Shown here: in pieces, positions 1 through 64,000 of the stretch
How the letters are laid out: each line of letters opens with the position of its first letter
Numbering within the stretch: position 1 is the first letter of the stretch
NCBI RefSeq assembly: GCF_041435215.1
Contig: NZ_CP108394.1
Coordinates: 9,858,001 to 9,922,000 of the forward strand
Direction of reading: 5' to 3'
DNA length: 64,000 bases
Source: Streptomyces sp. NBC_01314
GTDB taxonomy: Bacteria; Actinomycetota; Actinomycetes; Streptomycetales; Streptomycetaceae
Position numbers and translations under genes: made by a program
Notes under the pieces: generated by a model
Database searches by the model: none
The model's input: only the letters and a program-made list of their open reading frames with translations
Told to the model about the DNA's origin: nothing

Positions 1-243
1 GGTGGAGCTGGGGGCCGTCGGTGATAGAGGGCGCGAGCTGGTTCGGTACGCCGGCGGGGCGCCCTCGGGCTCATCGGCTGCCCGCTGCGCCTCCACCTGC
101 CTCAACCTGCCGACCGCAACGAGCTGAGAGACCGCGTCCGGGACGCCGAGAGCGCCGGGGCCGCCCATTGCACGCACCAGTAGGAGCGCCCGTCCTCCGG
201 CCCGGTAGCGTCCGGTCGCGGCACGCCGAGGACGCTGTCGGGT

Positions 244-462
244 CCGAGGAACTCCGCCTTCGGGGCCAGGCGGGCGTTCCTCCACTCCGTGGTGACCGTG
301 GCGCGCCGGCTCGGGCACTCTTCGCCAACCGTCACGCTTCGTTACTACGCCCCCTTCCTTCCGGAGGACGGAAGGAAGGGACGCACCGTCATTGACGGAC
401 TGCTGGGGAGGCAGGGGAATCGGTCTGCCGGTCGAAACTCCCCAGATTCTCCCCAGGGCTGA
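244..462 (+). pseudogene. C-terminal fragment of a tyrosine recombinase (phage-type integrase)
   Basis: The frame that begins at base 1 reads RRLGHSSPTVTLRYYA and then an IDGLLG motif before a TGA at 460-462. The LGH box and the following tyrosine are the end of the catalytic domain of actinobacterial integrases that excise and insert plasmids or phages. Everything upstream of about base 244 in this frame is unlike an integrase and is broken by stops, and there is no start codon or ribosome binding site, so only the tail survives. A 12-bp hairpin (352-363 with 369-380) lies inside the coding sequence. I see no gene in 1-243 and none in 463-692, and no tRNA or attachment site nearby. Confidence 0.7.
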
Positions 463-692
463 TCGCGGCCGATTCCGAGACGGTGTGCCGGGTACGCGGG
501 CTGCCGTTGTCGTGCCCGGCTCGCCGCTCCGACGGATCGTGGTCACCGGCCGCGCGGGTGGCTGCCTCGCCCGTGGCGGGTGAGGCGCCGGCAGGGCTTC
601 TGAGCTGCGATGGAGGTGGCGGCCGGTCGGCGGCCGGTCGCCTCCGGACCACCCCCACCGGGGTTCCGGGCCGACTCGGCGTGGAGGACACC

Positions 693-2360
693 GTGAAGCA
701 GTGGCGGGCTCTGATCGTCCTGGGGACGGCCCAGTTCCTGATGGTTCTGGACACGTCCGTCATGAACGTCTCCATCAGCCAACTGGTCGAGGACTTCGAC
801 ACCGAGGTCACCGCCATCCAGGCTGTCATCACGCTGTACGCGCTGGTCATGGCCGCCTTCATGATCATCGGCGGCAGACTCGGCGACCTCCTCGGCCGCC
901 GTCGGCTCTTCTTCCTCGGCCTCGTGGTCTACGGCATCGGCTCGGCCCTGACCGCCGTGGCACCCACCCTGTGGGTCCTCGCGCTGGGCTGGTCGGTCAT
1001 CGAAGGCCTCGGAGCGGCCATGGTGCTGCCGGCCATGGCCGCCCTCGTGGCCGAGTCCTACCGGGGCAAGGACCGGGCCGTCGCCTACGGAGTCATCGGC
1101 GGACTGGCCGGCGCGGGGATCGCGGTCGGCCCGCTGCTGGGCGGCTGGGTGACGACATACCTCACCTGGCGCCTGGTCTTCGCCGGTGAGGTCGTGGTGG
1201 TCGTCGCCGTCCTGTGCTTCCGCCGCGTGATCACCGAAGCCCCGCGGACCGGCCCACGCCCCGCGATGGACGGCGTCGGCGCCGCGCTGTCGGCGGCCGG
1301 CCTCGGACTGGGCGTGCTCGGTGTGCTGCAGAGCGGCACCTGGGGCTGGGTGCAGCCCCGCAACCCGCCCTTCACCGTCATGGGCTTCGCGCCGACCCTG
1401 TTCGTCATCGGCGCCGGAGGGCTCGTCCTGGCCGCCTTCGCGCACTGGGAGCACCGACGGGTCGCCCACGGCACCGACCCCCTCGTTCACCTGCCCCTGC
1501 TGCGTCGGCCGGCACTGCGTTCGGGTCTGTCGGTCCTGCTCTGCCAGAACCTCATCCTGCTCGGGCTGTTCTTCACCATCCCGCTCTATCTGCAGGTCGT
1601 GCAGGGCTTCGACGCCTTCCAGACCGGACTGCGGCTGCTCCCGGTGTCCGTCACCATGCTCGCCGCCTCCTTGATCGCCTCCCGGCTGGGCCGGGTGGCG
1701 GGACCGCGCCGGGTGGTGCGACTGGCCCTGGCGACCCTGGTCGCGGCCATCGTGTGGTTGCTGGCCACCATCGACCCCGTCATCGACGACACCCAGTTCG
1801 CCCTGGCCATGGCCCTGCTCGGCGTGGGCATGGGACTGCTCGCCTCGCAACTGGGCAACGTCGTGCAGTCCAGCGTGGGCGAGGAGGAACGCAGTGAGGT
1901 CGGGGGCCTGCAGTTCACGGCCCAGAACCTGGGTTCCGCCCTGGGCACCGCGCTCATCGGATCGCTGCTCATCGGCTCCCTCGCCCATGCCTTCACCGCG
2001 CAGGTGGAGGACGACCCGAGGCTGTCGCAGGAGGCCAAGCAGCAGACGAGTGTCGCGCTGGAGGCCGGGATCAGCTTCGTCCCCACCGACCAGGTGCGGA
2101 CGGCGGCCGAGCGCGCCGGGCTGCCGCCGTCCGAGGTCGACGCCGTCGCCGACTCCTACGCGTCGGCCCAGCTGGACGGCCTGAAGGCGGCCATCCTCGC
2201 CACCGGTGGCATCACGCTCGCCGCCTTCCTGGTCACCTCGCGGCTGCCGAGCGGGCAGACGGACCGTACGCGACCGTCCGGAACGGGCCGCTCGAAGCCA
2301 CCCGGCACCGGCGGCACCCCGGCCGCCGCACGCGGCTCGACGCACTCGGACGGCAGTTGA
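693..2360 (+). CDS. MFS exporter, DHA2 (EmrB/QacA) family
   Basis: A 555-residue integral membrane protein expected to export drugs or metabolites by proton antiport. The start FLMVLDTSVMNVSISQL is the typical first helix of the DHA2 family, followed by GRLGDLLGRRR in the loop between helices 2 and 3. The length and hydrophobic pattern fit 14 membrane helices, with a Pro/Gly-rich tail. GTG at 693 is chosen because GGAGG at 683-687 sits 5 nt ahead of it; the in-frame GTG at 681 has no such site. No regulator gene adjoins it, so the substrate cannot be inferred. Confidence 0.9.
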   Translation: MKQWRALIVLGTAQFLMVLDTSVMNVSISQLVEDFDTEVTAIQAVITLYALVMAAFMIIGGRLGDLLGRRRLFFLGLVVYGIGSALTAVAPTLWVLALGWSVIEGLGAAMVLPAMAALVAESYRGKDRAVAYGVIGGLAGAGIAVGPLLGGWVTTYLTWRLVFAGEVVVVVAVLCFRRVITEAPRTGPRPAMDGVGAALSAAGLGLGVLGVLQSGTWGWVQPRNPPFTVMGFAPTLFVIGAGGLVLAAFAHWEHRRVAHGTDPLVHLPLLRRPALRSGLSVLLCQNLILLGLFFTIPLYLQVVQGFDAFQTGLRLLPVSVTMLAASLIASRLGRVAGPRRVVRLALATLVAAIVWLLATIDPVIDDTQFALAMALLGVGMGLLASQLGNVVQSSVGEEERSEVGGLQFTAQNLGSALGTALIGSLLIGSLAHAFTAQVEDDPRLSQEAKQQTSVALEAGISFVPTDQVRTAAERAGLPPSEVDAVADSYASAQLDGLKAAILATGGITLAAFLVTSRLPSGQTDRTRPSGTGRSKPPGTGGTPAAARGSTHSDGS

Positions 2361-2547
2361 GACGGCAGCCACCACGGCGACCGAGGCGGCGATGAGACGG
2401 CAACAGCGACGGCCTTGGAGAAGGCGACTGGGGCGGCGGAGCGAGACAGCGGCCGGGACGGTGGCGCGAGACGGCGGTCGGCCGCGTCCGAGCCGGCGCC
2501 CCGGAAGCGCGGCCCGACGCGCTGCCCCCGGTGAGGAGGCCGAGACG

Positions 2548-3069
2548 ATGTCCGCGACCGAGCCTGTCACGTCCGGTACCGAGCGCGGCGCCGAGCGCCG
2601 GGCACGTGCCGACTACACCGGCGGTGTCTACGGATCCATGCTCGCCTCCTCCGTGCTCATCGGCGCGGGCACCCTGGGCGTCTACCCCCGCCTGGAACTC
2701 GTCCTCCTGCTGCTGCTCACCGGCCTGGTGTTCTGGATCGCGCATGTGCACGCCCAGTTGTTCGGGGCACGGCTGGCGCAGCGGGGCCTGGACCGCCGGA
2801 TCGTGCTGGAGGTGTGCCGTGACGAGTGGCCGATCGTCAACGCCGCCCTCCCACCGGCAGCCGCCGTGGCCGTCAGCCCTGCTCTCGGCCTCGATGTGTC
2901 AGGAGCCCTGTGGCTGGCGCTCTCGGTGGCCGTGGCAGAACAGGTGGGCTGGTCGGCGGCCGCGGCCCGCCGGGCCGACGCCTCGTGGAGGCTGGTCGCC
3001 GCCACCGCCTCGGTGAACCTGCTGCTCGGCCTCCTGATCATCGCGTTCAAGCTCTATCTGACTCATTGA
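2548..3069 (+). CDS. Small integral membrane protein, unknown function
   Basis: A 173-residue protein with a charged N-terminus (about residues 1-25) and four or five predicted membrane segments, including VLLLLLTGLVFWIAH near residue 55 and a C-terminal LLLGLLIIAFKLYL. GAGGAGG at 2533-2539 lies 8 nt before the ATG at 2548. I recognise no catalytic motif. It follows the exporter by 187 nt on the same strand and may be co-transcribed with it. Confidence 0.75.
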   Translation: MSATEPVTSGTERGAERRARADYTGGVYGSMLASSVLIGAGTLGVYPRLELVLLLLLTGLVFWIAHVHAQLFGARLAQRGLDRRIVLEVCRDEWPIVNAALPPAAAVAVSPALGLDVSGALWLALSVAVAEQVGWSAAAARRADASWRLVAATASVNLLLGLLIIAFKLYLTH

Positions 3070-3265
3070 CCCCTGCCCGCCGACCGCCTGCCCGCCGCCT
3101 CACCTTCCCGGGGTGAAGCCCCGCCGGTGCTCCGGGACGGACGATCGCAGAGAAGGCGCACGGACTGGATCGCAGGGACTGGAACGCAGGGACCAGATCG
3201 CAGGGACCAGATCGCAGACGAGGGGCCGCGGCCCGCCCGTACGAGGCCATGGGGGAACATCGCTC

Positions 3266-3463
3266 ATGCGCTACGAGATCCGCGTCGACGGACAGCTGTC
3301 GAAGGCGCTGACCAGCGCCTTCCCCGAGCTGGACCATGTGGAGATGTCCGGCCACACCGTCCTGTTCGGGCACGTCGTCGACGAGGCGCACCTGTACGGG
3401 TTGCTCGCCCGCTGCCAGTCCCTGGGCCTGCGGGTCCTGGAGATGCGCCAGCTGCCCGAGTGA
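3266..3463 (+). CDS. Small conserved hypothetical protein (65 aa)
   Basis: It begins MRYEIRVDGQLS, and GGGGG at 3251-3255 precedes the ATG. The pattern of alternating hydrophobic and charged residues with two short helices suggests a compact alpha/beta domain; there are no cysteines and no signal peptide. The look is that of small conserved Streptomyces proteins of unknown function. It lies tail to tail with the DUF2252 gene. Confidence 0.6.
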   Translation: MRYEIRVDGQLSKALTSAFPELDHVEMSGHTVLFGHVVDEAHLYGLLARCQSLGLRVLEMRQLPE

Positions 3464-3557
3464 GCGACGCCCTCACCCGAGCGGGCAGGAGCCCACGGCC
3501 GGAGCCCACTGCCGGAGCGGGCAGGAGCCCGCTGCCGGAGTGGGCCGGAGCCGACCA

Positions 3558-3599
3558 GTGGTTCAGAGGCTCTCCGCCGGTGGTTCAGAGGCTCTCCGC
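3558..3599. repeat. Perfect 20-bp tandem duplication at the DUF2252 stop codon
   Basis: The 20 bases at 3558-3577 recur exactly at 3580-3599, a 22-bp period. The second copy contains the stop and last codons of the DUF2252 gene; the first is a non-coding copy just beyond it. Degenerate repeats of a GGAGCCC(A/G)CTGCCG type fill 3480-3550. Confidence 0.85.
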
Positions 3600-5000
3600 G
3601 CGGATCCTGCCCGTGCGCGCGGCGACGCCCAGCGCGTCGAAGTCCCGCTCGTTCCGGTCGGCGTAGGCCTGCGCGAACTCGGCGAGCGCGCGGTCGAAGC
3701 GGTCGCTGCCGCCGAGGTAGGCGGCGATGGCGACGGGGTCGCCGGAGCGGGCGTGGGCCCGCGCCAGGCTGGCCCCGCACAGCCGGGCGAAGAGCCGCAG
3801 CAGACCGGGATCCATGGTCTCCGGCTGCGCTATGCCCTTCCAGTCGCGCAACTGCCGTACGTAGAAGTCCCGTTCGCGTCCGTCGAGACCGACGACGTGG
3901 GTCCAGCCCAGGAAGATGTCACTGGTCGTCTGGATCAGCCGCTGCCCCGACACCACACGGCGGCCCTGGTTGTCGTAGCGGTCGCCGCCGAGCTGGGCGG
4001 AGAGGACGGACGGCTGCGCCTCCTTGGCCTGGAGCAGCAGCGGGTCGGTGTCGTCGCGGCCGAGCAGCAGCACGATCCAGCAGCGCGTTCCGACGCTGCC
4101 GACGCCCACCACCTTCCGGGCCATGTCGGCGACGTGGTAGTGGCGCAGCAGATGCCGGCGCTCGGACGACAGGGTCCGTACGTACTGGTCCAGGACGTGG
4201 TGGAGCTCCTTTTCCTGACCCTCGCCGGAGGAGTCCGCCAGCAGGTCCCGGAGCGGGGTGATCAGCGGCGGGTCAGGTGCGATCAGCCGGCCCTCGGCCG
4301 TGACCCGGGTGAGTTTCTCGAAGGCCTGGAGATGGGTGCGCGTCCGGGCCTTCGCCGTCGCCTCGGCGGTACGGCGTCTGCTCTCCTTGTCCATCGACGA
4401 GGCCATCAGCTCCCGCAGCCGGTCGGCGTCGTCCTGTGCGTACCAGATGTCCAGGGTGCGCATGCCGGCGAACTCGCGCATCCGCCGTCGGTACGCCTTC
4501 ACGCAGGCCCGCACCGCGCTGTTCTGCTCCTCGACCGGGAAACCGTTGGCCCGGCCCGCGATCGCGAAGCTGACCGCCAGCCGCTTCACATCCCATTCGA
4601 ACGGCCCGGCCAGCGTCTCGTCGAAGTCGTTGATGTCGAAGACGAGATGCCGTTCGGGTGAGGCCAGCAGCCGGAAGTTGAGGAGATGGGCGTCACCGCA
4701 GAGCTGCACCGTCAGGCCGGTGTTGGGCAGAGGCCCGAGGTCCGATGCCATGATCGCGGCCGCGCCCCGGTAGAAGCGGAACGGCGATTCGAGCATGCGG
4801 CCGTAGCGGATCGGCACCAACTCCTGCAGTCGGGTGACCGACTGACGCTCTATCACCTCGATCGGGTCGGTTCGTCCGGCGTCCGCGTCCGCCTCGAACC
4901 AGCCGTGACAGGACCGAGAGGCGCGCGTGCGCGCGTCGCGTCCGTACGCCGCTCTCTCGGGCACGGACAGCGACGCCGAGAATGCGCTCGACAACGTCAT
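3585..5000 (-). CDS. DUF2252 family protein
   Basis: A 471-residue protein with features of the DUF2252 family, which is distantly kinase-like: QLCGDAHLLNF near residue 105 and a DINDFDETLAGPFEWD block after it, together resembling an aminoglycoside-phosphotransferase active site. Later blocks MARKVVGVGSVGTRC and LGWTHV also fit. The natural substrate is unknown. AGGAGG lies 8 nt before ATG 5000. The protein looks soluble and full length. It heads away from the HdeD-type membrane protein gene, with a 183-bp divergent promoter region between. Confidence 0.85.
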   Translation of the reverse strand: MTLSSAFSASLSVPERAAYGRDARTRASRSCHGWFEADADAGRTDPIEVIERQSVTRLQELVPIRYGRMLESPFRFYRGAAAIMASDLGPLPNTGLTVQLCGDAHLLNFRLLASPERHLVFDINDFDETLAGPFEWDVKRLAVSFAIAGRANGFPVEEQNSAVRACVKAYRRRMREFAGMRTLDIWYAQDDADRLRELMASSMDKESRRRTAEATAKARTRTHLQAFEKLTRVTAEGRLIAPDPPLITPLRDLLADSSGEGQEKELHHVLDQYVRTLSSERRHLLRHYHVADMARKVVGVGSVGTRCWIVLLLGRDDTDPLLLQAKEAQPSVLSAQLGGDRYDNQGRRVVSGQRLIQTTSDIFLGWTHVVGLDGRERDFYVRQLRDWKGIAQPETMDPGLLRLFARLCGASLARAHARSGDPVAIAAYLGGSDRFDRALAEFAQAYADRNERDFDALGVAARTGRIRAESL

Positions 5001-5183
5001 GACACATACCTCCTGATCCGCCGGCCAGGCATATCCCACCTCACCGCGCCCGAGGCGCTCGGGGATCACCCGCCGGGGGTGATCCGGCGGGCGGAGCGCG
5101 GCGGGACGCTGGCCCGGTGATGTCACCGCACACCGTCGCGCGCCGACGGTGCGAAGCGGCCCGCTCGGCCGCGAGGAGGAGCC

Positions 5184-5888
5184 ATGACCGAGTCCCGTGG
5201 CCCGGAACCGCGTACCCGGACGGACGACCGGCCCGGCGGGGCCGCCGGGCCGGTCGGAACGGGCGCCATGCCCCGTGGGGCGGCGCCCGGAGGCCTGGGT
5301 GACCCGGCGGAGACGCTGGCGCGGGTCGGCCGGTCCTGGAAATGGATCCTCGGCGCGGCGCTGGCCACGCTGGTGCCGGGCATCGTCGTCCTGGTCTGGC
5401 CTGACGAGACCCTGCACGTCCTCGCGGTCCTCATCGGCCTGTACCTGCTCGCGATCGGCGCGTTCCGGTTCGTCGACGTCTTCGCCCGGGAGGAACCGGG
5501 CGAGCGGCTGACGGGGCTGCTCCTCGCCCTGCTGTACGTCCTGGCCGGTGTGCTCTGCCTGCGGAACCCACTGCAGACGATCGCGGCGCTCTCGCTGATC
5601 GTCGGGATCGTCTGGCTGGCGACCGGCATTCTCACCCTCCACACCGCCCTCGCCGCCAAGGAACTGCCCCACCGCGGGTTCGTCCTCGTCGCCGCGGTGC
5701 TCGGCATCGTCGCGGGGATCGTGGTGCTGGCCCTGCCGACCGAGTCCGCCACGGCGCTGACCCGGCTGCTCGGCCTGTGGCTCGTCCTGCTCGGTCTGGG
5801 TGAGGCGGCGGTCGCCCTCGCCTGGCGGGCCGCCCTCCACCGGGCGGACCCGACGGATTCACGGGGGCCGACCGCCGGCACCGCCTGA
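5184..5888 (+). CDS. HdeD-family (DUF308) membrane protein
   Basis: A 234-residue protein with a roughly 50-residue Pro/Gly-rich cytoplasmic head and then six hydrophobic helices in three pairs, the DUF308/HdeD layout. A typical repeat end, LVPGIVVLVWPDETLHVLAV, is followed by LLAIGAFRFVD. In enterobacteria HdeD is linked to acid resistance; in actinomycetes the role is not established. A GGAGGAG ribosome binding site precedes the ATG. It leads a run of four small membrane-protein genes on the same strand (5184-7540). Confidence 0.85.
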   Translation: MTESRGPEPRTRTDDRPGGAAGPVGTGAMPRGAAPGGLGDPAETLARVGRSWKWILGAALATLVPGIVVLVWPDETLHVLAVLIGLYLLAIGAFRFVDVFAREEPGERLTGLLLALLYVLAGVLCLRNPLQTIAALSLIVGIVWLATGILTLHTALAAKELPHRGFVLVAAVLGIVAGIVVLALPTESATALTRLLGLWLVLLGLGEAAVALAWRAALHRADPTDSRGPTAGTA

Positions 5889-5914
5889 ACCCCCAGCCTG
5901 ACGGAGGAGGGGCC

Positions 5915-6487
5915 ATGGCCGAGAGCAAGGATGCCGTACTGCCCCACTCCGGACCGGGCGGCGAAAGCGGCTCGGGCGCCGGAGCGGGGCACACGCTGAG
6001 CGCCGGGGAGCGTGCCGAGTACGAGCGGCTGCGCCGGCACGCGGGCGTACGCCACCGGCGGCTGCGCAAGGTGGGTGCAGCCGTCCTGCTGGTGGTGCCC
6101 CTGCTCCTCGCTCCCCTCGCCGTCGTCGCGGCCCGGGTGCACGCCGCCTATCTGTACGGCCCGGGGCGGGTCGCCCGCCGGGTGCGGGCCCTGGCCCGGC
6201 GCGGCACCACGGCGGCCGGGCGGGCGCTGCGTGGCGCCGGGGTGAGCACCGGGCGGACCGGACGCCGGCTCGCCGCCCACCCTCGCTGGACCAGCGGCAT
6301 CGTGCTCGGGGCGGGCGCCCTGGCGCTCCTGCTGTGGAACCGTCCCACGGTCGGCGGGGCAGTCCTCGTCGCCGTCCTGGTCCTGGTCCTGGTCCTGGTC
6401 GTGGTCGTGGTCGTGCTGGCGGTCGTGGCGGTGCTCGCCGCCGCCGCGGACCCCCCGGACGAGTCAGGTCTCACCCGCCCGGGGTGA
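5915..6487 (+). CDS. Membrane protein with repetitive C-terminal helix, unknown function
   Basis: A 190-residue protein: charged N-terminus, one hydrophobic segment (about residues 50-70), an Arg/Gly-rich middle, then one or two helices. The last helix is encoded by a run of CTGGTC and GTGGTC hexamers (about 6376-6416), giving LVLVLVLVVVVV, a slippage-prone tract. GGAGGAGG precedes the ATG 26 nt after the HdeD-type gene, so the two are probably co-transcribed. I do not recognise the family. Confidence 0.65.
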   Translation: MAESKDAVLPHSGPGGESGSGAGAGHTLSAGERAEYERLRRHAGVRHRRLRKVGAAVLLVVPLLLAPLAVVAARVHAAYLYGPGRVARRVRALARRGTTAAGRALRGAGVSTGRTGRRLAAHPRWTSGIVLGAGALALLLWNRPTVGGAVLVAVLVLVLVLVVVVVVLAVVAVLAAAADPPDESGLTRPG

Positions 6488-6601
6488 GGCCGCCCGGCCC
6501 TTGCCGTGGGCACGCTGAGAGTGGCGCCGAGCACGGTGCCTTGGGCGGGCCTGGAACGGCAGAACACCTGCCGGGCGGTCGCCCGGGACGGGAGGAATGA
6601 G

Positions 6602-7072
6602 ATGAGTGGTCAGACGTACCTCGCGTACGACTACCCGCTGCTGAGCGTCTTCTGGTCCATGCTGTGGCTGTTCCTGTGGATCATGTGGTTCGTGCTGCTC
6701 TTCCGGATCGTCGTCGACATCTTCCGCGACGACGACATGAGCGGCGGGGCCAAGGCGGGCTGGCTGGCCTTCACGGTCCTGCTGCCGTTCCTGGGTGTGT
6801 TCGTCTATGTGATCGCCCGTGGCAAGAACATGGGCCGCCGTGAGGTGGCGCAGGCGCATGCGCAGCAGGCGGCCTTCGACTCCTACATCCGCGAGGCGGC
6901 CAAGGGCGGCGGCGGGCACCCCAGCAGTGTCGACGAACTCGCCAAACTGTCCGAAATCCGCTCGCGAGGTGACATCACGGACGACGAATACCGCCGCGCG
7001 AAGGAACTGGTCCTGAGCGGCCACGGCCCCTCGGCCCGCACGGGCGCGGGCTCGTCCGCCGCCGGGCGCTGA
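6602..7072 (+). CDS. SHOCT-domain membrane protein
   Basis: A 156-residue protein with two N-terminal helices (about residues 12-35 and 53-75) of the phospholipase-D N-terminal type often paired with SHOCT domains, then a soluble tail ending in a SHOCT-like helix pair: LAKLSEIRSRGDITDDEYRRAK. SHOCT is a short oligomerisation domain. GGAGG at 6591-6595 is 6 nt before ATG 6602; an upstream in-frame start at 6506 has no ribosome binding site. Confidence 0.8.
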   Translation: MSGQTYLAYDYPLLSVFWSMLWLFLWIMWFVLLFRIVVDIFRDDDMSGGAKAGWLAFTVLLPFLGVFVYVIARGKNMGRREVAQAHAQQAAFDSYIREAAKGGGGHPSSVDELAKLSEIRSRGDITDDEYRRAKELVLSGHGPSARTGAGSSAAGR

Positions 7073-7105
7073 GCACACCGCACGACACCGAATCGAGGCA
7101 TCGGT

Positions 7106-7540
7106 ATGACCGCCACACACACCGGCCACATGCGTTCGACCAAGCGGTCGCGGCCCTTCGCCGAGGGACTGACGGTCTTCGCGGCCATCATGCTCATGAT
7201 CGCGGGCGTCCTCGGTATCTGCCGGGGCATCATGGCCATCGCCGAGGACGACGTCTTCGTCACGACCCGCAACTACGTCTTCGAGTTCGACCTCACCGGC
7301 TGGGGCTGGGTCCACCTCGCCCTCGGTGCCGTGGCCGTCCTCGTCAGCCTGGGCCTCTTCCAGGCGTCCCTGTGGGCCCGCGTCGCCGGCATCGCCATCG
7401 CCGGCCTCATCATCATCGCCAACTTCCTGTCCCTGCCGTACTACCCCGTCTGGTCCATCGTGATGATCGCCTTCTCGGGCTTCATCATCTGGGCCCTGTG
7501 CGTGGTCAAGCGGGACGATTCCGCGGACTCGCTCCGCTGA
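7106..7540 (+). CDS. Four-helix membrane protein (DUF7144-like)
   Basis: A 144-residue protein with four membrane helices and a short extracytoplasmic segment after helix 1 (VFVTTRNYVFEFDLTGWGW), as in the actinobacterial DUF7144-type proteins whose role is unknown. It follows the SHOCT protein by 33 nt and closes the run of small membrane-protein genes. Confidence 0.75.
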   Translation: MTATHTGHMRSTKRSRPFAEGLTVFAAIMLMIAGVLGICRGIMAIAEDDVFVTTRNYVFEFDLTGWGWVHLALGAVAVLVSLGLFQASLWARVAGIAIAGLIIIANFLSLPYYPVWSIVMIAFSGFIIWALCVVKRDDSADSLR

Positions 7541-7562
7541 CCCGGCGGGACGGTGAGTCCGC

Positions 7563-7811
7563 TCAGCCCGAACCCACGGGACCCGTCTGCCGCGGAGGAC
7601 GCGGAGACGGGTCCTCGTGGATGCGGCGGCGCAGGTGCGGGGAGCATGCGCCGGTGCGACAGGGCCCACTGCCGGACCGGTCGGGCGTGTTCCGGTCGGG
7701 CGGGCCCGGCCGGGTCTCGGCCGCGCCGCGCGGCGCCGTCCGGTAGAGCGCGGCGAACGCGAGCAGGGCGCTCGTGGCCGCGAAGAGGGCGAGGGTCCAG
7801 CCGACGGCCAT
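7563..7811 (-). CDS. Possible small membrane protein (82 aa)
   Basis: The ATG at 7811 opens a frame beginning MAVGWTLALFAATSALLAFA, one clear membrane helix, followed by a low-complexity charged tail. It starts 4 nt past the TAG (7815-7817) of the degraded frame upstream. The tail looks non-coding and I recognise no family, so this may be a relic. The rest of 7541-8336 is covered by the next entries. Confidence 0.3.
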   Translation of the reverse strand: MAVGWTLALFAATSALLAFAALYRTAPRGAAETRPGPPDRNTPDRSGSGPCRTGACSPHLRRRIHEDPSPRPPRQTGPVGSG

Positions 7812-8100
7812 GAGCTAACCGGGCAACGTGCCCCGAATGCCGGTCAATCGGAGGAGGCGGCCGAGGACGAGCACGATCGCGGCGGAGCAGGTGGCCACGG
7901 ACGGCGTGAGCACCGCCGCCAGCGGCAGCGACTCGGCGTCGGCGGCGCGACGCCACGTCCGCCCGTCGGCATCCTCGGCCGCGACGGCAGCCGGTACGTC
8001 GCCGCCGCGCCCGACCCGACCGCGTGCGTGTCCTCGCCGGTCCGCCCGGCCCCGGCGGCGGACGCGAGTGCGGTGCGATACGCGCGGTACTCGTCCCGCG

Positions 8101-8148
8101 CCGCCGCGCCGCCGCGCCGCCGCGCCGCCGCGCCGCCGCGCCGCCGCG
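8101..8148. repeat. Six tandem copies of the octamer CCGCCGCG
   Basis: Six perfect copies occupy 8101-8148, with partial units on either side. An 8-bp unit is not a multiple of three, so gain or loss of one copy would shift any frame crossing it. Confidence 0.95.
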
Positions 8149-8223
8149 CCGTCGTCACGACCGCGTCTGCGTCCGCCGAGGTCCGGACCCGCAGCCGCCG
8201 TGCGGCCGTACCGCTGGGGTCGG

Positions 8224-8261
8224 CGCGCTGGACGTCCCGGACATCCGGGACGTCCAGCGCG
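8224..8261 (-). terminator. Perfect 18-bp hairpin downstream of terD
   Basis: Bases 8224-8241 are the exact reverse complement of 8244-8261 with a 2-base gap (centre CCCGGACATCCGGG). It lies 76 nt past the terD stop and has no T tract, as is common for actinomycete intrinsic terminators. A protein-binding palindrome is the alternative. Confidence 0.65.
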
Positions 8262-8336
8262 GCACGGCCTCGAAGTCGGCCCGGTCCTTGGGGTGGAGGC
8301 CGGTCGGGTGACACGGCCCCGTCACCCCGAGCTTCC

Positions 8337-8912
8337 TCAGATGTTGACGCCGAAGTCGGAGGCGATCCCGGCCAGCCCGGAGGCGTAACCCTGCCCGACG
8401 GCGCGGAACTTCCACTCGGCGCCGTTGCGGTACAGCTCGCCGAAGACCATCGCCGTCTCCGTGGCCGCGTCCTCGGACAGGTCGTAGCGGGCGATCTCGG
8501 CGCCGCCCGCCTGGTTCACGACGCGGATGAAGGCGCCCCGCACCTGGCCGAAGCTCTGGCCCCGGTTCTCGGCGTCGTGGATCGAGACCGGGAAGACGAT
8601 CCGGTCGACCTCGGCGGGCACCGTCGCCAGGTTCACCTTGACCGACTCGTCGTCGCCCTCGCCCTCACCGGTGAGGTTGTCACCGGTGTGCTCGACCGAC
8701 CCGTCCGGGCTGGTGAGGTTGTTGTAGAAGATGAAATGCGCGTCGGAGAGCACCTTCCCGGAGGTATCGAGCAGGAGCGCCGACGCGTCGAGGTCGTAGT
8801 CGGTGCCGGTGGTCGTGCGCACGTCCCAGCCCAGACCGACCAGGACGGCCGTCAGGCCCGGTGCCGCCTTGCTGAGCGAGACGTTGCCGCCCTTGGACAG
8901 GGAAACTCCCAC
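8337..8912 (-). CDS. terD: TerD-family calcium-binding stress protein
   Basis: A 191-residue cytosolic protein of the TerD/TerE family, known for tellurite and general envelope-stress phenotypes and for binding calcium. It begins [14 protein letters not shown], has the acidic [11 protein letters not shown] segment, the [12 protein letters not shown] loop and [19 protein letters not shown], all family hallmarks, and is full length. The start is GTG 8912 with AAGGAG about 7 nt upstream. Its promoter region is shared with the divergent BlaI-type gene and carries two TCTACA-N4-TGTAGA operators, so it is probably repressed by that regulator. Confidence 0.93.
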
Positions 8913-8967
8913 AGTGGACTCCTTCTTGATGTCTCTTGCTGTCGTGGCGCTCTGCCGCGACTCGAAA

Positions 8968-8983
8968 TCTACAACACTGTAGA
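8968..8983. promoter_or_regulatory. BlaI-type operator 1 (TCTACA-N4-TGTAGA)
   Basis: A 16-bp dyad with perfect 6-bp arms lies 55 bp upstream of the terD start. TACA...TGTA arms are the known core of BlaI/MecI operators. It is the first of three identical-arm copies. Confidence 0.75.
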
Positions 8984-9014
8984 AGACGAGTGGGAGTATT
9001 TCGGCAATCCCCCT

Positions 9015-9030
9015 TCTACAATTCTGTAGA
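9015..9030. promoter_or_regulatory. BlaI-type operator 2 (TCTACA-N4-TGTAGA)
   Basis: Same arms as operator 1, centred 47 bp away and ending 43 bp before the blaI-like start. Its position fits autoregulation of the repressor/protease pair. Confidence 0.75.
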
Positions 9031-9073
9031 GACCACGGTGCGGATCGATCGGCGGGCGGAAGGGAGACAGGGC

Positions 9074-9460
9074 ATGACGGACCAGCAGCGTCCCCGGCGC
9101 CGGGGGCAGGGCGAGCTGGAGGCCCTCGTCCTGTCCGCCCTGCGCGAGGCGCGCGCCCCCGAGAGCGCGGGGTGGGTGCAGGAACGCCTCGGCGGAGACC
9201 TCGCCTACACGACGGTGATCACGATCCTGACCCGGCTGCTGGCCAAGAACGCGGTGACCCGGGAGCGCGCCGGCCGCTCTTTCGTGTGGACCCCGGCCTC
9301 CGACCAGGCGGGCCTGGCCGCGCACCGGATGCGCAGGGTCCTCGACGGCGAGAGTGACCGCGAGGCCGTGCTGGCCAGCTTCGTCACCTCCCTGCAGCCG
9401 GACGACGAGCGCCTGCTGCGCGAGTTGCTCGGGCGGGCGAGGGCCGAAGGGGACGCCTGA
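9074..9460 (+). CDS. BlaI/MecI-family transcriptional repressor
   Basis: A 128-residue winged-helix repressor of the BlaI/MecI family: [32 protein letters not shown] (recognition helix) and [16 protein letters not shown] are diagnostic. These proteins bind TACA-N-TGTA dyads as dimers and are inactivated by proteolysis triggered by an M56 sensor or protease. ATG 9074 has a GGGAGA site upstream. The M56 gene follows after 6 nt, the standard partnership. Three matching operators in this window define a likely local regulon. Confidence 0.93.
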
Positions 9461-9466
9461 GGTCTC

Positions 9467-10399
9467 ATGGGGGTGTTCGTCTTTCTGCCGCTGGTCCTGC
9501 CGCTCACGGCGTGGCCGATCGCGCGGCTGGCCGAGCAGCGGCTGCATCCACGCCCCGCCACCCGGCTGCTGACCGGCGTGGCCGCGGTGATGGCGTTGTG
9601 CAGCACGGTGTGCCTGGGCCTGCTGATGGTGGTCGGCACGGCCCAACTGCCCGGCAACCCGCTGCCCGACGGCTGGTCCGATCCCGAGGTGCGCGCGGCG
9701 GTCCCGTACGACGAGGTCGCCGGGCGCCTGGCCATTCCGGCCCTCCTTGCCGTACTGCTGGCCTGCGGCCGGACGCTGTGGCGGCACGGCCGGATGCGCC
9801 GCCGCGCCCACCGGGCCCTGGCCGGGCTGCCGGACACCCAGGTGGCCGTCCTGCCCGACGAGGTGCCGTACGCGTACGCGCTGCCCGGTGGCCGACGCGA
9901 CCGGGTGGTGGTCACCACGACCCTGCTGTCGTGCCTCGAACCGGCCGAGCGGCGCGCGCTGTTCGCCCACGAGCGAGCCCATCTCGCGGCCGGACACCAC
10001 CGGTTGCTGCTTGTCGTCCGACTGGCCGCGCGCGCCAACCCGTTCCTGCGGCCCCTGCGTACGGCTGTGTCGTACACGGCGGAGCGGTGGGCGGACGAGG
10101 ACGCGGCGCACACGGTCGGCAGCCGCCGCGTCGTGGCGCGCGCGATCGGCAGGGCCGCGCTCGTGTCCGCCGGTACGCCGGTGGCGACGCTCGCCGGCTT
10201 CGCGGGGCCGGGGCCGGTGCCGCGCCGGGTGGCGGCCCTGCTCGGCCCGGCGCCCGCGGTGCGCGGCTGGCCGCCGGTGTTCACCTCGGTGGGACTGGCC
10301 GCGTGGGGAGCGGCCGTCGGGGCGGCGATCTCGGCGATGTCATCGGCGAACTCGGCCGTGACGATGGCCCTGATTCTGTACGCTGCGACGCCTCTGTGA
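9467..10399 (+). CDS. M56-family membrane metalloprotease (BlaR1/MecR1-like)
   Basis: A 310-residue membrane protein with helices at about residues 3-20, 35-57, 88-104 and near the C-terminus, and a zinc-binding HERAH at residues 168-172 after a membrane-proximal VVVTTTLLSCLEPAER segment, as in M56 peptidases. Unlike BlaR1 it has no penicillin-binding sensor domain, so the signal is unknown. It lies 6 nt behind the blaI-like gene and presumably cleaves that repressor. RAN and DE residues further along are candidates for the third zinc ligand. Confidence 0.9.
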   Translation: MGVFVFLPLVLPLTAWPIARLAEQRLHPRPATRLLTGVAAVMALCSTVCLGLLMVVGTAQLPGNPLPDGWSDPEVRAAVPYDEVAGRLAIPALLAVLLACGRTLWRHGRMRRRAHRALAGLPDTQVAVLPDEVPYAYALPGGRRDRVVVTTTLLSCLEPAERRALFAHERAHLAAGHHRLLLVVRLAARANPFLRPLRTAVSYTAERWADEDAAHTVGSRRVVARAIGRAALVSAGTPVATLAGFAGPGPVPRRVAALLGPAPAVRGWPPVFTSVGLAAWGAAVGAAISAMSSANSAVTMALILYAATPL

Positions 10400-10449
10400 C
10401 CTTCGTGACCGTGGAGCGTGGTGAGACTTGTGAGGCACCGATCCGTATA

Positions 10450-10465
10450 TCTACATGCATGTAGA
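10450..10465. promoter_or_regulatory. BlaI-type operator 3, perfect 16-bp palindrome
   Basis: TCTACATGCATGTAGA is a perfect palindrome with the same arms and spacing as the two operators at 8968 and 9015. It lies between the M56 protease gene and the LCP gene, 84 bp before the LCP start. Confidence 0.75.
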
Positions 10466-10548
10466 GTCCTGCGCGTTCGGTGATCACCAGTGCCGGACGT
10501 CCAGGGGGTAGTCGACCGGCCGGGTGCGGCCGAGGCGGGGGAAGGCCG

Positions 10549-11934
10549 GTGAGTGGTACGGGAAGGCGGCGCGCGGGTGCCGGAGGCGGGGGGACGCGCC
10601 TGACGCGGCGGGGCCGGACGGTGAGCTGGCTCGCGGCCACTTCCGCCGTGCTCGTCCTCGGTGCGGGCGGTGTCGGTGCCTGGGTCTACAACGACCTCGA
10701 CAACAACATCACGGGCGCCGACGTCGACGGCAAACTCGGCGGGGACCGCCCGGTCAACCTCAGCCCGGGTTCGAAGAACATCATGGTCGTCGGCTCGGAC
10801 AGCCGTGACGGGGCGAACGCGAAGTACGGCAAGGACCTGACCACCATGCAGTCGGACACGCTGATGGTGCTGCACATCCCCGAGAACCGGGAATGGGCCA
10901 CCGTGGTGTCGTTCCCGCGTGACTCGTGGGTCGAGATATCGGCGTGCGAGAAGGGTGACGGCGGTACGTCCGGCCCGCATCTGGCGAAGATCAACGAGGC
11001 GTTCGCGATCGGTGGTTCGAGCGGTGAGGTCGCCGGAGCCGCCGCCTGTTCGATCAAGACGGTCGAGGCCAACACCGGTCTGCGCATAGACAACTTCATG
11101 TCCGTCGACTTCCAGGGCTTCAAGGGCATGGTCGACGCCCTGGAGGGCATCGAGGTCTGCCCCGAGCAGGCCATCTACGACGAGAACGCCCTCCTCGACA
11201 TGAAGGCGGGCTGCCAGACCGTCAAGGGGGAGACGGCGCTCGGCTACGTACGGACCCGCTACGCCGTCGGTGACGGCTCCGACATCGGACGCATCGGCCG
11301 CCAGCAGGAGTTCATGGAGGCCCTGGCCGCCAAGGCCAAGTCCAAGCTGACCAGCCCCACGTCGCTCTACGCCTTCCTGCAGTCCGCCACCAAGTCCCTG
11401 ACCACGGACGAGGATCTCGACGGTATCGACCCGATCTACGACCTCGCCTCCGAGCTCAAGGGCATCCCGAGCGACCGGCTGACCTTCCTGACCGTTCCCA
11501 ACTACCCTCGTGAGGCCGACGTCCCGACCGACAAGGCCAACGTCGTCTGGCAGTACCCGCAGGCCGCCGACCTGTTCACCTCCCTCGCCAACGACAGGGA
11601 GGTCGACAAGAAGCGGCTGCAGGCACAGGCGAAGAACGATCTGATCTACGCGTCCGGCGTACGCGTCCAGGTCCTCAACGGCACCGGGGTCACCGGCCGC
11701 GCCGCCGCCGTCGCCGAGAAGCTGCGCGAGGCCGGCTTCACCGTCGTGAGCACGGGCAACGCGCCCGAGAACACCGACGCCACCACGGTCGCCTATCCGG
11801 CCGACCTCACCAAGGAGGCGAAGGTCCTCGCCTCACGGTTGCCCGACACCAGGGCCACGCGGTCCGCGGACGCCGCCGCCGGGGTGGTGACCCTGGTCGT
11901 GGGCTCGGATCTCGACCTGGAGGAGTTGCGGTAA
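10549..11934 (+). CDS. LytR-CpsA-Psr (LCP) family cell-wall polymer ligase with LytR_C domain
   Basis: A 461-residue protein anchored by one N-terminal helix (VSWLAATSAVLVLGAGGVGAW is within it). LCP enzymes move teichoic acids or other glycopolymers from a lipid carrier to peptidoglycan outside the membrane. The LCP domain (about residues 65-270) shows MVVGSDSRDG, VVSFPRDSWV and GYVRTRYAVGDGSDIGRIGRQQ, with the arginines that hold the pyrophosphate. A LytR_C domain (VRVQVLNGTGVTGRA onward) ends the protein. GTG 10549 is preferred, with GGGG before it; an in-frame start at 10480 is possible. The upstream BlaI-type palindrome suggests cell-wall stress control. Confidence 0.92.
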   Translation: MSGTGRRRAGAGGGGTRLTRRGRTVSWLAATSAVLVLGAGGVGAWVYNDLDNNITGADVDGKLGGDRPVNLSPGSKNIMVVGSDSRDGANAKYGKDLTTMQSDTLMVLHIPENREWATVVSFPRDSWVEISACEKGDGGTSGPHLAKINEAFAIGGSSGEVAGAAACSIKTVEANTGLRIDNFMSVDFQGFKGMVDALEGIEVCPEQAIYDENALLDMKAGCQTVKGETALGYVRTRYAVGDGSDIGRIGRQQEFMEALAAKAKSKLTSPTSLYAFLQSATKSLTTDEDLDGIDPIYDLASELKGIPSDRLTFLTVPNYPREADVPTDKANVVWQYPQAADLFTSLANDREVDKKRLQAQAKNDLIYASGVRVQVLNGTGVTGRAAAVAEKLREAGFTVVSTGNAPENTDATTVAYPADLTKEAKVLASRLPDTRATRSADAAAGVVTLVVGSDLDLEELR

Positions 11935-12093
11935 CGGGTCCCTGGGCCCGTCAGCCCCCGGCGCGACGGCGGTGCCGATGCCAGGGCCGGAGCGGTGGCC
12001 GTCGTCGCCGTGGTGCTCGCGGGGAGATCCGGACGCGGACTCGCCGCGGTCCGGTGGTGGCCGGGCCGCGGCGAGGGTGTGGTCGCTGAGGGG

Positions 12094-12969
12094 TCAGGAG
12101 CCGGTGAGGCTGATGGCCAGGTCCGTGATGTTCAGCGGGAACTGCTTGATGAAGGCCGCCTCACCGGTGAAGGCGTTGACGGAGTACAGCGAGGGAAGGG
12201 TGGCGCCGTACGGGGTGAGGGAGGCGAAGGCGGTGTTGTCGACCGTCTTCCCGCCGGAGAGGGTGCTGTAGATGTCCATGCCGGCCTTGAGCTGGGCGTC
12301 GAGGCCGAGGCTGCCGGTCGGGGCGAGCGTGCCGTTGTTGGCCGGGGACTGGATGACGACCTGGTCGCTGTTGGTGTTGATGTCGAACAGCGTGGTCGCC
12401 GTGGCCCCGTTGAGGTCGTTGTTCGTGTACGCGGCGGCGGTGACGCCCTTGGTCGTGCCCTCGGTCGGCGGGGTGGTGAGGTTCACGTCCTGGATGGTCG
12501 TGTGGTCGTTGAGGTTGTGGCGCAGGTTCTGGCCGTTGTCGCTGATCACGCGGAGACGGTCGGCGGCCGGATTGAAGTCGACGCCGAACTGCGTGCCGGT
12601 CAGCGCGTACTGGAGCTGGGACACCTTGGTGACCACGACGTCCGTGGTGGCCGGCGGGGTCTTGATCGTGTAGATGCCGCCCTTGTTGCCGACTCCGTAC
12701 AGCAGGCCGTCCTGCACCCGGAAGTCGATCCCGACCAGGGCCGTGTCGCTGCTGAGCCCGGTGACGGCCCGTACCCAGTTGAGTACGTCCGGCCGGTCCG
12801 TCGTGAACGTGGCCATCAGCGTGCCGTCGCCGCTGATCCCGAACGCGCGCAGGCTGGGGCCGGCGGCGGGGGCGGCCGAAGCGATGCCCGGCATGCCGAG
12901 CATCAGTGCCGTCGACGTGACCACGACCGCGATCGCCGCCGTGATTCTCTTTCTCGTGCCTGCTTTCAT
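12094..12969 (-). CDS. Secreted DUF4394 protein
   Basis: A 291-residue protein with a clean Sec signal peptide (about residues 1-32, ending GIASAAPAA) and then a DUF4394 region: LVGIDFRVQDGLLYGVGNKG, GVDFNPAADRLRVISDNGQN and LFDINTNSDQVVIQ are typical repeats of this predicted beta-propeller. No enzymatic residue is evident. The AGGAGG-like site lies just before ATG 12969. It is transcribed away from the PucR-like gene across a 269-bp AT-richer gap containing two TTCCGGAAT-like or CCCGGAAT direct repeats at about 13058-13078. Confidence 0.88.
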   Translation of the reverse strand: MKAGTRKRITAAIAVVVTSTALMLGMPGIASAAPAAGPSLRAFGISGDGTLMATFTTDRPDVLNWVRAVTGLSSDTALVGIDFRVQDGLLYGVGNKGGIYTIKTPPATTDVVVTKVSQLQYALTGTQFGVDFNPAADRLRVISDNGQNLRHNLNDHTTIQDVNLTTPPTEGTTKGVTAAAYTNNDLNGATATTLFDINTNSDQVVIQSPANNGTLAPTGSLGLDAQLKAGMDIYSTLSGGKTVDNTAFASLTPYGATLPSLYSVNAFTGEAAFIKQFPLNITDLAISLTGS

Positions 12970-13238
12970 CGGGGTTTCCCTCCCGTTTGGGCGAGCGCCA
13001 TCGTGGGGCGCCTGACTGAGGAATTCCGTACCCGCGCCCGTACTGATTGCCGAAGCCGTTCCGGAATCGTCCCGGAATGATTGACCCGGCCTTCCCCCAC
13101 GGGCGTCCAGGCGGTTCTCATTAAGGCCGCTTTACGACTCCTCCACAAGCGGAAGCCGGGAGGAGAACGCCCCGATCCGGGAATTTTGCGCACTGTGACA
13201 AAAACCCTGTCGGCATACTTGCCGCCGATTTATGCGGA

Positions 13239-14546
13239 GTGATGAACGCCGTCCGGATCTCGCCTGTCGGCCGGTTCGTCCGGAATGACATGCTCGCCTC
13301 CATGGGGAGCCTCTTCGCCGAACTGGCCCGTCAGGCGTCGACCAACGCCCGCCGGGAGGTAGAGACGTACACGCGTGAGATCCCGGAGTTCGGATTCCTG
13401 GACAAGGACCCCCGAGCCCGGGTCGAGACGCTGGAACACTCGATGTGGTTACGGCATCGAACGGTCGAACTGTCGCCGCACAACAGCGAGTTGAGCGATG
13501 ACGATCTCGGCTACATCGCGTCCATGGGTGAGCTGCGGGCGGGCGCGGGGATGACTCTCGACGCACGCCAGCAGGTGCTGCGCGTGCACACCGCGCTCAT
13601 GCTGCGCGAGATCAACGAGGCGACCGACGCCCAGCGGGGCGGCGGCGTCGACGAACTCATGCGGATGATGACCTGGTTCGCCCCGCAGGGCGAGCGCGGC
13701 ATCAGCGCCTACCGCCAGGGATTCGTACGCGTACTGCGCCGCAGAATGCCGTACACCGAGCAGGTCGCCCTGCTGGCCCGGTCATTGCTGAACGGCGATC
13801 CGATATCGGCGGAACTCGCCGCGGCCGTCGACATGAAACTGCCGGATCACTGTGCCGTGACGGTGTTCCGGCTGCCGGACCCGCCCACCGTGGACCGTTT
13901 CCTGGAAAACGAGATCGAGACCCTGGTAAAGGCTCACCAGGTGCCGGTCATGTGGGGACCGGAGGGCGGCGACGGGAGCGGTGAGCTGATCGCTCTGGTG
14001 CCCCTGACGCCCCGCGCCGAGGCAGCGGAGAACTTACCCCCGCACGCCGATCCCGACCTCTTGCCCGATCTCGCCCCCGGCCACCTGCCGGATCTCGTTC
14101 GGGACTTCGCCCTCGCCCTCGGCCGCCCCTGCGCCGTCGGCACCGCCACCGCGCCGCTGTCCGGGTCGGCGGACGCCCTGGACAGGGCTCGGCGGATCAG
14201 CAGGGCGGCCCCGCTGCGGCCCGCCTCCGCCCGGCCGCGACCGCACGCCTTGGCGGACGTCTTCGTCGAACTCGCCGTCGCGGACGTGCCGTTCGTCGAC
14301 GCATGGCTGCGCTCGCTGGCCCGTCGGCTGGACTCCGGCCCGGACCTGCTGATCACCCTCGACGCGTACTACCGCCACGACATGCACCGCGGCGCCACGG
14401 CGACCGCCCTCAACGTCCACACCCGCACCCTGGACTACCGGCTGCGCCGGGTACGGGAACTCACCGGCATCGACCCGGGCTCGACCCGGGGCGTGCGGAC
14501 GCTCAGCGCGGTCGTCACCCGGCGCCTGTCGGGTGCCTGGCGCTGA
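13239..14546 (+). CDS. PucR-type transcriptional regulator (GGDEF-like/HTH_30)
   Basis: A 435-residue cytosolic regulator. The N-terminal two thirds are a helical sensory region (RsbRD-like, about residues 20-160) and a divergent GGDEF-like region; the C-terminus (about 375-425) has the PucR helix-turn-helix, LITLDAYYRHDMHRGATATA then LNVHTRTLDYRLRRVRELTG. Proteins of this type control small metabolic or antibiotic loci. The start is GTG 13239 or ATG 13242; GGAG directly before them is close. The divergent DUF4394 gene is the obvious candidate target. Confidence 0.85.
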   Translation: MMNAVRISPVGRFVRNDMLASMGSLFAELARQASTNARREVETYTREIPEFGFLDKDPRARVETLEHSMWLRHRTVELSPHNSELSDDDLGYIASMGELRAGAGMTLDARQQVLRVHTALMLREINEATDAQRGGGVDELMRMMTWFAPQGERGISAYRQGFVRVLRRRMPYTEQVALLARSLLNGDPISAELAAAVDMKLPDHCAVTVFRLPDPPTVDRFLENEIETLVKAHQVPVMWGPEGGDGSGELIALVPLTPRAEAAENLPPHADPDLLPDLAPGHLPDLVRDFALALGRPCAVGTATAPLSGSADALDRARRISRAAPLRPASARPRPHALADVFVELAVADVPFVDAWLRSLARRLDSGPDLLITLDAYYRHDMHRGATATALNVHTRTLDYRLRRVRELTGIDPGSTRGVRTLSAVVTRRLSGAWR

Positions 14547-14614
14547 CCGCGTCCGGTGTGCCGGACCAGGTGGCCGCCGCCCCCGTACGGCCGCCGATGC
14601 GGCAGGCTGGGGCC

Positions 14615-15235
14615 GTGAGCAACTCCAGTGACTCCCTCTTCATCAAGATCTGCGGTCTGAAGACCGAGCAGGACGTCGACACGGCCGTCGAGGCGGGCGC
14701 CGACGCCATCGGCTTCGTCTTCTCGGCCAGCCCGCGCCGGATCGACGCCGCCACCGCCGCCCGGCTGAGCCGCCGCGTGCCGGAGCACGTCCTGACGGTC
14801 GGCGTCTTCCGCCAGGAGCCCCTCGACGACGTGCGGTCCCTGGCGACCGAGTCGGGGATCGGGGCGATCCAGCTGCACGGCCCCGAGGACCGCGCCTACT
14901 ACGACGACCTGGCGACCGGCGACTGGACCCTGATCCGCGCCGCGGCGTTCGGCGACGCGGTGCCGCGCTGCGGGGAGTTCGGCGAGGACATGCTCCTCGT
15001 CGACGCGCCCGTCCCCGGCTCGGGGATCGCCTGGGACTGGGCGAGCAGGCCGCTGACGGCCGCCGGCGAGAAGTGGCTCCTCGCGGGCGGCCTCACCCCG
15101 GAGAACGTGCGTGACGCCGTCGCCGCCACCGACCCCTGGGGCGTCGACGTCTCCAGCGGCGTCGAACAGCGCCGAGGCGTCAAGGACCCCGGTCTGATCA
15201 GGGAGTTCATCAAGGCGGCCCGCGCCGGGAGGTGA
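14615..15235 (+). CDS. trpF: Stand-alone phosphoribosylanthranilate isomerase
   Basis: A 206-residue TIM-barrel enzyme that converts N-(5-phosphoribosyl)anthranilate to the ribulose form in tryptophan synthesis. The catalytic pair is present: Cys13 in FIKICGLK and Asp130 in MLLVDAPVPGSG. Also seen are GADAIGFVFSASPRRI, IQLHGPED and the phosphate loop WLLAGGLTPENV with GVDVSSGVE. The start is GTG 14615. No other trp gene is nearby. In most streptomycetes the bifunctional PriA supplies this activity, so a separate trpF is unusual. Confidence 0.93.
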   Translation: MSNSSDSLFIKICGLKTEQDVDTAVEAGADAIGFVFSASPRRIDAATAARLSRRVPEHVLTVGVFRQEPLDDVRSLATESGIGAIQLHGPEDRAYYDDLATGDWTLIRAAAFGDAVPRCGEFGEDMLLVDAPVPGSGIAWDWASRPLTAAGEKWLLAGGLTPENVRDAVAATDPWGVDVSSGVEQRRGVKDPGLIREFIKAARAGR

Positions 15236-15396
15236 CGGGCGGCCGCGCCACCGTCTGTTTCACGGCTGTGAGTCACGGGCTGGAGCTGTGAGTGGTGATG
15301 CCCGGCGTTCCCCCGCAAGTGACCCTGGGGTAAGGTCCCCACCGTTCCGACTACCGACTGAAGGTGGTCCGGTACGGGGAGTGTCGGAGGGGCGGC

Positions 15397-16824
15397 ATGG
15401 TGAGGGAAACCCAGTCGGGTGAGGGTGTGTCCGTGGAGCGGGGCGGCGCGGGGTTGGAGGCGATGTCTCCCGAACCGCTGCTGACCCGGGACTACGAGAC
15501 GCGCCCCTCGCTGGTGTACGAGCGGCTGCGGCAGCGGCACGGCGCGGTGGCGCCGGTCGACCTGCTGGGCGTGCCGGCCTGGCTGGTGCTCGGCTACCGC
15601 GAGGCGCTCCAGGTGCTCCAGGACGACGCCGGATGGCCCAAGGGCCTGGAGAACTGGCGGGCCCGGACCGAGGGCAGGGTCCCGGCCGACTGGCCGCTCG
15701 GACCCTCCCTGGAGGTCAACCACGTACTGATCCAGGGCGGCCCCGGCTACCGGTCGCTGCGGATGGCGTGGGACCAGGCGCTCAAGCCGTTCCAGGACCC
15801 GCGCAATCCCCAGGCGAAGCGGTTGAAGGCGGCCGTGACCGCCTACGCCGACGAGCTGATCACCCTGCTGGGGCAGGCGGGCGGTACGGGGCTCGCGGAC
15901 CTGTCCGCGCAGTTCTCCCGGCCCCTGCCGCTGATGGTGGCCAGCCATCTGCTCGGCTTCCCCGGTTCCCAGGGCGACGACGCCCTGATGGACATGTGGC
16001 GGGTACTGGACGCGGGCCCCGACGCGGGGCCCGCCCTGGACCGGCTGCTGGGCGCGCTGACGGAACTGGCGGAGCTGAAGCGGAAGACGCCGGGCGAGGA
16101 CTTCCCCTCCTACCTGCTGGCCGCCCACCCGGACCTCTCGCTCGACGAGCTGGCCCGTGAACTGTTCATGCTGCTGGGCATGACGTCCGACCATGTCGGC
16201 ATCCTCATCTCCAACACGGTCGTCGAGGTTCTCTCGGGCGAGGACAGCGTGCGGGCGAGTCTCTCCGCCGGCATGGTCCGGGAGGCCATGAACCGGGTCG
16301 TGATGCGCAAGCCGCCGCTGGTGAACTTCGTGCCGAGGTTCGCGGCCGAGGACACCCCGCTCGGCAACTACACGATCCGCGCGGGCGACCCGGTCTGGGT
16401 CTCCTCCGCCGCGGCGCACGCCGACCCGCTCTTCGCCGACCATGTGGCACCCAGCACCACGGTCAGCACCCGGGCGCACCTGTCCTGGGGCGCGGGCCCG
16501 CGCCAGTGCCCGGCACGAGAACTCGCCTCGACGGTCGCCGCAGTCGGAGTGGGCCGGCTGTTCGAGCGGTTCGCGAACCTGGACCTCGCGCTCCCCGTCG
16601 ACCAACTGCCCTGGCGTTCCTCACCGTTCATGCGGGGCCTGCGCTCGCTGCCCGTACGGTACGAACTCGTGCCGACGCCCGAACGGCCACCTACGGGCGA
16701 CCCGGCGGCGGAGCCGACGGGGCACGCGGGGGGCACGGCGGAGACGGTGACGCCGGACGTGTCCGCCCGGCAGCGCTCCTCACTGTGGCGCTATCTCACG
16801 GGACTGATCCGCCCCGGCCGCTGA
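15397..16824 (+). CDS. Cytochrome P450, conservon (CYP157/CYP156) type lacking ExxR
   Basis: A 475-residue soluble P450-like protein. The haem-binding loop is LSWGAGPRQCPARELAS with the axial cysteine. The oxygen-activation helix reads LFMLLGMTSDHVG, lacking the usual acid-threonine pair. At the K helix, in front of KPPLVNFVPRFAAEDTPLG, the ExxR motif is replaced by RVVM. Loss of ExxR is known in CYP157 members of Streptomyces conservons. Here none of the usual cvnABCD genes adjoin it. GGAGG at 15386-15390 lies 6 nt before ATG 15397. Catalytic function is uncertain. Confidence 0.85.
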   Translation: MVRETQSGEGVSVERGGAGLEAMSPEPLLTRDYETRPSLVYERLRQRHGAVAPVDLLGVPAWLVLGYREALQVLQDDAGWPKGLENWRARTEGRVPADWPLGPSLEVNHVLIQGGPGYRSLRMAWDQALKPFQDPRNPQAKRLKAAVTAYADELITLLGQAGGTGLADLSAQFSRPLPLMVASHLLGFPGSQGDDALMDMWRVLDAGPDAGPALDRLLGALTELAELKRKTPGEDFPSYLLAAHPDLSLDELARELFMLLGMTSDHVGILISNTVVEVLSGEDSVRASLSAGMVREAMNRVVMRKPPLVNFVPRFAAEDTPLGNYTIRAGDPVWVSSAAAHADPLFADHVAPSTTVSTRAHLSWGAGPRQCPARELASTVAAVGVGRLFERFANLDLALPVDQLPWRSSPFMRGLRSLPVRYELVPTPERPPTGDPAAEPTGHAGGTAETVTPDVSARQRSSLWRYLTGLIRPGR

Positions 16825-16842
16825 CGGGCCATCACTGACGGA

Positions 16843-16895
16843 CGGACGATCACCCGCGGCCGGACGATCACCGGCGGCCGGACGATCACGGCGGT
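16843..16895. repeat. Three tandem 18-bp units
   Basis: CGGACGATCACCGGCGGC-like units start at 16843, 16861 and 16879 with one to three differences, just behind the P450 stop. Confidence 0.85.
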
Positions 16896-16918
16896 CGGAA
16901 GGCCGCCGTCCGGGCTTC

Positions 16919-16953
16919 GCGCGGTCACGGGCTCCTCGGGCCCGTGACCGCGC
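16919..16953. terminator. Bidirectional hairpin between P450 and amidohydrolase
   Basis: A perfect 14-bp stem (16919-16932 with 16940-16953, arm GCGCGGTCACGGGC) and 7-base loop sit between two converging genes, ending 5 nt from the amidohydrolase stop. Confidence 0.75.
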
Positions 16954-16958
16954 CGACC

Positions 16959-17864
16959 TCAGCCGTCCTTCCCGGTGAGCAGCCGCCGTGGATTGGCGAG
17001 TCGGAAGGCGTACGCCGCCGCCCCGCCCAGGCCGAAGCCGGGCTGTTGCGGGAGTTCGGCGTAGGGACGGTCGGAGCCCTGGACGACGGCGTCCACGCCG
17101 AGGGCGCGGACCACGGCCTCGACGGCGGTCGGGCCGTAGGAGGACGTCTCGACGAAGACGTCCGGGTCCACCCCGGCGTCGCTCGCGCCGCCGCGGGCGG
17201 CGAAGCGCTCCCCGTGCAGCGGGGCGAGCCCGGCCAGCAGGGCGAAGCACACCCGCAGGCGGGAGTGGCGGGGGCGCCCGAAGGCGCGGAAGGCGAACCA
17301 GGCGGAGTGCATCTGCTGGACGTAGGGGACCATCGCGGGCCACCAGCCGGGCCCCTCGGCGCCGCCGGGCGCGGGCCCCGGGTGTACGAACAGCGGGAGG
17401 CCGCGCTCTTCGAGGAGGTCGAGGAGCGGGGCACAGCGCGCGTAACCGGCCGCGTCGGCAAGGGCGTTCGCCGGGAGCTGGAGGCCGACGAAGCCCCGGT
17501 CGAGATCCTTGGCCGTCGCCTTCGCGTCGACGTCCCGTACGCAGGCGGCGGCCCAGGCGCCGAACGGTTCGGGGAGCGCGGCCGAACCCTCGTGATAGGC
17601 ATCGAGCAGGGGGCGCGCCTCGGCCGCCGGCAGCCACTCCACGCCGATCGGGGAGGAGAGCGAGACGAGGGCCAGGCCGAGGCCGTCGGTGTCGGCGAGT
17701 TCCGTACGGCGGGCGATGTCGTGGTCGGCGGGCGGGATCCCGTAGGGCGGCTCACCGTCGAGGAACAGGGTCCACCCGTCCAGGAACGGTGGTTCGCGGC
17801 GTGACCGCAGGGCCGCCACCAGCGAGGGGGTCCACAGATGCTGGTGCACGTCGCAGTTGGTCAT
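16959..17864 (-). CDS. Amidohydrolase-superfamily (amidohydrolase_2) metal hydrolase
   Basis: A 301-residue TIM-barrel hydrolase of the amidohydrolase_2 type. It begins MTNCDVHQHLW, the first metal-binding HxH pair, has LPLFVHPGP in the middle and VVQGSDRPYAELPQ with the late catalytic aspartate. A GGAGG site precedes ATG 17864. The start overlaps by 4 nt the stop of the truncated frame upstream, so it was once the second gene of an operon. The substrate is unknown. A start far upstream would read through the recombinase fragment and is rejected. Confidence 0.85.
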   Translation of the reverse strand: MTNCDVHQHLWTPSLVAALRSRREPPFLDGWTLFLDGEPPYGIPPADHDIARRTELADTDGLGLALVSLSSPIGVEWLPAAEARPLLDAYHEGSAALPEPFGAWAAACVRDVDAKATAKDLDRGFVGLQLPANALADAAGYARCAPLLDLLEERGLPLFVHPGPAPGGAEGPGWWPAMVPYVQQMHSAWFAFRAFGRPRHSRLRVCFALLAGLAPLHGERFAARGGASDAGVDPDVFVETSSYGPTAVEAVVRALGVDAVVQGSDRPYAELPQQPGFGLGGAAAYAFRLANPRRLLTGKDG

Positions 17865-18085
17865 GCCGCTCCTCCCACCAAGGCCGGCGCTTCCCCGGTC
17901 AGGGCGCGCAGGGTGCTCCGGACGTTGTCGGACTCCAGGATGTCGCGGCGCACCGTCTCCACGTCCACCCCGTACTGCCGGTCGTCGTCCAGGCGGGGAA
18001 GAACTTCCCTGATCGCACGCCGCAGGAACGCCGGTCCCCGCCCCAGTACGGCCGGTGCCGCCAGATCCACCGCCCGCGCGGCGAC
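17861..18085 (-). pseudogene. 3' remnant of an unidentified gene coupled to the amidohydrolase
   Basis: About 74 codons ending DILESDNVRSTLRALTGEA and GGAA-stop show normal coding character, and the stop overlaps the amidohydrolase ATG. Immediately upstream the frame changes abruptly into recombinase sequence, so the 5' part was lost at an insertion or deletion junction near 18086. I do not recognise the family. Confidence 0.55.
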
Positions 18086-18263
18086 CTTGAGTGCGACGGC
18101 GAAGGTGAGCATGTCGTCGTCGATGACCTTCGGCCGTTCGCCATGGCTTCCCTTGGCCTCTGCGGTGACCTGACCCTCCAGGGGTCTTCTCCCGGATGTA
18201 GTTGCGCTCGATCCGCCCGGCCACGGCGAACACGGCGAAGAACACGGCGCCCATGCCGTTGCC
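18086..18263 (-). pseudogene. Frameshifted serine recombinase (resolvase/invertase) fragment
   Basis: Reading right to left, one frame gives FFAVFAVAGRIERNYIREKT, the long E helix of serine recombinases. After one extra C near 18178 the next frame gives LEGQVTAEAKGSHGERPKV and IDDDMLTFAVALK, the linker and first part of the DNA-binding domain. Catalytic serine and helix-turn-helix end are missing. It is a mobile-element relic at the left edge of the ars island. The 255 nt to arsC (18264-18518) hold nothing I recognise. Confidence 0.75.
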
Positions 18264-18518
18264 CGGTGGAGGGCTTCGAGCTGGCACGCCGGCGCCTGGC
18301 GGGCGGTCGAGGTGTTGATTGACGACAACTCCCAGCCCTGCCCGACAGCCTGGCGGTGGCCGCGGAAGTGGTCGTCACGCAGACCCTTGTCGAAGGTCTC
18401 GGCATGGTGGCCCATGTCCGTCTCGTCCTGAGCTTTGTCCCTGAGGCCAGGGTTACCGCCGTCCTCTGAGCGGCAACAGCCGTCACTCCGCTCTCGGCGT
18501 CGGAGTCGAGGGGCGAGC

Positions 18519-18917
18519 TCACAGGAGTTCGGCGATCAGGCCGCGGATGCGCCGCTCGATCTCGTCCCGGATCGGGCGGACGGCTTCGACGCCCTGTCCG
18601 GCGGGGTCGTCGAGCTTCCAGTCGAGGTAGCGCTTGCCGGGGAAGACGGGGCAGGCGTCCCCGCAGCCCATGGTGATACACACGTCCGACGCCTTGACCG
18701 CTTCAACGGTGAGGATCTTGGGCGTCTGGGCGGACATGTCGATGCCGACCTCGCGCATCGCCTCGACCGCGGCCGGGTTGACGGAGCCCGCGGGTGCGGA
18801 GCCTGCGGAACGGACCTCGACGCGGTCCCCGGCCAGATGGGTCAGCCAGGCGGCGGCCATCTGCGAGCGGCCGGCGTTGTGGACGCAGACGAACAGAACG
18901 GAGGGCTTCTCGGACAC
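18519..18917 (-). CDS. arsC: Arsenate reductase, low-molecular-weight phosphatase type
   Basis: A 132-residue cytosolic enzyme reducing As(V) to As(III). The phosphatase-like loop is VLFVCVHNAGRSQ with nucleophile Cys11. Later Cys80, Cys85 and Cys89 (VCITMGCGDACPVFPG) provide the resolving cysteine of the thioredoxin-linked class, and YLDWKLDDPAG holds the general acid. GTG 18917 is chosen because it begins directly before the domain; a longer frame upstream reads through the AGGC repeat. It is transcribed away from arsR and acr3 and completes detoxification with them. Confidence 0.92.
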   Translation of the reverse strand: MSEKPSVLFVCVHNAGRSQMAAAWLTHLAGDRVEVRSAGSAPAGSVNPAAVEAMREVGIDMSAQTPKILTVEAVKASDVCITMGCGDACPVFPGKRYLDWKLDDPAGQGVEAVRPIRDEIERRIRGLIAELL

Positions 18918-18933
18918 GAAGGGTCTCTTCTCC

Positions 18934-18953
18934 AGGCAGGCAGGCAGGCAGGC
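18934..18953. repeat. Five AGGC tetranucleotide repeats upstream of arsC
   Basis: Five AGGC units fill 18934-18953, with further interrupted units to 18977, in the leader of arsC. Confidence 0.85.
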
Positions 18954-18999
18954 GGGGAGGCGGGGAAGGCAGGCAGAGAGGCGGATATCAGTCGGCAAT

Positions 19000-19021
19000 G
19001 ACATCATCACCTGATGGTGTC
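19000..19021. promoter_or_regulatory. Likely ArsR operator in the arsC-arsR divergent promoter
   Basis: Arms GACATCATCA and TGATGGTGTC (9 of 10 paired, 2-base centre) form a 22-bp dyad 30 bp before arsR. Position and symmetry fit autoregulation; the match to a defined consensus is not checked. Confidence 0.55.
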
Positions 19022-19050
19022 AGCCATTACTGATGTGAAAGTATCAGTCC

Positions 19051-19359
19051 ATGATGACGTCAGTCGACACTGAACTGATCCGGGTCCTGGCGGACCCCCT
19101 CAGGCTTCGGATCGTGACCCTGCTCTCCCGCGAGACGCTGTGCGCCACGCACCTCGTGGAGGAGACCGGTGCCAAGCAGACCAACCTCTCCAACCACCTG
19201 AAGGTGCTCAGAGAGGCCGGGGTCGTGGACACCGAGCCGTGCGGCCGCTTCGTCTACTACAAACTGCGCCCGGACGTCATCGCCCAGCTCGCCGGCCAGT
19301 TCGCCGACCTTGCCGAATCCGCGCGCACCGCCGCCGAGAACAAGAGGGCCTGTCCGTGA
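19051..19359 (+). CDS. arsR: ArsR-family metalloregulator 1
   Basis: A 102-residue winged-helix repressor: ELIRVLADPLRLRIVTLLSR and the recognition helix AKQTNLSNHLKVLREAGVV. It lacks the classic CxC in the DNA-binding helix; Cys31, a cysteine in EPCGRFVYY and one in the terminal RACP are the candidate arsenite ligands, an alternative As(III) site known among actinobacterial ArsR proteins. The start is ATG 19051 or 19054 with no clear ribosome binding site, possibly leaderless. Its stop overlaps the acr3 GTG by 4 nt. Confidence 0.9.
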   Translation: MMTSVDTELIRVLADPLRLRIVTLLSRETLCATHLVEETGAKQTNLSNHLKVLREAGVVDTEPCGRFVYYKLRPDVIAQLAGQFADLAESARTAAENKRACP

Positions 19360-20444
19360 CCCCCACCCAAGCTCCCGCCGCCGCCGAGGACTCCTCGGTC
19401 GTCGCGAAGCTCTCCACCCTGGACCGTTTCCTCGCGGTCTGGATCCTTCTCGCCATGGGCCTCGGCCTCGGACTCGGCCGGCTGATCCCCGGCCTGAACG
19501 GCGCGCTCGCCAAGGTGGAGGTCGGCGGCATTTCCCTGCCGATCGCGGTCGGCCTGCTGATCATGATGTACCCGGTCCTGGCGAAGGTCCGCTACGACAA
19601 GCTCGACACGGTCACCGGCGACCGCAGGCTGATGATCTCCTCGCTGGTCGTCAACTGGATCCTCGGCCCCGCGCTCATGTTCATGCTGGCCTGGATCTTC
19701 CTGGCGGACCTGCCCGAGTACCGCACCGGCCTGATCATCGTCGGCCTTGCCCGCTGCATCGCCATGGTCATCATCTGGAACGACCTCGCCTGCGGCGACC
19801 GCGAGGCCGCCGCCGTCCTCGTCGCCCTGAACTCGGCATTCCAGGTCGTCGCCTTCGGCGTGCTCGGCTGGTTCTACCTCGACCTGTTGCCCGGATGGCT
19901 CGGTCTCGGCGACGGCGAACACCTCGACATCTCCATGTGGAAGATCGCCCTGAACGTCGTCATCTTCCTCGGTGTCCCGCTGCTGGCCGGGTTCCTCACC
20001 CGCCGGATCGGGGAGAAAAGGCTGGGCCGCGAGACCTACGAGGCGAAGTTCCTGCCGAGGATCGGCCCGTGGGCCCTCTATGGCCTGCTGTTCACGATCG
20101 TCATCCTCTTCGCCCTGCAGGGCAGGACCATCACCTCCCAGCCACTGGACGTCGCCCGGATCGCACTGCCGCTGCTGGTCTACTTCGCGGTGATGTGGTT
20201 CGGCACCTTCGCCCTCGGCAAGGCGATCGGCCTGAACTACGACCGCACCGCCACCCTCGCCTTCACGGCGGCCGGCAACAACTTCGAGCTCGCCATCGCT
20301 GTCGCCATCGCCACCTTCGGCGTCACCTCCGGCCAGGCCCTCTCCGGCGTCGTCGGCCCCCTCATCGAGGTCCCCGTCCTGGTCGCCCTGGTCTACGTGT
20401 CGCTGGCCTGGCGCCGGAAATTCACGCAGGAGCGGCTCGCCTAG
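19356..20444 (+). CDS. acr3: Acr3-family arsenite efflux permease
   Basis: A 362-residue membrane protein with ten helices that pumps As(III) out using the proton gradient. It has the Acr3 signature around the essential cysteine, GLARCIAMVIIWNDLACGD, plus ALNSAFQVVAFGVLGWFY and FTAAGNNFELAIAVAIATFG. The GTG start at 19356 overlaps the arsR stop, so the two are translationally coupled. Full length. Confidence 0.94.
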   Translation: MTPTQAPAAAEDSSVVAKLSTLDRFLAVWILLAMGLGLGLGRLIPGLNGALAKVEVGGISLPIAVGLLIMMYPVLAKVRYDKLDTVTGDRRLMISSLVVNWILGPALMFMLAWIFLADLPEYRTGLIIVGLARCIAMVIIWNDLACGDREAAAVLVALNSAFQVVAFGVLGWFYLDLLPGWLGLGDGEHLDISMWKIALNVVIFLGVPLLAGFLTRRIGEKRLGRETYEAKFLPRIGPWALYGLLFTIVILFALQGRTITSQPLDVARIALPLLVYFAVMWFGTFALGKAIGLNYDRTATLAFTAAGNNFELAIAVAIATFGVTSGQALSGVVGPLIEVPVLVALVYVSLAWRRKFTQERLA

Positions 20445-20533
20445 GGGCTGCCGGCGGTGGCCGGGCAGGGTTCACCGCAGGGCAGGGCTCACCGCCGGCC
20501 GGCGCCTGCTCCGCCCGTCCGGTCCTCGCCGCG

Positions 20534-21037
20534 TCAGCCGACGTGGCGGCTGCGGAGCTCCGGCAGGACGCCATCACGCCAGGTCCCGTCCCGTGACGGC
20601 GGCCGAGGCGCTCGCGGGTGCCGATGACCGGAACCGGGCGCGCTGGTCGAGGGCGAGGTCGACGGTGTTCTCCGGGAAGATCCCGGACCGGATCGTCCGG
20701 ATGCCCGCGGCTTCCGTGGAGGCGATCAGCGCGTCCAAAGGGCTCTGGCCACCCCGCGCCCGCGCCCCCGGGCCGCGGGGTGGACGTGGACGGAGTGCTC
20801 CACGACTCCGGCGTACGCGCAGCGGCCGGACACCGCGGTGGCGGCCACCCGGCCCAGCGGCTTGCCGTCGGCGTCGAGCGCGGCGAAGCGGTGCTCGGGC
20901 GGCTTCGCCGCCTCGAACTCCGTTCAGTCGGGGGCGGTGGTCTCGAACGTGGCGTTGCCCTCGTGGATGCCCGCCCGGCAAATGGCGAGGACTTCGTCCG
21001 CGTGTGCGCCGGTGAGTGGTGTGATGGCGGGGCTCAC
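20534..21037 (-). pseudogene. Broken arsN-like GNAT acetyltransferase
   Basis: From GTG 21037 the frame reads AICRAGIHEGNATFETTAPD and hits TGA at 20924-20926 where a tryptophan codon (TGG) is expected. Reading continues as TEFEAAKPPEHRFAALDADG and the acetyl-CoA loop HPAARGRGRGVARAL, then one base is missing before LDALIASTEAAGIRTIRSGI. Further frame changes follow before WRDGVLPELRSRHVG and TGA at 20534. It belongs to the phosphinothricin-acetyltransferase-like ArsN1 group found in ars clusters. The start overlaps the stop of arsR2 by 4 nt. At least three lesions make it non-functional unless they are sequencing errors. Confidence 0.8.
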
Positions 21038-21399
21038 GGCGTGGGCGCGCGGGTGAGGAGCTGACCCATGGCCGCCAGGACCGAGGGCTCGACCCGGTAG
21101 TAGACCCAGGTGCCGCGCCGCTCGGAGGAGAGCAGGCCGGCCTCGCGGAGTTTCTTCAGGTGGTGGGAGACCGTGGGCTGGGAGACGCCGACGTCGGAGA
21201 TGTCGCACACGCACGCCTCCCCGCCCTCGTGCGAGGCCACCAGTGAGAACAGGCGCAGGCGTACCGGATCGCCGAGGGCCTTGAACATCAAGGCGGTCCG
21301 CTCCGCCTCCTCGGCCGTCAGTGGGCGCTCGGACAGGGGTGGGCAGCACGGGGCCGCGGCCTCGGGCTCCAGCAGCGGCAACACCTTCACAGTCGACAT
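21034..21399 (-). CDS. arsR: ArsR-family metalloregulator 2 (CxC type)
   Basis: A 121-residue winged-helix repressor with ACVCDISDVGVSQPTVSHHL, the classic arsenite-binding CxC motif at the start of the recognition region, and a CC pair near the N-terminus (AAAPCCPPLSERPL). The ATG at 21399 has GGGGG just upstream. It diverges from the flavoprotein gene and leads into the broken acetyltransferase. It differs clearly from arsR 1, so the island has two separately sensed modules. Confidence 0.92.
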   Translation of the reverse strand: MSTVKVLPLLEPEAAAPCCPPLSERPLTAEEAERTALMFKALGDPVRLRLFSLVASHEGGEACVCDISDVGVSQPTVSHHLKKLREAGLLSSERRGTWVYYRVEPSVLAAMGQLLTRAPTP

Positions 21400-21415
21400 G
21401 CCCCCATCATCCTTC

Positions 21416-21497
21416 GAATTTCGACAGATGTCTATGTTGACGGACGTCGATATGCGGTGCACTCTTGAGGCGTCAGGACATCGACAAACATCGAATC
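21416..21497. promoter_or_regulatory. Divergent arsR2/flavoprotein promoter with TCGA-type half-sites
   Basis: TTCGACAGATG (from 21420) and ATCGACAAACATCGAAT (from 21480) repeat a TCGACA half-site, with ACGTCGATAT between them. Two ArsR operators covering both promoters are plausible. The stretch is AT-richer than its surroundings. Confidence 0.45.
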
Positions 21498-21513
21498 AAT
21501 AGGGGAGTCCGTC

Positions 21514-22878
21514 GTGAACACATCCACCGAAGCCCTGCCCGTCGTCGTGATCGGAGCGGGCCCCGCCGGCCTGGCCGCCGCCGCCCACCTCACCGAGCGC
21601 GGCCTCACGCCACTGGTCCTGGAAACCGGAACGGCCGCCGGCGGCGCGGTACGCGAGTGGGGCCACGTGCGGCTGTTCTCCACCTGGTCCGAGCTGGTGG
21701 ACCCGGCCGCCGAGAAGCTCCTCGCGCCCACCGGCTGGACGGCCCCCGACGGTGCGACCTACCCCTCCGGCGCGGACTGGGCCGAGCGCTACCTCCAGCC
21801 CCTCGCCGACGCCCTCGGCGAGCGGGTCCACTACGGCGCCACCGTCACCGGCGTCTCCCGCCTCGGCCGCGACCGGATCGTGGACGCCGACCGGGAGCAG
21901 CAGCCCTTCACCGTCCGCATCCTGAATTCCGACGGCACCGAGAAGCGCATCCTGGCCTCCGCCGTCATCGACGCCTCCGGCACCTGGTCCACCCCCGGCC
22001 CCATCGGAGGCGACGGCCTGCCCGCCCTCGGCGAGAAGGCCGCCGCCGACCGGATCTCCTACCGGATCCCGGACCTGAAGGATCCGGCCGTCCGCGCCCG
22101 GTACGCGGGCAGGCGCACCGCCGTCATCGGCTCCGGCGCGTCCGCCTTCACCGCGCTGGCCTACCTCGCCGACCTCTCCGAGGCCGAGAACGGGACCGGC
22201 ACCCACGCGGTGTGGGTCCTGCGCCGAGGTATCAGCGGCTCCACCTTCGGCGGCGGCACCGCCGACCGGCTCCCCGCCCGAGGCGCCCTCGGCCTCGCCG
22301 CGAAGGCCGCCGTCGACGACGGCCACGCCGACGCGGTCACCGGCTTCCGCACCGACGCCGTCCAGCGCGACAGCGACGGCCGGCTGGTCCTGGTCGCCGA
22401 GGACGGCCGCCGCCTGGACCCCGTCGACGAAGTGATCGTCCTCACCGGACTGCGCCCCGACCTGTCCTTCGTCTCCGAGCTGCGTCTTGCCCTGGACGAG
22501 CGCCTCCAGGCCCCGCTCGAGCTCGCCCCGCTGATCGACCCGAACCAGCACTCCTGCGGCACGGTCCACCCCCACGGCGTCAACGAGCTCTCCCACCCCG
22601 AACAGGGCATCTACCTCGTCGGCATGAAGTCCTACGGCCGCGCCCCCACCTTCCTCGCCATGACCGGCTACGAGCAGGTCCGCTCCATCGCCGCCCACCT
22701 CGCCGGAGACCAGGAGGCCGCCGAACGCGTGGAGCTGACCCTTCCGGAGACCGGCGTGTGCGGAGGCGCGGGCCTCTTCGACCAGCCCCAGGCCGCCGAG
22801 GAGACCAGCGGCGGATGCTGCGCGGCCCCCACGACGCTCACGATCGGATCTCCCGCCTCTTCTTCCGGCGGTTGCTGA
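21514..22878 (+). CDS. ArsO-like flavin-dependent monooxygenase of the ars island
   Basis: A 454-residue FAD/NAD(P)H enzyme. VVVIGAGPAGLAAAAHL is the FAD-binding loop, RRTAVIGSGASAFTALAYL the nucleotide-binding loop, and VIVLTGLRPDLSFV the ATG-like motif; GIYLVGMKSYGRAP closes the fold. The C-terminus is cysteine-rich (CGGAGL, GGCCAAP, SGGC), suggesting metalloid binding. Similar flavoproteins, called ArsO, sit in Streptomyces ars clusters; their reaction on arsenic is not settled. GTG 21514 has GGGGAG upstream. The MFS gene follows 5 nt after the stop. Confidence 0.85.
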   Translation: MNTSTEALPVVVIGAGPAGLAAAAHLTERGLTPLVLETGTAAGGAVREWGHVRLFSTWSELVDPAAEKLLAPTGWTAPDGATYPSGADWAERYLQPLADALGERVHYGATVTGVSRLGRDRIVDADREQQPFTVRILNSDGTEKRILASAVIDASGTWSTPGPIGGDGLPALGEKAAADRISYRIPDLKDPAVRARYAGRRTAVIGSGASAFTALAYLADLSEAENGTGTHAVWVLRRGISGSTFGGGTADRLPARGALGLAAKAAVDDGHADAVTGFRTDAVQRDSDGRLVLVAEDGRRLDPVDEVIVLTGLRPDLSFVSELRLALDERLQAPLELAPLIDPNQHSCGTVHPHGVNELSHPEQGIYLVGMKSYGRAPTFLAMTGYEQVRSIAAHLAGDQEAAERVELTLPETGVCGGAGLFDQPQAAEETSGGCCAAPTTLTIGSPASSSGGC

Positions 22879-22883
22879 CCCAC

Positions 22884-24101
22884 GTGTCACACATCAAGGC
22901 CGACGGGGCCGCGACCGGGACGGCGGTCCGGTCGCGGCCCCGCGCCGCGCTGCCCGCTCTGTGCGTCACCCAGATCACCGGCTGGGGAACCGTCTACTAC
23001 GCGTTCCCCGTCCTGAACCCCGCCATCACCGCAGACACGCACTGGAGCGCGGGCGCCACCACCGCCGCGTTCTCCGGCGCACTTCTCGTCTCCGCCCTCG
23101 CGGGAATCCACGTCGGCCGGATCCTGGACCACCGCGGCCCCCGCCTCGTGATGACGGGCGGCTCCGTCCTCGGCGTGCTCAGCCTGCTGACCGTGGCCGC
23201 CGCTCCCCATCTCGCCGTCTTCGCGGTGGGATGGCTGTTGGCGGGCGCGGCGATGGCCGCCACCTTCTATCAACCCGCATTCGCCGCCCTCACCCGCTGG
23301 TGGGCCCCCGACCACATCCGCGCCCTGACCACCGTCACCCTCGCCGGCGGACTCGCCTCCACCGTCTTCGCACCCCTGACCGCCCTCCTCGCCGACCACA
23401 TGTCCTGGCGCGCCACCTATGCGGTACTGGCCGGTGTTCTCGCGATCGTGACCGTGCCCGCCCACGCTCTGGCACTCAAAGCGCCATGGCCGCCCGCCCC
23501 CAAAGATCCTGCTCATGCTGCCGCCAGCGAGTCCGCGGCCCGGGGGAGAGCGTTCTGGATGCTGGCCGCCACCTTCACCCTCTCCGGGTTCGCGATGTAC
23601 GCCGTCGTCATGGGACTCGTGCCGCTCATGCTCGAACGCGGCTACACCACCACCCAGGCCGCCTGGGCCCTCGGTCTCGGCGGCGCCGGACAGACCCTCG
23701 GCCGTATGCTCTACGCCGCCCTCGCCCGCCGCACCGGCACCACCGCCCGCACCACCACGCTGGTCGGCCTCGGCGGCCTCACCACCGCCGCCCTCGCGGT
23801 CACCGCCGGCCCCTACGTGCTCCTCGTCGGCCTCGCCGTGATCGCCGGAACGGTACGCGGCAACCTCACCCTCCTCCAGGCGACCGCCGTCACCGACCGC
23901 TGGGGCACCACCCACTACGGCCGACTCTCCGGGCTCCTCACCGCACCGGCCCACGCCGCGGCCGCCCTCGCGCCCTTCGCCGGCGCCGCTCTGGCCGCAC
24001 CGCTCGGCGGATACCCCGCGCTCTTCGCCCTCCTCGCCGCGCTCTCCACCGTGGCGGCCGTCACCAGCCTCCGATCCAGCCCGCCCCGTCTGGCCCGATG
24101 A
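22884..24101 (+). CDS. MFS transporter of the ars island
   Basis: A 405-residue permease with 12 predicted helices: ITGWGTVYYAFPVLNPAI at helix 1, GRILDHRGPRLVM in the signature loop and FTLSGFAMYAVVMGLVPLML at helix 7. It starts at GTG 22884 right behind the flavoprotein, so it is probably co-translated and may export that enzyme's product. It does not have a GAPDH partner, which argues against ArsJ. The substrate is inferred only from context. Confidence 0.85.
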   Translation: MSHIKADGAATGTAVRSRPRAALPALCVTQITGWGTVYYAFPVLNPAITADTHWSAGATTAAFSGALLVSALAGIHVGRILDHRGPRLVMTGGSVLGVLSLLTVAAAPHLAVFAVGWLLAGAAMAATFYQPAFAALTRWWAPDHIRALTTVTLAGGLASTVFAPLTALLADHMSWRATYAVLAGVLAIVTVPAHALALKAPWPPAPKDPAHAAASESAARGRAFWMLAATFTLSGFAMYAVVMGLVPLMLERGYTTTQAAWALGLGGAGQTLGRMLYAALARRTGTTARTTTLVGLGGLTTAALAVTAGPYVLLVGLAVIAGTVRGNLTLLQATAVTDRWGTTHYGRLSGLLTAPAHAAAALAPFAGAALAAPLGGYPALFALLAALSTVAAVTSLRSSPPRLAR

Positions 24102-24320
24102 TCCCCGCGCTCCGCCCGCCTTCTCGGCGGCCCCGCAGGCCGGTCAGATCGTAGGCGTCACGAACCGTATGAGGTGTCTCCCCTCCCTCCGTGCCGGCCC
24201 AGCATCAATGGGGGCAAATCTCGCACAGAACTGAAATGGGGGCATCGCCGGTGCGGCTCGGCGTGAACGTAACGTGCTGTTCACGGAATTCCATTGACTG
24301 TCATTCAGTCACCGACGACT

Positions 24321-24338
24321 CTGCATGACCATATGCAG
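24321..24338. promoter_or_regulatory. Inverted repeat before the OpuC-type operon
   Basis: CTGCAT and ATGCAG arms separated by 6 bases lie 15 bp before the ATPase start, so a bound protein would cover the leader. An AT-richer promoter zone is at 24260-24320; no gene is visible in 24102-24352. Confidence 0.35.
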
Positions 24339-24352
24339 TCGGGTAAGGGGCA

Positions 24353-25615
24353 GTGTTGATCAGATTCGACGCGGTGAGCAAGAAATATCCCAACGGCACG
24401 ACAGCGGTGGACGACCTGACCCTGGAACTGGCCGAGGGTGGCATCACGGTCCTGGTCGGTCCTTCCGGCTGCGGCAAGACCACCACCCTGCGCATGATCA
24501 ACCGCATGGTGGAGCCGACCGCCGGCACGGTGAGCCTGCGCGGCCGGGACATCAGGGAGGTCAACGCGCCCGAACTGCGCCGGGGCATCGGGTATGTGAT
24601 CCAGCACGCGGGGCTGTTCCCGCACCGCACCATCCTCGACAACATAGCGACCGTTCCGCTGCTGCTGGGGTGGGGCAAGAAGAAGGCGCGGGCCCGGGCG
24701 GCGGAACTGCTCGAACTGGTCGGCCTGCCCGCCGAGATGGCCAAGCGCTACCCGAACCAGCTCTCCGGCGGGCAGCAGCAGCGCGTCGGGGTGGCCAGGG
24801 CGCTGGGCGCCGACCCGCCGTTGCTGCTGATGGACGAGCCGTTCAGCGCGGTCGACCCGATCGTGCGGGCGGAGCTGCAGGCCGAGTTCATCCGGCTGCA
24901 GAAGGAACTGCACAAGACGATCGTGTTCGTCACCCACGACATCGACGAGGCCATCAAACTCGGCGACAACATCGCCGTGTTCCGCACCGGCGGCAAGCTC
25001 GCCCAGTTCGACACCCCCGAGCGGCTGCTCGCCGGCCCCGCCGACGACTTCGTGGCCGACTTCGTGGGGCAGGACCGGGGCATCCGCCGGCTCTCCTTCG
25101 TCGACGCGTCCGAACTGCCGCTGCGCGACGGCCCGGTGCTGTCGGCCACCTCTCCCGTCGCCGAGGCCCGGTCGGTGGACGCGCCCTGGGTGCTCGTCGT
25201 CGACGACGCCCGAAGGCCGCTCGGCTGGGCCGCGACCGACACACTGCCGGCCACCGGCACCCTCGCGGACGCGCCCCTGACCCCCCTCGGCCACACCTTC
25301 AGCCTCGTCGGCGACTCGGCACGCGCCGCCCTCGACTCGGCCCTCCTGTCACCCGCCCGCCTCGCGGTGGCCGTAGACGCGGAGGGCGCGGTCGCCGGAG
25401 TCGCGGACGCGTACGAACTCTCCGCCGGGGTCGCCGCCGAGCGGTCCGCCGAGGGGACCGCCGCAGTGGTGACCGGGAGCGTGTCGGCCGAAGTCGCTCC
25501 GGCGAAGGGGGAGTCGACGGCGAGCGTCGCGTCGGAGCAGTCCGTGTCGTCGGAGTCCGCGTCGGCCGTGGACAAGGCGGCCGCCCCCGACACCCCGGGC
25601 GGCGGTGGCCGATGA
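24353..25615 (+). CDS. Osmoprotectant (OpuC/ProV-type) ABC transporter ATPase with CBS region
   Basis: A 420-residue ATPase energising uptake of glycine betaine, choline or carnitine-like solutes. Walker A is VGPSGCGKTTT, the signature is QLSGGQQQRVGVARAL and Walker B is LLLMDEPFSAVDP; VIQHAGLFPHRT is the Q loop typical of this subfamily. After residue 235 comes a CBS-like regulatory region (WVLVVDDARRPLGWA) and an Ala/Ser/Glu-rich tail of about 60 residues with no clear fold. The start is GTG 24353 or TTG 24356 behind AAGGGG. Its stop overlaps the first permease by 4 nt. Confidence 0.92.
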   Translation: MLIRFDAVSKKYPNGTTAVDDLTLELAEGGITVLVGPSGCGKTTTLRMINRMVEPTAGTVSLRGRDIREVNAPELRRGIGYVIQHAGLFPHRTILDNIATVPLLLGWGKKKARARAAELLELVGLPAEMAKRYPNQLSGGQQQRVGVARALGADPPLLLMDEPFSAVDPIVRAELQAEFIRLQKELHKTIVFVTHDIDEAIKLGDNIAVFRTGGKLAQFDTPERLLAGPADDFVADFVGQDRGIRRLSFVDASELPLRDGPVLSATSPVAEARSVDAPWVLVVDDARRPLGWAATDTLPATGTLADAPLTPLGHTFSLVGDSARAALDSALLSPARLAVAVDAEGAVAGVADAYELSAGVAAERSAEGTAAVVTGSVSAEVAPAKGESTASVASEQSVSSESASAVDKAAAPDTPGGGGR

Positions 25616-26277
25616 GTGACGACGAACCACTGGTCCGGTGGGGGTGGATAGCCGACCACACGGCCGAACTCGCCGAGTACACCGGCATCCACCTCAGACT
25701 CGGCCTGCTGCCGGTGCTGTTCGGGCTGATCATCTCCGTGCCGCTCGGTATCCTGTGCCACCGCTGGCGCTGGCTCTACCCGCCGGTGCTGACCGTGTCG
25801 AACATCATGTACTCGATCCCGTCCCTCGCCCTGTTCATGATCTTCGTCCGCTACACCGGGCTGACCGAACAGACGGTGATGATCCCGCTGACGCTCTACA
25901 CCCTGTCGGTGCTGGTCCCCAACGTGGTCGACGGCCTCGCCTCGGTCCCCGAGCCCGTTCGGCTCGCGGCCACCGCGATGGGATTCGGCGCCGTACGCCG
26001 GGTCGTCCAGGTCGAGCTGCCGATCGCCGTACCCGTCGTCATCGCCGGCGTACGCGTCGCCGCCGTCTCGTCCATCAGCCTCGTCGCCGTGGGACAGCTG
26101 ATCGGGCAGGGCGGCCTCGGCTACTACATCACCCGCGGCCTCCAACTCGACTTCCCCACCCCGATCGTCACCGCGATCGTCCTGATCATGCTGCTCGCGC
26201 TCGCCACCGACGCGTTGCTGGTCCTGGCGCAGCGGCTGCTCACCCCGTGGTCCCGGAACAAGGTGACGTCGGCATGA
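25612..26277 (+). CDS. OpuCB-type osmoprotectant ABC permease
   Basis: A 221-residue permease with five or six helices. The segments IMYSIPSLALFMIFVRYTG and ATAMGFGAVRRVVQVELPIA (the EAA loop contacting the ATPase) are typical of OpuCB/OpuCD proteins. The ATG overlaps the ATPase stop and its own stop overlaps the next ATG, so all three subunits are coupled. Confidence 0.9.
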   Translation: MSDDEPLVRWGWIADHTAELAEYTGIHLRLGLLPVLFGLIISVPLGILCHRWRWLYPPVLTVSNIMYSIPSLALFMIFVRYTGLTEQTVMIPLTLYTLSVLVPNVVDGLASVPEPVRLAATAMGFGAVRRVVQVELPIAVPVVIAGVRVAAVSSISLVAVGQLIGQGGLGYYITRGLQLDFPTPIVTAIVLIMLLALATDALLVLAQRLLTPWSRNKVTSA

Positions 26278-26963
26278 ACGATTTCCTGAACCAGATGGAG
26301 CTCGTGGGGGACTGGCTGACGTCCTCGGCGCAGTGGCACGGCGACGACGGCATCCCGCGGCGGCTGCTGGAGCATCTCACCTACAGCGGGCTGTCGTTGC
26401 TGTTCGCCGCCGTCATCGGGCTGACGTTCGGACTGCTCGTCGGGCACACCGGCCGTGGCGCCTTCGCCGTGGCCAGCGTGGCGAACCTCGCCCGCGCGAT
26501 CCCCACCTTCGGTCTGGTCGTCCTCGTGGTCACGCTCGCCGGGCTCAGTACCACGCCGGTCCTGGTCGCCCTGGTCGCGCTCGCGGTACCGCCGATCCTC
26601 ATCAACACCTTCGAGGGGGTACGGGGCGTGGACCCCGCGACCCGGGACGCCGCGCGCGGGGTCGGTATGACCGAGTGGGAGGTCCTGGCCCGGGTCGAGG
26701 TGCCGATGGCGCTGCCGCTGATCCTCCTCGGGCTGCGGGTCGCCGCGATCCAGGTCGTGGCCACCGCGACCGTCGCCGCCTACCCCGGTCTCGGCGGCCT
26801 GGGCCGCTACATCGTCGACGGACTCTCCCGCAACGACTACGAGCTGGTCATCGGCGGCTCCACGGTCGTCGTCGCCCTCGCGCTCGTCGTCCAGACCGTG
26901 TTCACCGCGCTGCGACGCGTCGTCGTCTCGCCGGGCCTGAGGGGCACGGCGTCCAAGTCCTGA
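26274..26963 (+). CDS. OpuCD-type osmoprotectant ABC permease
   Basis: A 229-residue permease, paralogous to its upstream neighbour: ANLARAIPTFGLVVLVVTLA, then DAARGVGMTEWEVLARVEVP as the EAA loop. It completes the membrane heterodimer. A 116-nt gap with ATTCCG repeats and an AT-rich patch separates it from the binding-protein gene. Confidence 0.9.
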   Translation: MNDFLNQMELVGDWLTSSAQWHGDDGIPRRLLEHLTYSGLSLLFAAVIGLTFGLLVGHTGRGAFAVASVANLARAIPTFGLVVLVVTLAGLSTTPVLVALVALAVPPILINTFEGVRGVDPATRDAARGVGMTEWEVLARVEVPMALPLILLGLRVAAIQVVATATVAAYPGLGGLGRYIVDGLSRNDYELVIGGSTVVVALALVVQTVFTALRRVVVSPGLRGTASKS

Positions 26964-27079
26964 AGTCATACGTCCCAGGCGCGCACCCCGACCCGCATCC
27001 GGCGTCCCTCATTTCGATTCCGATTCCGATACTGATCCCTGAATTTTTCGAGCTTCCGGGCTCCGAGAGAGGAAAACCC

Positions 27080-28012
27080 ATGCGAGGCATGTACCGAGGC
27101 GCCGCGTTCGGCCTCATCACCGCACTCACGCTGACCGCCTGCGGCGGCGGCGGTGACAGCGACGACAATCCGCTGGGCGGTGACAGCGGCGGCGGCGCGG
27201 GCAACGCCGTCGTCGTCGGCTCGGCCAACTTCCCCGAGAACCAACTGCTCGCCGAGATCTACGCGCAGGCACTGGAGGGCAAGGGCCTGAAGGTGACCCG
27301 GAAGTTCGACATCGGCGCTCGCGAGGTCTACTACGACCAGGTGGTCAAGGGCGGCATCAGTGTCTTCCCCGAGTACAACGGCGCCCTGCTGACAGTGGCG
27401 GTCGACAAGAACAGCACCGCGACCAGCACCGAGGACATCAACGCCGAACTGAAGGAGAAGCTGCCGTCGTCGGTGGAGATCCTCGACTCCGCCGCGGCCG
27501 AGGACAAGGACTCGGTGACGGTCACCGCCGAGACGGCCGCCAAGTACAACCTCAAGACGCTCGCCGACCTCAAGCCGGTCGCCGGGGACATGACGATCGG
27601 GGCCGGGTCGGAGTTCAAGACCCGCACGCAGGGCGGCGTGGGCCTGAAGAAGGTCTACGGCGTGGACTTCGGGAAGTTCCAGCCGCTCGACGCGGGTGCC
27701 CAGAGCACGCTGGTGAAGCTGCTGAAGGACGACAAGGTGCAGGCCGCCAACCTTTACACCACCGACCCTGCCATCGTCGCGGACAAGCTGGTGGTCCTGG
27801 AGGACCCGAAGAACCTCTTCGCCTCGCAGAACGTCACGCCTCTCGTCTACAAGGACGCGGTGAACGACAAGGCGAAGGAGGCGCTCAACGCCGTCTCCGC
27901 CAAGCTCACCACCGAGGACCTGCTGGAGATGATGAAGAAGCTCGTCAACGACAAAGAGGACGCCGACACCGTCGCCAAGGACTGGCTGACGTCCGCCGGC
28001 ATCGCGGGCTGA
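27080..28012 (+). CDS. OpuCC-type substrate-binding lipoprotein
   Basis: A 310-residue exported lipoprotein: the signal LITALTLTACGGG places the lipidated cysteine near residue 17, followed by a Gly/Ser/Asp linker. The mature part, VVVGSANFPENQLLAEIYAQ to DIGAREVYYDQVVKGGISVF with PEYNGALL, is the quaternary-amine-binding fold. GAGAGGA precedes ATG 27080. It is the fourth component of the transporter; the absence of a second transporter nearby suggests a self-contained uptake system. Confidence 0.92.
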   Translation: MRGMYRGAAFGLITALTLTACGGGGDSDDNPLGGDSGGGAGNAVVVGSANFPENQLLAEIYAQALEGKGLKVTRKFDIGAREVYYDQVVKGGISVFPEYNGALLTVAVDKNSTATSTEDINAELKEKLPSSVEILDSAAAEDKDSVTVTAETAAKYNLKTLADLKPVAGDMTIGAGSEFKTRTQGGVGLKKVYGVDFGKFQPLDAGAQSTLVKLLKDDKVQAANLYTTDPAIVADKLVVLEDPKNLFASQNVTPLVYKDAVNDKAKEALNAVSAKLTTEDLLEMMKKLVNDKEDADTVAKDWLTSAGIAG

Positions 28013-28126
28013 CCTTTCTCGGCCATGCCCACACCGTCCGCCCCCGCTCCTGCCCGGCACCGCACACCGACCACCCCGCCGGGCAGGGGGACGGGGACCG
28101 AACACGATGACCGGCCGGGAGACCAG

Positions 28127-29089
28127 ATGACGGACGCTGTCGGCACCGACGGGCCGGGCGGTGTGGGCACGGTGAGACCTGATGGGGTCGGTAGCGACGG
28201 GCCGCGCGGTGTCGGCACCGTGAGATCCGATGGGGCCGGTGGCGACGGGCCGGGCGGAGTCGGCGCGGCCGCGCGGCTGCAGCAGCTCTTCGAAGGCCGT
28301 CGGCTCACCCCGACCCAGCGCCGCATCGCGCACTGCCTGGTCCGGCAGGCGGCCGACGTGCCCTATCTGTCGAGCGTGGGACTGGCCCACCTGGCCGGTG
28401 TCAGCCAGCCGTCGGTGACCCGCTTCGCGGTCGCTCTCGGCTTCGACGGCTATCCGGCCCTACGCGCCCACCTGCGGGCGGTCGCCCCCACCGGTCACGG
28501 CTTCGACGGACGGTCGGCCAACCCGTACCAGCGCGCCGTGCAGGCCGAGATCGACAATCTGCGGCACCTGGCGTCCCTGCTCACGAACCCCGAACCCGTG
28601 GAACGCGCGGGCCGTCTGCTCGCAGCCTCCCGGCCGCTGCCGGTGCTCGGGCTGCGCGCCTCCGCCGCCCAGGCCCGCGGCTTCGCCTACTTCGCGGCGA
28701 AGGTCCACACCGACGTACGGCTGCTCGACGAGGGCGGCTCACTGCTCGCCGACCGCATCGACGCGGCCCGGCAGGCCGGGGCGAGCGCGCTGCTGTGCTT
28801 CGCGCTGCCCCGCCACCCGCGCGAACTCCTCGACGCCCTCGCCCACGCCCGTGCCGCGGGCCTGACGGTGGTGACGGTCGCCGACGGGACCTTCGCCCCG
28901 GTCGCCGCCCACAGCGACCTGCTGCTGCCCGCCGCGGTGGGCACCGGCCTGGTCTTCGACACCGTCGGCGCCCCCATGCTGCTGGGCCAGGTCCTCCTGG
29001 AGGCGATGTGCGACGCCCTCCCGGACGCCCAGGCCCACCTGGAGGAGTTCGACGCGCGGGCCGCGGCGCGTGGACTGTTCGTCGACTGA
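28127..29089 (+). CDS. RpiR/MurR-family regulator with SIS domain
   Basis: A 320-residue regulator. About 45 residues of imperfect Gly/Asp/Pro repeats (DGPGGVGTVR type) precede an RpiR helix-turn-helix: LTPTQRRIAHCLVRQAADV and VGLAHLAGVSQPSVTRFAVA. A SIS sugar-phosphate-binding fold follows (LPVLGLRASAAQARGFAYF, LLCFALPRHPRELLDAL). ATG 28127 has GGGAG just upstream; an in-frame ATG at 28025 lacks one. Such proteins usually sense phosphosugars, so its link to the adjacent osmoprotectant genes is not obvious. Confidence 0.87.
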   Translation: MTDAVGTDGPGGVGTVRPDGVGSDGPRGVGTVRSDGAGGDGPGGVGAAARLQQLFEGRRLTPTQRRIAHCLVRQAADVPYLSSVGLAHLAGVSQPSVTRFAVALGFDGYPALRAHLRAVAPTGHGFDGRSANPYQRAVQAEIDNLRHLASLLTNPEPVERAGRLLAASRPLPVLGLRASAAQARGFAYFAAKVHTDVRLLDEGGSLLADRIDAARQAGASALLCFALPRHPRELLDALAHARAAGLTVVTVADGTFAPVAAHSDLLLPAAVGTGLVFDTVGAPMLLGQVLLEAMCDALPDAQAHLEEFDARAAARGLFVD

Positions 29090-29116
29090 CCGGCACGGCT
29101 GTGCGGGCCGCCCACC

Positions 29117-30952
29117 TCACTCCGTGGAGCGCAACGCCTTCCAGACCCGCGGACGTACGACACCGTCGGTGATGAGCAGCCCCTTGTCCTGCTGGAAGCT
29201 CTGCACCGCGGCCTGCGTCCCGGAGTCGAACTCGCCGTCCACGCCGCCGCCCCCGAGGCTGTAGCCGCGCTTGGACAGCATGCACTGCACCTGCATGACG
29301 CGTGGGCCGCTGCTCCCCGGGCGGGTGAGTCCGTTGCCGTAGTAGTACGTGCAGTCCGTGAGCCAGGCCGGGGTCCCGGGCTCGGTGGGCGCTTCGGTCG
29401 GAGTGGGCGTGGTCTCGGTGGGCGCGCTGGTCCCGGGGGCGGGAGCGGAGGAATCCGTGTCCGGGTCGTCGTCGGCCGTGCCGGAACCGGAACCGGACCC
29501 GGAAGCCGATGTGTCGGGGCGCGGGGTGCCGCCGTCGGCCGAGGCCCGCTCGTCCTTGCCGGACACCTCCGCCGCCTCCGAGCCGCCGTCCGGGGCGGCG
29601 CCCGCACCGTTCGAGCCCGCGGTCGCCGACACCGAGGCCGCGCCGCCGGGCAGGGCGTCGGCGGAGGCCGTCGTACCCCTCTGCGGCGAGGCCGTGGCGG
29701 TGGAGGGGCCGCGGAGGGTGAGGGCGGCGACACCGGCGGCCGTCATGCACAGAGCCAGACCCGCGGCGCCGATCAGCACCCGCTTGCGGCGGGTCCGGGT
29801 CCGGGTGCGGGGCGGCGTCGGATGCAACGGCTGTGCCGAAGCGTCGGCGGACGGACTCGGCGGTACGTCGGCGGCGGGCGATGCCGCCTTCCGCAACGGT
29901 GCGGGGCCGGGCTGTTCGAGGGGGACGCGGCGCAGCGTCTCGCTCGCCCGCTGCCGGGCGAGCACTCTGCCGGCCAGCGGTTCGGGCCAGGCGAAAACCC
30001 CGGCCGGTACGGCAGCCTCGGCGTCCAAGAATTCGGGTCCGGCCACCTCGAAGCCCGCGGTGTCGGGCCCGGCCGCCTCGATCAGCAGTCCCGGCGTCGG
30101 CCGCTGTCCGGGCTCCTTGGCCAGACAGGCGGAGAGCAGCGCGGCGAGTCCGGCGTCGGCCGTCGCGATCTCGGCGAGCACCTCCGGGTTGGGTTCCTCG
30201 AACGCCACCCGGTGCATGACGTCGACGCCGGTGCCGTCGCCGAACGGGGCGCTGCCGGTGGCCGCGAAGACCAGGGTGCAGGCCAGGGAGAAGATGTCCG
30301 AGGCCGTGTCGCACGTGCCTGTCCGCAGATACTCCGGAGACATGTAGGCCGGGGTGCCGACCCGGTTGCCCGTGCTGGTGATCGCGCTCGCGTCGGCGGC
30401 CTTCGCGATACCGAAGTCGATGACGTGCGCGCCCCGGGCGGACAGCAGGACGTTGGACGGCTTCAGGTCCCGGTGCACGATCCCCGCGGCGGAGAGGTCG
30501 GCGAGGGCCTGCCCCAGCTCCGCCAGCAGCCGCCGGACGGCGACGGCCGGCAGGGGGCCGTCCTCCTGCACGGCGACCGAAAGATCGAGCCCCGGCAGAT
30601 ACTCGGTGGCCATCCACAGCAGTTCGTCCCGGAAGCCCGTGCCGGCCAGGCGCGGCATGCGCGGCGTGCGCACCCGGCTGTGCACCGACGCCTCCTGCTC
30701 GAACCGCCGACGGAATTGGATGTCCTCCGCGTACTCGGGCCTGATCACCTTCACCGCGACGAGGTCGGGCCCGCCGTCCGCGGGGCGCGCCAGATAGACA
30801 CGCCCCATTCCACCGCTGCCGAGCAGCCCCAGTGGCACATAGGGACCGATACGGTCCGGGTCGCCGGGGCGCAGAGGAAGAGCACCGGCCTGTCGCAGCG
30901 CCGGAGCTCTGTCCGCCGTCGATGATGGCGGCACCGGCCGCTGGTCTGACAC
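29117..30952 (-). CDS. Membrane Ser/Thr kinase with extracellular peptidoglycan-binding-like domain
   Basis: A 611-residue kinase. Catalytic domain about 36-290: LGSGGMGRVYLA glycine loop, VAVKVI lysine, IVHRDLKPSNV loop, DFG and GTPAYMSPEYL. Then a Pro-rich stretch, one membrane helix near residue 390-412 (VLIGAAGLALCMTAAGVAAL), a long Ser/Thr/Asp/Gly linker and a C-terminal PG_binding_1-like domain ending FQQDKGLLITDGVV. It could sense cell-wall material and signal inside. The start is GTG 30952. It diverges from the rhamnosidase across a 308-bp gap. Confidence 0.92.
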   Translation of the reverse strand: MSDQRPVPPSSTADRAPALRQAGALPLRPGDPDRIGPYVPLGLLGSGGMGRVYLARPADGGPDLVAVKVIRPEYAEDIQFRRRFEQEASVHSRVRTPRMPRLAGTGFRDELLWMATEYLPGLDLSVAVQEDGPLPAVAVRRLLAELGQALADLSAAGIVHRDLKPSNVLLSARGAHVIDFGIAKAADASAITSTGNRVGTPAYMSPEYLRTGTCDTASDIFSLACTLVFAATGSAPFGDGTGVDVMHRVAFEEPNPEVLAEIATADAGLAALLSACLAKEPGQRPTPGLLIEAAGPDTAGFEVAGPEFLDAEAAVPAGVFAWPEPLAGRVLARQRASETLRRVPLEQPGPAPLRKAASPAADVPPSPSADASAQPLHPTPPRTRTRTRRKRVLIGAAGLALCMTAAGVAALTLRGPSTATASPQRGTTASADALPGGAASVSATAGSNGAGAAPDGGSEAAEVSGKDERASADGGTPRPDTSASGSGSGSGTADDDPDTDSSAPAPGTSAPTETTPTPTEAPTEPGTPAWLTDCTYYYGNGLTRPGSSGPRVMQVQCMLSKRGYSLGGGGVDGEFDSGTQAAVQSFQQDKGLLITDGVVRPRVWKALRSTE

Positions 30953-31113
30953 AACACCCCCGAAAAGACTTTTGGCGTACGTCAGTTCGCGCCCAAGGAG
31001 TTGAGGCTAACTCAGCGGGGGCGCGCATTCCGGGTTTCGGTCACTTCCGCTCCGCGAGAGGCTCCACCCGGGGAGGCCGACCCGCCCCTGCCCGGCCGAG
31101 CGCCACAAGAAGC

Positions 31114-31129
31114 TGATTAAAACGTTTCA
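31114..31129. promoter_or_regulatory. LacI-type operator candidate upstream of the rhamnosidase
   Basis: TGATTAAAACGTTTCA contains the palindrome AAACGTTT with the CG centre usual for LacI-family operators. It lies in the 30953-31260 intergenic region; the rest of that gap shows no gene. Confidence 0.5.
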
Positions 31130-31201
31130 TTTCTCAGGAATCACTTACGCCCCACCTATTGACCGGATTCGACGCGGAACTCTAACCTCCGGGCAATCGC
31201 G

Positions 31202-31215
31202 TTGAAACCTTTCAT
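31202..31215. promoter_or_regulatory. Second related site before the rhamnosidase
   Basis: TTGAAACCTTTCAT repeats the AAAC/TTTCAT arms of the site at 31114 with an imperfect centre, 46 bp before the start codon, where it would overlap the promoter or leader. Confidence 0.4.
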
Positions 31216-31260
31216 GATGCGATTCTCACGGACCGAACCCATCGACCGAAGGTACGCACC

Positions 31261-34200
31261 ATGGCGCAGGACTTCTCACGGCGACGACTTCTCCAGTTCG
31301 GTGGCATCGCGGCCACCGCCGTCGTCCTGTCCGGGCCCCAGGCAGCCGCCGCCGACGGCCCGGTGGACATGGCCGCGGCCGCGACGACGACGCCCGCGCC
31401 GACCGGGATGCTCACGGATCTGCTGCCGCGGGCGCTCGGTACGAACGCCGGGCAGAACCCTCGCTTCAGCTGGCAGGTGCCGGACCTCCGTGAGGGCACC
31501 GTGCAGCGCGCCTACCAGCTCCAACTGGCGGCCACCCCGGGCGGGTTCGAGGACGACGACCAGTTGGTGTGGGACTCCGGGAAGCGGGACTCCGCCGACT
31601 CCACGGCCGTACCGTACGGCGGACCGGCGCTGAAGCCCCGTACGGCCTACTGGTGGCGGGTCAGAAGCTGGGTCAACAAGCGTTCGGCATGGTCGGAGCC
31701 TGTCCTGCTGGCCACGTCGGTCGAGGACGAGTGGGAGGCGAAGCCGATCTGGGTGCCGGCCGGGCCGGTGATGACCGACGGCACCTTCACCGTCCGCGTG
31801 AAGATCACCGCCGTGGCGGCCGGACTGTGGTTCCGGGCCACGAACACCGCCAACAACTACATGTGGCAGCTGCGCGCGGGCACCACCGGTGTGCTGCGCA
31901 AGCACGTCTGCGTGAACGGCACGTACACCGTGCTCGGCGAGGTGAGGCTGCCGTTCGCGGTCACCGCCGGGGAGTGGGTGGACCTGAGCGTCACCACGGC
32001 GGGCGCCACCTTCACCACCACGGTCAACGGCACCGTCGTGGACACCACCACCGACAGCCGCTACGCCTCCGGCAACGTCGGCCTGCGCAACGGCGGCACC
32101 GAGTCCCAGACCTACGACCGGGTCACCTTCACTGCCGCCGACGGCACGGTCCTCCTCGACGACGACTTCGCCTCCGACAAGGGCACCTTCGCCACCGGCA
32201 CGGTCTCCGGCGACGTCCTCACCTTCCCGACCGGCGCCTCCTCGCTCTCCTCCTACGGGGCCGACGACACCTGGGCGCTGCTGCGCCACGAGTACGACAC
32301 GAAGGCCGGCAAGGAGATAGCGGCGGCGGTCCTCTACGTGGCGGCCACCTCGCCCGATCCGGCCCGGCAGTACGTCGCGAAGGTGTGCAGCAACGGCACG
32401 ACGGTCGGCTACGCCTCCGTCCGCTCCGGCACCGGCACCGCCTACCAGGCCTTCGACGTGACCTCCACGCTGCGGGCGGACGGGAAGGCCAACGCGCTGT
32501 CCGCGCTGTGCTGGACCACCTCGCAGCAGAAGTTCCTGGCCCAACTGGAGGTCACGTACACCGACGGCAGCCGGTCGACCGTCGCCTCCGGCGACCACTG
32601 GAAGGCGCGCCGCCAGGCCGGGCTGCTGCCGTCGAAGGGCAGTGCGGGCAGCAGCTACTTCACCGTTCCGCAGGAGTACTGGGACCTGCGCCGCGAGCCG
32701 GTGGGCTGGACGAAGCCCGGCTTCGACGACGGCGACTGGTTCGAGCCGGTCGTCCGTACGGCGATCGACGGTCTCGTCCCCGCGCTGATCGAGGCGATAC
32801 GGCCGCACGACGCCACCCCCGCCTCGGTCACGCGGGTCGCCGAAGGACGCTGGCTGGTCGACCTCGGCCGGGAGATCGTCGGCGGGCTGGCCCTGGAGGT
32901 CACCGGCGCCGCGGGCGACACCGTCGACGTGCGGCTCGGCGAGGAGCTGAACCCGGACGGCACGGTCAAGTACCAGCTGCGCGCCACCAACACCTACCGC
33001 GAGGTCTGGACCCTGCGGGACGGCGAGCAGCGCTTCGAGCACTGGGGCTACCGCGGCTTCCGCTGGGCCGAACTGCGCACCACGCTGGACCTGTCGGACG
33101 CGGTCGTCACCGGTCGCGCCTGGAAGCTCGACTGGGACGACTCGCACGCCTCGTTCCGCAGCTCGGACGCCGACCTGGACCGGGTCTGGGAGCTGTGCCG
33201 CTACTCCATCGAGGCCACGCGCGGCGACCTCTACACGGACACGCCCACCCGCGAACGCGGCCCGTACGAGGGTGACGCGCTGATCAACCAGCTCTCCGAG
33301 TACGGCGTGCAGCGCTCGTACGCTCTCGCCCGCTGGTCGAACGACTATCTGGTCCGCAAGGGCACCTGGCCCACCGAGTACCGGCTGATGTGCGCGATCT
33401 CCGCGTGGGAGGACTATCTCGCCACGGGCGACGACCGGCAGCTCGCCAAGGACTACGACCTGCTGACCGCGAAGAACCTCACCTCGTACCTGGACTCCGC
33501 GGGCCTGGTCCGCAAGGCACCCGGCAGCACCAGCCAGGACCTCGGCGATCTCGTCGACTGGCCCACCGCCAGCCGTGACGGGTATGTCTTCACCAACGTC
33601 AACACGGTCGTCAACGCCTTCCAGTACGCGGCCTTCGCGGCGCTCGCCGAGTGCGCCGCGGCCCTCGGCAAGGACGCCGACGCGACCACCCTGCACGGCA
33701 GGGCCGAAACCCTCGCCACCGCCATGCGCGCCACCCTCCTCGACAGTGCGGGCGGGCGCTTCCTCGACGGCGTCGGCACCACCCACAGCGCCCAGCACGC
33801 GACCGCCTTCCCGGTGGCGCTGGGTGTCGCCGACGCACTGGACAAGGAGGTGCTGGCCAGGCTGGGCGACACCCTGGCGGCGGGTGGCATGAAGGTGAGC
33901 GTGTACGGGTCGCAGTTCCTGCTCGACGCGCTGTTCCGGCTGGGCCGCTCCGACGCCGCCCTCGCCCTGCTCACCTCCACGGCCACCAACTCGTGGCTGC
34001 ACATGCTGGACGCGCTCAAGGCGACCATCGTCACGGAGGCGTGGGACCCCGCGCTGAAGTCCAACATGACGCTCTCGCACGCCTGGGCGTCCGCGCCGGC
34101 CAACGCCGTGGCCCGGCACATCCTCGGCGTGCAGGTCAGCGAACCCGGCGCGGCCGGGTTCCGGATCCGGCCCAGGACCGGGTCGCTGACCGAGGTCGAC

Positions 34201-34473
34201 GGTACGGTGCCCTCCCTGCGCGGGCCCGTCTCGGTCCAGGTGCGCCGCTCCGGGGACACGCACACCACAGTGGTGACCCTGCCGCCGAACTCCCGTGCCG
34301 TGCTGGAGGTGGAGATCGGGGACGCCGCCCCGAAGGCGTACCGGGTGAAGGCGGTCACGCCGCGCGGGGAGGGAAGCGCGAAGGTCGAGTCGTTCACCGA
34401 CCTCACGGGCACGGTGCTGCGGATCGGCCCGATCGGCTCCGGCACGACGGAGGTGCGACGCAAGACCTCCTGA
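31261..34473 (+). CDS. Secreted GH78 alpha-L-rhamnosidase
   Basis: A 1070-residue enzyme that removes terminal L-rhamnose from plant glycosides or pectin side chains. A Tat signal (SRRRLLQFGGIAATAVVLSG) ends near residue 40. Beta-sandwich and concanavalin-like regions follow (about 45-330). The catalytic (alpha/alpha)6 barrel contains LYTDTPTRERGPYEGDALIN (general acid region) and IVTEAWDPALKSNMTLSHAW, the conserved late glutamate and histidine region. The end is a short beta domain. It starts at ATG 31261 and has its own terminator. Two LacI-like sites in the leader suggest sugar control; no LacI gene is nearby. Confidence 0.92.
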   Translation: MAQDFSRRRLLQFGGIAATAVVLSGPQAAAADGPVDMAAAATTTPAPTGMLTDLLPRALGTNAGQNPRFSWQVPDLREGTVQRAYQLQLAATPGGFEDDDQLVWDSGKRDSADSTAVPYGGPALKPRTAYWWRVRSWVNKRSAWSEPVLLATSVEDEWEAKPIWVPAGPVMTDGTFTVRVKITAVAAGLWFRATNTANNYMWQLRAGTTGVLRKHVCVNGTYTVLGEVRLPFAVTAGEWVDLSVTTAGATFTTTVNGTVVDTTTDSRYASGNVGLRNGGTESQTYDRVTFTAADGTVLLDDDFASDKGTFATGTVSGDVLTFPTGASSLSSYGADDTWALLRHEYDTKAGKEIAAAVLYVAATSPDPARQYVAKVCSNGTTVGYASVRSGTGTAYQAFDVTSTLRADGKANALSALCWTTSQQKFLAQLEVTYTDGSRSTVASGDHWKARRQAGLLPSKGSAGSSYFTVPQEYWDLRREPVGWTKPGFDDGDWFEPVVRTAIDGLVPALIEAIRPHDATPASVTRVAEGRWLVDLGREIVGGLALEVTGAAGDTVDVRLGEELNPDGTVKYQLRATNTYREVWTLRDGEQRFEHWGYRGFRWAELRTTLDLSDAVVTGRAWKLDWDDSHASFRSSDADLDRVWELCRYSIEATRGDLYTDTPTRERGPYEGDALINQLSEYGVQRSYALARWSNDYLVRKGTWPTEYRLMCAISAWEDYLATGDDRQLAKDYDLLTAKNLTSYLDSAGLVRKAPGSTSQDLGDLVDWPTASRDGYVFTNVNTVVNAFQYAAFAALAECAAALGKDADATTLHGRAETLATAMRATLLDSAGGRFLDGVGTTHSAQHATAFPVALGVADALDKEVLARLGDTLAAGGMKVSVYGSQFLLDALFRLGRSDAALALLTSTATNSWLHMLDALKATIVTEAWDPALKSNMTLSHAWASAPANAVARHILGVQVSEPGAAGFRIRPRTGSLTEVDGTVPSLRGPVSVQVRRSGDTHTTVVTLPPNSRAVLEVEIGDAAPKAYRVKAVTPRGEGSAKVESFTDLTGTVLRIGPIGSGTTEVRRKTS

Positions 34474-34504
34474 GCGTCTCTGATCAGCTGAGCGATCCTC
34501 AACA

Positions 34505-34536
34505 CCCGCCCCGTGGGGTCCTCACCGCGGGGCGGG
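34505..34536 (+). terminator. Hairpin terminator after the rhamnosidase
   Basis: A 9-bp GC stem (CCCGCCCCG with CGGGGCGGG) and 14-base loop lie 31 nt after the stop. No gene is visible from there to 34843. Confidence 0.7.
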
Positions 34537-34843
34537 CGCGTCCACATCGGCGGCACTCCCGTGCGCGGCCGGCAGCGAAGCGGCCAGGCCGGACACCGGA
34601 CCAGCCGCCCGACCCACCCGCTCCGCCGGCACCCCCTCCCGATCGTCGACCTCGCCAACGAGCCCTCTGGGACCGCCCTCCGATGCCCGGACCGTCCTCG
34701 AAGGCGACCCGGGGCCCCTGGCGCAGGGCCTGTCCGGCGCAGGTGGACGAACCCGGCGTTCCGGTGTCACCGGGCTCGGCTAGAGTCTCGGCTCACCTCG
34801 GTCGGACGTCCTGGTCGGGGCTGTGCGCTGGGGGTACGACGCC

Positions 34844-36568
34844 ATGGGGCCCGGAAGAACGGACCTGCCCGGTTACGAGATCGACGAAGTCCTGGGCCAA
34901 GGCGGATTCGCCACGGTGTACCGGGCCCGGCAGCTGGCCGTGGGCCGGGAGGTCGCGCTGAAGGTGGACAGCAGGGTGCTGTCCACACCGCGCGACCGGC
35001 AGCGCTTCATGCGCGAGGTCACGGCCGCCGGGCAACTGTCCGGGCACCCCCATGTGGTTCCGGTGTACGACGCCGGGGTCCTCGCCGACAACCGCCCCTA
35101 CATGGTGCTGGAACTGTGCCCCGGCGGCTCCCTGGGCGACCGGCTGCACCGGCAGGGCGCGCTCCCGGCCAAGGATGCACGCGACATCGGTGTGGGCCTC
35201 GCCGACGCGGTGGCCGCCGCCCACGCCGCCGGGGTGCTGCACCGCGACATCAAGCCCGGCAACGTCATGGTCAACCGGTACGGGGGCGTCGCCCTGACCG
35301 ACTTCGGCCTCGCCGCCATGCCGCAGCCGGGACGCGAACTGTCCGTGACCCGGGAGGCGCTGACCCCCGCGTACGCGCCGCCCGAGGCCTTCCGCATGGC
35401 GGACCCCAGCCCGGCCGGCGATGTGTACTCCCTGGCCGCGACCGTCTACGCCCTGCTGTGCGGCCGCCCGCCGCACTACCCGGAGGACGGCACCCAGCTC
35501 AGCCTCGCCGAACTGATCGTGCGCCACACCTGGCCGTACGCCGACCTCCCCGGACTGCCGCCCGCCTTCAACTCGGCGCTCCGGTACGCCCTCGCGGGCG
35601 ACCCCGCCCACCGCCTGTCCGACGCGGGCGCGTTCCGCGACGCCCTCGCCGCCGTCGACCTCGACACCGTGGACCTGCGAGGCCTCGGTGACGGAGCGGG
35701 AGGTGGCGGTGGAGCGGGAGGCGATGGCGGCTTCGGCCCGGCGCCCGGCATGACGACGATGCCGCCGTACGGGGCCGCGCCGCCCACGACGATGCCGCCG
35801 TACGGGGCCGTGCCGCCCACGACGATGCCGCCGTACGGGGCCGTGCCGCCGGGCGGGGGCGGTACGACCGTGGTTCCCGGGGCGGGCGGGACGGGTGGTA
35901 CCACCGTGGTTCCGGGGCCCGGGCCCGGTGGCGATGGCGACGGTGGGCGGAAGGGGGCGGCGCGGCGTCGGCCGGCGGTGATCGCCGTACTCGCGGCCGT
36001 GGCCGTCTCCGTGAGCGTGTCGGTCACCGTGGTGACGAACTGGGGCGGCGACACGGACGACGGTGGTGGGGGCGGCTCCTCCTCTGCCGCCTCGCCGTCC
36101 ACCGGCGCCACCGCCGAGGGCAAGGGCACCTCGGGGCTCGGGGTGGCGACCACGACGGAGAACTGCCCCGCGACGGACGTCGACGGCGTGGGCGGCCGGT
36201 GCGTCGCGACCCCGGAGTGCTGGAGCGGCATCCTCGACGTCTCCGGCATCGTCACCGTCAGCCGTGCGGACTGCCAGACCAAGCACGTGTGGGAGACCTT
36301 CGCGATCGCGCCGCTGCCGGAGGACGGCATGACGAACAACGCGCGGGACCTGATCAAGCATCCGGACGTCAAGGCGCTCTGCTCGCAGAAGGTCATGGCC
36401 GCGACGATGACCGCCGACGGCCGTGCCGTCGCGGACGAGTGGAACGTCGACATCATTCCGCCGTCGGCGGCGGAGTGGGACAAGGGGCTGCGTGTCTTCC
36501 GCTGCGTGGCCGCGGCGGTCACGGACGACGGCGAGAAGACGGGGAGCCAGTTCGCGGTGCGGGGGTGA
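34844..36568 (+). CDS. Membrane Ser/Thr kinase with Cys-containing extracellular domain
   Basis: A 574-residue kinase. Catalytic domain about 10-275: LGQGGFATVYRA, VALKVDS, VLHRDIKPGNVMV, LTDFGLAA and TPAYAPPEA. A Gly/Pro-rich linker with three copies of an 11-residue TMPPYGA(A/V)PPT-type repeat leads to one membrane helix (VIAVLAAVAVSVSVSVTVV, around residue 380). The extracellular part has six cysteines, likely disulfide-bonded, and a WETFAIAPLPEDG region; it is not PASTA-like. ATG 34844 follows GGGGG by 9 nt; GTG 34823 is an alternative start. Confidence 0.9.
   Translation: MGPGRTDLPGYEIDEVLGQGGFATVYRARQLAVGREVALKVDSRVLSTPRDRQRFMREVTAAGQLSGHPHVVPVYDAGVLADNRPYMVLELCPGGSLGDRLHRQGALPAKDARDIGVGLADAVAAAHAAGVLHRDIKPGNVMVNRYGGVALTDFGLAAMPQPGRELSVTREALTPAYAPPEAFRMADPSPAGDVYSLAATVYALLCGRPPHYPEDGTQLSLAELIVRHTWPYADLPGLPPAFNSALRYALAGDPAHRLSDAGAFRDALAAVDLDTVDLRGLGDGAGGGGGAGGDGGFGPAPGMTTMPPYGAAPPTTMPPYGAVPPTTMPPYGAVPPGGGGTTVVPGAGGTGGTTVVPGPGPGGDGDGGRKGAARRRPAVIAVLAAVAVSVSVSVTVVTNWGGDTDDGGGGGSSSAASPSTGATAEGKGTSGLGVATTTENCPATDVDGVGGRCVATPECWSGILDVSGIVTVSRADCQTKHVWETFAIAPLPEDGMTNNARDLIKHPDVKALCSQKVMAATMTADGRAVADEWNVDIIPPSAAEWDKGLRVFRCVAAAVTDDGEKTGSQFAVRG
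35753..35851. repeat. Three tandem 33-bp repeats inside the kinase gene
   Basis: Units begin at 35753, 35786 and 35819 and differ at one or two bases. They keep the frame and encode the 11-residue Pro-Tyr-Gly linker repeat. Confidence 0.95.
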
Positions 36569-36710
36569 CCGGAGTGCGGGCACGCGGGCCGCACGACCCG
36601 TCACGTAGGCCAGACCTCCGATCACCTGTCAGTGATGGGACTCTCATGGCACGCCGGCCGCATTGCCGCGACCATGGTGTTCCTCACCAGGCAGGCCGAA
36701 GGGATCCGGA

Positions 36711-39700
36711 ATGCTCCGCAAGGTACTGGTCGCCAACCGCGGCGAGATCGCGATCCGCGCGTTCCGCGCAGGCTACGAAGTGGGCGCGCGGACGGTCGCC
36801 GTCTTCCCCCACGAGGACCGCAACTCGCTGCACCGGCTCAAGGCCGACGAGGCCTACGAGATCGGCGAACCGGGACACCCCGTGCGGGCGTATCTCTCTG
36901 TCGAGGAGATCATGCGCGCCGCGCGGCTGGCGGGCGCCGACGCCGTCTATCCGGGTTACGGGTTCCTGTCCGAGAACCCCGAGCTGGCCCGGGCGTGCGA
37001 GGAGGCCGGCATCACGTTCGTCGGCCCCAGCGCGCACATCCTGGAGCTGACGGGCAACAAGGCGCGCGCGGTGGCCGCCGCCCGCGCCGCGGGCGTACCG
37101 GTCCTCGGCTCCTCCGAGCCCTCCAACGACGTCGACGCACTGGTCCGCGCCGCCGACGACATCGGCTTCCCCGTCTTCGTCAAGGCCGTCGCCGGCGGCG
37201 GTGGACGCGGTATGCGCCGCGTCCAGGACCCCGCCACGCTGCGTGAGTCCATCGAGGCGGCGTCCCGCGAGGCCGCCTCCGCGTTCGGCGACCCCACCGT
37301 CTTCCTGGAGAAGGCCGTCGTCGAGCCCCGCCACATCGAGGTACAGATCCTCGCCGACGGGCACGGCAACGTCATCCACCTCTTCGAACGCGACTGTTCG
37401 GTGCAGCGCCGCCACCAGAAGGTCATCGAGCTGGCCCCGGCCCCGAACCTCGACCCGGCCCTGCGTGACCGGATCTGCGCCGACGCCGTACGGTTCGCCC
37501 GCGAGATCGGCTACCGCAACGCGGGCACCGTCGAGTTCCTTCTCGACCGCGAGGGCAACCACGTCTTCATCGAGATGAACCCCCGGATCCAGGTCGAGCA
37601 CACGGTCACCGAGGAGGTCACCGACGTCGACCTCGTGCAGTCCCAGCTGCGGATCGCCGCCGGAGCCACCCTCGCCGACCTCGGGCTGTCCCAGGAGACC
37701 GTCACCCTGCGCGGCGCCGCGCTCCAGTGCCGTATCACCACCGAGGACCCGGCGAACGGTTTCCGCCCGGACACCGGCCGCATCAGCGCCTACCGCTCGC
37801 CCGGCGGCTCCGGCATCCGGCTCGACGGCGGCACCACGCACGCCGGTACGGAGATCAGCGCCCACTTCGACTCCATGCTGGTCAAACTGACCTGCCGGGG
37901 CCGGGACTTCACCACCGCCGTCAACCGGGCCCGCCGCGCGGTCGCCGAGTTCCGTATCCGGGGCGTCGCCACGAACATCCCGTTCCTGCAGGCCGTCCTC
38001 GACGACCCCGACTTCCAGTCCGGCAACGTCACCACCTCGTTCATCGAGCAGCGCCCGCACCTGCTCACCTCCCGCCACTCGGCCGACCGTGGCACCAAGC
38101 TGCTCACCTATCTGGCCGACGTGACCGTGAACAAGCCGAACGGCGCGCGACCCGACCTGATCGACCCGTCCACCAAGCTGCCGCGGCCCACCGTCACCGA
38201 ACCCCCGGCCGGCTCGAAGCAGAAGCTCGTCGAACTCGGTCCGGAGGGCTTCGCCCGCTGGCTGCGCGAGTCGCCGACCATCGGCGTCACCGACACCACG
38301 TTCCGCGACGCCCACCAGTCGCTGCTCGCCACCCGGGTCCGGACGAAGGACATGCTCGCCGTCGCCCCCGTGGTCGCCCGGACCCTGCCGCAGCTGCTCT
38401 CCCTGGAGTGCTGGGGCGGCGCCACCTACGACGTCGCGCTCCGCTTCCTCGCCGAGGACCCCTGGGAGCGCCTGGCCGCCTTCCGCGCCGCCGCGCCCAA
38501 CATCTGCCTCCAGATGCTGCTGCGCGGCCGCAACACCGTCGGCTACACGCCGTACCCGACGGAGGTCACCGACGCCTTCGTCCAGGAGGCCACCGAGACC
38601 GGCATCGACATCTTCCGGATCTTCGACGCGCTCAACGACGTGGGCCAGATGCGGCCCGCCATCGACGCCGTACGAGCCACCGGAACGGCCGTCGCCGAGG
38701 TCGCCCTCTGCTACACCTCCGATCTCTCCAACCCCGCCGAGCAGCTCTACACGCTCGACTACTACCTCCGGCTGGCCGAGCAGATCGTCGAGGCGGGCGC
38801 CCACGTCCTGGCCGTCAAGGACATGGCGGGACTGCTGCGCGCCCCCGCCGCCACCAAGCTCGTCACCGCCCTTCGCCGCGAGTTCGACCTGCCGGTGCAC
38901 ATCCACACCCACGACACGGCCGGCGGCCAGCTCGCCACCTACCTCGCCGCGATCCAGGCCGGTGCCGACGCCGTCGACGGGGCCGTGGCGTCCATGGCGG
39001 GCACCACCTCGCAGCCGTCACTGTCGGCGATCGTGGCCGCGACGGACTACTCCGACCGCCCCACCGGCCTCGACCTGCGGGCCGTCGGCGACCTGGAGCC
39101 CTACTGGGAGAGCGTCCGCAGGATCTACGCCCCCTTCGAGGCGGGCCTCGCCTCGCCCACCGGGCGGGTCTACGACCACGAGATCCCCGGCGGCCAGCTC
39201 TCCAACCTCCGCACCCAGGCCGTCGCGCTCGGCCTCGGCGACCGCTTCGAGGACATCGAGGCGATGTACACCGCCGCCGACCGCATCCTCGGCCACCTGG
39301 TGAAGGTCACTCCCTCCTCCAAGGTGGTCGGCGACCTCGCCCTGCACCTCGTCGGCGCCGGAGTGACACCCGCCGACTTCGAGGCCACGCCGGACCGGTT
39401 CGACATCCCCGACTCCGTCATCGGCTTCCTGCGCGGCGAGCTGGGCACCCCGCCCGGCGGCTGGCCCGAGCCGTTCCGCAGCAAGGCCCTCCAGGGCCGC
39501 GCCGACGCCAAGCCCGTCCAGGAGCTGAACGCCGAGGACCGTGCCGGACTGGAGAAGGACCGGCGCGCCACCCTCAACCGGCTGCTGTTCCCCGGCCCGA
39601 CCCGCGAGTTCGAGACCCACCGTCAGACCTACGGCGACACCAGCGTCCTCGACAGCAAGGACTTCTTCTACGGCCTCGGCCCCGGCAAGGAGTACGCCGT

Positions 39701-40085
39701 CGACCTGGAGCCCGGCGTGCGGCTCCTCATCGGTCTGGAGGCCGTCGGCGAGGCAGACGAACGCGGTATGCGCACGGTGATGTCCACCCTGAACGGCCAA
39801 CTGCGGCCGATCCAGATCCGCGACAAGGCCGCCTCCTCCGACATTCCCGTCACGGAGAAGGCCGACCGTTCCAACTCCGGCCATGTCGCCGCCCCGTTCG
39901 CCGGTGTGGTCACCCTCGCGGTCGCCGAGGGCGACGAGGTCGCGGCCGGCGCGACGGTCGCCACCATCGAGGCGATGAAGATGGAGGCCACCATCACCGT
40001 CTCGAAGGCCGGACGGGTGTCCCGCCTGGCCATCAACAAGATCCAGCAGGTGGAGGGCGGCGATCTGCTGGCCGAGATCGTCTGA
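36711..40085 (+). CDS. pyc: Pyruvate carboxylase
   Basis: A 1124-residue biotin enzyme making oxaloacetate from pyruvate, bicarbonate and ATP, the usual actinomycete length. Biotin carboxylase: KVLVANRGEIAIRAFRAGYE, AVAGGGGRGMRRV and IEMNPRIQVEHTVTEEVTD. Carboxyltransferase from about residue 530: GVTDTTFRDAHQSLLATRVR, ECWGGATYDVA and VHIHTHDTAGGQLATYLAA. The biotinyl domain has EAMKME with the biotinylated Lys1090. ATG 36711 starts the family's N-terminus directly. It is a single gene between the kinase and a very strong terminator. Confidence 0.97.
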   Translation: MLRKVLVANRGEIAIRAFRAGYEVGARTVAVFPHEDRNSLHRLKADEAYEIGEPGHPVRAYLSVEEIMRAARLAGADAVYPGYGFLSENPELARACEEAGITFVGPSAHILELTGNKARAVAAARAAGVPVLGSSEPSNDVDALVRAADDIGFPVFVKAVAGGGGRGMRRVQDPATLRESIEAASREAASAFGDPTVFLEKAVVEPRHIEVQILADGHGNVIHLFERDCSVQRRHQKVIELAPAPNLDPALRDRICADAVRFAREIGYRNAGTVEFLLDREGNHVFIEMNPRIQVEHTVTEEVTDVDLVQSQLRIAAGATLADLGLSQETVTLRGAALQCRITTEDPANGFRPDTGRISAYRSPGGSGIRLDGGTTHAGTEISAHFDSMLVKLTCRGRDFTTAVNRARRAVAEFRIRGVATNIPFLQAVLDDPDFQSGNVTTSFIEQRPHLLTSRHSADRGTKLLTYLADVTVNKPNGARPDLIDPSTKLPRPTVTEPPAGSKQKLVELGPEGFARWLRESPTIGVTDTTFRDAHQSLLATRVRTKDMLAVAPVVARTLPQLLSLECWGGATYDVALRFLAEDPWERLAAFRAAAPNICLQMLLRGRNTVGYTPYPTEVTDAFVQEATETGIDIFRIFDALNDVGQMRPAIDAVRATGTAVAEVALCYTSDLSNPAEQLYTLDYYLRLAEQIVEAGAHVLAVKDMAGLLRAPAATKLVTALRREFDLPVHIHTHDTAGGQLATYLAAIQAGADAVDGAVASMAGTTSQPSLSAIVAATDYSDRPTGLDLRAVGDLEPYWESVRRIYAPFEAGLASPTGRVYDHEIPGGQLSNLRTQAVALGLGDRFEDIEAMYTAADRILGHLVKVTPSSKVVGDLALHLVGAGVTPADFEATPDRFDIPDSVIGFLRGELGTPPGGWPEPFRSKALQGRADAKPVQELNAEDRAGLEKDRRATLNRLLFPGPTREFETHRQTYGDTSVLDSKDFFYGLGPGKEYAVDLEPGVRLLIGLEAVGEADERGMRTVMSTLNGQLRPIQIRDKAASSDIPVTEKADRSNSGHVAAPFAGVVTLAVAEGDEVAAGATVATIEAMKMEATITVSKAGRVSRLAINKIQQVEGGDLLAEIV

Positions 40086-40097
40086 TCCTCCGTGGGT

Positions 40098-40151
40098 GGC
40101 GCTGCTCCGGTCGGCCGGACCGACCCCGGTCCGGCCGACCGGAACAGCGCC
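40098..40151 (+). terminator. Strong hairpin terminator after pyc
   Basis: Arms 40098-40121 and 40128-40151 pair at 23 of 24 positions around a 6-base loop, 12 nt after the pyc stop. Confidence 0.85.
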
Positions 40152-40261
40152 GCCCGTATCCGCACCGTCCTCTGTCATCGCGGCCTGTCCCGACCCCTCC
40201 GAGGCGGCCCTGACGGCGCCGGTACCTCCCTGGCCGACCCGCACTGACGCCCCGTCGCCCG

Positions 40262-40530
40262 CACGAACCCGCCGACGAGGCGCTGCGCGACTTCTACGCC
40301 CGTCTGCTGTCGGCCGCGGCCGACGTACGCGCGGGCGAATGGCGGGCCCTGACCCCGGCCGGCCGGACGATGACACCCACCGAGCCCTGCTCGCCTGGAC
40401 CTGGACCCACGCGGACACTCGACCTGCTCACGGGGCCGGACGTACGACCGCGACGGCGACGAACTGATCGAGCCGGGTCTGTACGTGGACCTGGCCGCCT
40501 GGCAGCACCACGTCCTGTCGGTGACCTTCG
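40262..40530 (+). pseudogene. Decayed C-terminal fragment of a GH13 alpha-amylase-like gene
   Basis: Three frames carry consecutive pieces: HEPADEALRDFYARLLSAAA to GEWRALTPAG, then DDDTHRALLAWTWTHADTR, then TYDRDGDELIEPGLYVDLAA with WQHHVLSV. In order these resemble the end of a GH13 enzyme, where the last beta domain closes with a GLYVDLPAWQHHVL-like segment. Two frameshifts and the lack of any catalytic domain mark it as a relic. Nothing else is recognisable in 40152-40655. Confidence 0.55.
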
Positions 40531-40655
40531 TGACGCGGAGATTGCCGACGCCGAGCCGGCGGTCGACCTCGATGGGCATCGGTGAGTTGACGTACAGGCG
40601 GCGGTCTTCTCGCGCTCCCGCCGCCGCCCCCTTGGTCGCTCTCGATCCCCCGGTT

Positions 40656-42323
40656 TCAGCGCGAGGCTCTGCCCGACCACCGTGTCGTGGATATGAGCGA
40701 GGCCGTGAAGGCGTGCTGCGGTGCGGTGAGGAGCTGCCGGGCGGGACCCTGTTCGACCAGTTCCCCGGCGTCCATGACCGCGATGCGGTGGGCGACGGCG
40801 GCGGTGTCCAGGTCGTGGGTGATCAGGACGAGAGCCGGTCCGGCACCCTCCCCGTCGCCGAGCAGCCCCGTGAGGACGTCGAGGATGCCGCGCCGGGTGA
40901 CCGTGTCCAGGCCCGAGGTGATCTCGTCGCAGATCAGGACGCGGGGGCGGGCGAGGAGAGCGCGGGCCAGGGCGGCGCGCTGGAGTTCGCCGCCGGAGAG
41001 CTGGGCGGGGAGTCGGCGCACCAGTTCCGGGGGGAGGCCGAGGCGTGTCAGGGTGGTCAGCGCCTCGGCCTCGGCGCCGCGGTTGTCGACGCCGCGCAGC
41101 CGGACCGCCGTACGGGCGACCTGGCCCAGGACGGGGCGGTGCTCGTCGAAGGCGGCGCGGGCGTCCTGGAAGACGTACTGCACCGCCGCCAACTGCCCCC
41201 GACTGCGGTGGCGCAGGCTGCGCGGCAGGGGAGTGCCGTCGAGGAGGATCTCACCCTCGTGGTCACGGTGGAGCCCGGCGAGGCAGCGGGCGAGCGTGGT
41301 CTTGCCACTGCCCGAGCGCCCGACCACGGCCAGCAACTCCCCTGCTCGCAAGTCGAGTTGGGGTGCACGCACGATCACCGGTGTGCCGCGTGAGCCGTCG
41401 CGGTGGCGGGCGGTGAGATCGCGTACGCGCAGCACGGGCGCGGTGGTCGCCAGGGTGCCCCGGTCGTGGGATCCCGTGTCCGTGGCCGTGTTCGCGTCCA
41501 CCTCCGCCTCCACTTCTCTCTCCGTCGGCATCGTCGGCATCGCCGACTCCGTGAACGACGTTTGTGCGGCGAGGAGTTGACGGGTCCACTCGTGCCGGGG
41601 CGCCTCCCACACCCGCTCGGTGGGACCCGACTCCACGACAAGCCCCGCCCGCATGACATGGACCTCGTCGGCGAGCGCGCGGACGACGTCGAGGTCGTGG
41701 CTGAGCAGGACGACCGCGATGCCGCGCGCCGCGACAGCCGCCAACTGCGCGACGACTCGGCTCTTGGTCAACGCGTCCTGGCCGGTGGTGGGTTCGTCGG
41801 CGACGATGACCCGGGCGCCGAGCAGGAGGGCCTGGGCGAGGACGACGCGTTGCTGCTGGCCGCCGGAGAGCTGGTGCGGATAGCGGCGCAACAAGGGTGC
41901 GCCATCCGGGAGTTGGGCGTCGGCCAGAGCGTGGAGTACGCGTTCGCGCACGGCTGCCCGGCGTTTGCCGCGCGGCAGATGACGTACCTGCGTCCGGGCG
42001 ATGTCGGTGAGGAGGGCGCTGATCCTGCGGGCCGGGTTGAGCACGGCCGCCGGATGCTGAGGCACGTACCCGACGAGGCCGTCCGACGCCACGTGGATCT
42101 CGCCGCTGACGCGTGCGCCCGCCGGGAACTCGCCGAGCAGCGCCAGCCCGGTGGTCGTCTTCCCGCTGCCCGAGGCGCCCACCAGCGCGGTCACCCTGCC
42201 GGGCAGCACCCGCAGGGACAGGCCGTCGACGATCGCCCGGCCGCCCGCCTCGACCCGCAGGTCGGTGATCTCGGCCAGGGGCACCGAGACGGCCCGGGCG
42301 GCCTCGTGGTCGTGCCGCTTCAC
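40656..42323 (-). CDS. Opp/nickel-type ABC importer, fused double ATPase (DppD-DppF)
   Basis: A 555-residue protein with two complete ABC ATPase halves. First half: VGASGSGKTTTGLALLG, HQLSGGQQQRVVLAQAL, VIVADEPTTGQDAL. Second half: VGRSGSGKTTLARCLAG, AQLSGGELQRAALARAL, VLICDEITSGLDTV. A variable acidic linker (about residues 265-300) joins them. Such fusions drive peptide or metal-chelate importers. The GTG start at 42323 overlaps the upstream permease stop by 4 nt. It is the last gene of the minus-strand locus. Confidence 0.93.
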   Translation of the reverse strand: MKRHDHEAARAVSVPLAEITDLRVEAGGRAIVDGLSLRVLPGRVTALVGASGSGKTTTGLALLGEFPAGARVSGEIHVASDGLVGYVPQHPAAVLNPARRISALLTDIARTQVRHLPRGKRRAAVRERVLHALADAQLPDGAPLLRRYPHQLSGGQQQRVVLAQALLLGARVIVADEPTTGQDALTKSRVVAQLAAVAARGIAVVLLSHDLDVVRALADEVHVMRAGLVVESGPTERVWEAPRHEWTRQLLAAQTSFTESAMPTMPTEREVEAEVDANTATDTGSHDRGTLATTAPVLRVRDLTARHRDGSRGTPVIVRAPQLDLRAGELLAVVGRSGSGKTTLARCLAGLHRDHEGEILLDGTPLPRSLRHRSRGQLAAVQYVFQDARAAFDEHRPVLGQVARTAVRLRGVDNRGAEAEALTTLTRLGLPPELVRRLPAQLSGGELQRAALARALLARPRVLICDEITSGLDTVTRRGILDVLTGLLGDGEGAGPALVLITHDLDTAAVAHRIAVMDAGELVEQGPARQLLTAPQHAFTASLISTTRWSGRASR

Positions 42324-43189
42324 GGGCGTCGCTCCTTCCGTCCCCGGCGGCGGCCGGGCTTCTCCAGCGCGGCGTCGAAGAGGAGATTCGTGCCCGTGGT
42401 CAGCGCGATGATCAGCAGGGCGGGGACGACCACGGCCCACGGCTGCACGAACAGGCCTGTGCGGTTGCGGTCGACCATCACGGCCCAGTCGGCGGCGTCC
42501 GGGGCCACCCCGACCCCGAGGAACGCGGCCGTGGCGACCAGGTACAGCACACCGGTCAGCCGGGTGCCCGCGTCGGCGCCGAGGGTGCGCAGGATGGTGC
42601 GGCCGACATAGCCGACGGCGGTACGCCACCAGGTCTCGCCCTGGAGGCGGAGCGCCTCGACGACCGGCCGGCTGGCGGCCTCCGTGGCGGCGGCGCGCAC
42701 GAGGCGGGCCGCGTCCGGCACGTTGGCCAGTGCCACGAGGAGAGCGAGGCCGACGGCTCCGGGGGTGAACACGGACGCGACCAGCAGGATCAGCAGCAGC
42801 GAGGGGATGGCGATCAGGACGTCCAGGGGCCGCATCAGCAGTTCCTCCAGCCAGCGCCGGTGCGTCAGCGCGGCGATGAGGCCGACCGGCAGGGCGACGA
42901 GATAGGCCAGCGCTCCGGCGCCGAGCGCGGTCAGTACGACCGGGCGTCCGCCGTGCAGCACCTGCTGCCACACGTCCCGGCCCACGAAGTCCGTACCGAG
43001 CCAGTGCCCGTCGCCGAGCGTGAAGGAGGTGGCTCGCGCCCCCGGTTCTCCCGCGAACACCGGTCCCAGGAGGGCGAGGAGGAGAGGTACGGCGATGACC
43101 GCGACGCCGAGCGCGAATCGGCCCGTGTGCCGCCGGGTGCGAGGGATGACAGCCGTGCCGGCCGCCCCGATGTCCGTGTCCGTCGTCAC
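42320..43189 (-). CDS. Opp/nickel-type ABC permease (DppC-like)
   Basis: A 289-residue permease. N-terminal helix (FALGVAVIAVPLLLALLGP), then WLGTDFVGRDVWQQVLHGGR, a hallmark of DppC/NikC proteins, and five more helices; the ATPase-contact loop is RLVRAAATEAASRPVVEALR. The GTG starts overlap on both sides by 4 nt. Confidence 0.92.
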   Translation of the reverse strand: MTTDTDIGAAGTAVIPRTRRHTGRFALGVAVIAVPLLLALLGPVFAGEPGARATSFTLGDGHWLGTDFVGRDVWQQVLHGGRPVVLTALGAGALAYLVALPVGLIAALTHRRWLEELLMRPLDVLIAIPSLLLILLVASVFTPGAVGLALLVALANVPDAARLVRAAATEAASRPVVEALRLQGETWWRTAVGYVGRTILRTLGADAGTRLTGVLYLVATAAFLGVGVAPDAADWAVMVDRNRTGLFVQPWAVVVPALLIIALTTGTNLLFDAALEKPGRRRGRKERRP

Positions 43190-44292
43190 GCCGCCGCCCC
43201 CGCCCGGGGTGCGAGCAGTCGGGCGACCACGTCCGCGCCCAGGTTGAGGACGACGGTCAGGACGCCGAAGACCACGGCCAGGCCCTGGACGACGGGTACA
43301 TCGCGTTCGGCGACGGCGTTGAGGAGGACGGTGCCGAGTCCGGGGATCACGTAGAGGGCCTCCACGACGATGACGCCGCACAGCAACCAGTCGACGGTGC
43401 GGGCGAGTTGCTGGGCGGCGGGGGCGAGGGCGGCCGGGAGGGCGTGGGCGTAGCGGACGCGGGGGCCCGGGACGCCGTACCGGCGGGCGTGGGCGACGTA
43501 CGGGGAGGCGAGGGCGTCGACCATGCCGGCGCGGACCAGGCGGACGAGGGAGCAGACCGGCCGGGCGAGCAGGACGAGGACGGGCAGCACGAGCGCGGCC
43601 GGGTGGGCGAGCAGGTCGGTGCCGTAGCCGACGGCGGTCGGCGGCAGCCAGCCCCACCGCAGCGCGAACACGGTCACCAGCAGCACGCCGAGGGCGAACT
43701 CGGGAACCGCGTACACGGCGAGCGTCAGAGAAGTGACCAGCCGGTCCACGAGCCCGCCCTCGTGACGCGCGGCCAGCACGCCCAGCCCGAAGCCGATCGG
43801 CACGAGCAGGGCCACGGTGAGTGAGGCGAGCAGCAGGGTCGGTCCGAAGCCGTCGGCGATGTACCGGCCTACCGGACGGCCGGAGGTGAGGGAGGTGCCG
43901 AAGTCGCCGTGCAGCAGGCCGAGCGCCCAGCCGGCCAGCCGCTCGTGCACCGGCCGGTCCAGGTGCATCGCCTCGCGGATGGCGGCGATGCGCGCCGGGT
44001 CGGGCTGGTCGCCGGCCAGGGCCACCGCGGCGTCGCCCGGCAGCGCCTCGGTGAGCACGAAGACCAGCAGCACGACGGCCACGGTCTGCGCGACACCGAG
44101 GAGCAGCCGCCGGGCGACGAAGGAGCGCAGACCGCCGAGCGCTCCGCGGGAGGTGCCGAGACGGGCTGTCGTGCGTCCCCGGCGCCAACCCGGCCGGCCG
44201 CGCCCGGCGGAGTCGCATGCCGCTACGGCCCCGCGCCTCCCCGGGGCGCGGCCGAACCGTGGACGACTTCGCCCGGCCTGCCTGGGATTCAC
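43186..44292 (-). CDS. Opp/nickel-type ABC permease (DppB-like)
   Basis: A 368-residue permease with about 55 extra Arg/Gly-rich residues before the first helix (FVARRLLLGVAQTVAVVLLV). The DppB periplasmic loop GDFGTSLTSGRPVGRYI and contact loop YVAHARRYGVPGPRVRYAHA are present. GTG 44292 is preferred because it overlaps the binding-protein stop by 4 nt like the other junctions; GTG 44301 is possible. Confidence 0.9.
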   Translation of the reverse strand: MNPRQAGRSRPRFGRAPGRRGAVAACDSAGRGRPGWRRGRTTARLGTSRGALGGLRSFVARRLLLGVAQTVAVVLLVFVLTEALPGDAAVALAGDQPDPARIAAIREAMHLDRPVHERLAGWALGLLHGDFGTSLTSGRPVGRYIADGFGPTLLLASLTVALLVPIGFGLGVLAARHEGGLVDRLVTSLTLAVYAVPEFALGVLLVTVFALRWGWLPPTAVGYGTDLLAHPAALVLPVLVLLARPVCSLVRLVRAGMVDALASPYVAHARRYGVPGPRVRYAHALPAALAPAAQQLARTVDWLLCGVIVVEALYVIPGLGTVLLNAVAERDVPVVQGLAVVFGVLTVVLNLGADVVARLLAPRAGAAA

Positions 44293-45872
44293 GCGAGCCA
44301 CACCTTGTCGAACCGCGCCCAGTCCAGCGTGTTGGCGGGGGCCTTGGTCTCAACTCCCTTCACTGTCTTGCCCGTTCCGATGATCCAGTCCGCGAACCCC
44401 CAGATCAGGAAGCCGCCCTCGGCGTACAGTCGGCGCTGCATCCGCTCGTAGACGGCGGTCCGCTCCGTCTTGTCCCGCGTGGACTGCGCCTGCTGGTACA
44501 GCGCGTCGAAGTCCTTGTGCCGCCACTTGGTGGCGTTGGTCGTGGAGTCGGTGAGCAGCCGCTGCGAGATGTGTGCCTCGATGGGCATGGCGCCGGAGCG
44601 GTAGCAGGCGAGGGTGCCGGAGTCGAGGATGTCGCTCCAGTACGAGTCCTTGCTGCCCATCTTCACGTCGATCGTGACGCCCGCCTTCGCGGCCTGGTCG
44701 CGGAAGATGCCGGCCGCCTCGGTGAACCCGGCGGCCACGGCCGAGGTGTCCAGGCCGACCTTCAGCTTCTCGGCACCGGCCTGCTTCAGCAGCGCGCGGG
44801 CGCGGTCGAGGTCCTGTTCGCGCTGCGGGAGGTCGGCGGCGTAGTACTCGTAGCCCTTGCCGAAGAGGTCGTTGCCGACCACGCCCGCCCCCGACAGAGC
44901 GCCGTCGACGAGTTCCTGCCGGTCGGCGATCAGGAAGAACGCCTCCCGTACCCGCTTGTCGTCGAAGGGCGCCCGGTCGGTCTTCATGCAGAACGCCTGC
45001 ATGGCGCTGTTGCGCAGCCGGACGATCTCGATCTGCCCCTTGCCCTCATGGGCGCGGGCGGTGGTGGGATTCAGCTCATGGGCGTACTCGACCTGGCCGC
45101 CGAGGAGCGCGTTGACGCGGGCCGACTCCTCGTTGGCGACGACGAACTCGAGTTCGTCGAGGTGCGGGGCACCCTCCCAGTAGGTGTCGTAGCGGCGGAA
45201 GACGGCCGAGCGGCCGGGGGCGAAGGACACGAACCGGAAGGGGCCGGAGCCGATCGGCTTCTTGTCGAAGTCCGTGTCTGCGGTGTCCTCGGGAACGATG
45301 TACGCGCCGAACGCGGCCAGCACATTGGGGAATTCGGCGGTCGGCCGCTTCAGCACGAACTCGATGCTCCGCGCACCGGTGGCGCGGCTCGCGTCGAGGT
45401 CGATGGGCTCCAGGGACGCCTTCGCGCGGAACGCCTTCTCCGGGTCGGCGATACGGCGGTAGCTGTACAGCACGTCCTTCGCGGTGACCGGGCTGCCGTC
45501 GTGGAAGGTGGCCTCGCGCAGGCTGACCTGCCAGCGGTCCAGGGCCTTGTTCGCCTCCCAGTTCGTGGCGAGGCGCGGCTGCGCGGACAGATCGGCCCCG
45601 TAGTCGGCGAGCTTGTCGAACAGCGCCTTGGCTCTGGCGACGTCGGCGAACAGGCTCGCCAGGTGCGGGTCGAGGGTCTCACTGGCGCCGCCGCCCGCGA
45701 ACGCGGCTCGCAGCCGCCCGCCGCGCTTCGGCTCGCCGTCACCGGTGCTCGCCTCGCCGTCCGTGCCGCCGCTCTCGCCGCACCCCGTCAGGGCGAGCCC
45801 GCCGAGTGTGACGGCACCCGTGGCGGCGAGGAAGCCGCGTCGGCGCAGACCGGGGAAGAGTTCTTCGTGCAT
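44289..45872 (-). CDS. Opp/nickel-type substrate-binding lipoprotein (SBP_bac_5)
   Basis: A 527-residue exported protein. Its signal RRRGFLAATGAVTLGGLALT followed by GC is a twin-arginine-like lipoprotein signal with the cysteine near residue 31. Family-5 features: LDPHLASLFADVARAKALFD, ATFHDGSPVTAKDVLYSYRR and PIGSGPFRFVSF. It binds oligopeptides, nickel or metal chelates; local context favours a metallophore complex. AAGGAA precedes the ATG. The gap to the methyltransferase (45873-45928) has GGTGA repeats and no clear promoter, so it appears to be in the same operon. Confidence 0.92.
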   Translation of the reverse strand: MHEELFPGLRRRGFLAATGAVTLGGLALTGCGESGGTDGEASTGDGEPKRGGRLRAAFAGGGASETLDPHLASLFADVARAKALFDKLADYGADLSAQPRLATNWEANKALDRWQVSLREATFHDGSPVTAKDVLYSYRRIADPEKAFRAKASLEPIDLDASRATGARSIEFVLKRPTAEFPNVLAAFGAYIVPEDTADTDFDKKPIGSGPFRFVSFAPGRSAVFRRYDTYWEGAPHLDELEFVVANEESARVNALLGGQVEYAHELNPTTARAHEGKGQIEIVRLRNSAMQAFCMKTDRAPFDDKRVREAFFLIADRQELVDGALSGAGVVGNDLFGKGYEYYAADLPQREQDLDRARALLKQAGAEKLKVGLDTSAVAAGFTEAAGIFRDQAAKAGVTIDVKMGSKDSYWSDILDSGTLACYRSGAMPIEAHISQRLLTDSTTNATKWRHKDFDALYQQAQSTRDKTERTAVYERMQRRLYAEGGFLIWGFADWIIGTGKTVKGVETKAPANTLDWARFDKVWLA

Positions 45873-45928
45873 GAGGGTTCCTTGGGTGAGGTGAGGTGAG
45901 GTGAGGGCTGGGTGGCGTGGGCGGGAGG

Positions 45929-46723
45929 TCAGTGGGCGCTCATGCCGAGGCGGGCGACGACGTGCAGCCGGTCCGCGTCCGCCGTACGGCCCGGCAACTG
46001 CCCGTCCTGCCAGGGCGGTTCGGTGCGAGGGCCCGGCCCGTCGTGCAGTTCGAGCACCTCGAAGCCGTGCGCGGCCAGTACGTGACGCAGCTCCTGCGGG
46101 AACAACAGCCGCCAGGCGGACCGCTGTTCGACAGGTGGCGTGCCGTCGTCCGAGGTCCAGACACGGATACGGCGCAGCAGTCGGGCGGCGCGGTCCACGG
46201 TGAGGGTGGTCGTGGACCGGTAGGCGGTGCCCCGCCAGGTGAAGGTGTTGACGGCCGGGGTGCCGAGGAGGTCGGGACGGCCGAGGAAGTGGGCGCCGTT
46301 GCGCATCTCCGCGACCAGCAGCCCCCCGGGTCCGAGCGCCTGGCGGCAGGAGGAGAGGAAGCCGTCGAGCTGGGTGTCGGTGTGGCAGTAGAGGAGCGAG
46401 CTGTCCAGGCAGACGACCGCGTCGAAGGCCGCCCGGCCCAGGTCGAAGCCGTGCAGATCGGCCCGCACGTACACCGGGCCGGGATGCCGCTCGCGGGCAT
46501 GGGCGAGCATCGCCTCGGAGAGGTCGGCGCCGGTCACCGTACGGCCGCCGCCGTGCAGGTGGGCGGCGTCGCGCCCGGTGCCGCAGCCCATGTCAAGGAC
46601 CCGAGGCCCGGCCCTGTGGCGCCGCAGGCAGTCCTCGGCCCAACGCCCGGCCAGCCGCCCCGGATCGGGGAAACGGGCCTCGTACAGCTCGGGGTTGTCG
46701 GTGAGGAGGTTGCCGTTCGTCAT
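45929..46723 (-). CDS. Class I SAM-dependent methyltransferase
   Basis: A 264-residue enzyme: VLDMGCGTGRDAAHLHGGG (SAM loop), VTGADLSEAMLAHARERHPG, AAFDAVVCLDSSLLYCHT and LGPGGLLVAEMRNG. The substrate is small or unknown; in this locus it could methylate the metallophore or its precursor. The ATG overlaps the MFS stop by 4 nt. Confidence 0.9.
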   Translation of the reverse strand: MTNGNLLTDNPELYEARFPDPGRLAGRWAEDCLRRHRAGPRVLDMGCGTGRDAAHLHGGGRTVTGADLSEAMLAHARERHPGPVYVRADLHGFDLGRAAFDAVVCLDSSLLYCHTDTQLDGFLSSCRQALGPGGLLVAEMRNGAHFLGRPDLLGTPAVNTFTWRGTAYRSTTTLTVDRAARLLRRIRVWTSDDGTPPVEQRSAWRLLFPQELRHVLAAHGFEVLELHDGPGPRTEPPWQDGQLPGRTADADRLHVVARLGMSAH

Positions 46724-47982
46724 GCGCTGCTCTTCTCGGCGGCTGCGGTGGGGACGACGGCCGCGGGGTCCGCGGGCAGCGCCCCCAGCCGGTGCAGCCG
46801 ACCGACACCGGCCGCCGAGAGCAGCCCGAACAGGGCGCAGCACACCCAGGGCAGCCAGGCATGGCCGTTCCGCTCCCCGGCGTCCATGGCCCACCCCACG
46901 AAGGTGTTGCCGACGGCCGCGGCGATGCCCGAGACGACGTAGAAGATCCCGAAGTACGTGCCGGTCAGCTCCGGGCGCCCGAAGCGTGGGATCAGCTCCA
47001 TCACGAACGGCGAGGCGACCATGAGGCCGAGGTACAGGAGCAGCGCGCCGAGCAGGACGGGTACGGCGGCGAACCACCCGGAGGCACCGAGGCCCGCCCC
47101 CACGGCCGGCGGCAGGAACGCCAAACCTGTCACGGCGAGTCCCACACCGATCCAACGGCCCCTGCCGCCACGCGGCTTGAGCGCCTTGGTGATGCGCAGC
47201 TGGAGCGCGAGGTTGGCGAGCGTTCCGACGAGGAAGACGAGACCGGCCGCGCCGTCCCAGCCGGTGGCCTCCCGTGCCCCGGCGGGCAGCAGCAGGTACA
47301 GCTGGTTCTCCAGGGTGAACATGCCGACCATGGCGAGCGCGAACGCCAGGAAGGCCCGGTTGCCGAGAACCTCCTGCCAGTCCCCGAGGACACCGCCGCC
47401 GCTCGGCGCGACCTTCCGCGCGGGCAGGACGAGCGCCTGCGCGACGGTGAGGACCGCGAAGATCGCGGCGGCGGTCAGCGCGGACGTACGGAAGTCCACG
47501 AGCAGCAGCACGCTGCCCAGCAGCGGCCCGACCAGGGCTCCCGTGGTCGCGAAGACGTTGAACAGCGCGAACGCCTCCGCCTTGCGCTCCCCGGCCTCCT
47601 GCGACAGATACGCCCGCACCGCCGGATTGAACAGCGCCCCGGCGAGCCCGCTGAGCACCGACGCGGCCAGCAGCACCGGCAGCCCGTCGCCGAGCGCGAA
47701 CAGCCCGAAACCGACGGTCCGCAGCGCACAACCGGCGATGATCACGCCCCGCGCGCCGAGCCGGTCCGAGGCGGAGCCGCCGATGATGAACAGGCCCTGC
47801 TGGCTGAGGTTCCGCACGCCCAGGACGATGCCGACGACGGCCGCCGACATGCCCAGGTTCTCGGTGAGGTGGGTGGCGAGGTAGGGGATCAGGAGATAGA
47901 AGCCGATGTTGACGCCGAGCTGGTTGACCAGGAGGAGACGGACGGCGAAGGGGAAGCGGCGGATCTCATGCCACGTCTGCAC
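46720..47982 (-). CDS. MFS exporter (DHA1-like)
   Basis: A 420-residue, 12-helix permease: LVNQLGVNIGFYLLIPYLAT at helix 1, GSASDRLGARGVI in the signature loop, LSGLAGALFNPAVRAYLSQE in helix 4-5. Members of this type export small peptides and siderophores. The GTG start (47982) lies 17 nt inside the epimerase gene and GGGAGAG precedes it. I infer that it exports the product of this locus. Confidence 0.9.
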   Translation of the reverse strand: MQTWHEIRRFPFAVRLLLVNQLGVNIGFYLLIPYLATHLTENLGMSAAVVGIVLGVRNLSQQGLFIIGGSASDRLGARGVIIAGCALRTVGFGLFALGDGLPVLLAASVLSGLAGALFNPAVRAYLSQEAGERKAEAFALFNVFATTGALVGPLLGSVLLLVDFRTSALTAAAIFAVLTVAQALVLPARKVAPSGGGVLGDWQEVLGNRAFLAFALAMVGMFTLENQLYLLLPAGAREATGWDGAAGLVFLVGTLANLALQLRITKALKPRGGRGRWIGVGLAVTGLAFLPPAVGAGLGASGWFAAVPVLLGALLLYLGLMVASPFVMELIPRFGRPELTGTYFGIFYVVSGIAAAVGNTFVGWAMDAGERNGHAWLPWVCCALFGLLSAAGVGRLHRLGALPADPAAVVPTAAAEKSSA

Positions 47983-49111
47983 GGCGTATCTCTCCCGTTC
48001 CTTCGGCTCCTTCGGCTCCTTCGGCTCCTTCGGCTCCTTCGGTCGTGCGGCGCCGAACTCCCAGCCCCGGCAGTTCGGTTGTGCGTACGAACCCGTCGGC
48101 GCCGCCGATCCCGGTCCACGGGTCGTCGGCGAGCAGGAGATGCCCGTCGAGGTCCACCCAGCGGGCCCGGTCCGCGAGGTGGACGGCGGGGGCGAGACCG
48201 AGGCTGCTGGCGGTGAGGCAGCCCAGCATCAGCTCGGTGCCGCTGCCCTCGATCGCTTCGGCGATCCGCAGTGCCGCATGGACGCCGCCGCACTTGGCGA
48301 GCTTGACGTTGACTCCGTGCACCCGTCCCGCCAACCGCCGCACGTCCTCCAGTCCCACGGCGTCCTCGTCGGCGATGAGGGGCAACGGCGAGCGCGCGGC
48401 GAGGGCCGCCAGGGCGTCCGGATCGCCGGGTGCGAGTGGTTGCTCGACGGCCTCCACCCCGAGTTCCGCGAATCGCGGCAGCAGGGCCTCGGCCTGCGCC
48501 GGCGTCCAGGCGCCGTTGGGATCCAGGAGGAGCCGGACCCGGGGCGCGGCGTCCCGGATGACCCGTACGCGCTCGACGTCCTCCTCCGGGTCCGGGGCCC
48601 CGGCCTTCACCTTGACGACCTCGAAGCCGCTCGCGGCGAGCCGGCGCGCCTCGGCCCCGGCACGCATCGGCGAGACGATGCCGATGGTCCGGGCGGTCGC
48701 GGCCACCGGCGCGGCCGACGCGCCGAGAAGCCGGTGCACGGGCCTGCCCGCCCGCTTCCCGACGAGGTCGAGGAGCGCGGCCTCGGCGGCGGCGGTGACG
48801 GCCGGGGGGAGGGCGGACCTCCGGCCGATGGCCGCGGGGGAGCCAGAGGCGGCCGACTCGCCTCGCAGCGCCTCCAAGGCGCTCTCCGGATCGCGGAAGC
48901 GTACGAGGGCCGCGGCGACATCGGCGAACAGGCGTTCCAGGGTGCCGGCGTCGAGGCCGTAGTAGACGCTGGTGACGGCCTCGCCGTGGCCGCGCACCCC
49001 GTCGTCGTCCTCGACGGTCAGCCACACCGCGTCACGCGCGGCCATGGTGGAGCGGGAGATGCGCAACGGCTCGGCGAGTTCGAGGCGTACGGTGCGCTGG
49101 GTGACCTTCAC
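47966..49111 (-). CDS. Dipeptide epimerase (enolase superfamily, L-Ala-D/L-Glu epimerase type)
   Basis: A 381-residue TIM-barrel enzyme. The KxK motif is Lys167/Lys169 in FEVVKVKAG; metal ligands are Asp197 (LLLDPNGAW), Glu223 (AVEQPL) and Asp248 (IADEDA); the second base is Lys270 (NVKLAKCGG). It epimerises a dipeptide alpha-carbon in known members. The C-terminus has four EGA repeats from a 9-bp tandem repeat near 48000-48040. GTG 49111 has GGAGG 6 nt upstream; ATG 49132 has none. Its link to the metallophore-like genes is by operon position. Confidence 0.92.
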   Translation of the reverse strand: MKVTQRTVRLELAEPLRISRSTMAARDAVWLTVEDDDGVRGHGEAVTSVYYGLDAGTLERLFADVAAALVRFRDPESALEALRGESAASGSPAAIGRRSALPPAVTAAAEAALLDLVGKRAGRPVHRLLGASAAPVAATARTIGIVSPMRAGAEARRLAASGFEVVKVKAGAPDPEEDVERVRVIRDAAPRVRLLLDPNGAWTPAQAEALLPRFAELGVEAVEQPLAPGDPDALAALAARSPLPLIADEDAVGLEDVRRLAGRVHGVNVKLAKCGGVHAALRIAEAIEGSGTELMLGCLTASSLGLAPAVHLADRARWVDLDGHLLLADDPWTGIGGADGFVRTTELPGLGVRRRTTEGAEGAEGAEGAEGTGEIRRADVA

Positions 49112-49127
49112 CGGGTTCCTCCGAGGA

Positions 49128-49430
49128 TGCATCGGCCTTCAGGCCTGGGAGGAATCGGACTCCTCCGGAGCAGGGCCGGAAGCGGGATTTCGCCTCCAGG
49201 GCGAAACACCGTCCACCTGATCGGGTAAGCTGCACGCCGTGCGTTGCGAGAGCCAAGCGCGTACACCGTGCTGATCGAGAGCCAAGACAGCACATGCACC
49301 TCCAAGCTTTGCCGTATCAAACCGGGCTGGTTTCAACCCGGCTGGTGTTGATCGTGGAAGACCTGTTGGGTCGCTGACCCGCAGGCAGCGTGAGCCAGGA
49401 ATCCCCCTGCTTCAGCTGGGGGAGGATTCA
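49128..49430. mobile_element. IS200/IS605-like palindromic remnant
   Basis: At 49399-49430 AATCCCCC and GGGGGAGGATTC flank a GC-TTCA-GC loop, the form typical of the right end of IS200/IS605-family elements behind tnpB. A weaker GGCCTTCAGGCC-TGGGAGGA hairpin lies at about 49133-49155. The roughly 240 bp between hold no intact transposase and no other gene; one plus-strand frame ends REPGIPLLQLG, which may be a tnpB tail. It interrupts the minus-strand locus and the PLP-enzyme stop codon lies inside its end. Confidence 0.45.
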
Positions 49431-50516
49431 AAGTGTCTCTTCCGGATGGGGAGCCTTGAGCGGGTCGCGGACCCTGCCGCACCGGACCCAGCCGACGGCC
49501 TCGGCCGCGCCGGGATGGGGGATCTCGACGGGCCGGACGGCGGCGGAGGCGGGGTCGATGCCGTGGGCGGTGGCGAAGTCGTCGTCGTAGACGCTGCCGA
49601 GGTAGCGGTGCGGGCCGTCCGGGAAGACGGTGGCGACGACGGCGCCCGGGTGGACGCGGGCCGCCCAGGCGGCGACGACCGCGACCGCGCCGGTGCTCCA
49701 GCCGCCGCTGACGAAGCTGCCCCGCGCCAGGCGGCGACAGCTGTCGACGGCCTCCGCCGGGCCCACCCAGTGCACCTCGTCGAAGGCGTCGTAGGCCACG
49801 TTGCGCGGGTGGATGCTGCTGCCCAGGCCGCGCATCAGCCTCGGCCGGGCGGGCTGGCCGAAGATCGTCGAGCCGGTGGAGTCGACGCCGATGAGGCGCA
49901 GTGCGGGCCAGTGCCGCCGCAGCGGGCCGATGATGCCCGCACTGTGGCCGCCGGTCCCGACGCTGCACACCAGGATGTCCAAATGGTCCAGCTGAACGGC
50001 GAGTTCGGCGGCGAGCGAGGCGTAACCGGCCGTGTTGTCGGGGTTGTTGTACTGGTCGGGCCAGTACGCCCCCGGCAGTACGGCGAGCAGCTCCCGCAGC
50101 CGCGCCAGGCGGGCCGCCTGCCAGCCGCCCATGGCTGCCGGGCGGTCCACCAGTTCCAGCCGCACACCGTGGGAGCGCAGCAACTGCCGCATGGACGGCT
50201 CCAGTTCACTGTCGCCGACCAGCACGACGGGATGGCCCAGTGCCTGCCCCGCGAAGGCCAGCCCGATGCCCAGGGTGCCGGACGTCGACTCCACCACGGG
50301 TGCGCCGGGCAGCAGCTCACCGCGTTCCCGGGCGCCCAGCAACATGGACACGGCGGCCCGTGCCTTCATACCGCCCGCGGCGAGCCCTTCCAGTTTGGCC
50401 CAGAACCCCGGCTGGGGACCGGGGAGATCGGCGGTGATGCGCGCCAGCGGCGTCCGCCCGACGAGGGACAGCAACTCCGGGCGGGCGACCGCACGGAGGA
50501 CGGTCGACGATGTCAC
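49428..50516 (-). CDS. PLP-dependent cysteine-synthase-like enzyme
   Basis: A 362-residue fold-type II PLP enzyme. Lys51 in AAGGMKARAAVS is the Schiff-base lysine, VVESTSGTLGIGLAFAG the phosphate/substrate loop and VCSVGTGGHSAGI the glycine loop. Relatives join an activated serine to a nucleophile, for example SbnA in siderophore synthesis with glutamate. No serine acetyltransferase is nearby. The GTG start overlaps the upstream stop by 4 nt. The last residues (HPEETL) run into the IS-like end, so the native C-terminus may be altered. Confidence 0.88.
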   Translation of the reverse strand: MTSSTVLRAVARPELLSLVGRTPLARITADLPGPQPGFWAKLEGLAAGGMKARAAVSMLLGARERGELLPGAPVVESTSGTLGIGLAFAGQALGHPVVLVGDSELEPSMRQLLRSHGVRLELVDRPAAMGGWQAARLARLRELLAVLPGAYWPDQYNNPDNTAGYASLAAELAVQLDHLDILVCSVGTGGHSAGIIGPLRRHWPALRLIGVDSTGSTIFGQPARPRLMRGLGSSIHPRNVAYDAFDEVHWVGPAEAVDSCRRLARGSFVSGGWSTGAVAVVAAWAARVHPGAVVATVFPDGPHRYLGSVYDDDFATAHGIDPASAAVRPVEIPHPGAAEAVGWVRCGRVRDPLKAPHPEETL

Positions 50517-51391
50517 CGGCCGTCTCCCGCTTCCGGACGGGAGCCCGGGCCGGCGTCCGTTCCGTCCAGGCGGTAGCGGTGCAGCGTGCCCGGCCCCGCG
50601 TCCAGCCAGAAGAAGGGGTACGGCTCCGCGCAGACCGCGCTCACCCCGTGACCGAGGAACCTGGGCAGTACCGCACTGCCCGTCTGCGCGAACATCACCA
50701 GCTGCTTGCCGTACGACAGCGCGTGCCGCCGCAACGGTTCGAAGCTGCCGTTGCCCAACGTCATTCCGGAGACCAGCAGCGCGTCACAGCGGTCGGCCGC
50801 CCCGAGCGCATCGGTGACGACCTCCTCACCCCACTCGGTGACCCCGCCCTTGAGATCGCACGGCACAGAGCGGAGGCCTCGTGAACGCAGCGCCTCCAGC
50901 AGGGAGTTGACGACTCCGACCACAAGCACCGTGGCACCTGCGGGCAGATCGAGCAGTTCGACGACGGCCCGCGCCCGCGCCCGCGACTTCTCCAGCGACG
51001 TACCGGCCGGCAGGGGGAAGGGCCGTGCCCCGTTCTCCGTGGTGTGCGGGCCGACATGCATCAGATAGGCGTCCAGCGCGGCCACCCGCACCGGGAGGAG
51101 CGGATGCGCCAGGAGCCGGGCGGCGTCGGCGCCGGCACAGTCGTCGATCGCCGCGTCCGGCAGCGCACCGGGTTCGACCGCGCAGGATCCCACGGCACCG
51201 GCGAGACGCAGACTGAGCACCTCGTTCCGATAGCCGGTGCCCCGCCCGTCGTGCCGCACCGCCTGTCGCGTCACGAACGCCACAGCGACACGCAATGTCT
51301 GTGGATCCGGGCCGAGTTCGCCTGTGAGGGCACGCTCCAGCAGTTCCTCGAACGTGGCGGCCGTGTCGGCCACCGGCGCGACGGCGGTCAC
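50513..51391 (-). CDS. Rossmann-like DUF4213/DUF364 protein (putative heavy-metal chelation family)
   Basis: A 292-residue protein. The N-terminal half (TFEELLERALTGELGP to AVGSCAVEPGALPD) resembles DUF4213 and the C-terminal half (ATVLVVGVVNSLLEALRSRG, DALLVSGMTLGNGSFEPLRR) the DUF364 Rossmann-like domain, which Pfam labels putative heavy-metal chelation. No reaction is established. It sits between the ATP-grasp and PLP enzymes with 4-nt overlaps on both sides, arguing that the three act in one pathway. Confidence 0.8.
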   Translation of the reverse strand: MTAVAPVADTAATFEELLERALTGELGPDPQTLRVAVAFVTRQAVRHDGRGTGYRNEVLSLRLAGAVGSCAVEPGALPDAAIDDCAGADAARLLAHPLLPVRVAALDAYLMHVGPHTTENGARPFPLPAGTSLEKSRARARAVVELLDLPAGATVLVVGVVNSLLEALRSRGLRSVPCDLKGGVTEWGEEVVTDALGAADRCDALLVSGMTLGNGSFEPLRRHALSYGKQLVMFAQTGSAVLPRFLGHGVSAVCAEPYPFFWLDAGPGTLHRYRLDGTDAGPGSRPEAGDGR

Positions 51392-52644
51392 CGGATCACC
51401 AGCCCGGCGCGCAACTCGCCCAGCAGCGCCTCGACCTGCCCGCGCGCGCCCGGCCCGGCCGGGTCGCCCACCATGACATGGCCGAGATACTCGTTGTTGC
51501 TGCCGGCCGACCTGACCTGCCGGCCCGGCTCGGCGAGCTGCACCTCCAACACGCCCGCCAGGTCGGCGATCCGACCGCCGTCCAGTGCTTCGAGCGTGCC
51601 CGACGTCTCCGGTACGAGGAAGCCGACGGCTGCGCTGCGCAGCCCCGTCTCCCGGCGCCGCAGATCGGGCTCGCGGCCGAGGGCGACCTCCACGGCGGCC
51701 GCGGCGAGGTCGATGCCGGTGACATGCCGGACCAGTTCGGTGATGCGGTTCCCGGCGGGCCGGGGGTTGACCTCGACCACGCGTGGACCGGCGGGGGTCA
51801 GCTTGATCTCGGTGTGGGCGACGACGCCGTCGGTCAGCCCGAGCGCCTTGAGGGCGCCCAGCGCGGTCTGCTCGGCGGCGTCGGTGTCGGCGCCGGTCAG
51901 GGCGGCGGGGAACATGTGCCCGGTCTCGATGAACGCGGGCGCCCCGCCGATGCTCTTGTCCGTCACGCCCACGACGTGCACGGCTCCCGCGTACGACACG
52001 GTCTCGACGCTCACCTCGGGCCCGGTCAGCAGCTCTTCGAGGAGGACGGCGGGCACCCGTCGCTGCCCGCGCGCGTTCAGCGGGAAGTCGGCCAACGACC
52101 GTACGGCGGAGGCGAGTTCGACCTCGTTGTCCACGCGCCGTACGTACATGCCCGCGCACAGGTCGACGGGCTTGACGACCAGCGGATAGCCGATCTCCCG
52201 CGCCGCGCGTGCGAGGTCGGCCCACTCCTCGTGGAGGGCGAAACGGGGTCCGGGCACGTCGGCGTCGGCGAGGACGCGGCGGGTGGCGTCCTTGCGGCAG
52301 GCGTTCGCCACGGCCTCCGGGCCAGGCCCGGGGAGTCCGAGGTGGCCGGCGAGCCGGGCCACCGTCGGCAGGTAGTAGTCGCAGGACGAGATCACGCCGT
52401 CGAAGCCGAACACCGAGTGCAGGCGTTCCGCCTCCGGCAGGAGGGTGGCGAGGTCGTTGGTGTCGGCCGTGACCACGTTCCGCGCGCCGAGCAGCGGATG
52501 GGCCGTGCCCTCGGGGGCCGAGCGCAGATAGTGGTGCAGGTCGCGGGTGAGGAACGTGAACTCGTGGCCGCCCTCCCGGATGGCCCGTGGCAGCAGTCTG
52601 CTCATCGATCCGACCCAGCTCTCGACCACCAACAGATGAGCCAC
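51388..52644 (-). CDS. ATP-grasp ligase
   Basis: A 418-residue carboxylate-amine ligase. HLLVVESWVGSMSRLLPRAI begins the first domain; YPLVVKPVDLCAGMYVRRVD is the ATP-binding lysine region; VLLEELLTGPEVSVETVSYA and VEVNPRPAGNRITELVRHVTG carry the Mg-ATP ligands. It would form an amide or peptide bond between an acyl-phosphate and an amine. GTG 52644 has GGGGAG just upstream; ATG 52659 has no ribosome binding site. It is the first gene of the locus, about 90 bp behind the Zur-like box. Confidence 0.9.
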   Translation of the reverse strand: MAHLLVVESWVGSMSRLLPRAIREGGHEFTFLTRDLHHYLRSAPEGTAHPLLGARNVVTADTNDLATLLPEAERLHSVFGFDGVISSCDYYLPTVARLAGHLGLPGPGPEAVANACRKDATRRVLADADVPGPRFALHEEWADLARAAREIGYPLVVKPVDLCAGMYVRRVDNEVELASAVRSLADFPLNARGQRRVPAVLLEELLTGPEVSVETVSYAGAVHVVGVTDKSIGGAPAFIETGHMFPAALTGADTDAAEQTALGALKALGLTDGVVAHTEIKLTPAGPRVVEVNPRPAGNRITELVRHVTGIDLAAAAVEVALGREPDLRRRETGLRSAAVGFLVPETSGTLEALDGGRIADLAGVLEVQLAEPGRQVRSAGSNNEYLGHVMVGDPAGPGARGQVEALLGELRAGLVIR

Positions 52645-52735
52645 AGCTCCCCTTTTCATGCGGTGCGTACAGGCGTCAGGGCAGCCCGACGACGCCCCGA
52701 CAAAGGGGGCGCCCTGCTTGACATGCTCACCTTAT

Positions 52736-52750
52736 CGATAACCGTTTTCA
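52736..52750 (-). promoter_or_regulatory. Zur-like box heading the metallophore-type locus
   Basis: On the minus strand this is TGAAAACGGTTATCG, a 7-1-7 dyad with 5 of 7 paired positions. Its left arm matches the TGAAAA half of known actinobacterial Zur boxes (TGAAAATNATTTTCA type). It lies about 92 bp before the ATP-grasp start in the only long AT-rich patch of this intergenic region, next to a TGACAA element that could be a -35. Confidence 0.6.
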
Positions 52751-52823
52751 TTGTCATGGGGTGGGGTCGTTGTGGTGCGGGACGACAGGGGTGACGCCGG
52801 TCAGGGTCGAGGCGGGCCGGAGC

Positions 52824-54131
52824 TCATCCGATCTGGACCACACGGGCCCAGTCGGGCGGCGAGTCCGGTACGTAGTCGGGGTCGTCCTCGTCCCACGAGG
52901 TACGTCGGTGATGGCGGGGGAACAGGCCGACCACCGTCCGGCACGGCGGCCGGGAGCCGGGCCAGGGGGTCTGTCCGTCGGTGAGCACCACGATGACGTC
53001 GGGCCTGGGGTGGCTGCGGAGCGCCTTGGCGAAGCCGGCACGCAGGTTCGTACCACCGCCGCCCAGCAGGGGGATGCCCTCGGCCTTGCACAGCGGGTGG
53101 GCGATCCGGGCCGCCGCGTCGCACGGGACGACGGTGACGAGGTCCCGTCGGCCGCCCACGGCGCGGGAGATCGCCGCGACCTCCAGAAGCGCGCTGCCCA
53201 GCTCCGTGTCACTCACCGACCCGGAGGTGTCGATGATCACGGAGACATGGGGCGGCCGGCGCCGCAGACTCGGCAGCACGGTGCCCGGCACGCCGGCCGA
53301 GCGCCGCGACGGCCGGCCGTAGCTGTAGTCCTCACCCGCGCCGGGCGCGGAGGCCGCCGACCGGACCGCCGCGCCCAGCAACGCCCGCCACGGCTGCGGC
53401 GGATGGAACGCCTCCTCCGCCCAGCGCTTCCAGCCCTCGGGCGCGGACCCCGGGCGGCCGGTGATGCCCTGCGCCACCCGGAACCGGACCGCGTCCCGTT
53501 CCTGCTCGCTCAGGCCGTGCGCCCCGTCCGGCCCCAGCTCCCACTCCCGTTCCAGGCCGTCGGCACCACTGCCGCAGTCCAGCCAGGCGAACTCCGTTGT
53601 CCACGCGCCCAGTTGGAACTGGAGCAGATAGCTCTCCATCAGCTGTCCCTCGGGCAGCCGCAGGAACGCCGGATCGACGACCCCCTCGGGCTTGACCAGT
53701 CCGTCGCCGAACGCGTCGTCGTTGATCTCGCAGTCGGCGGCGATGTTCATCCGCAGCCGCTCCCCAGGACCGGTCAGCCCACGCTCCTTGGCGAACCGGT
53801 CGCTGCGCCCGTGATGGTCCCGCAGCAGATGCGACACCTCGTGCACCCATACCCCGGCCAGCTCCTCCACCGGCGTACGGTCCACGAAGTCCGGGGAGAC
53901 GTAGCACCGCCAGTACCGGTCCACACCCATGGTGGGCACCTGCCGGGACTCGACGGTGTGCAGCGCGAACAACGCCGTCGCCAGATAGGGCCGGGCCCGC
54001 GCCGCCTGCAGCCGGGCGGCGAAGAGCTTGTCGAGGTCGAGGGCCCGCGTGCCCGCCGCGCCGGGGCTAGCATCGGAACTCCCCTCCGCACCCGTGTCGG
54101 TGCGCACCCGCGTACCCATGTCGCCGCTCAT
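52824..54131 (-). CDS. VWA-like domain protein with HExxH metallopeptidase-like domain (DUF2201 type)
   Basis: A 435-residue soluble protein. The N-terminal half has VWVHEVSHLLRDHHGRSDRF, a zinc-protease-like HExxH, plus MNIAADCEINDDAF. The C-terminal half is a VWA-like fold with a MIDAS DTSGSVSD, GGGTNLRAGFAKAL and VVLTDGQTPWPG. Such proteins are paired with MoxR AAA+ ATPases, which remodel protein complexes. The ATG overlaps the MoxR stop by 4 nt. Confidence 0.88.
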   Translation of the reverse strand: MSGDMGTRVRTDTGAEGSSDASPGAAGTRALDLDKLFAARLQAARARPYLATALFALHTVESRQVPTMGVDRYWRCYVSPDFVDRTPVEELAGVWVHEVSHLLRDHHGRSDRFAKERGLTGPGERLRMNIAADCEINDDAFGDGLVKPEGVVDPAFLRLPEGQLMESYLLQFQLGAWTTEFAWLDCGSGADGLEREWELGPDGAHGLSEQERDAVRFRVAQGITGRPGSAPEGWKRWAEEAFHPPQPWRALLGAAVRSAASAPGAGEDYSYGRPSRRSAGVPGTVLPSLRRRPPHVSVIIDTSGSVSDTELGSALLEVAAISRAVGGRRDLVTVVPCDAAARIAHPLCKAEGIPLLGGGGTNLRAGFAKALRSHPRPDVIVVLTDGQTPWPGSRPPCRTVVGLFPRHHRRTSWDEDDPDYVPDSPPDWARVVQIG

Positions 54132-55432
54132 CGGCGGGCCCCCGTCGCCCTCTTGGCGCGGGCCGCCGCCTCGTCCGCCCGCCTCGACAGTGTCACCACT
54201 CCGGCGAGGTTCTCGATCGCCGCCGGAACGTCCCAGTCGTCGCGGCGCAGTGAGGCGAGCGTGGTCGCGGGGACGACCACCAGATCCGGGGCCCCGGTCT
54301 CCAGCGCCCGGACCAGCAGCGCCCACGCCGCGTTCCAGCGGTCCCTCTCCGGCCGCGCCCGGACCGCCGCGACCACGCCGTCGAGCACCGCCTGCCGCAG
54401 GTCCCCCCGCTGGGGCAGGTCCGCCCCCGCCGGGTCGGCGAGCAGCGTTTCCGGATCCGGGAGGTCCAGCCGGTCCAGACCGGCCAGCAGTTCCAGCCCC
54501 GGACCGTCGCCCACGGTGCCCCTGACCAGCAGGGAGAGCACATCGCGCGAGACTCCGGAGGCCGTAGCGAAGGCGATCAGACGCAACGTCATCTCCCAGC
54601 TGCGGGGCGACGGCCATGCCCCGCCCCGGCGGCTCTCGCTGTTGGGCAGCTGGTGCACGAGCTTGGGCCGCGCGGCCAACAGCGCGCACACCGCGCGCCG
54701 GGCGAAGTCCACCGCCTCCGACAGCCGTTCCGGCGCGAGCCGCGGCAGGGTGGCCCGCGGCCAGGTCCCACCAAGACCCCGTACGACGACCTCGTGGTCG
54801 TGCGTCCACTGCAGGTGCACGAACCGGTTGGCCAGCGGCGGGCTCAGCTCCCAGCCGTCGGCGGCCGAGGACCGGGGGTTGGCGGCGGCCACGATCCGTA
54901 CGCCGGGCGGCAGTTGGAGCGAGCCGATCCTGCGCTCCAGCACCAGCCGCAGCAGCGCGGCCTGGACGGCGGGCGGCGCCGTCGACAGCTCGTCCAGGAA
55001 CAACAGGCCCCGGCCCGCCCGCACCAGCCGCACCGCCCAGTCCGGCGGGGCCATCGGCACACCCTGCTCGGCCGGGTCGTCTCCCACGATCGGCAGCCCC
55101 GAGAAGTCGGACGGCTCGTGCACGCTGGCGATCACGGTCGTCAGCGGCAGATCCAGGGCGGCCGCGAGCTGTGTCAGCGCCGCGGTCTTCCCGATCCCCG
55201 GCTCACCCCACAGCAGTACGGGCAGGTCCGCGGCGACGGCCAGGGTCAGTGCCTCCAGCTGGGTGTCCGGGCGCGGTTCGGTGGTCGTGGTGCGCAGCAG
55301 GGTCAACAGGTCGCCCGCGATGTCGAGTTGGGAGGTGGGGTCGAGGTCGGCGCCGGCGTCAGCGTTAGCAACGGCGCCGGCATCGGCGTTGGAGAGGGAG
55401 ATGGGCATGGCGAACGGGGTGCATGTGGGCAT
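54128..55432 (-). CDS. MoxR-type AAA+ ATPase
   Basis: A 434-residue ATPase: Walker A LLWGEPGIGKTAAL near residue 75, SVHEPSDFSGLPIVGDDP, Walker B GRGLLFLDELSTAPPAVQAA, sensor 1 VAAANPRSSAADGWELSPP and arginine finger LANRFVHL. The N-terminal 30 residues are Ala/Asp-rich low complexity. The C-terminal region resembles a helical lid. ATG 55432 and ATG 55408 are both possible. It should act with the VWA protein directly downstream. Confidence 0.9.
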   Translation of the reverse strand: MPTCTPFAMPISLSNADAGAVANADAGADLDPTSQLDIAGDLLTLLRTTTTEPRPDTQLEALTLAVAADLPVLLWGEPGIGKTAALTQLAAALDLPLTTVIASVHEPSDFSGLPIVGDDPAEQGVPMAPPDWAVRLVRAGRGLLFLDELSTAPPAVQAALLRLVLERRIGSLQLPPGVRIVAAANPRSSAADGWELSPPLANRFVHLQWTHDHEVVVRGLGGTWPRATLPRLAPERLSEAVDFARRAVCALLAARPKLVHQLPNSESRRGGAWPSPRSWEMTLRLIAFATASGVSRDVLSLLVRGTVGDGPGLELLAGLDRLDLPDPETLLADPAGADLPQRGDLRQAVLDGVVAAVRARPERDRWNAAWALLVRALETGAPDLVVVPATTLASLRRDDWDVPAAIENLAGVVTLSRRADEAAARAKRATGARR

Positions 55433-55534
55433 GTTTGATCACCTTGGTGTGTAGTGGGCTGAAGGCCAGTGGGTGCCAGGTGCCAGGTCCCAGGTCCCAG
55501 GTCAAAATCCTTGGTCCCAGGCCGAGATCCTTGG

Positions 55535-57049
<1,515 letters not shown>

Positions 57050-57220
57050 TCACCTTGCGCGGACGGGACCCCCATTCTGCCGAGGGAGTGTGTAGTCATC
57101 GCGGTGACCATAACGCCACCCGCGCCGATCCCACACCTGTTTTTCGATCGGGTGCGCGTGCACACCGGCGACACCGGCGCCCAAGTGGTGGCCCCCAGGG
57201 CACCGGCGTACGGTCGAACA

Positions 57221-57250
57221 GTGAACGCGGCGGTGGACGGAACCGTTCAC
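57221..57250. promoter_or_regulatory. Inverted repeat upstream of DHA2 exporter 2
   Basis: GTGAACG at 57221-57227 and CGTTCAC at 57244-57250 are perfect inverted arms 16 bp apart, ending 24 bp before the start codon. This fits a TetR-like operator; no such gene adjoins. Confidence 0.45.
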
Positions 57251-57274
57251 CGAACCCTGCCTTCGCGATACGCC

Positions 57275-58825
57275 ATGAGCAATCCTCAGCCGAGTTCCCC
57301 AGCGCGCACCACCACCCGGGAAACAGGTGGTGGCGGGAGTGCGATGGCGTTGTTCGTGATCGCGTCGTGTCAGTTGATGGTGGTGCTGGACATCACCATC
57401 GTGAACATCGCGCTGCCGGACATCCAGCGGTCGCTGGACTTCTCCACGACGAGCCTGGCCTGGGTGGTCAACGCGTACACGCTGACCTTCGGCGGGCTGT
57501 TGCTGCTGGGCGGGCGGGCCGGGGACATCCTCGGCCGGCGGCGGGTCTTCGTCTTCGGTGTGCTGCTCTTCGTGCTGGCCTCGCTCCTCGGCGGCTTCGC
57601 CCAGAACGCGGGCCAACTCCTCGGCGCCCGCGCCCTCCAGGGTGTCGGCGGCGCCATCGCGTCCCCGACGTCCCTCGCGCTGATCAGTACGACGTTCCGT
57701 GAAGGACCGGAGCGCAACCGGGCGTTCGGGGTGTTCGCGGCGGTCTCGGCGGGCGGCGGCGCGATCGGGCTGCTCGCGGGCGGCATTCTCGTGGAGTGGC
57801 TGAACTGGCGGTGGGTGCTGTTCGTCAACGTGCCGATCGGCCTGCTGATCGTGCTGGCGACGCCGCGCTGGATCAAGGAGTCCGAACGCCACCCGGGGCA
57901 CTTCGACATCACCGGCGCGCTGACCTCCACCGTGGGCATGGTGCTCTTGGTGTACGGCTTCATCCGGGCCGCGCAGGAAGGCTGGCGGGACGCTCTCACG
58001 CTGGCCTCGTTCGCCGGGGCCATCGCCTTTCTCGCCCTGTTCATCCTGGTCGAGCGGCGTTCGAAGCAGCCGATCACCCCGCTGCACATGTTCCGCGACC
58101 GGAACCGGGCGGGCACCTACGGAATCATGCTGTGCCTCGCCGCCGCCATCTTCGGCATGTTCTTCTTCCTGACGCTCTTCGTGCAGAACGTGCTCGGCTT
58201 CAGCCCGCTGCAGGCCGGGCTCGCCTTCCTGCCGGTCAGTGCGGTCATCGCGGTAGGCGCCGGACTGGCCTCGAAGTTCCTGCCCACGTACGGGCCCAAA
58301 CCGTTCATGGTGGTGGGTGCGATCCTGGCCGCGGCCGGCCTCGCCTGGCTGACCCTGACCGACGTCCACTCCACCTACGCCGGCAGCGTCCTCGGCCCCA
58401 TGCTCGTCTTCAGCCTCGGCATGGGCATGGAGTTCGTCTCACTGACCCTGATGGCGCTCTCCGACGTCCCGACCCCCGAGACCGGCGCGGCCTCCGGACT
58501 CCTCAACGCCACCCAGCAGGTCGGCGGTTCGCTCGGCCTCTCCATCCTCGTCACGATGTACGGCACGGCCAGCACCAACGAGGCGGAGAAGCAGATCCCG
58601 GACTTCCTGTCCCAGGCGACCCCGGCCGAGCGCCTGCGGTTCGAACAGACCGGGCAGCTTCCGCCACCCTGGTCGTACGAGGTGCTCACCGCGGGCGTCT
58701 CGGCCGCCTTCGTCATGGCCGCGATCTTCACCGTCGTCGCCGCCCTGATCGCCGTACTGGCCATCCAGGTCAGGCCCTCCGATCTGGAGCGGCTGAAGGG
58801 CGGGGTGGGGCCGGGGCCGGGCTGA
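57275..58825 (+). CDS. MFS exporter, DHA2 (EmrB/QacA) family, second copy
   Basis: A 516-residue, 14-helix exporter: LMVVLDITIVNIALPDIQRS at helix 1, GRAGDILGRRRVF in the signature loop, GGAIASPTSLALISTTF and GGGAIGLLAGGILVEWLNWR (motif C region). The sequence differs enough from the exporter at 693-2360 to be a separate lineage. ATG 57275 has no strong ribosome binding site, so it may be leaderless. It diverges from the MoxR-locus gene across 225 bp. Confidence 0.92.
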   Translation: MSNPQPSSPARTTTRETGGGGSAMALFVIASCQLMVVLDITIVNIALPDIQRSLDFSTTSLAWVVNAYTLTFGGLLLLGGRAGDILGRRRVFVFGVLLFVLASLLGGFAQNAGQLLGARALQGVGGAIASPTSLALISTTFREGPERNRAFGVFAAVSAGGGAIGLLAGGILVEWLNWRWVLFVNVPIGLLIVLATPRWIKESERHPGHFDITGALTSTVGMVLLVYGFIRAAQEGWRDALTLASFAGAIAFLALFILVERRSKQPITPLHMFRDRNRAGTYGIMLCLAAAIFGMFFFLTLFVQNVLGFSPLQAGLAFLPVSAVIAVGAGLASKFLPTYGPKPFMVVGAILAAAGLAWLTLTDVHSTYAGSVLGPMLVFSLGMGMEFVSLTLMALSDVPTPETGAASGLLNATQQVGGSLGLSILVTMYGTASTNEAEKQIPDFLSQATPAERLRFEQTGQLPPPWSYEVLTAGVSAAFVMAAIFTVVAALIAVLAIQVRPSDLERLKGGVGPGPG

Positions 58826-58854
58826 GGATCCAAGGGGATTCAAGGGCCGAGGGG

Positions 58855-60504
58855 TCAAGTCGACGTGCAGGCCGCCCCGTTGAGCGTGAACGTGGTCGGA
58901 GCGGGGTTCGTGGTGCCGCGTGTCGCCGTGAAGCCGAGGGTGACCGAGCCCGCCGCGGGGATGTTCGCGGTGTAGGAGGCGGCGGTGACGGTGACGGCAG
59001 CGCCGGACTGGGCCGCCGTGCCGCCCCACAGGCTGGAGACGCGCTGACTGTCGGGGAAGGTCCAGCGGAGGGTCCACCCGTTGACCGCCGAGGTGCCGGT
59101 GTTGCGGATGACGATCTCGCCCTGGAAACCGCCGGACCACTCGCCCGTCACCCGGTAGCCGAGAGCACAGGACGCCGTGGAACCGCCGGAGGCGGTCGTG
59201 ACGGTCACCGTTCCCGAGCGCGCCGAGCGGTTGCCGGCCGCGTCGCGCGCGTAGACGGCGAAGGTGTACGAGGTGGCGGGAGTCAGGCCCGTGAGGGTGG
59301 CGGAGGTGCTTGTCGTGGTGGTCGCGGCGGTCTCGGTGGTGCCGTTGACGCGGACCACGTCGTAGCCCGTGACGCCGGTCGCGTCGGTGGCGGCGGTCCA
59401 GGTCAGGGTGGCGGACGAGGAGGTCGCCGCGGAGGCGGTCGGGGTTCCGGGAGCCGTCGGGGGAGTGGTGTCGCCGCCGGAGGAGGAGTAGATCGCGGCC
59501 TCCTTGGACGTGGCGGCGATGCCGTTCGCGCCGTTGAAGAGGCGCTGTCCCCAACTGGTCAGCTGGTTCGGGTCGAAGTTCGTGACCATGTCCAGGTACT
59601 CCACACCGCCGCCGTTGCCGCTCCAGGACCAGCCGAGATAACCGAGGCCGAGTCGCTGCGCGGTGGCGAGGATGGCGTCCTCGTCGGGGTTGCCGTCCGA
59701 ATGGTCGTGGCCGAACTCACCCACCACGATGGGGAGTTTCGCCGCCACGAACCGGTTGAGGTAGTCGCTGACCTCCGCCGCCGTGTCGAAGACGCCGTAC
59801 ATGTGGATGGAGAAGACCGTGTTGGCGTCCGGGTCGGCGGCGAAGACGGAGGCCGCGTTGTCGCGCATGGTGAACGCCCAGTCCTGGCCCCAGTTGGGAG
59901 CGTCGACCATGATCGTGTGGTCGAATCCGGCGGTGCGCAGCTTCTGGATCGCCGCCTTGGTGTCGGCCGTCCAGCCCGCGTAGTTGTTGTTGCCGTACGG
60001 CTCGTTGCCGATGTTGACGATGACGTGGTCCTCCTGACCCGTCAGCGCACTCTGCACACTGATCCAGTAGTCGGCGGCCCGCGAGAGCGTGACCGCCCCG
60101 CTCTGCTCGCCGTAACCCGTGGTGTCGTGCACCTCCAGGACACAGATGAGCCGGTTCCGCTTGCACTGCGCCACGACGTTCGCCACATCGGTGGTGTCGT
60201 TGCGGGTCCACCGGTCGCCGCTGGCCAGGACGACGCGCACGGTGTTGGCGCCCTTGGCCTTGATGTGGGCGAGCGAGCCGATCTGGTTCGGATACCAGGT
60301 GTGGGCGTGGTTCACGCCGCGCATCACGAAGTCGTTGCCGGAGCGCTCCAGGAGCCGGCCGTTCTCGACACGGAAACCGGTGGGCGCCGCGTGCGCCGGC
60401 GCGCCGAAGACGAACAGGGGCAGGAGCAGACCGAGGAGGGCCGCGGCGAGTGCGGCCGTGCGCGGTGGGCGGAGGAGGGCCGGCGTGCGCGTACGGGATC
60501 TCAT
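58855..60504 (-). CDS. Secreted GH5 beta-mannanase with Fn3 and CBM2 domains
   Basis: A 549-residue secreted enzyme. Signal peptide to about residue 40 (APAHAAP). The GH5 barrel (42-335) has MRGVNHAHTWYP, typical of the mannanase subfamily, acid/base Glu168 in VNIGNEPYG and nucleophile Glu263 in VVGEFGHDHSDG. A fibronectin-3 domain (about 350-440) and a cellulose-binding CBM2 (about 445-549, ALGYRVTGEWSGGFQGEI) follow. It hydrolyses mannan in plant walls. It lies 73 nt behind the esterase on the same strand, likely one transcript. Confidence 0.93.
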   Translation of the reverse strand: MRSRTRTPALLRPPRTAALAAALLGLLLPLFVFGAPAHAAPTGFRVENGRLLERSGNDFVMRGVNHAHTWYPNQIGSLAHIKAKGANTVRVVLASGDRWTRNDTTDVANVVAQCKRNRLICVLEVHDTTGYGEQSGAVTLSRAADYWISVQSALTGQEDHVIVNIGNEPYGNNNYAGWTADTKAAIQKLRTAGFDHTIMVDAPNWGQDWAFTMRDNAASVFAADPDANTVFSIHMYGVFDTAAEVSDYLNRFVAAKLPIVVGEFGHDHSDGNPDEDAILATAQRLGLGYLGWSWSGNGGGVEYLDMVTNFDPNQLTSWGQRLFNGANGIAATSKEAAIYSSSGGDTTPPTAPGTPTASAATSSSATLTWTAATDATGVTGYDVVRVNGTTETAATTTTSTSATLTGLTPATSYTFAVYARDAAGNRSARSGTVTVTTASGGSTASCALGYRVTGEWSGGFQGEIVIRNTGTSAVNGWTLRWTFPDSQRVSSLWGGTAAQSGAAVTVTAASYTANIPAAGSVTLGFTATRGTTNPAPTTFTLNGAACTST

Positions 60505-60513
60505 GGCGGCTCC

Positions 60514-60553
60514 AGGGAGAGGGGAGAGGGGAGAGGGGAGAGGGGGAGGGGAG
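60514..60553. repeat. GGGGAGA-type tandem repeats in the esterase-mannanase gap
   Basis: About five 7-bp units (AGAGGGG) fill the short intergenic region just upstream of the mannanase ribosome binding site. Confidence 0.85.
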
Positions 60554-60577
60554 GAGCAGGGGACAGCGCCTCGGTCG

Positions 60578-61687
60578 TTACGAGGAGGCGGCAGCCCTCG
60601 CCGTGCAACCGACCGTCGCCGACGGCGTCCCGGCCGTGGCGGAGGTCGTGGCGACGAACCCGAACGTGGCGCTCGCGCCCGGTGCGAGCGTGCCGTTCCA
60701 CGAGGCGTTGGTGACCGTGGCCGTGCCGTCGGTCGCTGTGGTCGAGGTCCCGTTCCAGACCTGGGTGAGACGGGCCCCGCCGGCCGGTACGACGGTCACG
60801 GTCCAGCCCGAGACGGTGGACGCGGAGGTGTTCGTCACCGTCACCTCGCCCTGGTAGCCGCCCTGCCAGACGTTGGTGGCCCGGAAGACCGCACCACACG
60901 CGGGCTGACCGCCACCCGGATCGCCGGGGTCGCCCGGATCACCAGGCACCCACGCGTCCAGAACCGAACTCAGCGCCGGGTACCAACGAGCGGCGATCTT
61001 GTCGTCGCCCGCGGCGTTCGGATGCACTCCGTCGTTCGTGTCGGTCGCCGTGCTGAACCCCGTCCACTGGTCGACCACGGTCACGGGCGAGTCGCCGGTG
61101 CTCGTCGCCCGGGCCCAGTCCGGGATCCGCGCGTTGAAGTCGACGACCCGCTGCGCGCAGCCCGAGCAGCTGCCGGGGTTCATGGGGATGAGCTGCGCGA
61201 CGAGGATCCGCATGTCCGGGTTGGAGGCCCGCATCTGCCCGACCAGCTTGGTGTACGCGGCGAGAATGCGGTCGGGGGCGATGCTGCTCCACACGTCGTT
61301 GGTGCCGAAGTGCATGACAACGATGTCTGGAAGTGTCGCGGCCAGCCGGGCGGGCAGCAGGTTCTGGTCGGCGACGTTGGTCACCAACTCGCCGCCGTGG
61401 CCCTCGTTGTCGCCGTCGTGCTCCTGCCCGCAGCCCTGCGTGCCGAGCGTGCCGACGAAGTCGATGTCCGTGTAGCCGGCGGTGCGCAGCCGGTTCCACA
61501 GCACCGCCCGCCAGCAGCCGGGCGAGCCGGTGATCGAGTCGCCGAGCGGCATGACGCGCGCGGGGGTCGCCGCCGTGTCGGCCGCCGCCGCGGGCGGCGC
61601 GAGGGTCAGTCCGATGGACAGGAGCAGGGCGGCCAGGAGGCCGAGAAGCGGTAGGTGCCGTACGGGGGAATGTCGGGTGTTGCGCAT
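60578..61687 (-). CDS. Secreted SGNH-hydrolase (carbohydrate esterase) with CBM2
   Basis: A 369-residue secreted esterase. Signal peptide about 1-37. SGNH blocks: RVMPLGDSITGS (Ser51), GHGGELV, VVMHFGTNDVWSSI and DGVHPNAAGD with the catalytic Asp and His. A GDPGDPGDPGG linker joins a C-terminal CBM2 (AVFRATNVWQGGYQGEVTVT). It probably removes acetyl groups from hemicellulose so that the co-transcribed mannanase can act. ATG 61687 has AAGGGA upstream; a longer frame from 61750 would run through the CebR box and is rejected. Confidence 0.92.
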   Translation of the reverse strand: MRNTRHSPVRHLPLLGLLAALLLSIGLTLAPPAAAADTAATPARVMPLGDSITGSPGCWRAVLWNRLRTAGYTDIDFVGTLGTQGCGQEHDGDNEGHGGELVTNVADQNLLPARLAATLPDIVVMHFGTNDVWSSIAPDRILAAYTKLVGQMRASNPDMRILVAQLIPMNPGSCSGCAQRVVDFNARIPDWARATSTGDSPVTVVDQWTGFSTATDTNDGVHPNAAGDDKIAARWYPALSSVLDAWVPGDPGDPGDPGGGQPACGAVFRATNVWQGGYQGEVTVTNTSASTVSGWTVTVVPAGGARLTQVWNGTSTTATDGTATVTNASWNGTLAPGASATFGFVATTSATAGTPSATVGCTARAAASS

Positions 61688-61712
61688 GGTGGTCCCTTCC
61701 CTGGGTGAGAGA

Positions 61713-61726
61713 TGGGAGCGCTCCCA
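61713..61726. promoter_or_regulatory. CebR operator, perfect consensus
   Basis: TGGGAGCGCTCCCA is the exact 14-bp CebR box known from Streptomyces cellulose-utilisation genes. It lies 25 bp upstream of the esterase start, so CebR released by cello-oligosaccharides should control the esterase and mannanase. Confidence 0.9.
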
Positions 61727-62023
61727 GATGCAACTTGCCATCGTTGTCATTCACACGTCAAGATGGCTGCGCGCATCTTTGCGCGCCCCTTCTTTCGCCC
61801 CCGCACCCCTCGACCTGGCGGCCGACGCGGGCGTCGACATCGATGCCCTGCCCCTCGAACCCGGTGCGTCGAGCGACGGCACGGACCCTGGCGATTGACC
61901 ACAGCCGCCCTGCCGGAACGCGGTGTGCTCCCGGTGGTATCGGCCGGTGACGATCTGTGGTCGGCGCGGCCGGCGGCGGTGACGCGGCCGCCACCACAAG
62001 GTAGAGCCCAACATCAATCGACA

Positions 62024-62110
62024 TCGGGTCGCCAACACGGGTCGTCAACACGGGTCGTCGACTCCGGATCGTCGACACAGGGTCGTCAGTGCCGGGTCGT
62101 CGACGCCGGC
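62024..62110. repeat. Six degenerate GGGTCGTC-type tandem units
   Basis: Units of 13-16 bp such as CGGGTCGTCAACA repeat six times. The wider gap 61731-62217 has no convincing gene; one plus-strand frame ending at 61898 (LDLAADAGVDIDALPLEPG) looks protein-like but has no start and overlaps the esterase antisense. Confidence 0.75.
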
Positions 62111-62217
62111 TGACCGCCCGGGGTCTACGACTGCGACCCTCATGTTCAAGAATGAGAACAGCGATCACTTGCATGGATATTGACGTGCTCGGGACAACGG
62201 CCCTAGCTTCCGGTGTT

Positions 62218-62231
62218 GGAAAGCGCTTTCC
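62218..62231. promoter_or_regulatory. LacI-type palindromic operator before the pectate lyase
   Basis: GGAAAGCGCTTTCC is a perfect 14-bp palindrome with a central GCGC, the form of LacI-family operators, 25 bp before the start codon. It differs from the CebR box, so another regulator is expected. Confidence 0.75.
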
Positions 62232-62256
62232 CCTTCGGATGTCCGGGAGACGAACC

Positions 62257-63450
62257 ATGCGTCCACAGCGATTCACCGCGTGCGTAAGCCTGTTGAGCGT
62301 CCTGGCCGGCGGCCTCCTCGCCCTGTCCGCCCCCGCCGCGCACGCCGCCGGCAGCCTCTACGTGGCGACCGGCGGCAGCGACAGCAACGCCGGCACACTG
62401 GCGGCTCCGCTGCGCACCATCCAGCGGGCCGTGGACCTGGCGCAGGCGGGCGACTCGATCCTGATCCGGGGCGGGACATATGCGCCGACCACGAACATCC
62501 AGTTGCTCAAGAGCGGTACGGCGAGTCAGCCCATCAGGCTGGGCAACTACAACGGCGAGCGCGTCGTCATCGACGGCGAGGGGATGCCCTACACGCCCGG
62601 CGCGGTCGGCTCCAGCATCCCCCGGGCCCAGCGGGGCGCGATCCACATCGAGGGGGAGTACTGGCGGCTGAGCGGGCTGGAGATCGCCAACGGGCCGTAC
62701 GGGATCTTCGGCGTGGACACCAGTGGCAATGTCTTCGAGCGGCTGGTCACGCGGAACAACTACGAGTCCGGCGTGCACATCCAGGGCGCGTCGAGCGCCA
62801 ACCAGTTCATCAATCTGGACAGCTACGGCAACCGGGACCCGCGCAAGAACGGCGAGAGCGCCGACGGCCTGGCGATCAAGGAAGGCTCCGGGACGGGCAA
62901 CGTGGTGCGTGGGGCCCGGCTGTGGAACAACTCCGACGACGGGCTGGACTTCTGGGAGTTCCTCTCTCCGGTGACCATCGAGGGAAGCGGCGCGTACGGG
63001 AACGGCTACAACCGCTGGAGCCTGCCGAACTACACCGGTGACGGCAACGGCTTCAAGCTCGGCGGCGGCGGTGACGCGGACCTGCCCGCGGCGCATGTCG
63101 TGCGCAACAGCGTGGCGTGGGACAACTCGGCGGGCGGGTTCATCGACAACGCCAACCCCGGCGCGCTGGTGGCCGAGCGCTGCACAGCATGGCGCAACAA
63201 GGGCACGGGGTTCGACTTCGCCGACGCCGACGGCACGCTGACGAAGAACCTCGCGGTGGCCAACGGCACGAATGTCTCGCTGGGCTCGAACTCCGGCGGG
63301 AGCGGCAACTCCTGGAACCTCGGCGGCACCTGGTCCTTCACGAGCACCGACGCGACCACGATCACCGGAGCCAGGGCGGCCGACGGCTCCATCCCGACCT
63401 CGACCTTCCTGCGGCCCGCGAACGGCGCGGATGTCGGGGCGCGGCTCTGA
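62257..63450 (+). CDS. Secreted right-handed beta-helix pectate lyase (PL9-like)
   Basis: A 397-residue secreted protein: signal peptide to about residue 30 (PAAHAAG), then a parallel beta-helix beginning LYVATGGSDSNAGTLAAPLR and TIQRAVDLAQAGDSILIRGG. The acidic stretches ADGLAIKEGSGTGN, NNSDDGLDFWEF and GDGNGFKLGGGGDAD fit the calcium-binding and catalytic face of family 9 pectate lyases. It would cleave polygalacturonate by beta-elimination. GGGAGA lies before ATG 62257. No CBM is attached. Confidence 0.9.
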   Translation: MRPQRFTACVSLLSVLAGGLLALSAPAAHAAGSLYVATGGSDSNAGTLAAPLRTIQRAVDLAQAGDSILIRGGTYAPTTNIQLLKSGTASQPIRLGNYNGERVVIDGEGMPYTPGAVGSSIPRAQRGAIHIEGEYWRLSGLEIANGPYGIFGVDTSGNVFERLVTRNNYESGVHIQGASSANQFINLDSYGNRDPRKNGESADGLAIKEGSGTGNVVRGARLWNNSDDGLDFWEFLSPVTIEGSGAYGNGYNRWSLPNYTGDGNGFKLGGGGDADLPAAHVVRNSVAWDNSAGGFIDNANPGALVAERCTAWRNKGTGFDFADADGTLTKNLAVANGTNVSLGSNSGGSGNSWNLGGTWSFTSTDATTITGARAADGSIPTSTFLRPANGADVGARL

Positions 63451-63564
63451 GGGGTGACGTCGGGCTGTTGTGTGTGGGCCGCCCTGATGGTTCTGGTGGC
63501 GCCCGCTGTTCGTTTTCGGTGTTCCGGTGTCCCGGTGCGTGGGCTGTCCGTTCTGTCTTCGGCC

Positions 63565-63609
63565 TTCCTGTGGCCCGTGAACCGCGCGGATGTCGGGGCG
63601 CGGCTCTGA
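63565..63609. repeat. Duplicate of the pectate lyase 3' end
   Basis: These 45 bases match 63406-63450 at 42 positions, including the TGA, 159 bp downstream. The intervening sequence (63451-63564) is non-coding, and no gene is visible to 63663. Confidence 0.85.
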
Positions 63610-63663
63610 CGGGGGCCGTCCGCCGGTACCGCTCATGCGCCGCCCGGCCCCGCCGGGCGGCGC

Positions 63664-64000
63664 TCACCGCGCTTCCGGTGTCCCGGCGCGCAGTCCGTCC
63701 ATGACGAGGTCGAGGAGGCGGGTGGCGCGCGGCTGCCAGTCGTCCCGGGGGCCTATCTGCCAGAGGCCGGCGATCGCGAGGAAGAAGTCGTCGGCGGTGA
63801 CTCCGGCGCGGACGGTCCCGGCCTTCTCGCCCGCGCGGAGCAGGAGTTCGGCGGCTTCGTACACCGGTGCGTTTCCCGGCTTGTCGGGGCTGTCGGGGTC
63901 GCAGGTGGCCTGGCGGATCGCGTCCGCGAGGCCCGCCTTGGTCAGGGCGAACCGGGCGAGGCGGTCCATCCACTCGCGGAGCGCCCGGTCCGGTTCACGG
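63664..64000 (-). CDS. TetR-family regulator, C-terminal part (continues beyond the window)
   Basis: The frame is open to the window edge: EPDRALREWMDRLARFALTK, then AGLADAIRQA, YEAAELLLRAGEKAGTVRAG and FFLAIAGLWQIG, the ligand-binding domain of TetR regulators of the SbtR-like type. The DNA-binding domain lies outside. Internal ATG 63969 is not the true start. It converges on the pectate lyase gene. Confidence 0.85.
   Translation of the reverse strand, partial: REPDRALREWMDRLARFALTKAGLADAIRQATCDPDSPDKPGNAPVYEAAELLLRAGEKAGTVRAGVTADDFFLAIAGLWQIGPRDDWQPRATRLLDLVMDGLRAGTPEAR

Follow-up and report, generated by a model that had tools for sequence, protein, structure and literature searches.

A candidate Zur-controlled zincophore operon of Streptomyces with an SbnA-like PLP enzyme and a DUF364 protein at its core

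The operon found at positions 40656-52659 on the minus strand of the window (the whole stretch of DNA analyzed here, 64 kb) is probably a Zur-repressed zincophore system, in which a PLP-dependent enzyme and a DUF364 protein would produce the backbone of the chelator. The first-pass annotation described a ten-gene minus-strand locus, and we recovered all of its genes in the same order and on the same strand. They encode, from the promoter-proximal end and all on the minus strand, an ATP-grasp amino-acid ligase-like enzyme (51388..52659), whose best relative in the PDB is the L-amino acid ligase BL00235 (3vot) and which probably starts not at the ATG (52659) but at a GTG (52644) preceded by a ribosome-binding site; the products of the two core genes, a DUF364 protein (50513..51391) and an SbnA-like PLP-dependent enzyme (PALP, 49428..50516); a dipeptide epimerase-like enzyme of the enolase superfamily, with the acid/base and metal-site motifs present (47966..49111); an MFS transporter that we regard as a putative exporter (46720..47982); and a class I SAM-dependent methyltransferase (45929..46723). 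The remaining four genes encode a substrate-binding lipoprotein of family 5 (NikA/Opp-type, 44289..45872), a NikB-like permease (43186..44118, with an uncertain start in a frame open up to 44301), a NikC-like permease (42320..43189), and fused NikD-NikE-type ATPases (40656..42323). The transporter proteins and the methyltransferase were assigned by family match.

Short or four-base overlaps join six gene pairs: ATP-grasp/DUF364, DUF364/PALP, epimerase/MFS, MFS/methyltransferase and, further along, NikB/NikC and NikC/ATPase. The proposed chains of overlapping genes hold for these pairs, but not for PALP and the epimerase, which are split by a short element of ~0.3 kb (about 49118..49431, no strand assigned). 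It looks like an IS200/IS605-type remnant and has related pieces at 11 other sites of the same genome. Since it is absent from the closest relative (L022), where PALP and the epimerase overlap directly, we place it outside the shared operon.

Zur-type control of the operon is well supported in silico. The predicted operator, a Zur-like box with a 15-bp core at 52736..52750 (minus strand), lies upstream of the operon and was matched by both a matrix and a pattern. The matrix, trained exclusively on non-type-A clusters, i.e., on cluster types other than that of the window, gave its top score in the 64-kb window at 52730-52756 (29.7 bits, the next best being 13.8), and reached at most 14.3 bits in ten Markov sequences. 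It also gave 26.5 bits to a site (L133) in the gap where two convergent genes meet, which shows that a strong score alone does not make a working operator. The box that had been noticed in front of the operon is real and far above chance. Matches to at least 10 of the 15 positions occur in all 85 of the examined stretches upstream of the ATP-grasp gene, the window's copy included, although the best match is at a different place in two of them, and the box is present at 77 of the 80 named loci. The window's own box, at 11/15, is among the weaker type-A copies, and in 13 of 43 DUF364 clusters no box reaches 12/15. A probable -10 hexamer of the form TAnnnT (52729..52734, minus strand), whose TA is kept in every one of the 76 named upstream regions that were compared, lies directly behind the box core and would belong to the promoter.

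The same genome offers a second line of evidence. The box pattern has 28 matches in it, against 4 for the reversed control, and these include two boxes before a ZnuA-family gene, whose promoter scores 28.6 bits with the matrix. The ZnuA-family operon also has an ATPase, an ABC-3 permease, and a Fur-family gene. The Fur-family protein (PF01475, 96.2 bits) is a candidate Zur, given the place of its gene; in NCBIfam, two Fur models give it 71.5 and 70 bits and the Zur model gives it 36.4 bits, all below cut-off. Zinc control, as suggested by the earlier reading, is thus favored by a box that is kept across species and common to this operon and the promoter of a zinc-uptake operon of the same genome. 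It is improbable, in our view, that the product serves another metal such as nickel, cobalt, or iron. The importer is nearest to NikABCDE-type families, and many relatives have siderophore-type FecBCD importers, which would suit such metals; however, the box is that found before the ZnuA-family operon, and we rejected a nickel system.

The assignment of the two core proteins deserves some detail. The DUF364 protein scores 22.8 bits against a Pfam cut-off of 23 (24.2 bits in another search), and over 222 residues its predicted fold agrees with solved structures of DUF364 proteins. Taking either a family match or the same fold as membership, it belongs to DUF364 (PF04016). The DUF4213/DUF364 call made earlier therefore stands for DUF364, whereas no DUF4213 domain was reported by Pfam. 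Identity to the DUF364 proteins 3l5o and 3npg, both titled "unknown function", is 12-13%. The domain is labelled "putative heavy-metal chelation", and we know of no reaction for it. As for the PLP enzyme, it had been called cysteine-synthase-like, but is nearer to SbnA than to cysteine synthase. SbnA is its best PDB relative (144.8 bits), their alignment showing STSG and GSxxFG motifs, and the SbnA model TIGR03945 is its best NCBIfam match. Yet its score with this model, 237.9 bits, stays below the curated cut-off (349.95), and the protein cannot be named an SbnA equivalog. Over 123 clusters, the motif [ED]S[ST]SG is found in all, GSxxFG in 120, G[LI]GSS in 116, and the MK pattern in 113. A plain cysteine synthase was rejected on the higher scores of SbnA, in NCBIfam and among PDB sequences, and on the frequency of GSxxFG.

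The route seems to do without the genes that mark the metal-scavenger pathways known to us. Staphylopine/cnt-type systems bring synthesis enzymes, an MFS exporter, and an Opp/Nik-type importer together in one zinc-controlled locus. The operon resembles them in uniting these three components with putative zinc control, and its importer subunits match the CntA, CntC, CntD, and CntF models of NCBIfam, below cut-off. Unlike them, it has no nicotianamine synthase (PF03059 has 0 matches in the whole genome), and the family matches listed for the ten gene products (the best 25 for two of them) include neither an opine dehydrogenase nor a histidine racemase. The opine reading was rejected on these missing genes. 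The staphyloferrin B pathway shares the closest PDB relative of the PLP enzyme, but that enzyme falls below the SbnA family cut-off and no SbnB-type gene is near: PF02423, the ornithine cyclodeaminase family of SbnB, has five matches in the genome, four of them over cut-off, none near the locus. Coelibactin, a Zur-controlled NRPS product of S. coelicolor, is similar in the Zur control predicted here and in occurring in Streptomyces, and differs by its NRPS route, whereas the matches obtained for the ten genes include no NRPS domain. The first-pass annotation had listed nicotianamine synthase-like, opine dehydrogenase, SbnB-like, and NRPS genes as lacking, and was right on all four within these searches.

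The main rival to a new route is kinship with the genes for [S,S]-EDDS in Amycolatopsis. The [S,S]-EDDS and EDHA clusters of actinobacteria make aminopolycarboxylates with a serine-derived diamino backbone under metal control, and the likeness to the system predicted here lies in these features. The core might then be homologous to the aes operon of Amycolatopsis japonicum or to the related EDHA cluster of actinomycetes, and the product an aminopolycarboxylate of that class. In favor of this, aesA-D is reportedly a zinc/Zur-controlled operon, with a serine-derived diamino unit in EDDS, and 13 of the 20 non-Streptomyces clusters (among the 43) unite a methyltransferase, DUF364, a GHMP kinase, and PALP, many of them with near-perfect Zur-like boxes. 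However, the EDDS route uses SbnB-like and lyase enzymes, and neither is among the ten genes, which makes us consider this kinship unlikely, even if it is the alternative that we take most seriously.

The operon is widely conserved. The full set of ten genes is found again in 74 of the 80 named loci. Outside the window, the SbnA-like PLP gene accompanies DUF364 in each of the 51 clusters with a strong DUF364 match, of which 50 have an MFS gene and 45 a Nik- or FecBCD-type importer. These comprise 43 clusters (PALP 43/43; MFS 42/43, the miss being at a contig end; importer 38/43) and 8 further ones (PALP 8/8, MFS 8/8, importer 7/8). Of the five of the 43 without an importer in the stretch read, two are at contig ends; in two loci (L062 and L242), the stretch examined contains core genes but none for an importer. 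The separation of the three-gene core from the transporter, which the earlier reading had named as evidence against itself, is not what we observe: in other genomes, the core stays with exporter and importer. The importers are of two unrelated classes, Nik-type and FecBCD-type, and the tailoring genes differ among DUF364 clusters, with ATP-grasp and epimerase genes in only 10 of the 43.

These patterns bear on two further explanations. An ATP-grasp dipeptide ligase, a dipeptide epimerase, an MFS protein, and an Opp-type importer would also suit a bacilysin-like dipeptide, i.e., a non-chelating signal or antimetabolite secreted under zinc shortage, while the importer would take up peptides. We find this rather improbable, since the ligase and epimerase are so often missing, whereas PALP, MFS, and importer are kept in most clusters, and since a metal complex would be a more fitting substrate for FecBCD-type importers than a peptide. 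Recycling of murein peptides is a frequent role of dipeptide epimerases, and the importer, epimerase, and PLP enzyme might accordingly break down imported peptides. Such salvage leaves unexplained the ATP-grasp ligase, the MFS protein, the Zur-like box, and the association of the same core with FecBCD importers; it seems very improbable and was rejected.

Under the zincophore reading, the logic of making, exporting, and re-importing a chelator is well supported in silico by the persistence of the core with exporter and importer in other genomes. With zinc available, Zur would occupy the box, which immediately precedes the -10 hexamer, and block the promoter, and zinc starvation would open the operon. 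The SbnA-like enzyme would link a second amino acid, through its amine, to the beta-carbon of an activated serine and, with no SbnB to split it, the resulting N-(2-amino-2-carboxyethyl)-amino acid would stay as the chelating backbone, to be processed by the DUF364 protein. In this variant, the ATP-grasp enzyme may add an amino acid, the epimerase set its configuration, and the methyltransferase cap the product. The chelator would leave the cell through the MFS protein and return, as its zinc complex, through the Nik-type ABC importer.

More tentatively, at a little under an even chance, the operon may represent a new class of metallophores defined by the SbnA-like PLP enzyme and DUF364, where the PLP product is kept as an opine-like chelating backbone instead of being cleaved to diaminopropionate, DUF364 is the second core enzyme, and the core is a module, largely under Zur, that actinobacteria combine with exchangeable tailoring genes and with importers of two unrelated types. 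If so, DUF364 would gain a testable role, the first function known to us for this domain, and its combination with an SbnA-like PLP enzyme, an MFS protein, an importer, and a Zur box would provide a genome-mining signature for NRPS-independent metallophores. A zinc-acquisition route would also be named for its various hosts: the core is found in Streptomyces (many species) and eleven further actinobacterial genera, and on plasmids of Rhodococcus, Embleya, and Tsukamurella. The four plasmid-borne copies that we inspected are annotated with generic names only.

The ten-gene set, in a genome of 11.3 Mb, spans 40656-52659 and is transcribed from the minus strand in the order ATP-grasp ligase, DUF364 protein, SbnA-like PLP enzyme (PALP), dipeptide-epimerase-like enolase, MFS transporter, methyltransferase, substrate-binding protein, two permeases and fused ATPases. 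Most adjacent genes overlap by a few bases. One exception is the PALP/epimerase junction, where an element of about 0.3 kb (49118-49431) is interposed; at a related locus, L022, the two genes overlap directly. Related sequence is present at 11 further positions in the genome; two of these span most of the element, while several match one end only. The interposed sequence resembles an IS200/IS605-type element with an internal deletion and would have separated two genes that once overlapped. Upstream of the locus are a DUF2201-type metallopeptidase/VWA protein and an AAA ATPase, with no evident link to it. Elsewhere in the window (58855-60504 and 60578-61750), an adjacent family 5 cellulase and GDSL lipase/acylhydrolase each end in a CBM2 cellulose-binding domain.

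We kept the 80 best of 286 confirmed DUF364 relatives in named genomes, a selection that favours the window's cluster type; the titles of these 80 name Streptomyces in 79 cases and "Actinobacteria bacterium" in one. All ten genes are present in 74 of the 80 loci. Five of the six incomplete loci (L028, L030, L049, L053, L087) are on short or ending contigs; at the sixth, L062, the genes from the MFS onward are absent despite continuing sequence. Among the loci kept, the closest DUF364 relative is that of Streptomyces europaeiscabiei (91% identity), followed by those of S. scabiei, S. adelaidensis, S. ipomoeae and S. stelliscabiei (89-90%). The complete set also occurs on a mobilizable linear plasmid of Rhodococcus sp. 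ZPP (L248, NZ_CP058639.1), and on a Streptomyces plasmid (L245), where one permease is not listed.

Beyond this locus, 30 of 394 genomes within the class (8 of 137 genera) matched the DUF364 profile, as did 12 of 150 genomes in one other family (seven already seen) and 5 of 296 across the phylum, four being Streptomyces already seen and one a weak match. A full reading covered 43 clusters, of which two surveys supplied 20 each and a third supplied 3. PALP accompanies DUF364 in all 43 and an MFS gene in 42, with a Fec-type importer in 27 and a Nik-type importer in 11. The other genes vary more: GHMP kinases (27/43), C-type methyltransferases (19/43), ATP-grasp with epimerase (10/43) and PhyH oxygenases (2/43). 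Eight further strong clusters (L237-L244) all have PALP and MFS, and seven have an importer; the resulting 51 clusters are all the strong DUF364 matches outside the window in the underlying profile searches. PALP was not found beside three weak matches. The leanest cluster, L212, shows only PALP, DUF364, MFS and FecBCD, behind a 13/15 Zur-like box. Cluster L222 combines a Nik-type importer with the methyltransferase/PALP/PhyH/DUF364/MFS set, which links the cluster types. One genome carries both a FecBCD-type cluster (L138) and a cut-down version of the window's type (L242), where the sequence read shows neither a methyltransferase nor an importer; in L217 a single DUF364/GHMP/PALP core is flanked by two FecBCD importer sets.

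The nearest relative of PALP is SbnA, which in the staphyloferrin B pathway couples O-phosphoserine to glutamate, after which SbnB cleaves the product. No SbnB-type gene was found near the locus, so the joined product is likely retained; it would carry amines and carboxylates positioned for metal binding. The GHMP kinases could provide a phosphorylated serine. DUF364, the constant partner of PALP, has a predicted fold (mean pLDDT 86.5) matching the solved DUF364 proteins 3l5o and 3npg, neither of whose titles gives a function. In the window's locus, tailoring would fall to the ATP-grasp, epimerase and methyltransferase, and the MFS protein and importer would close the cycle. Such a system would work like a cnt-type opine metallophore, but that family's defining genes were not found. 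With staphyloferrin B it shares one enzyme type, although the window's PALP scores under the SbnA family cut-off.

The core of the Zur-like box (52736-52750) directly precedes a TAnnnT hexamer, and the box would block the promoter. A box of at least 12/15 precedes 77 of the 80 named loci and 30 of the 43 clusters, compared with 0 of 160 and 1 of 86 Markov sequences, respectively. Upstream sequence was long enough in 76 of the named loci: agreement of the core with the type-A consensus is 15/15 in 40 of them, 14 in 27, 13 in 6, 12 in 2 and 11 in one, and all 76 have TA at the same spacing behind it. In the window's own genome the pattern has 28 matches, against 4 for a reversed control; among the 28 are two boxes ahead of a ZnuA-family gene (PF01297, 244 bits) with ATPase, ABC-3 permease and Fur-family genes downstream. 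From its position, we take this Fur-family protein as a candidate Zur, its NCBIfam matches to Zur and Fur models all staying below cut-off; a Fur-family regulator about 43% identical to it is encoded (10623-11036) directly behind the DUF364/PALP/PhyH cluster L140. A matrix of 40 sites from clusters of other types gave 29.7 bits at the window site (next window site 13.8; top of ten Markov sequences 14.3) and 28.6 at the ZnuA site, which is the key anchor because the 40 sites were themselves picked with a preset Zur consensus. Ahead of the Rhodococcus set the matrix match reaches 30.3 bits, yet only 10/15 to the consensus; that set is followed by a DUF1490 gene and, at L248:19803, by another matrix match. 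In the window's own genome, a 26.5-bit Zur-like site (L133, G000:C1:3460500-3465500, about 2355) lies between converging gene ends with no evident target gene. Another place there (L231, G000:C1:3611500-3622500) has a 14/15 box at about 3611851, followed by a further family 5 substrate-binding protein (PF00496) and permease-like and ATPase genes, and is possibly another Zur-controlled importer.
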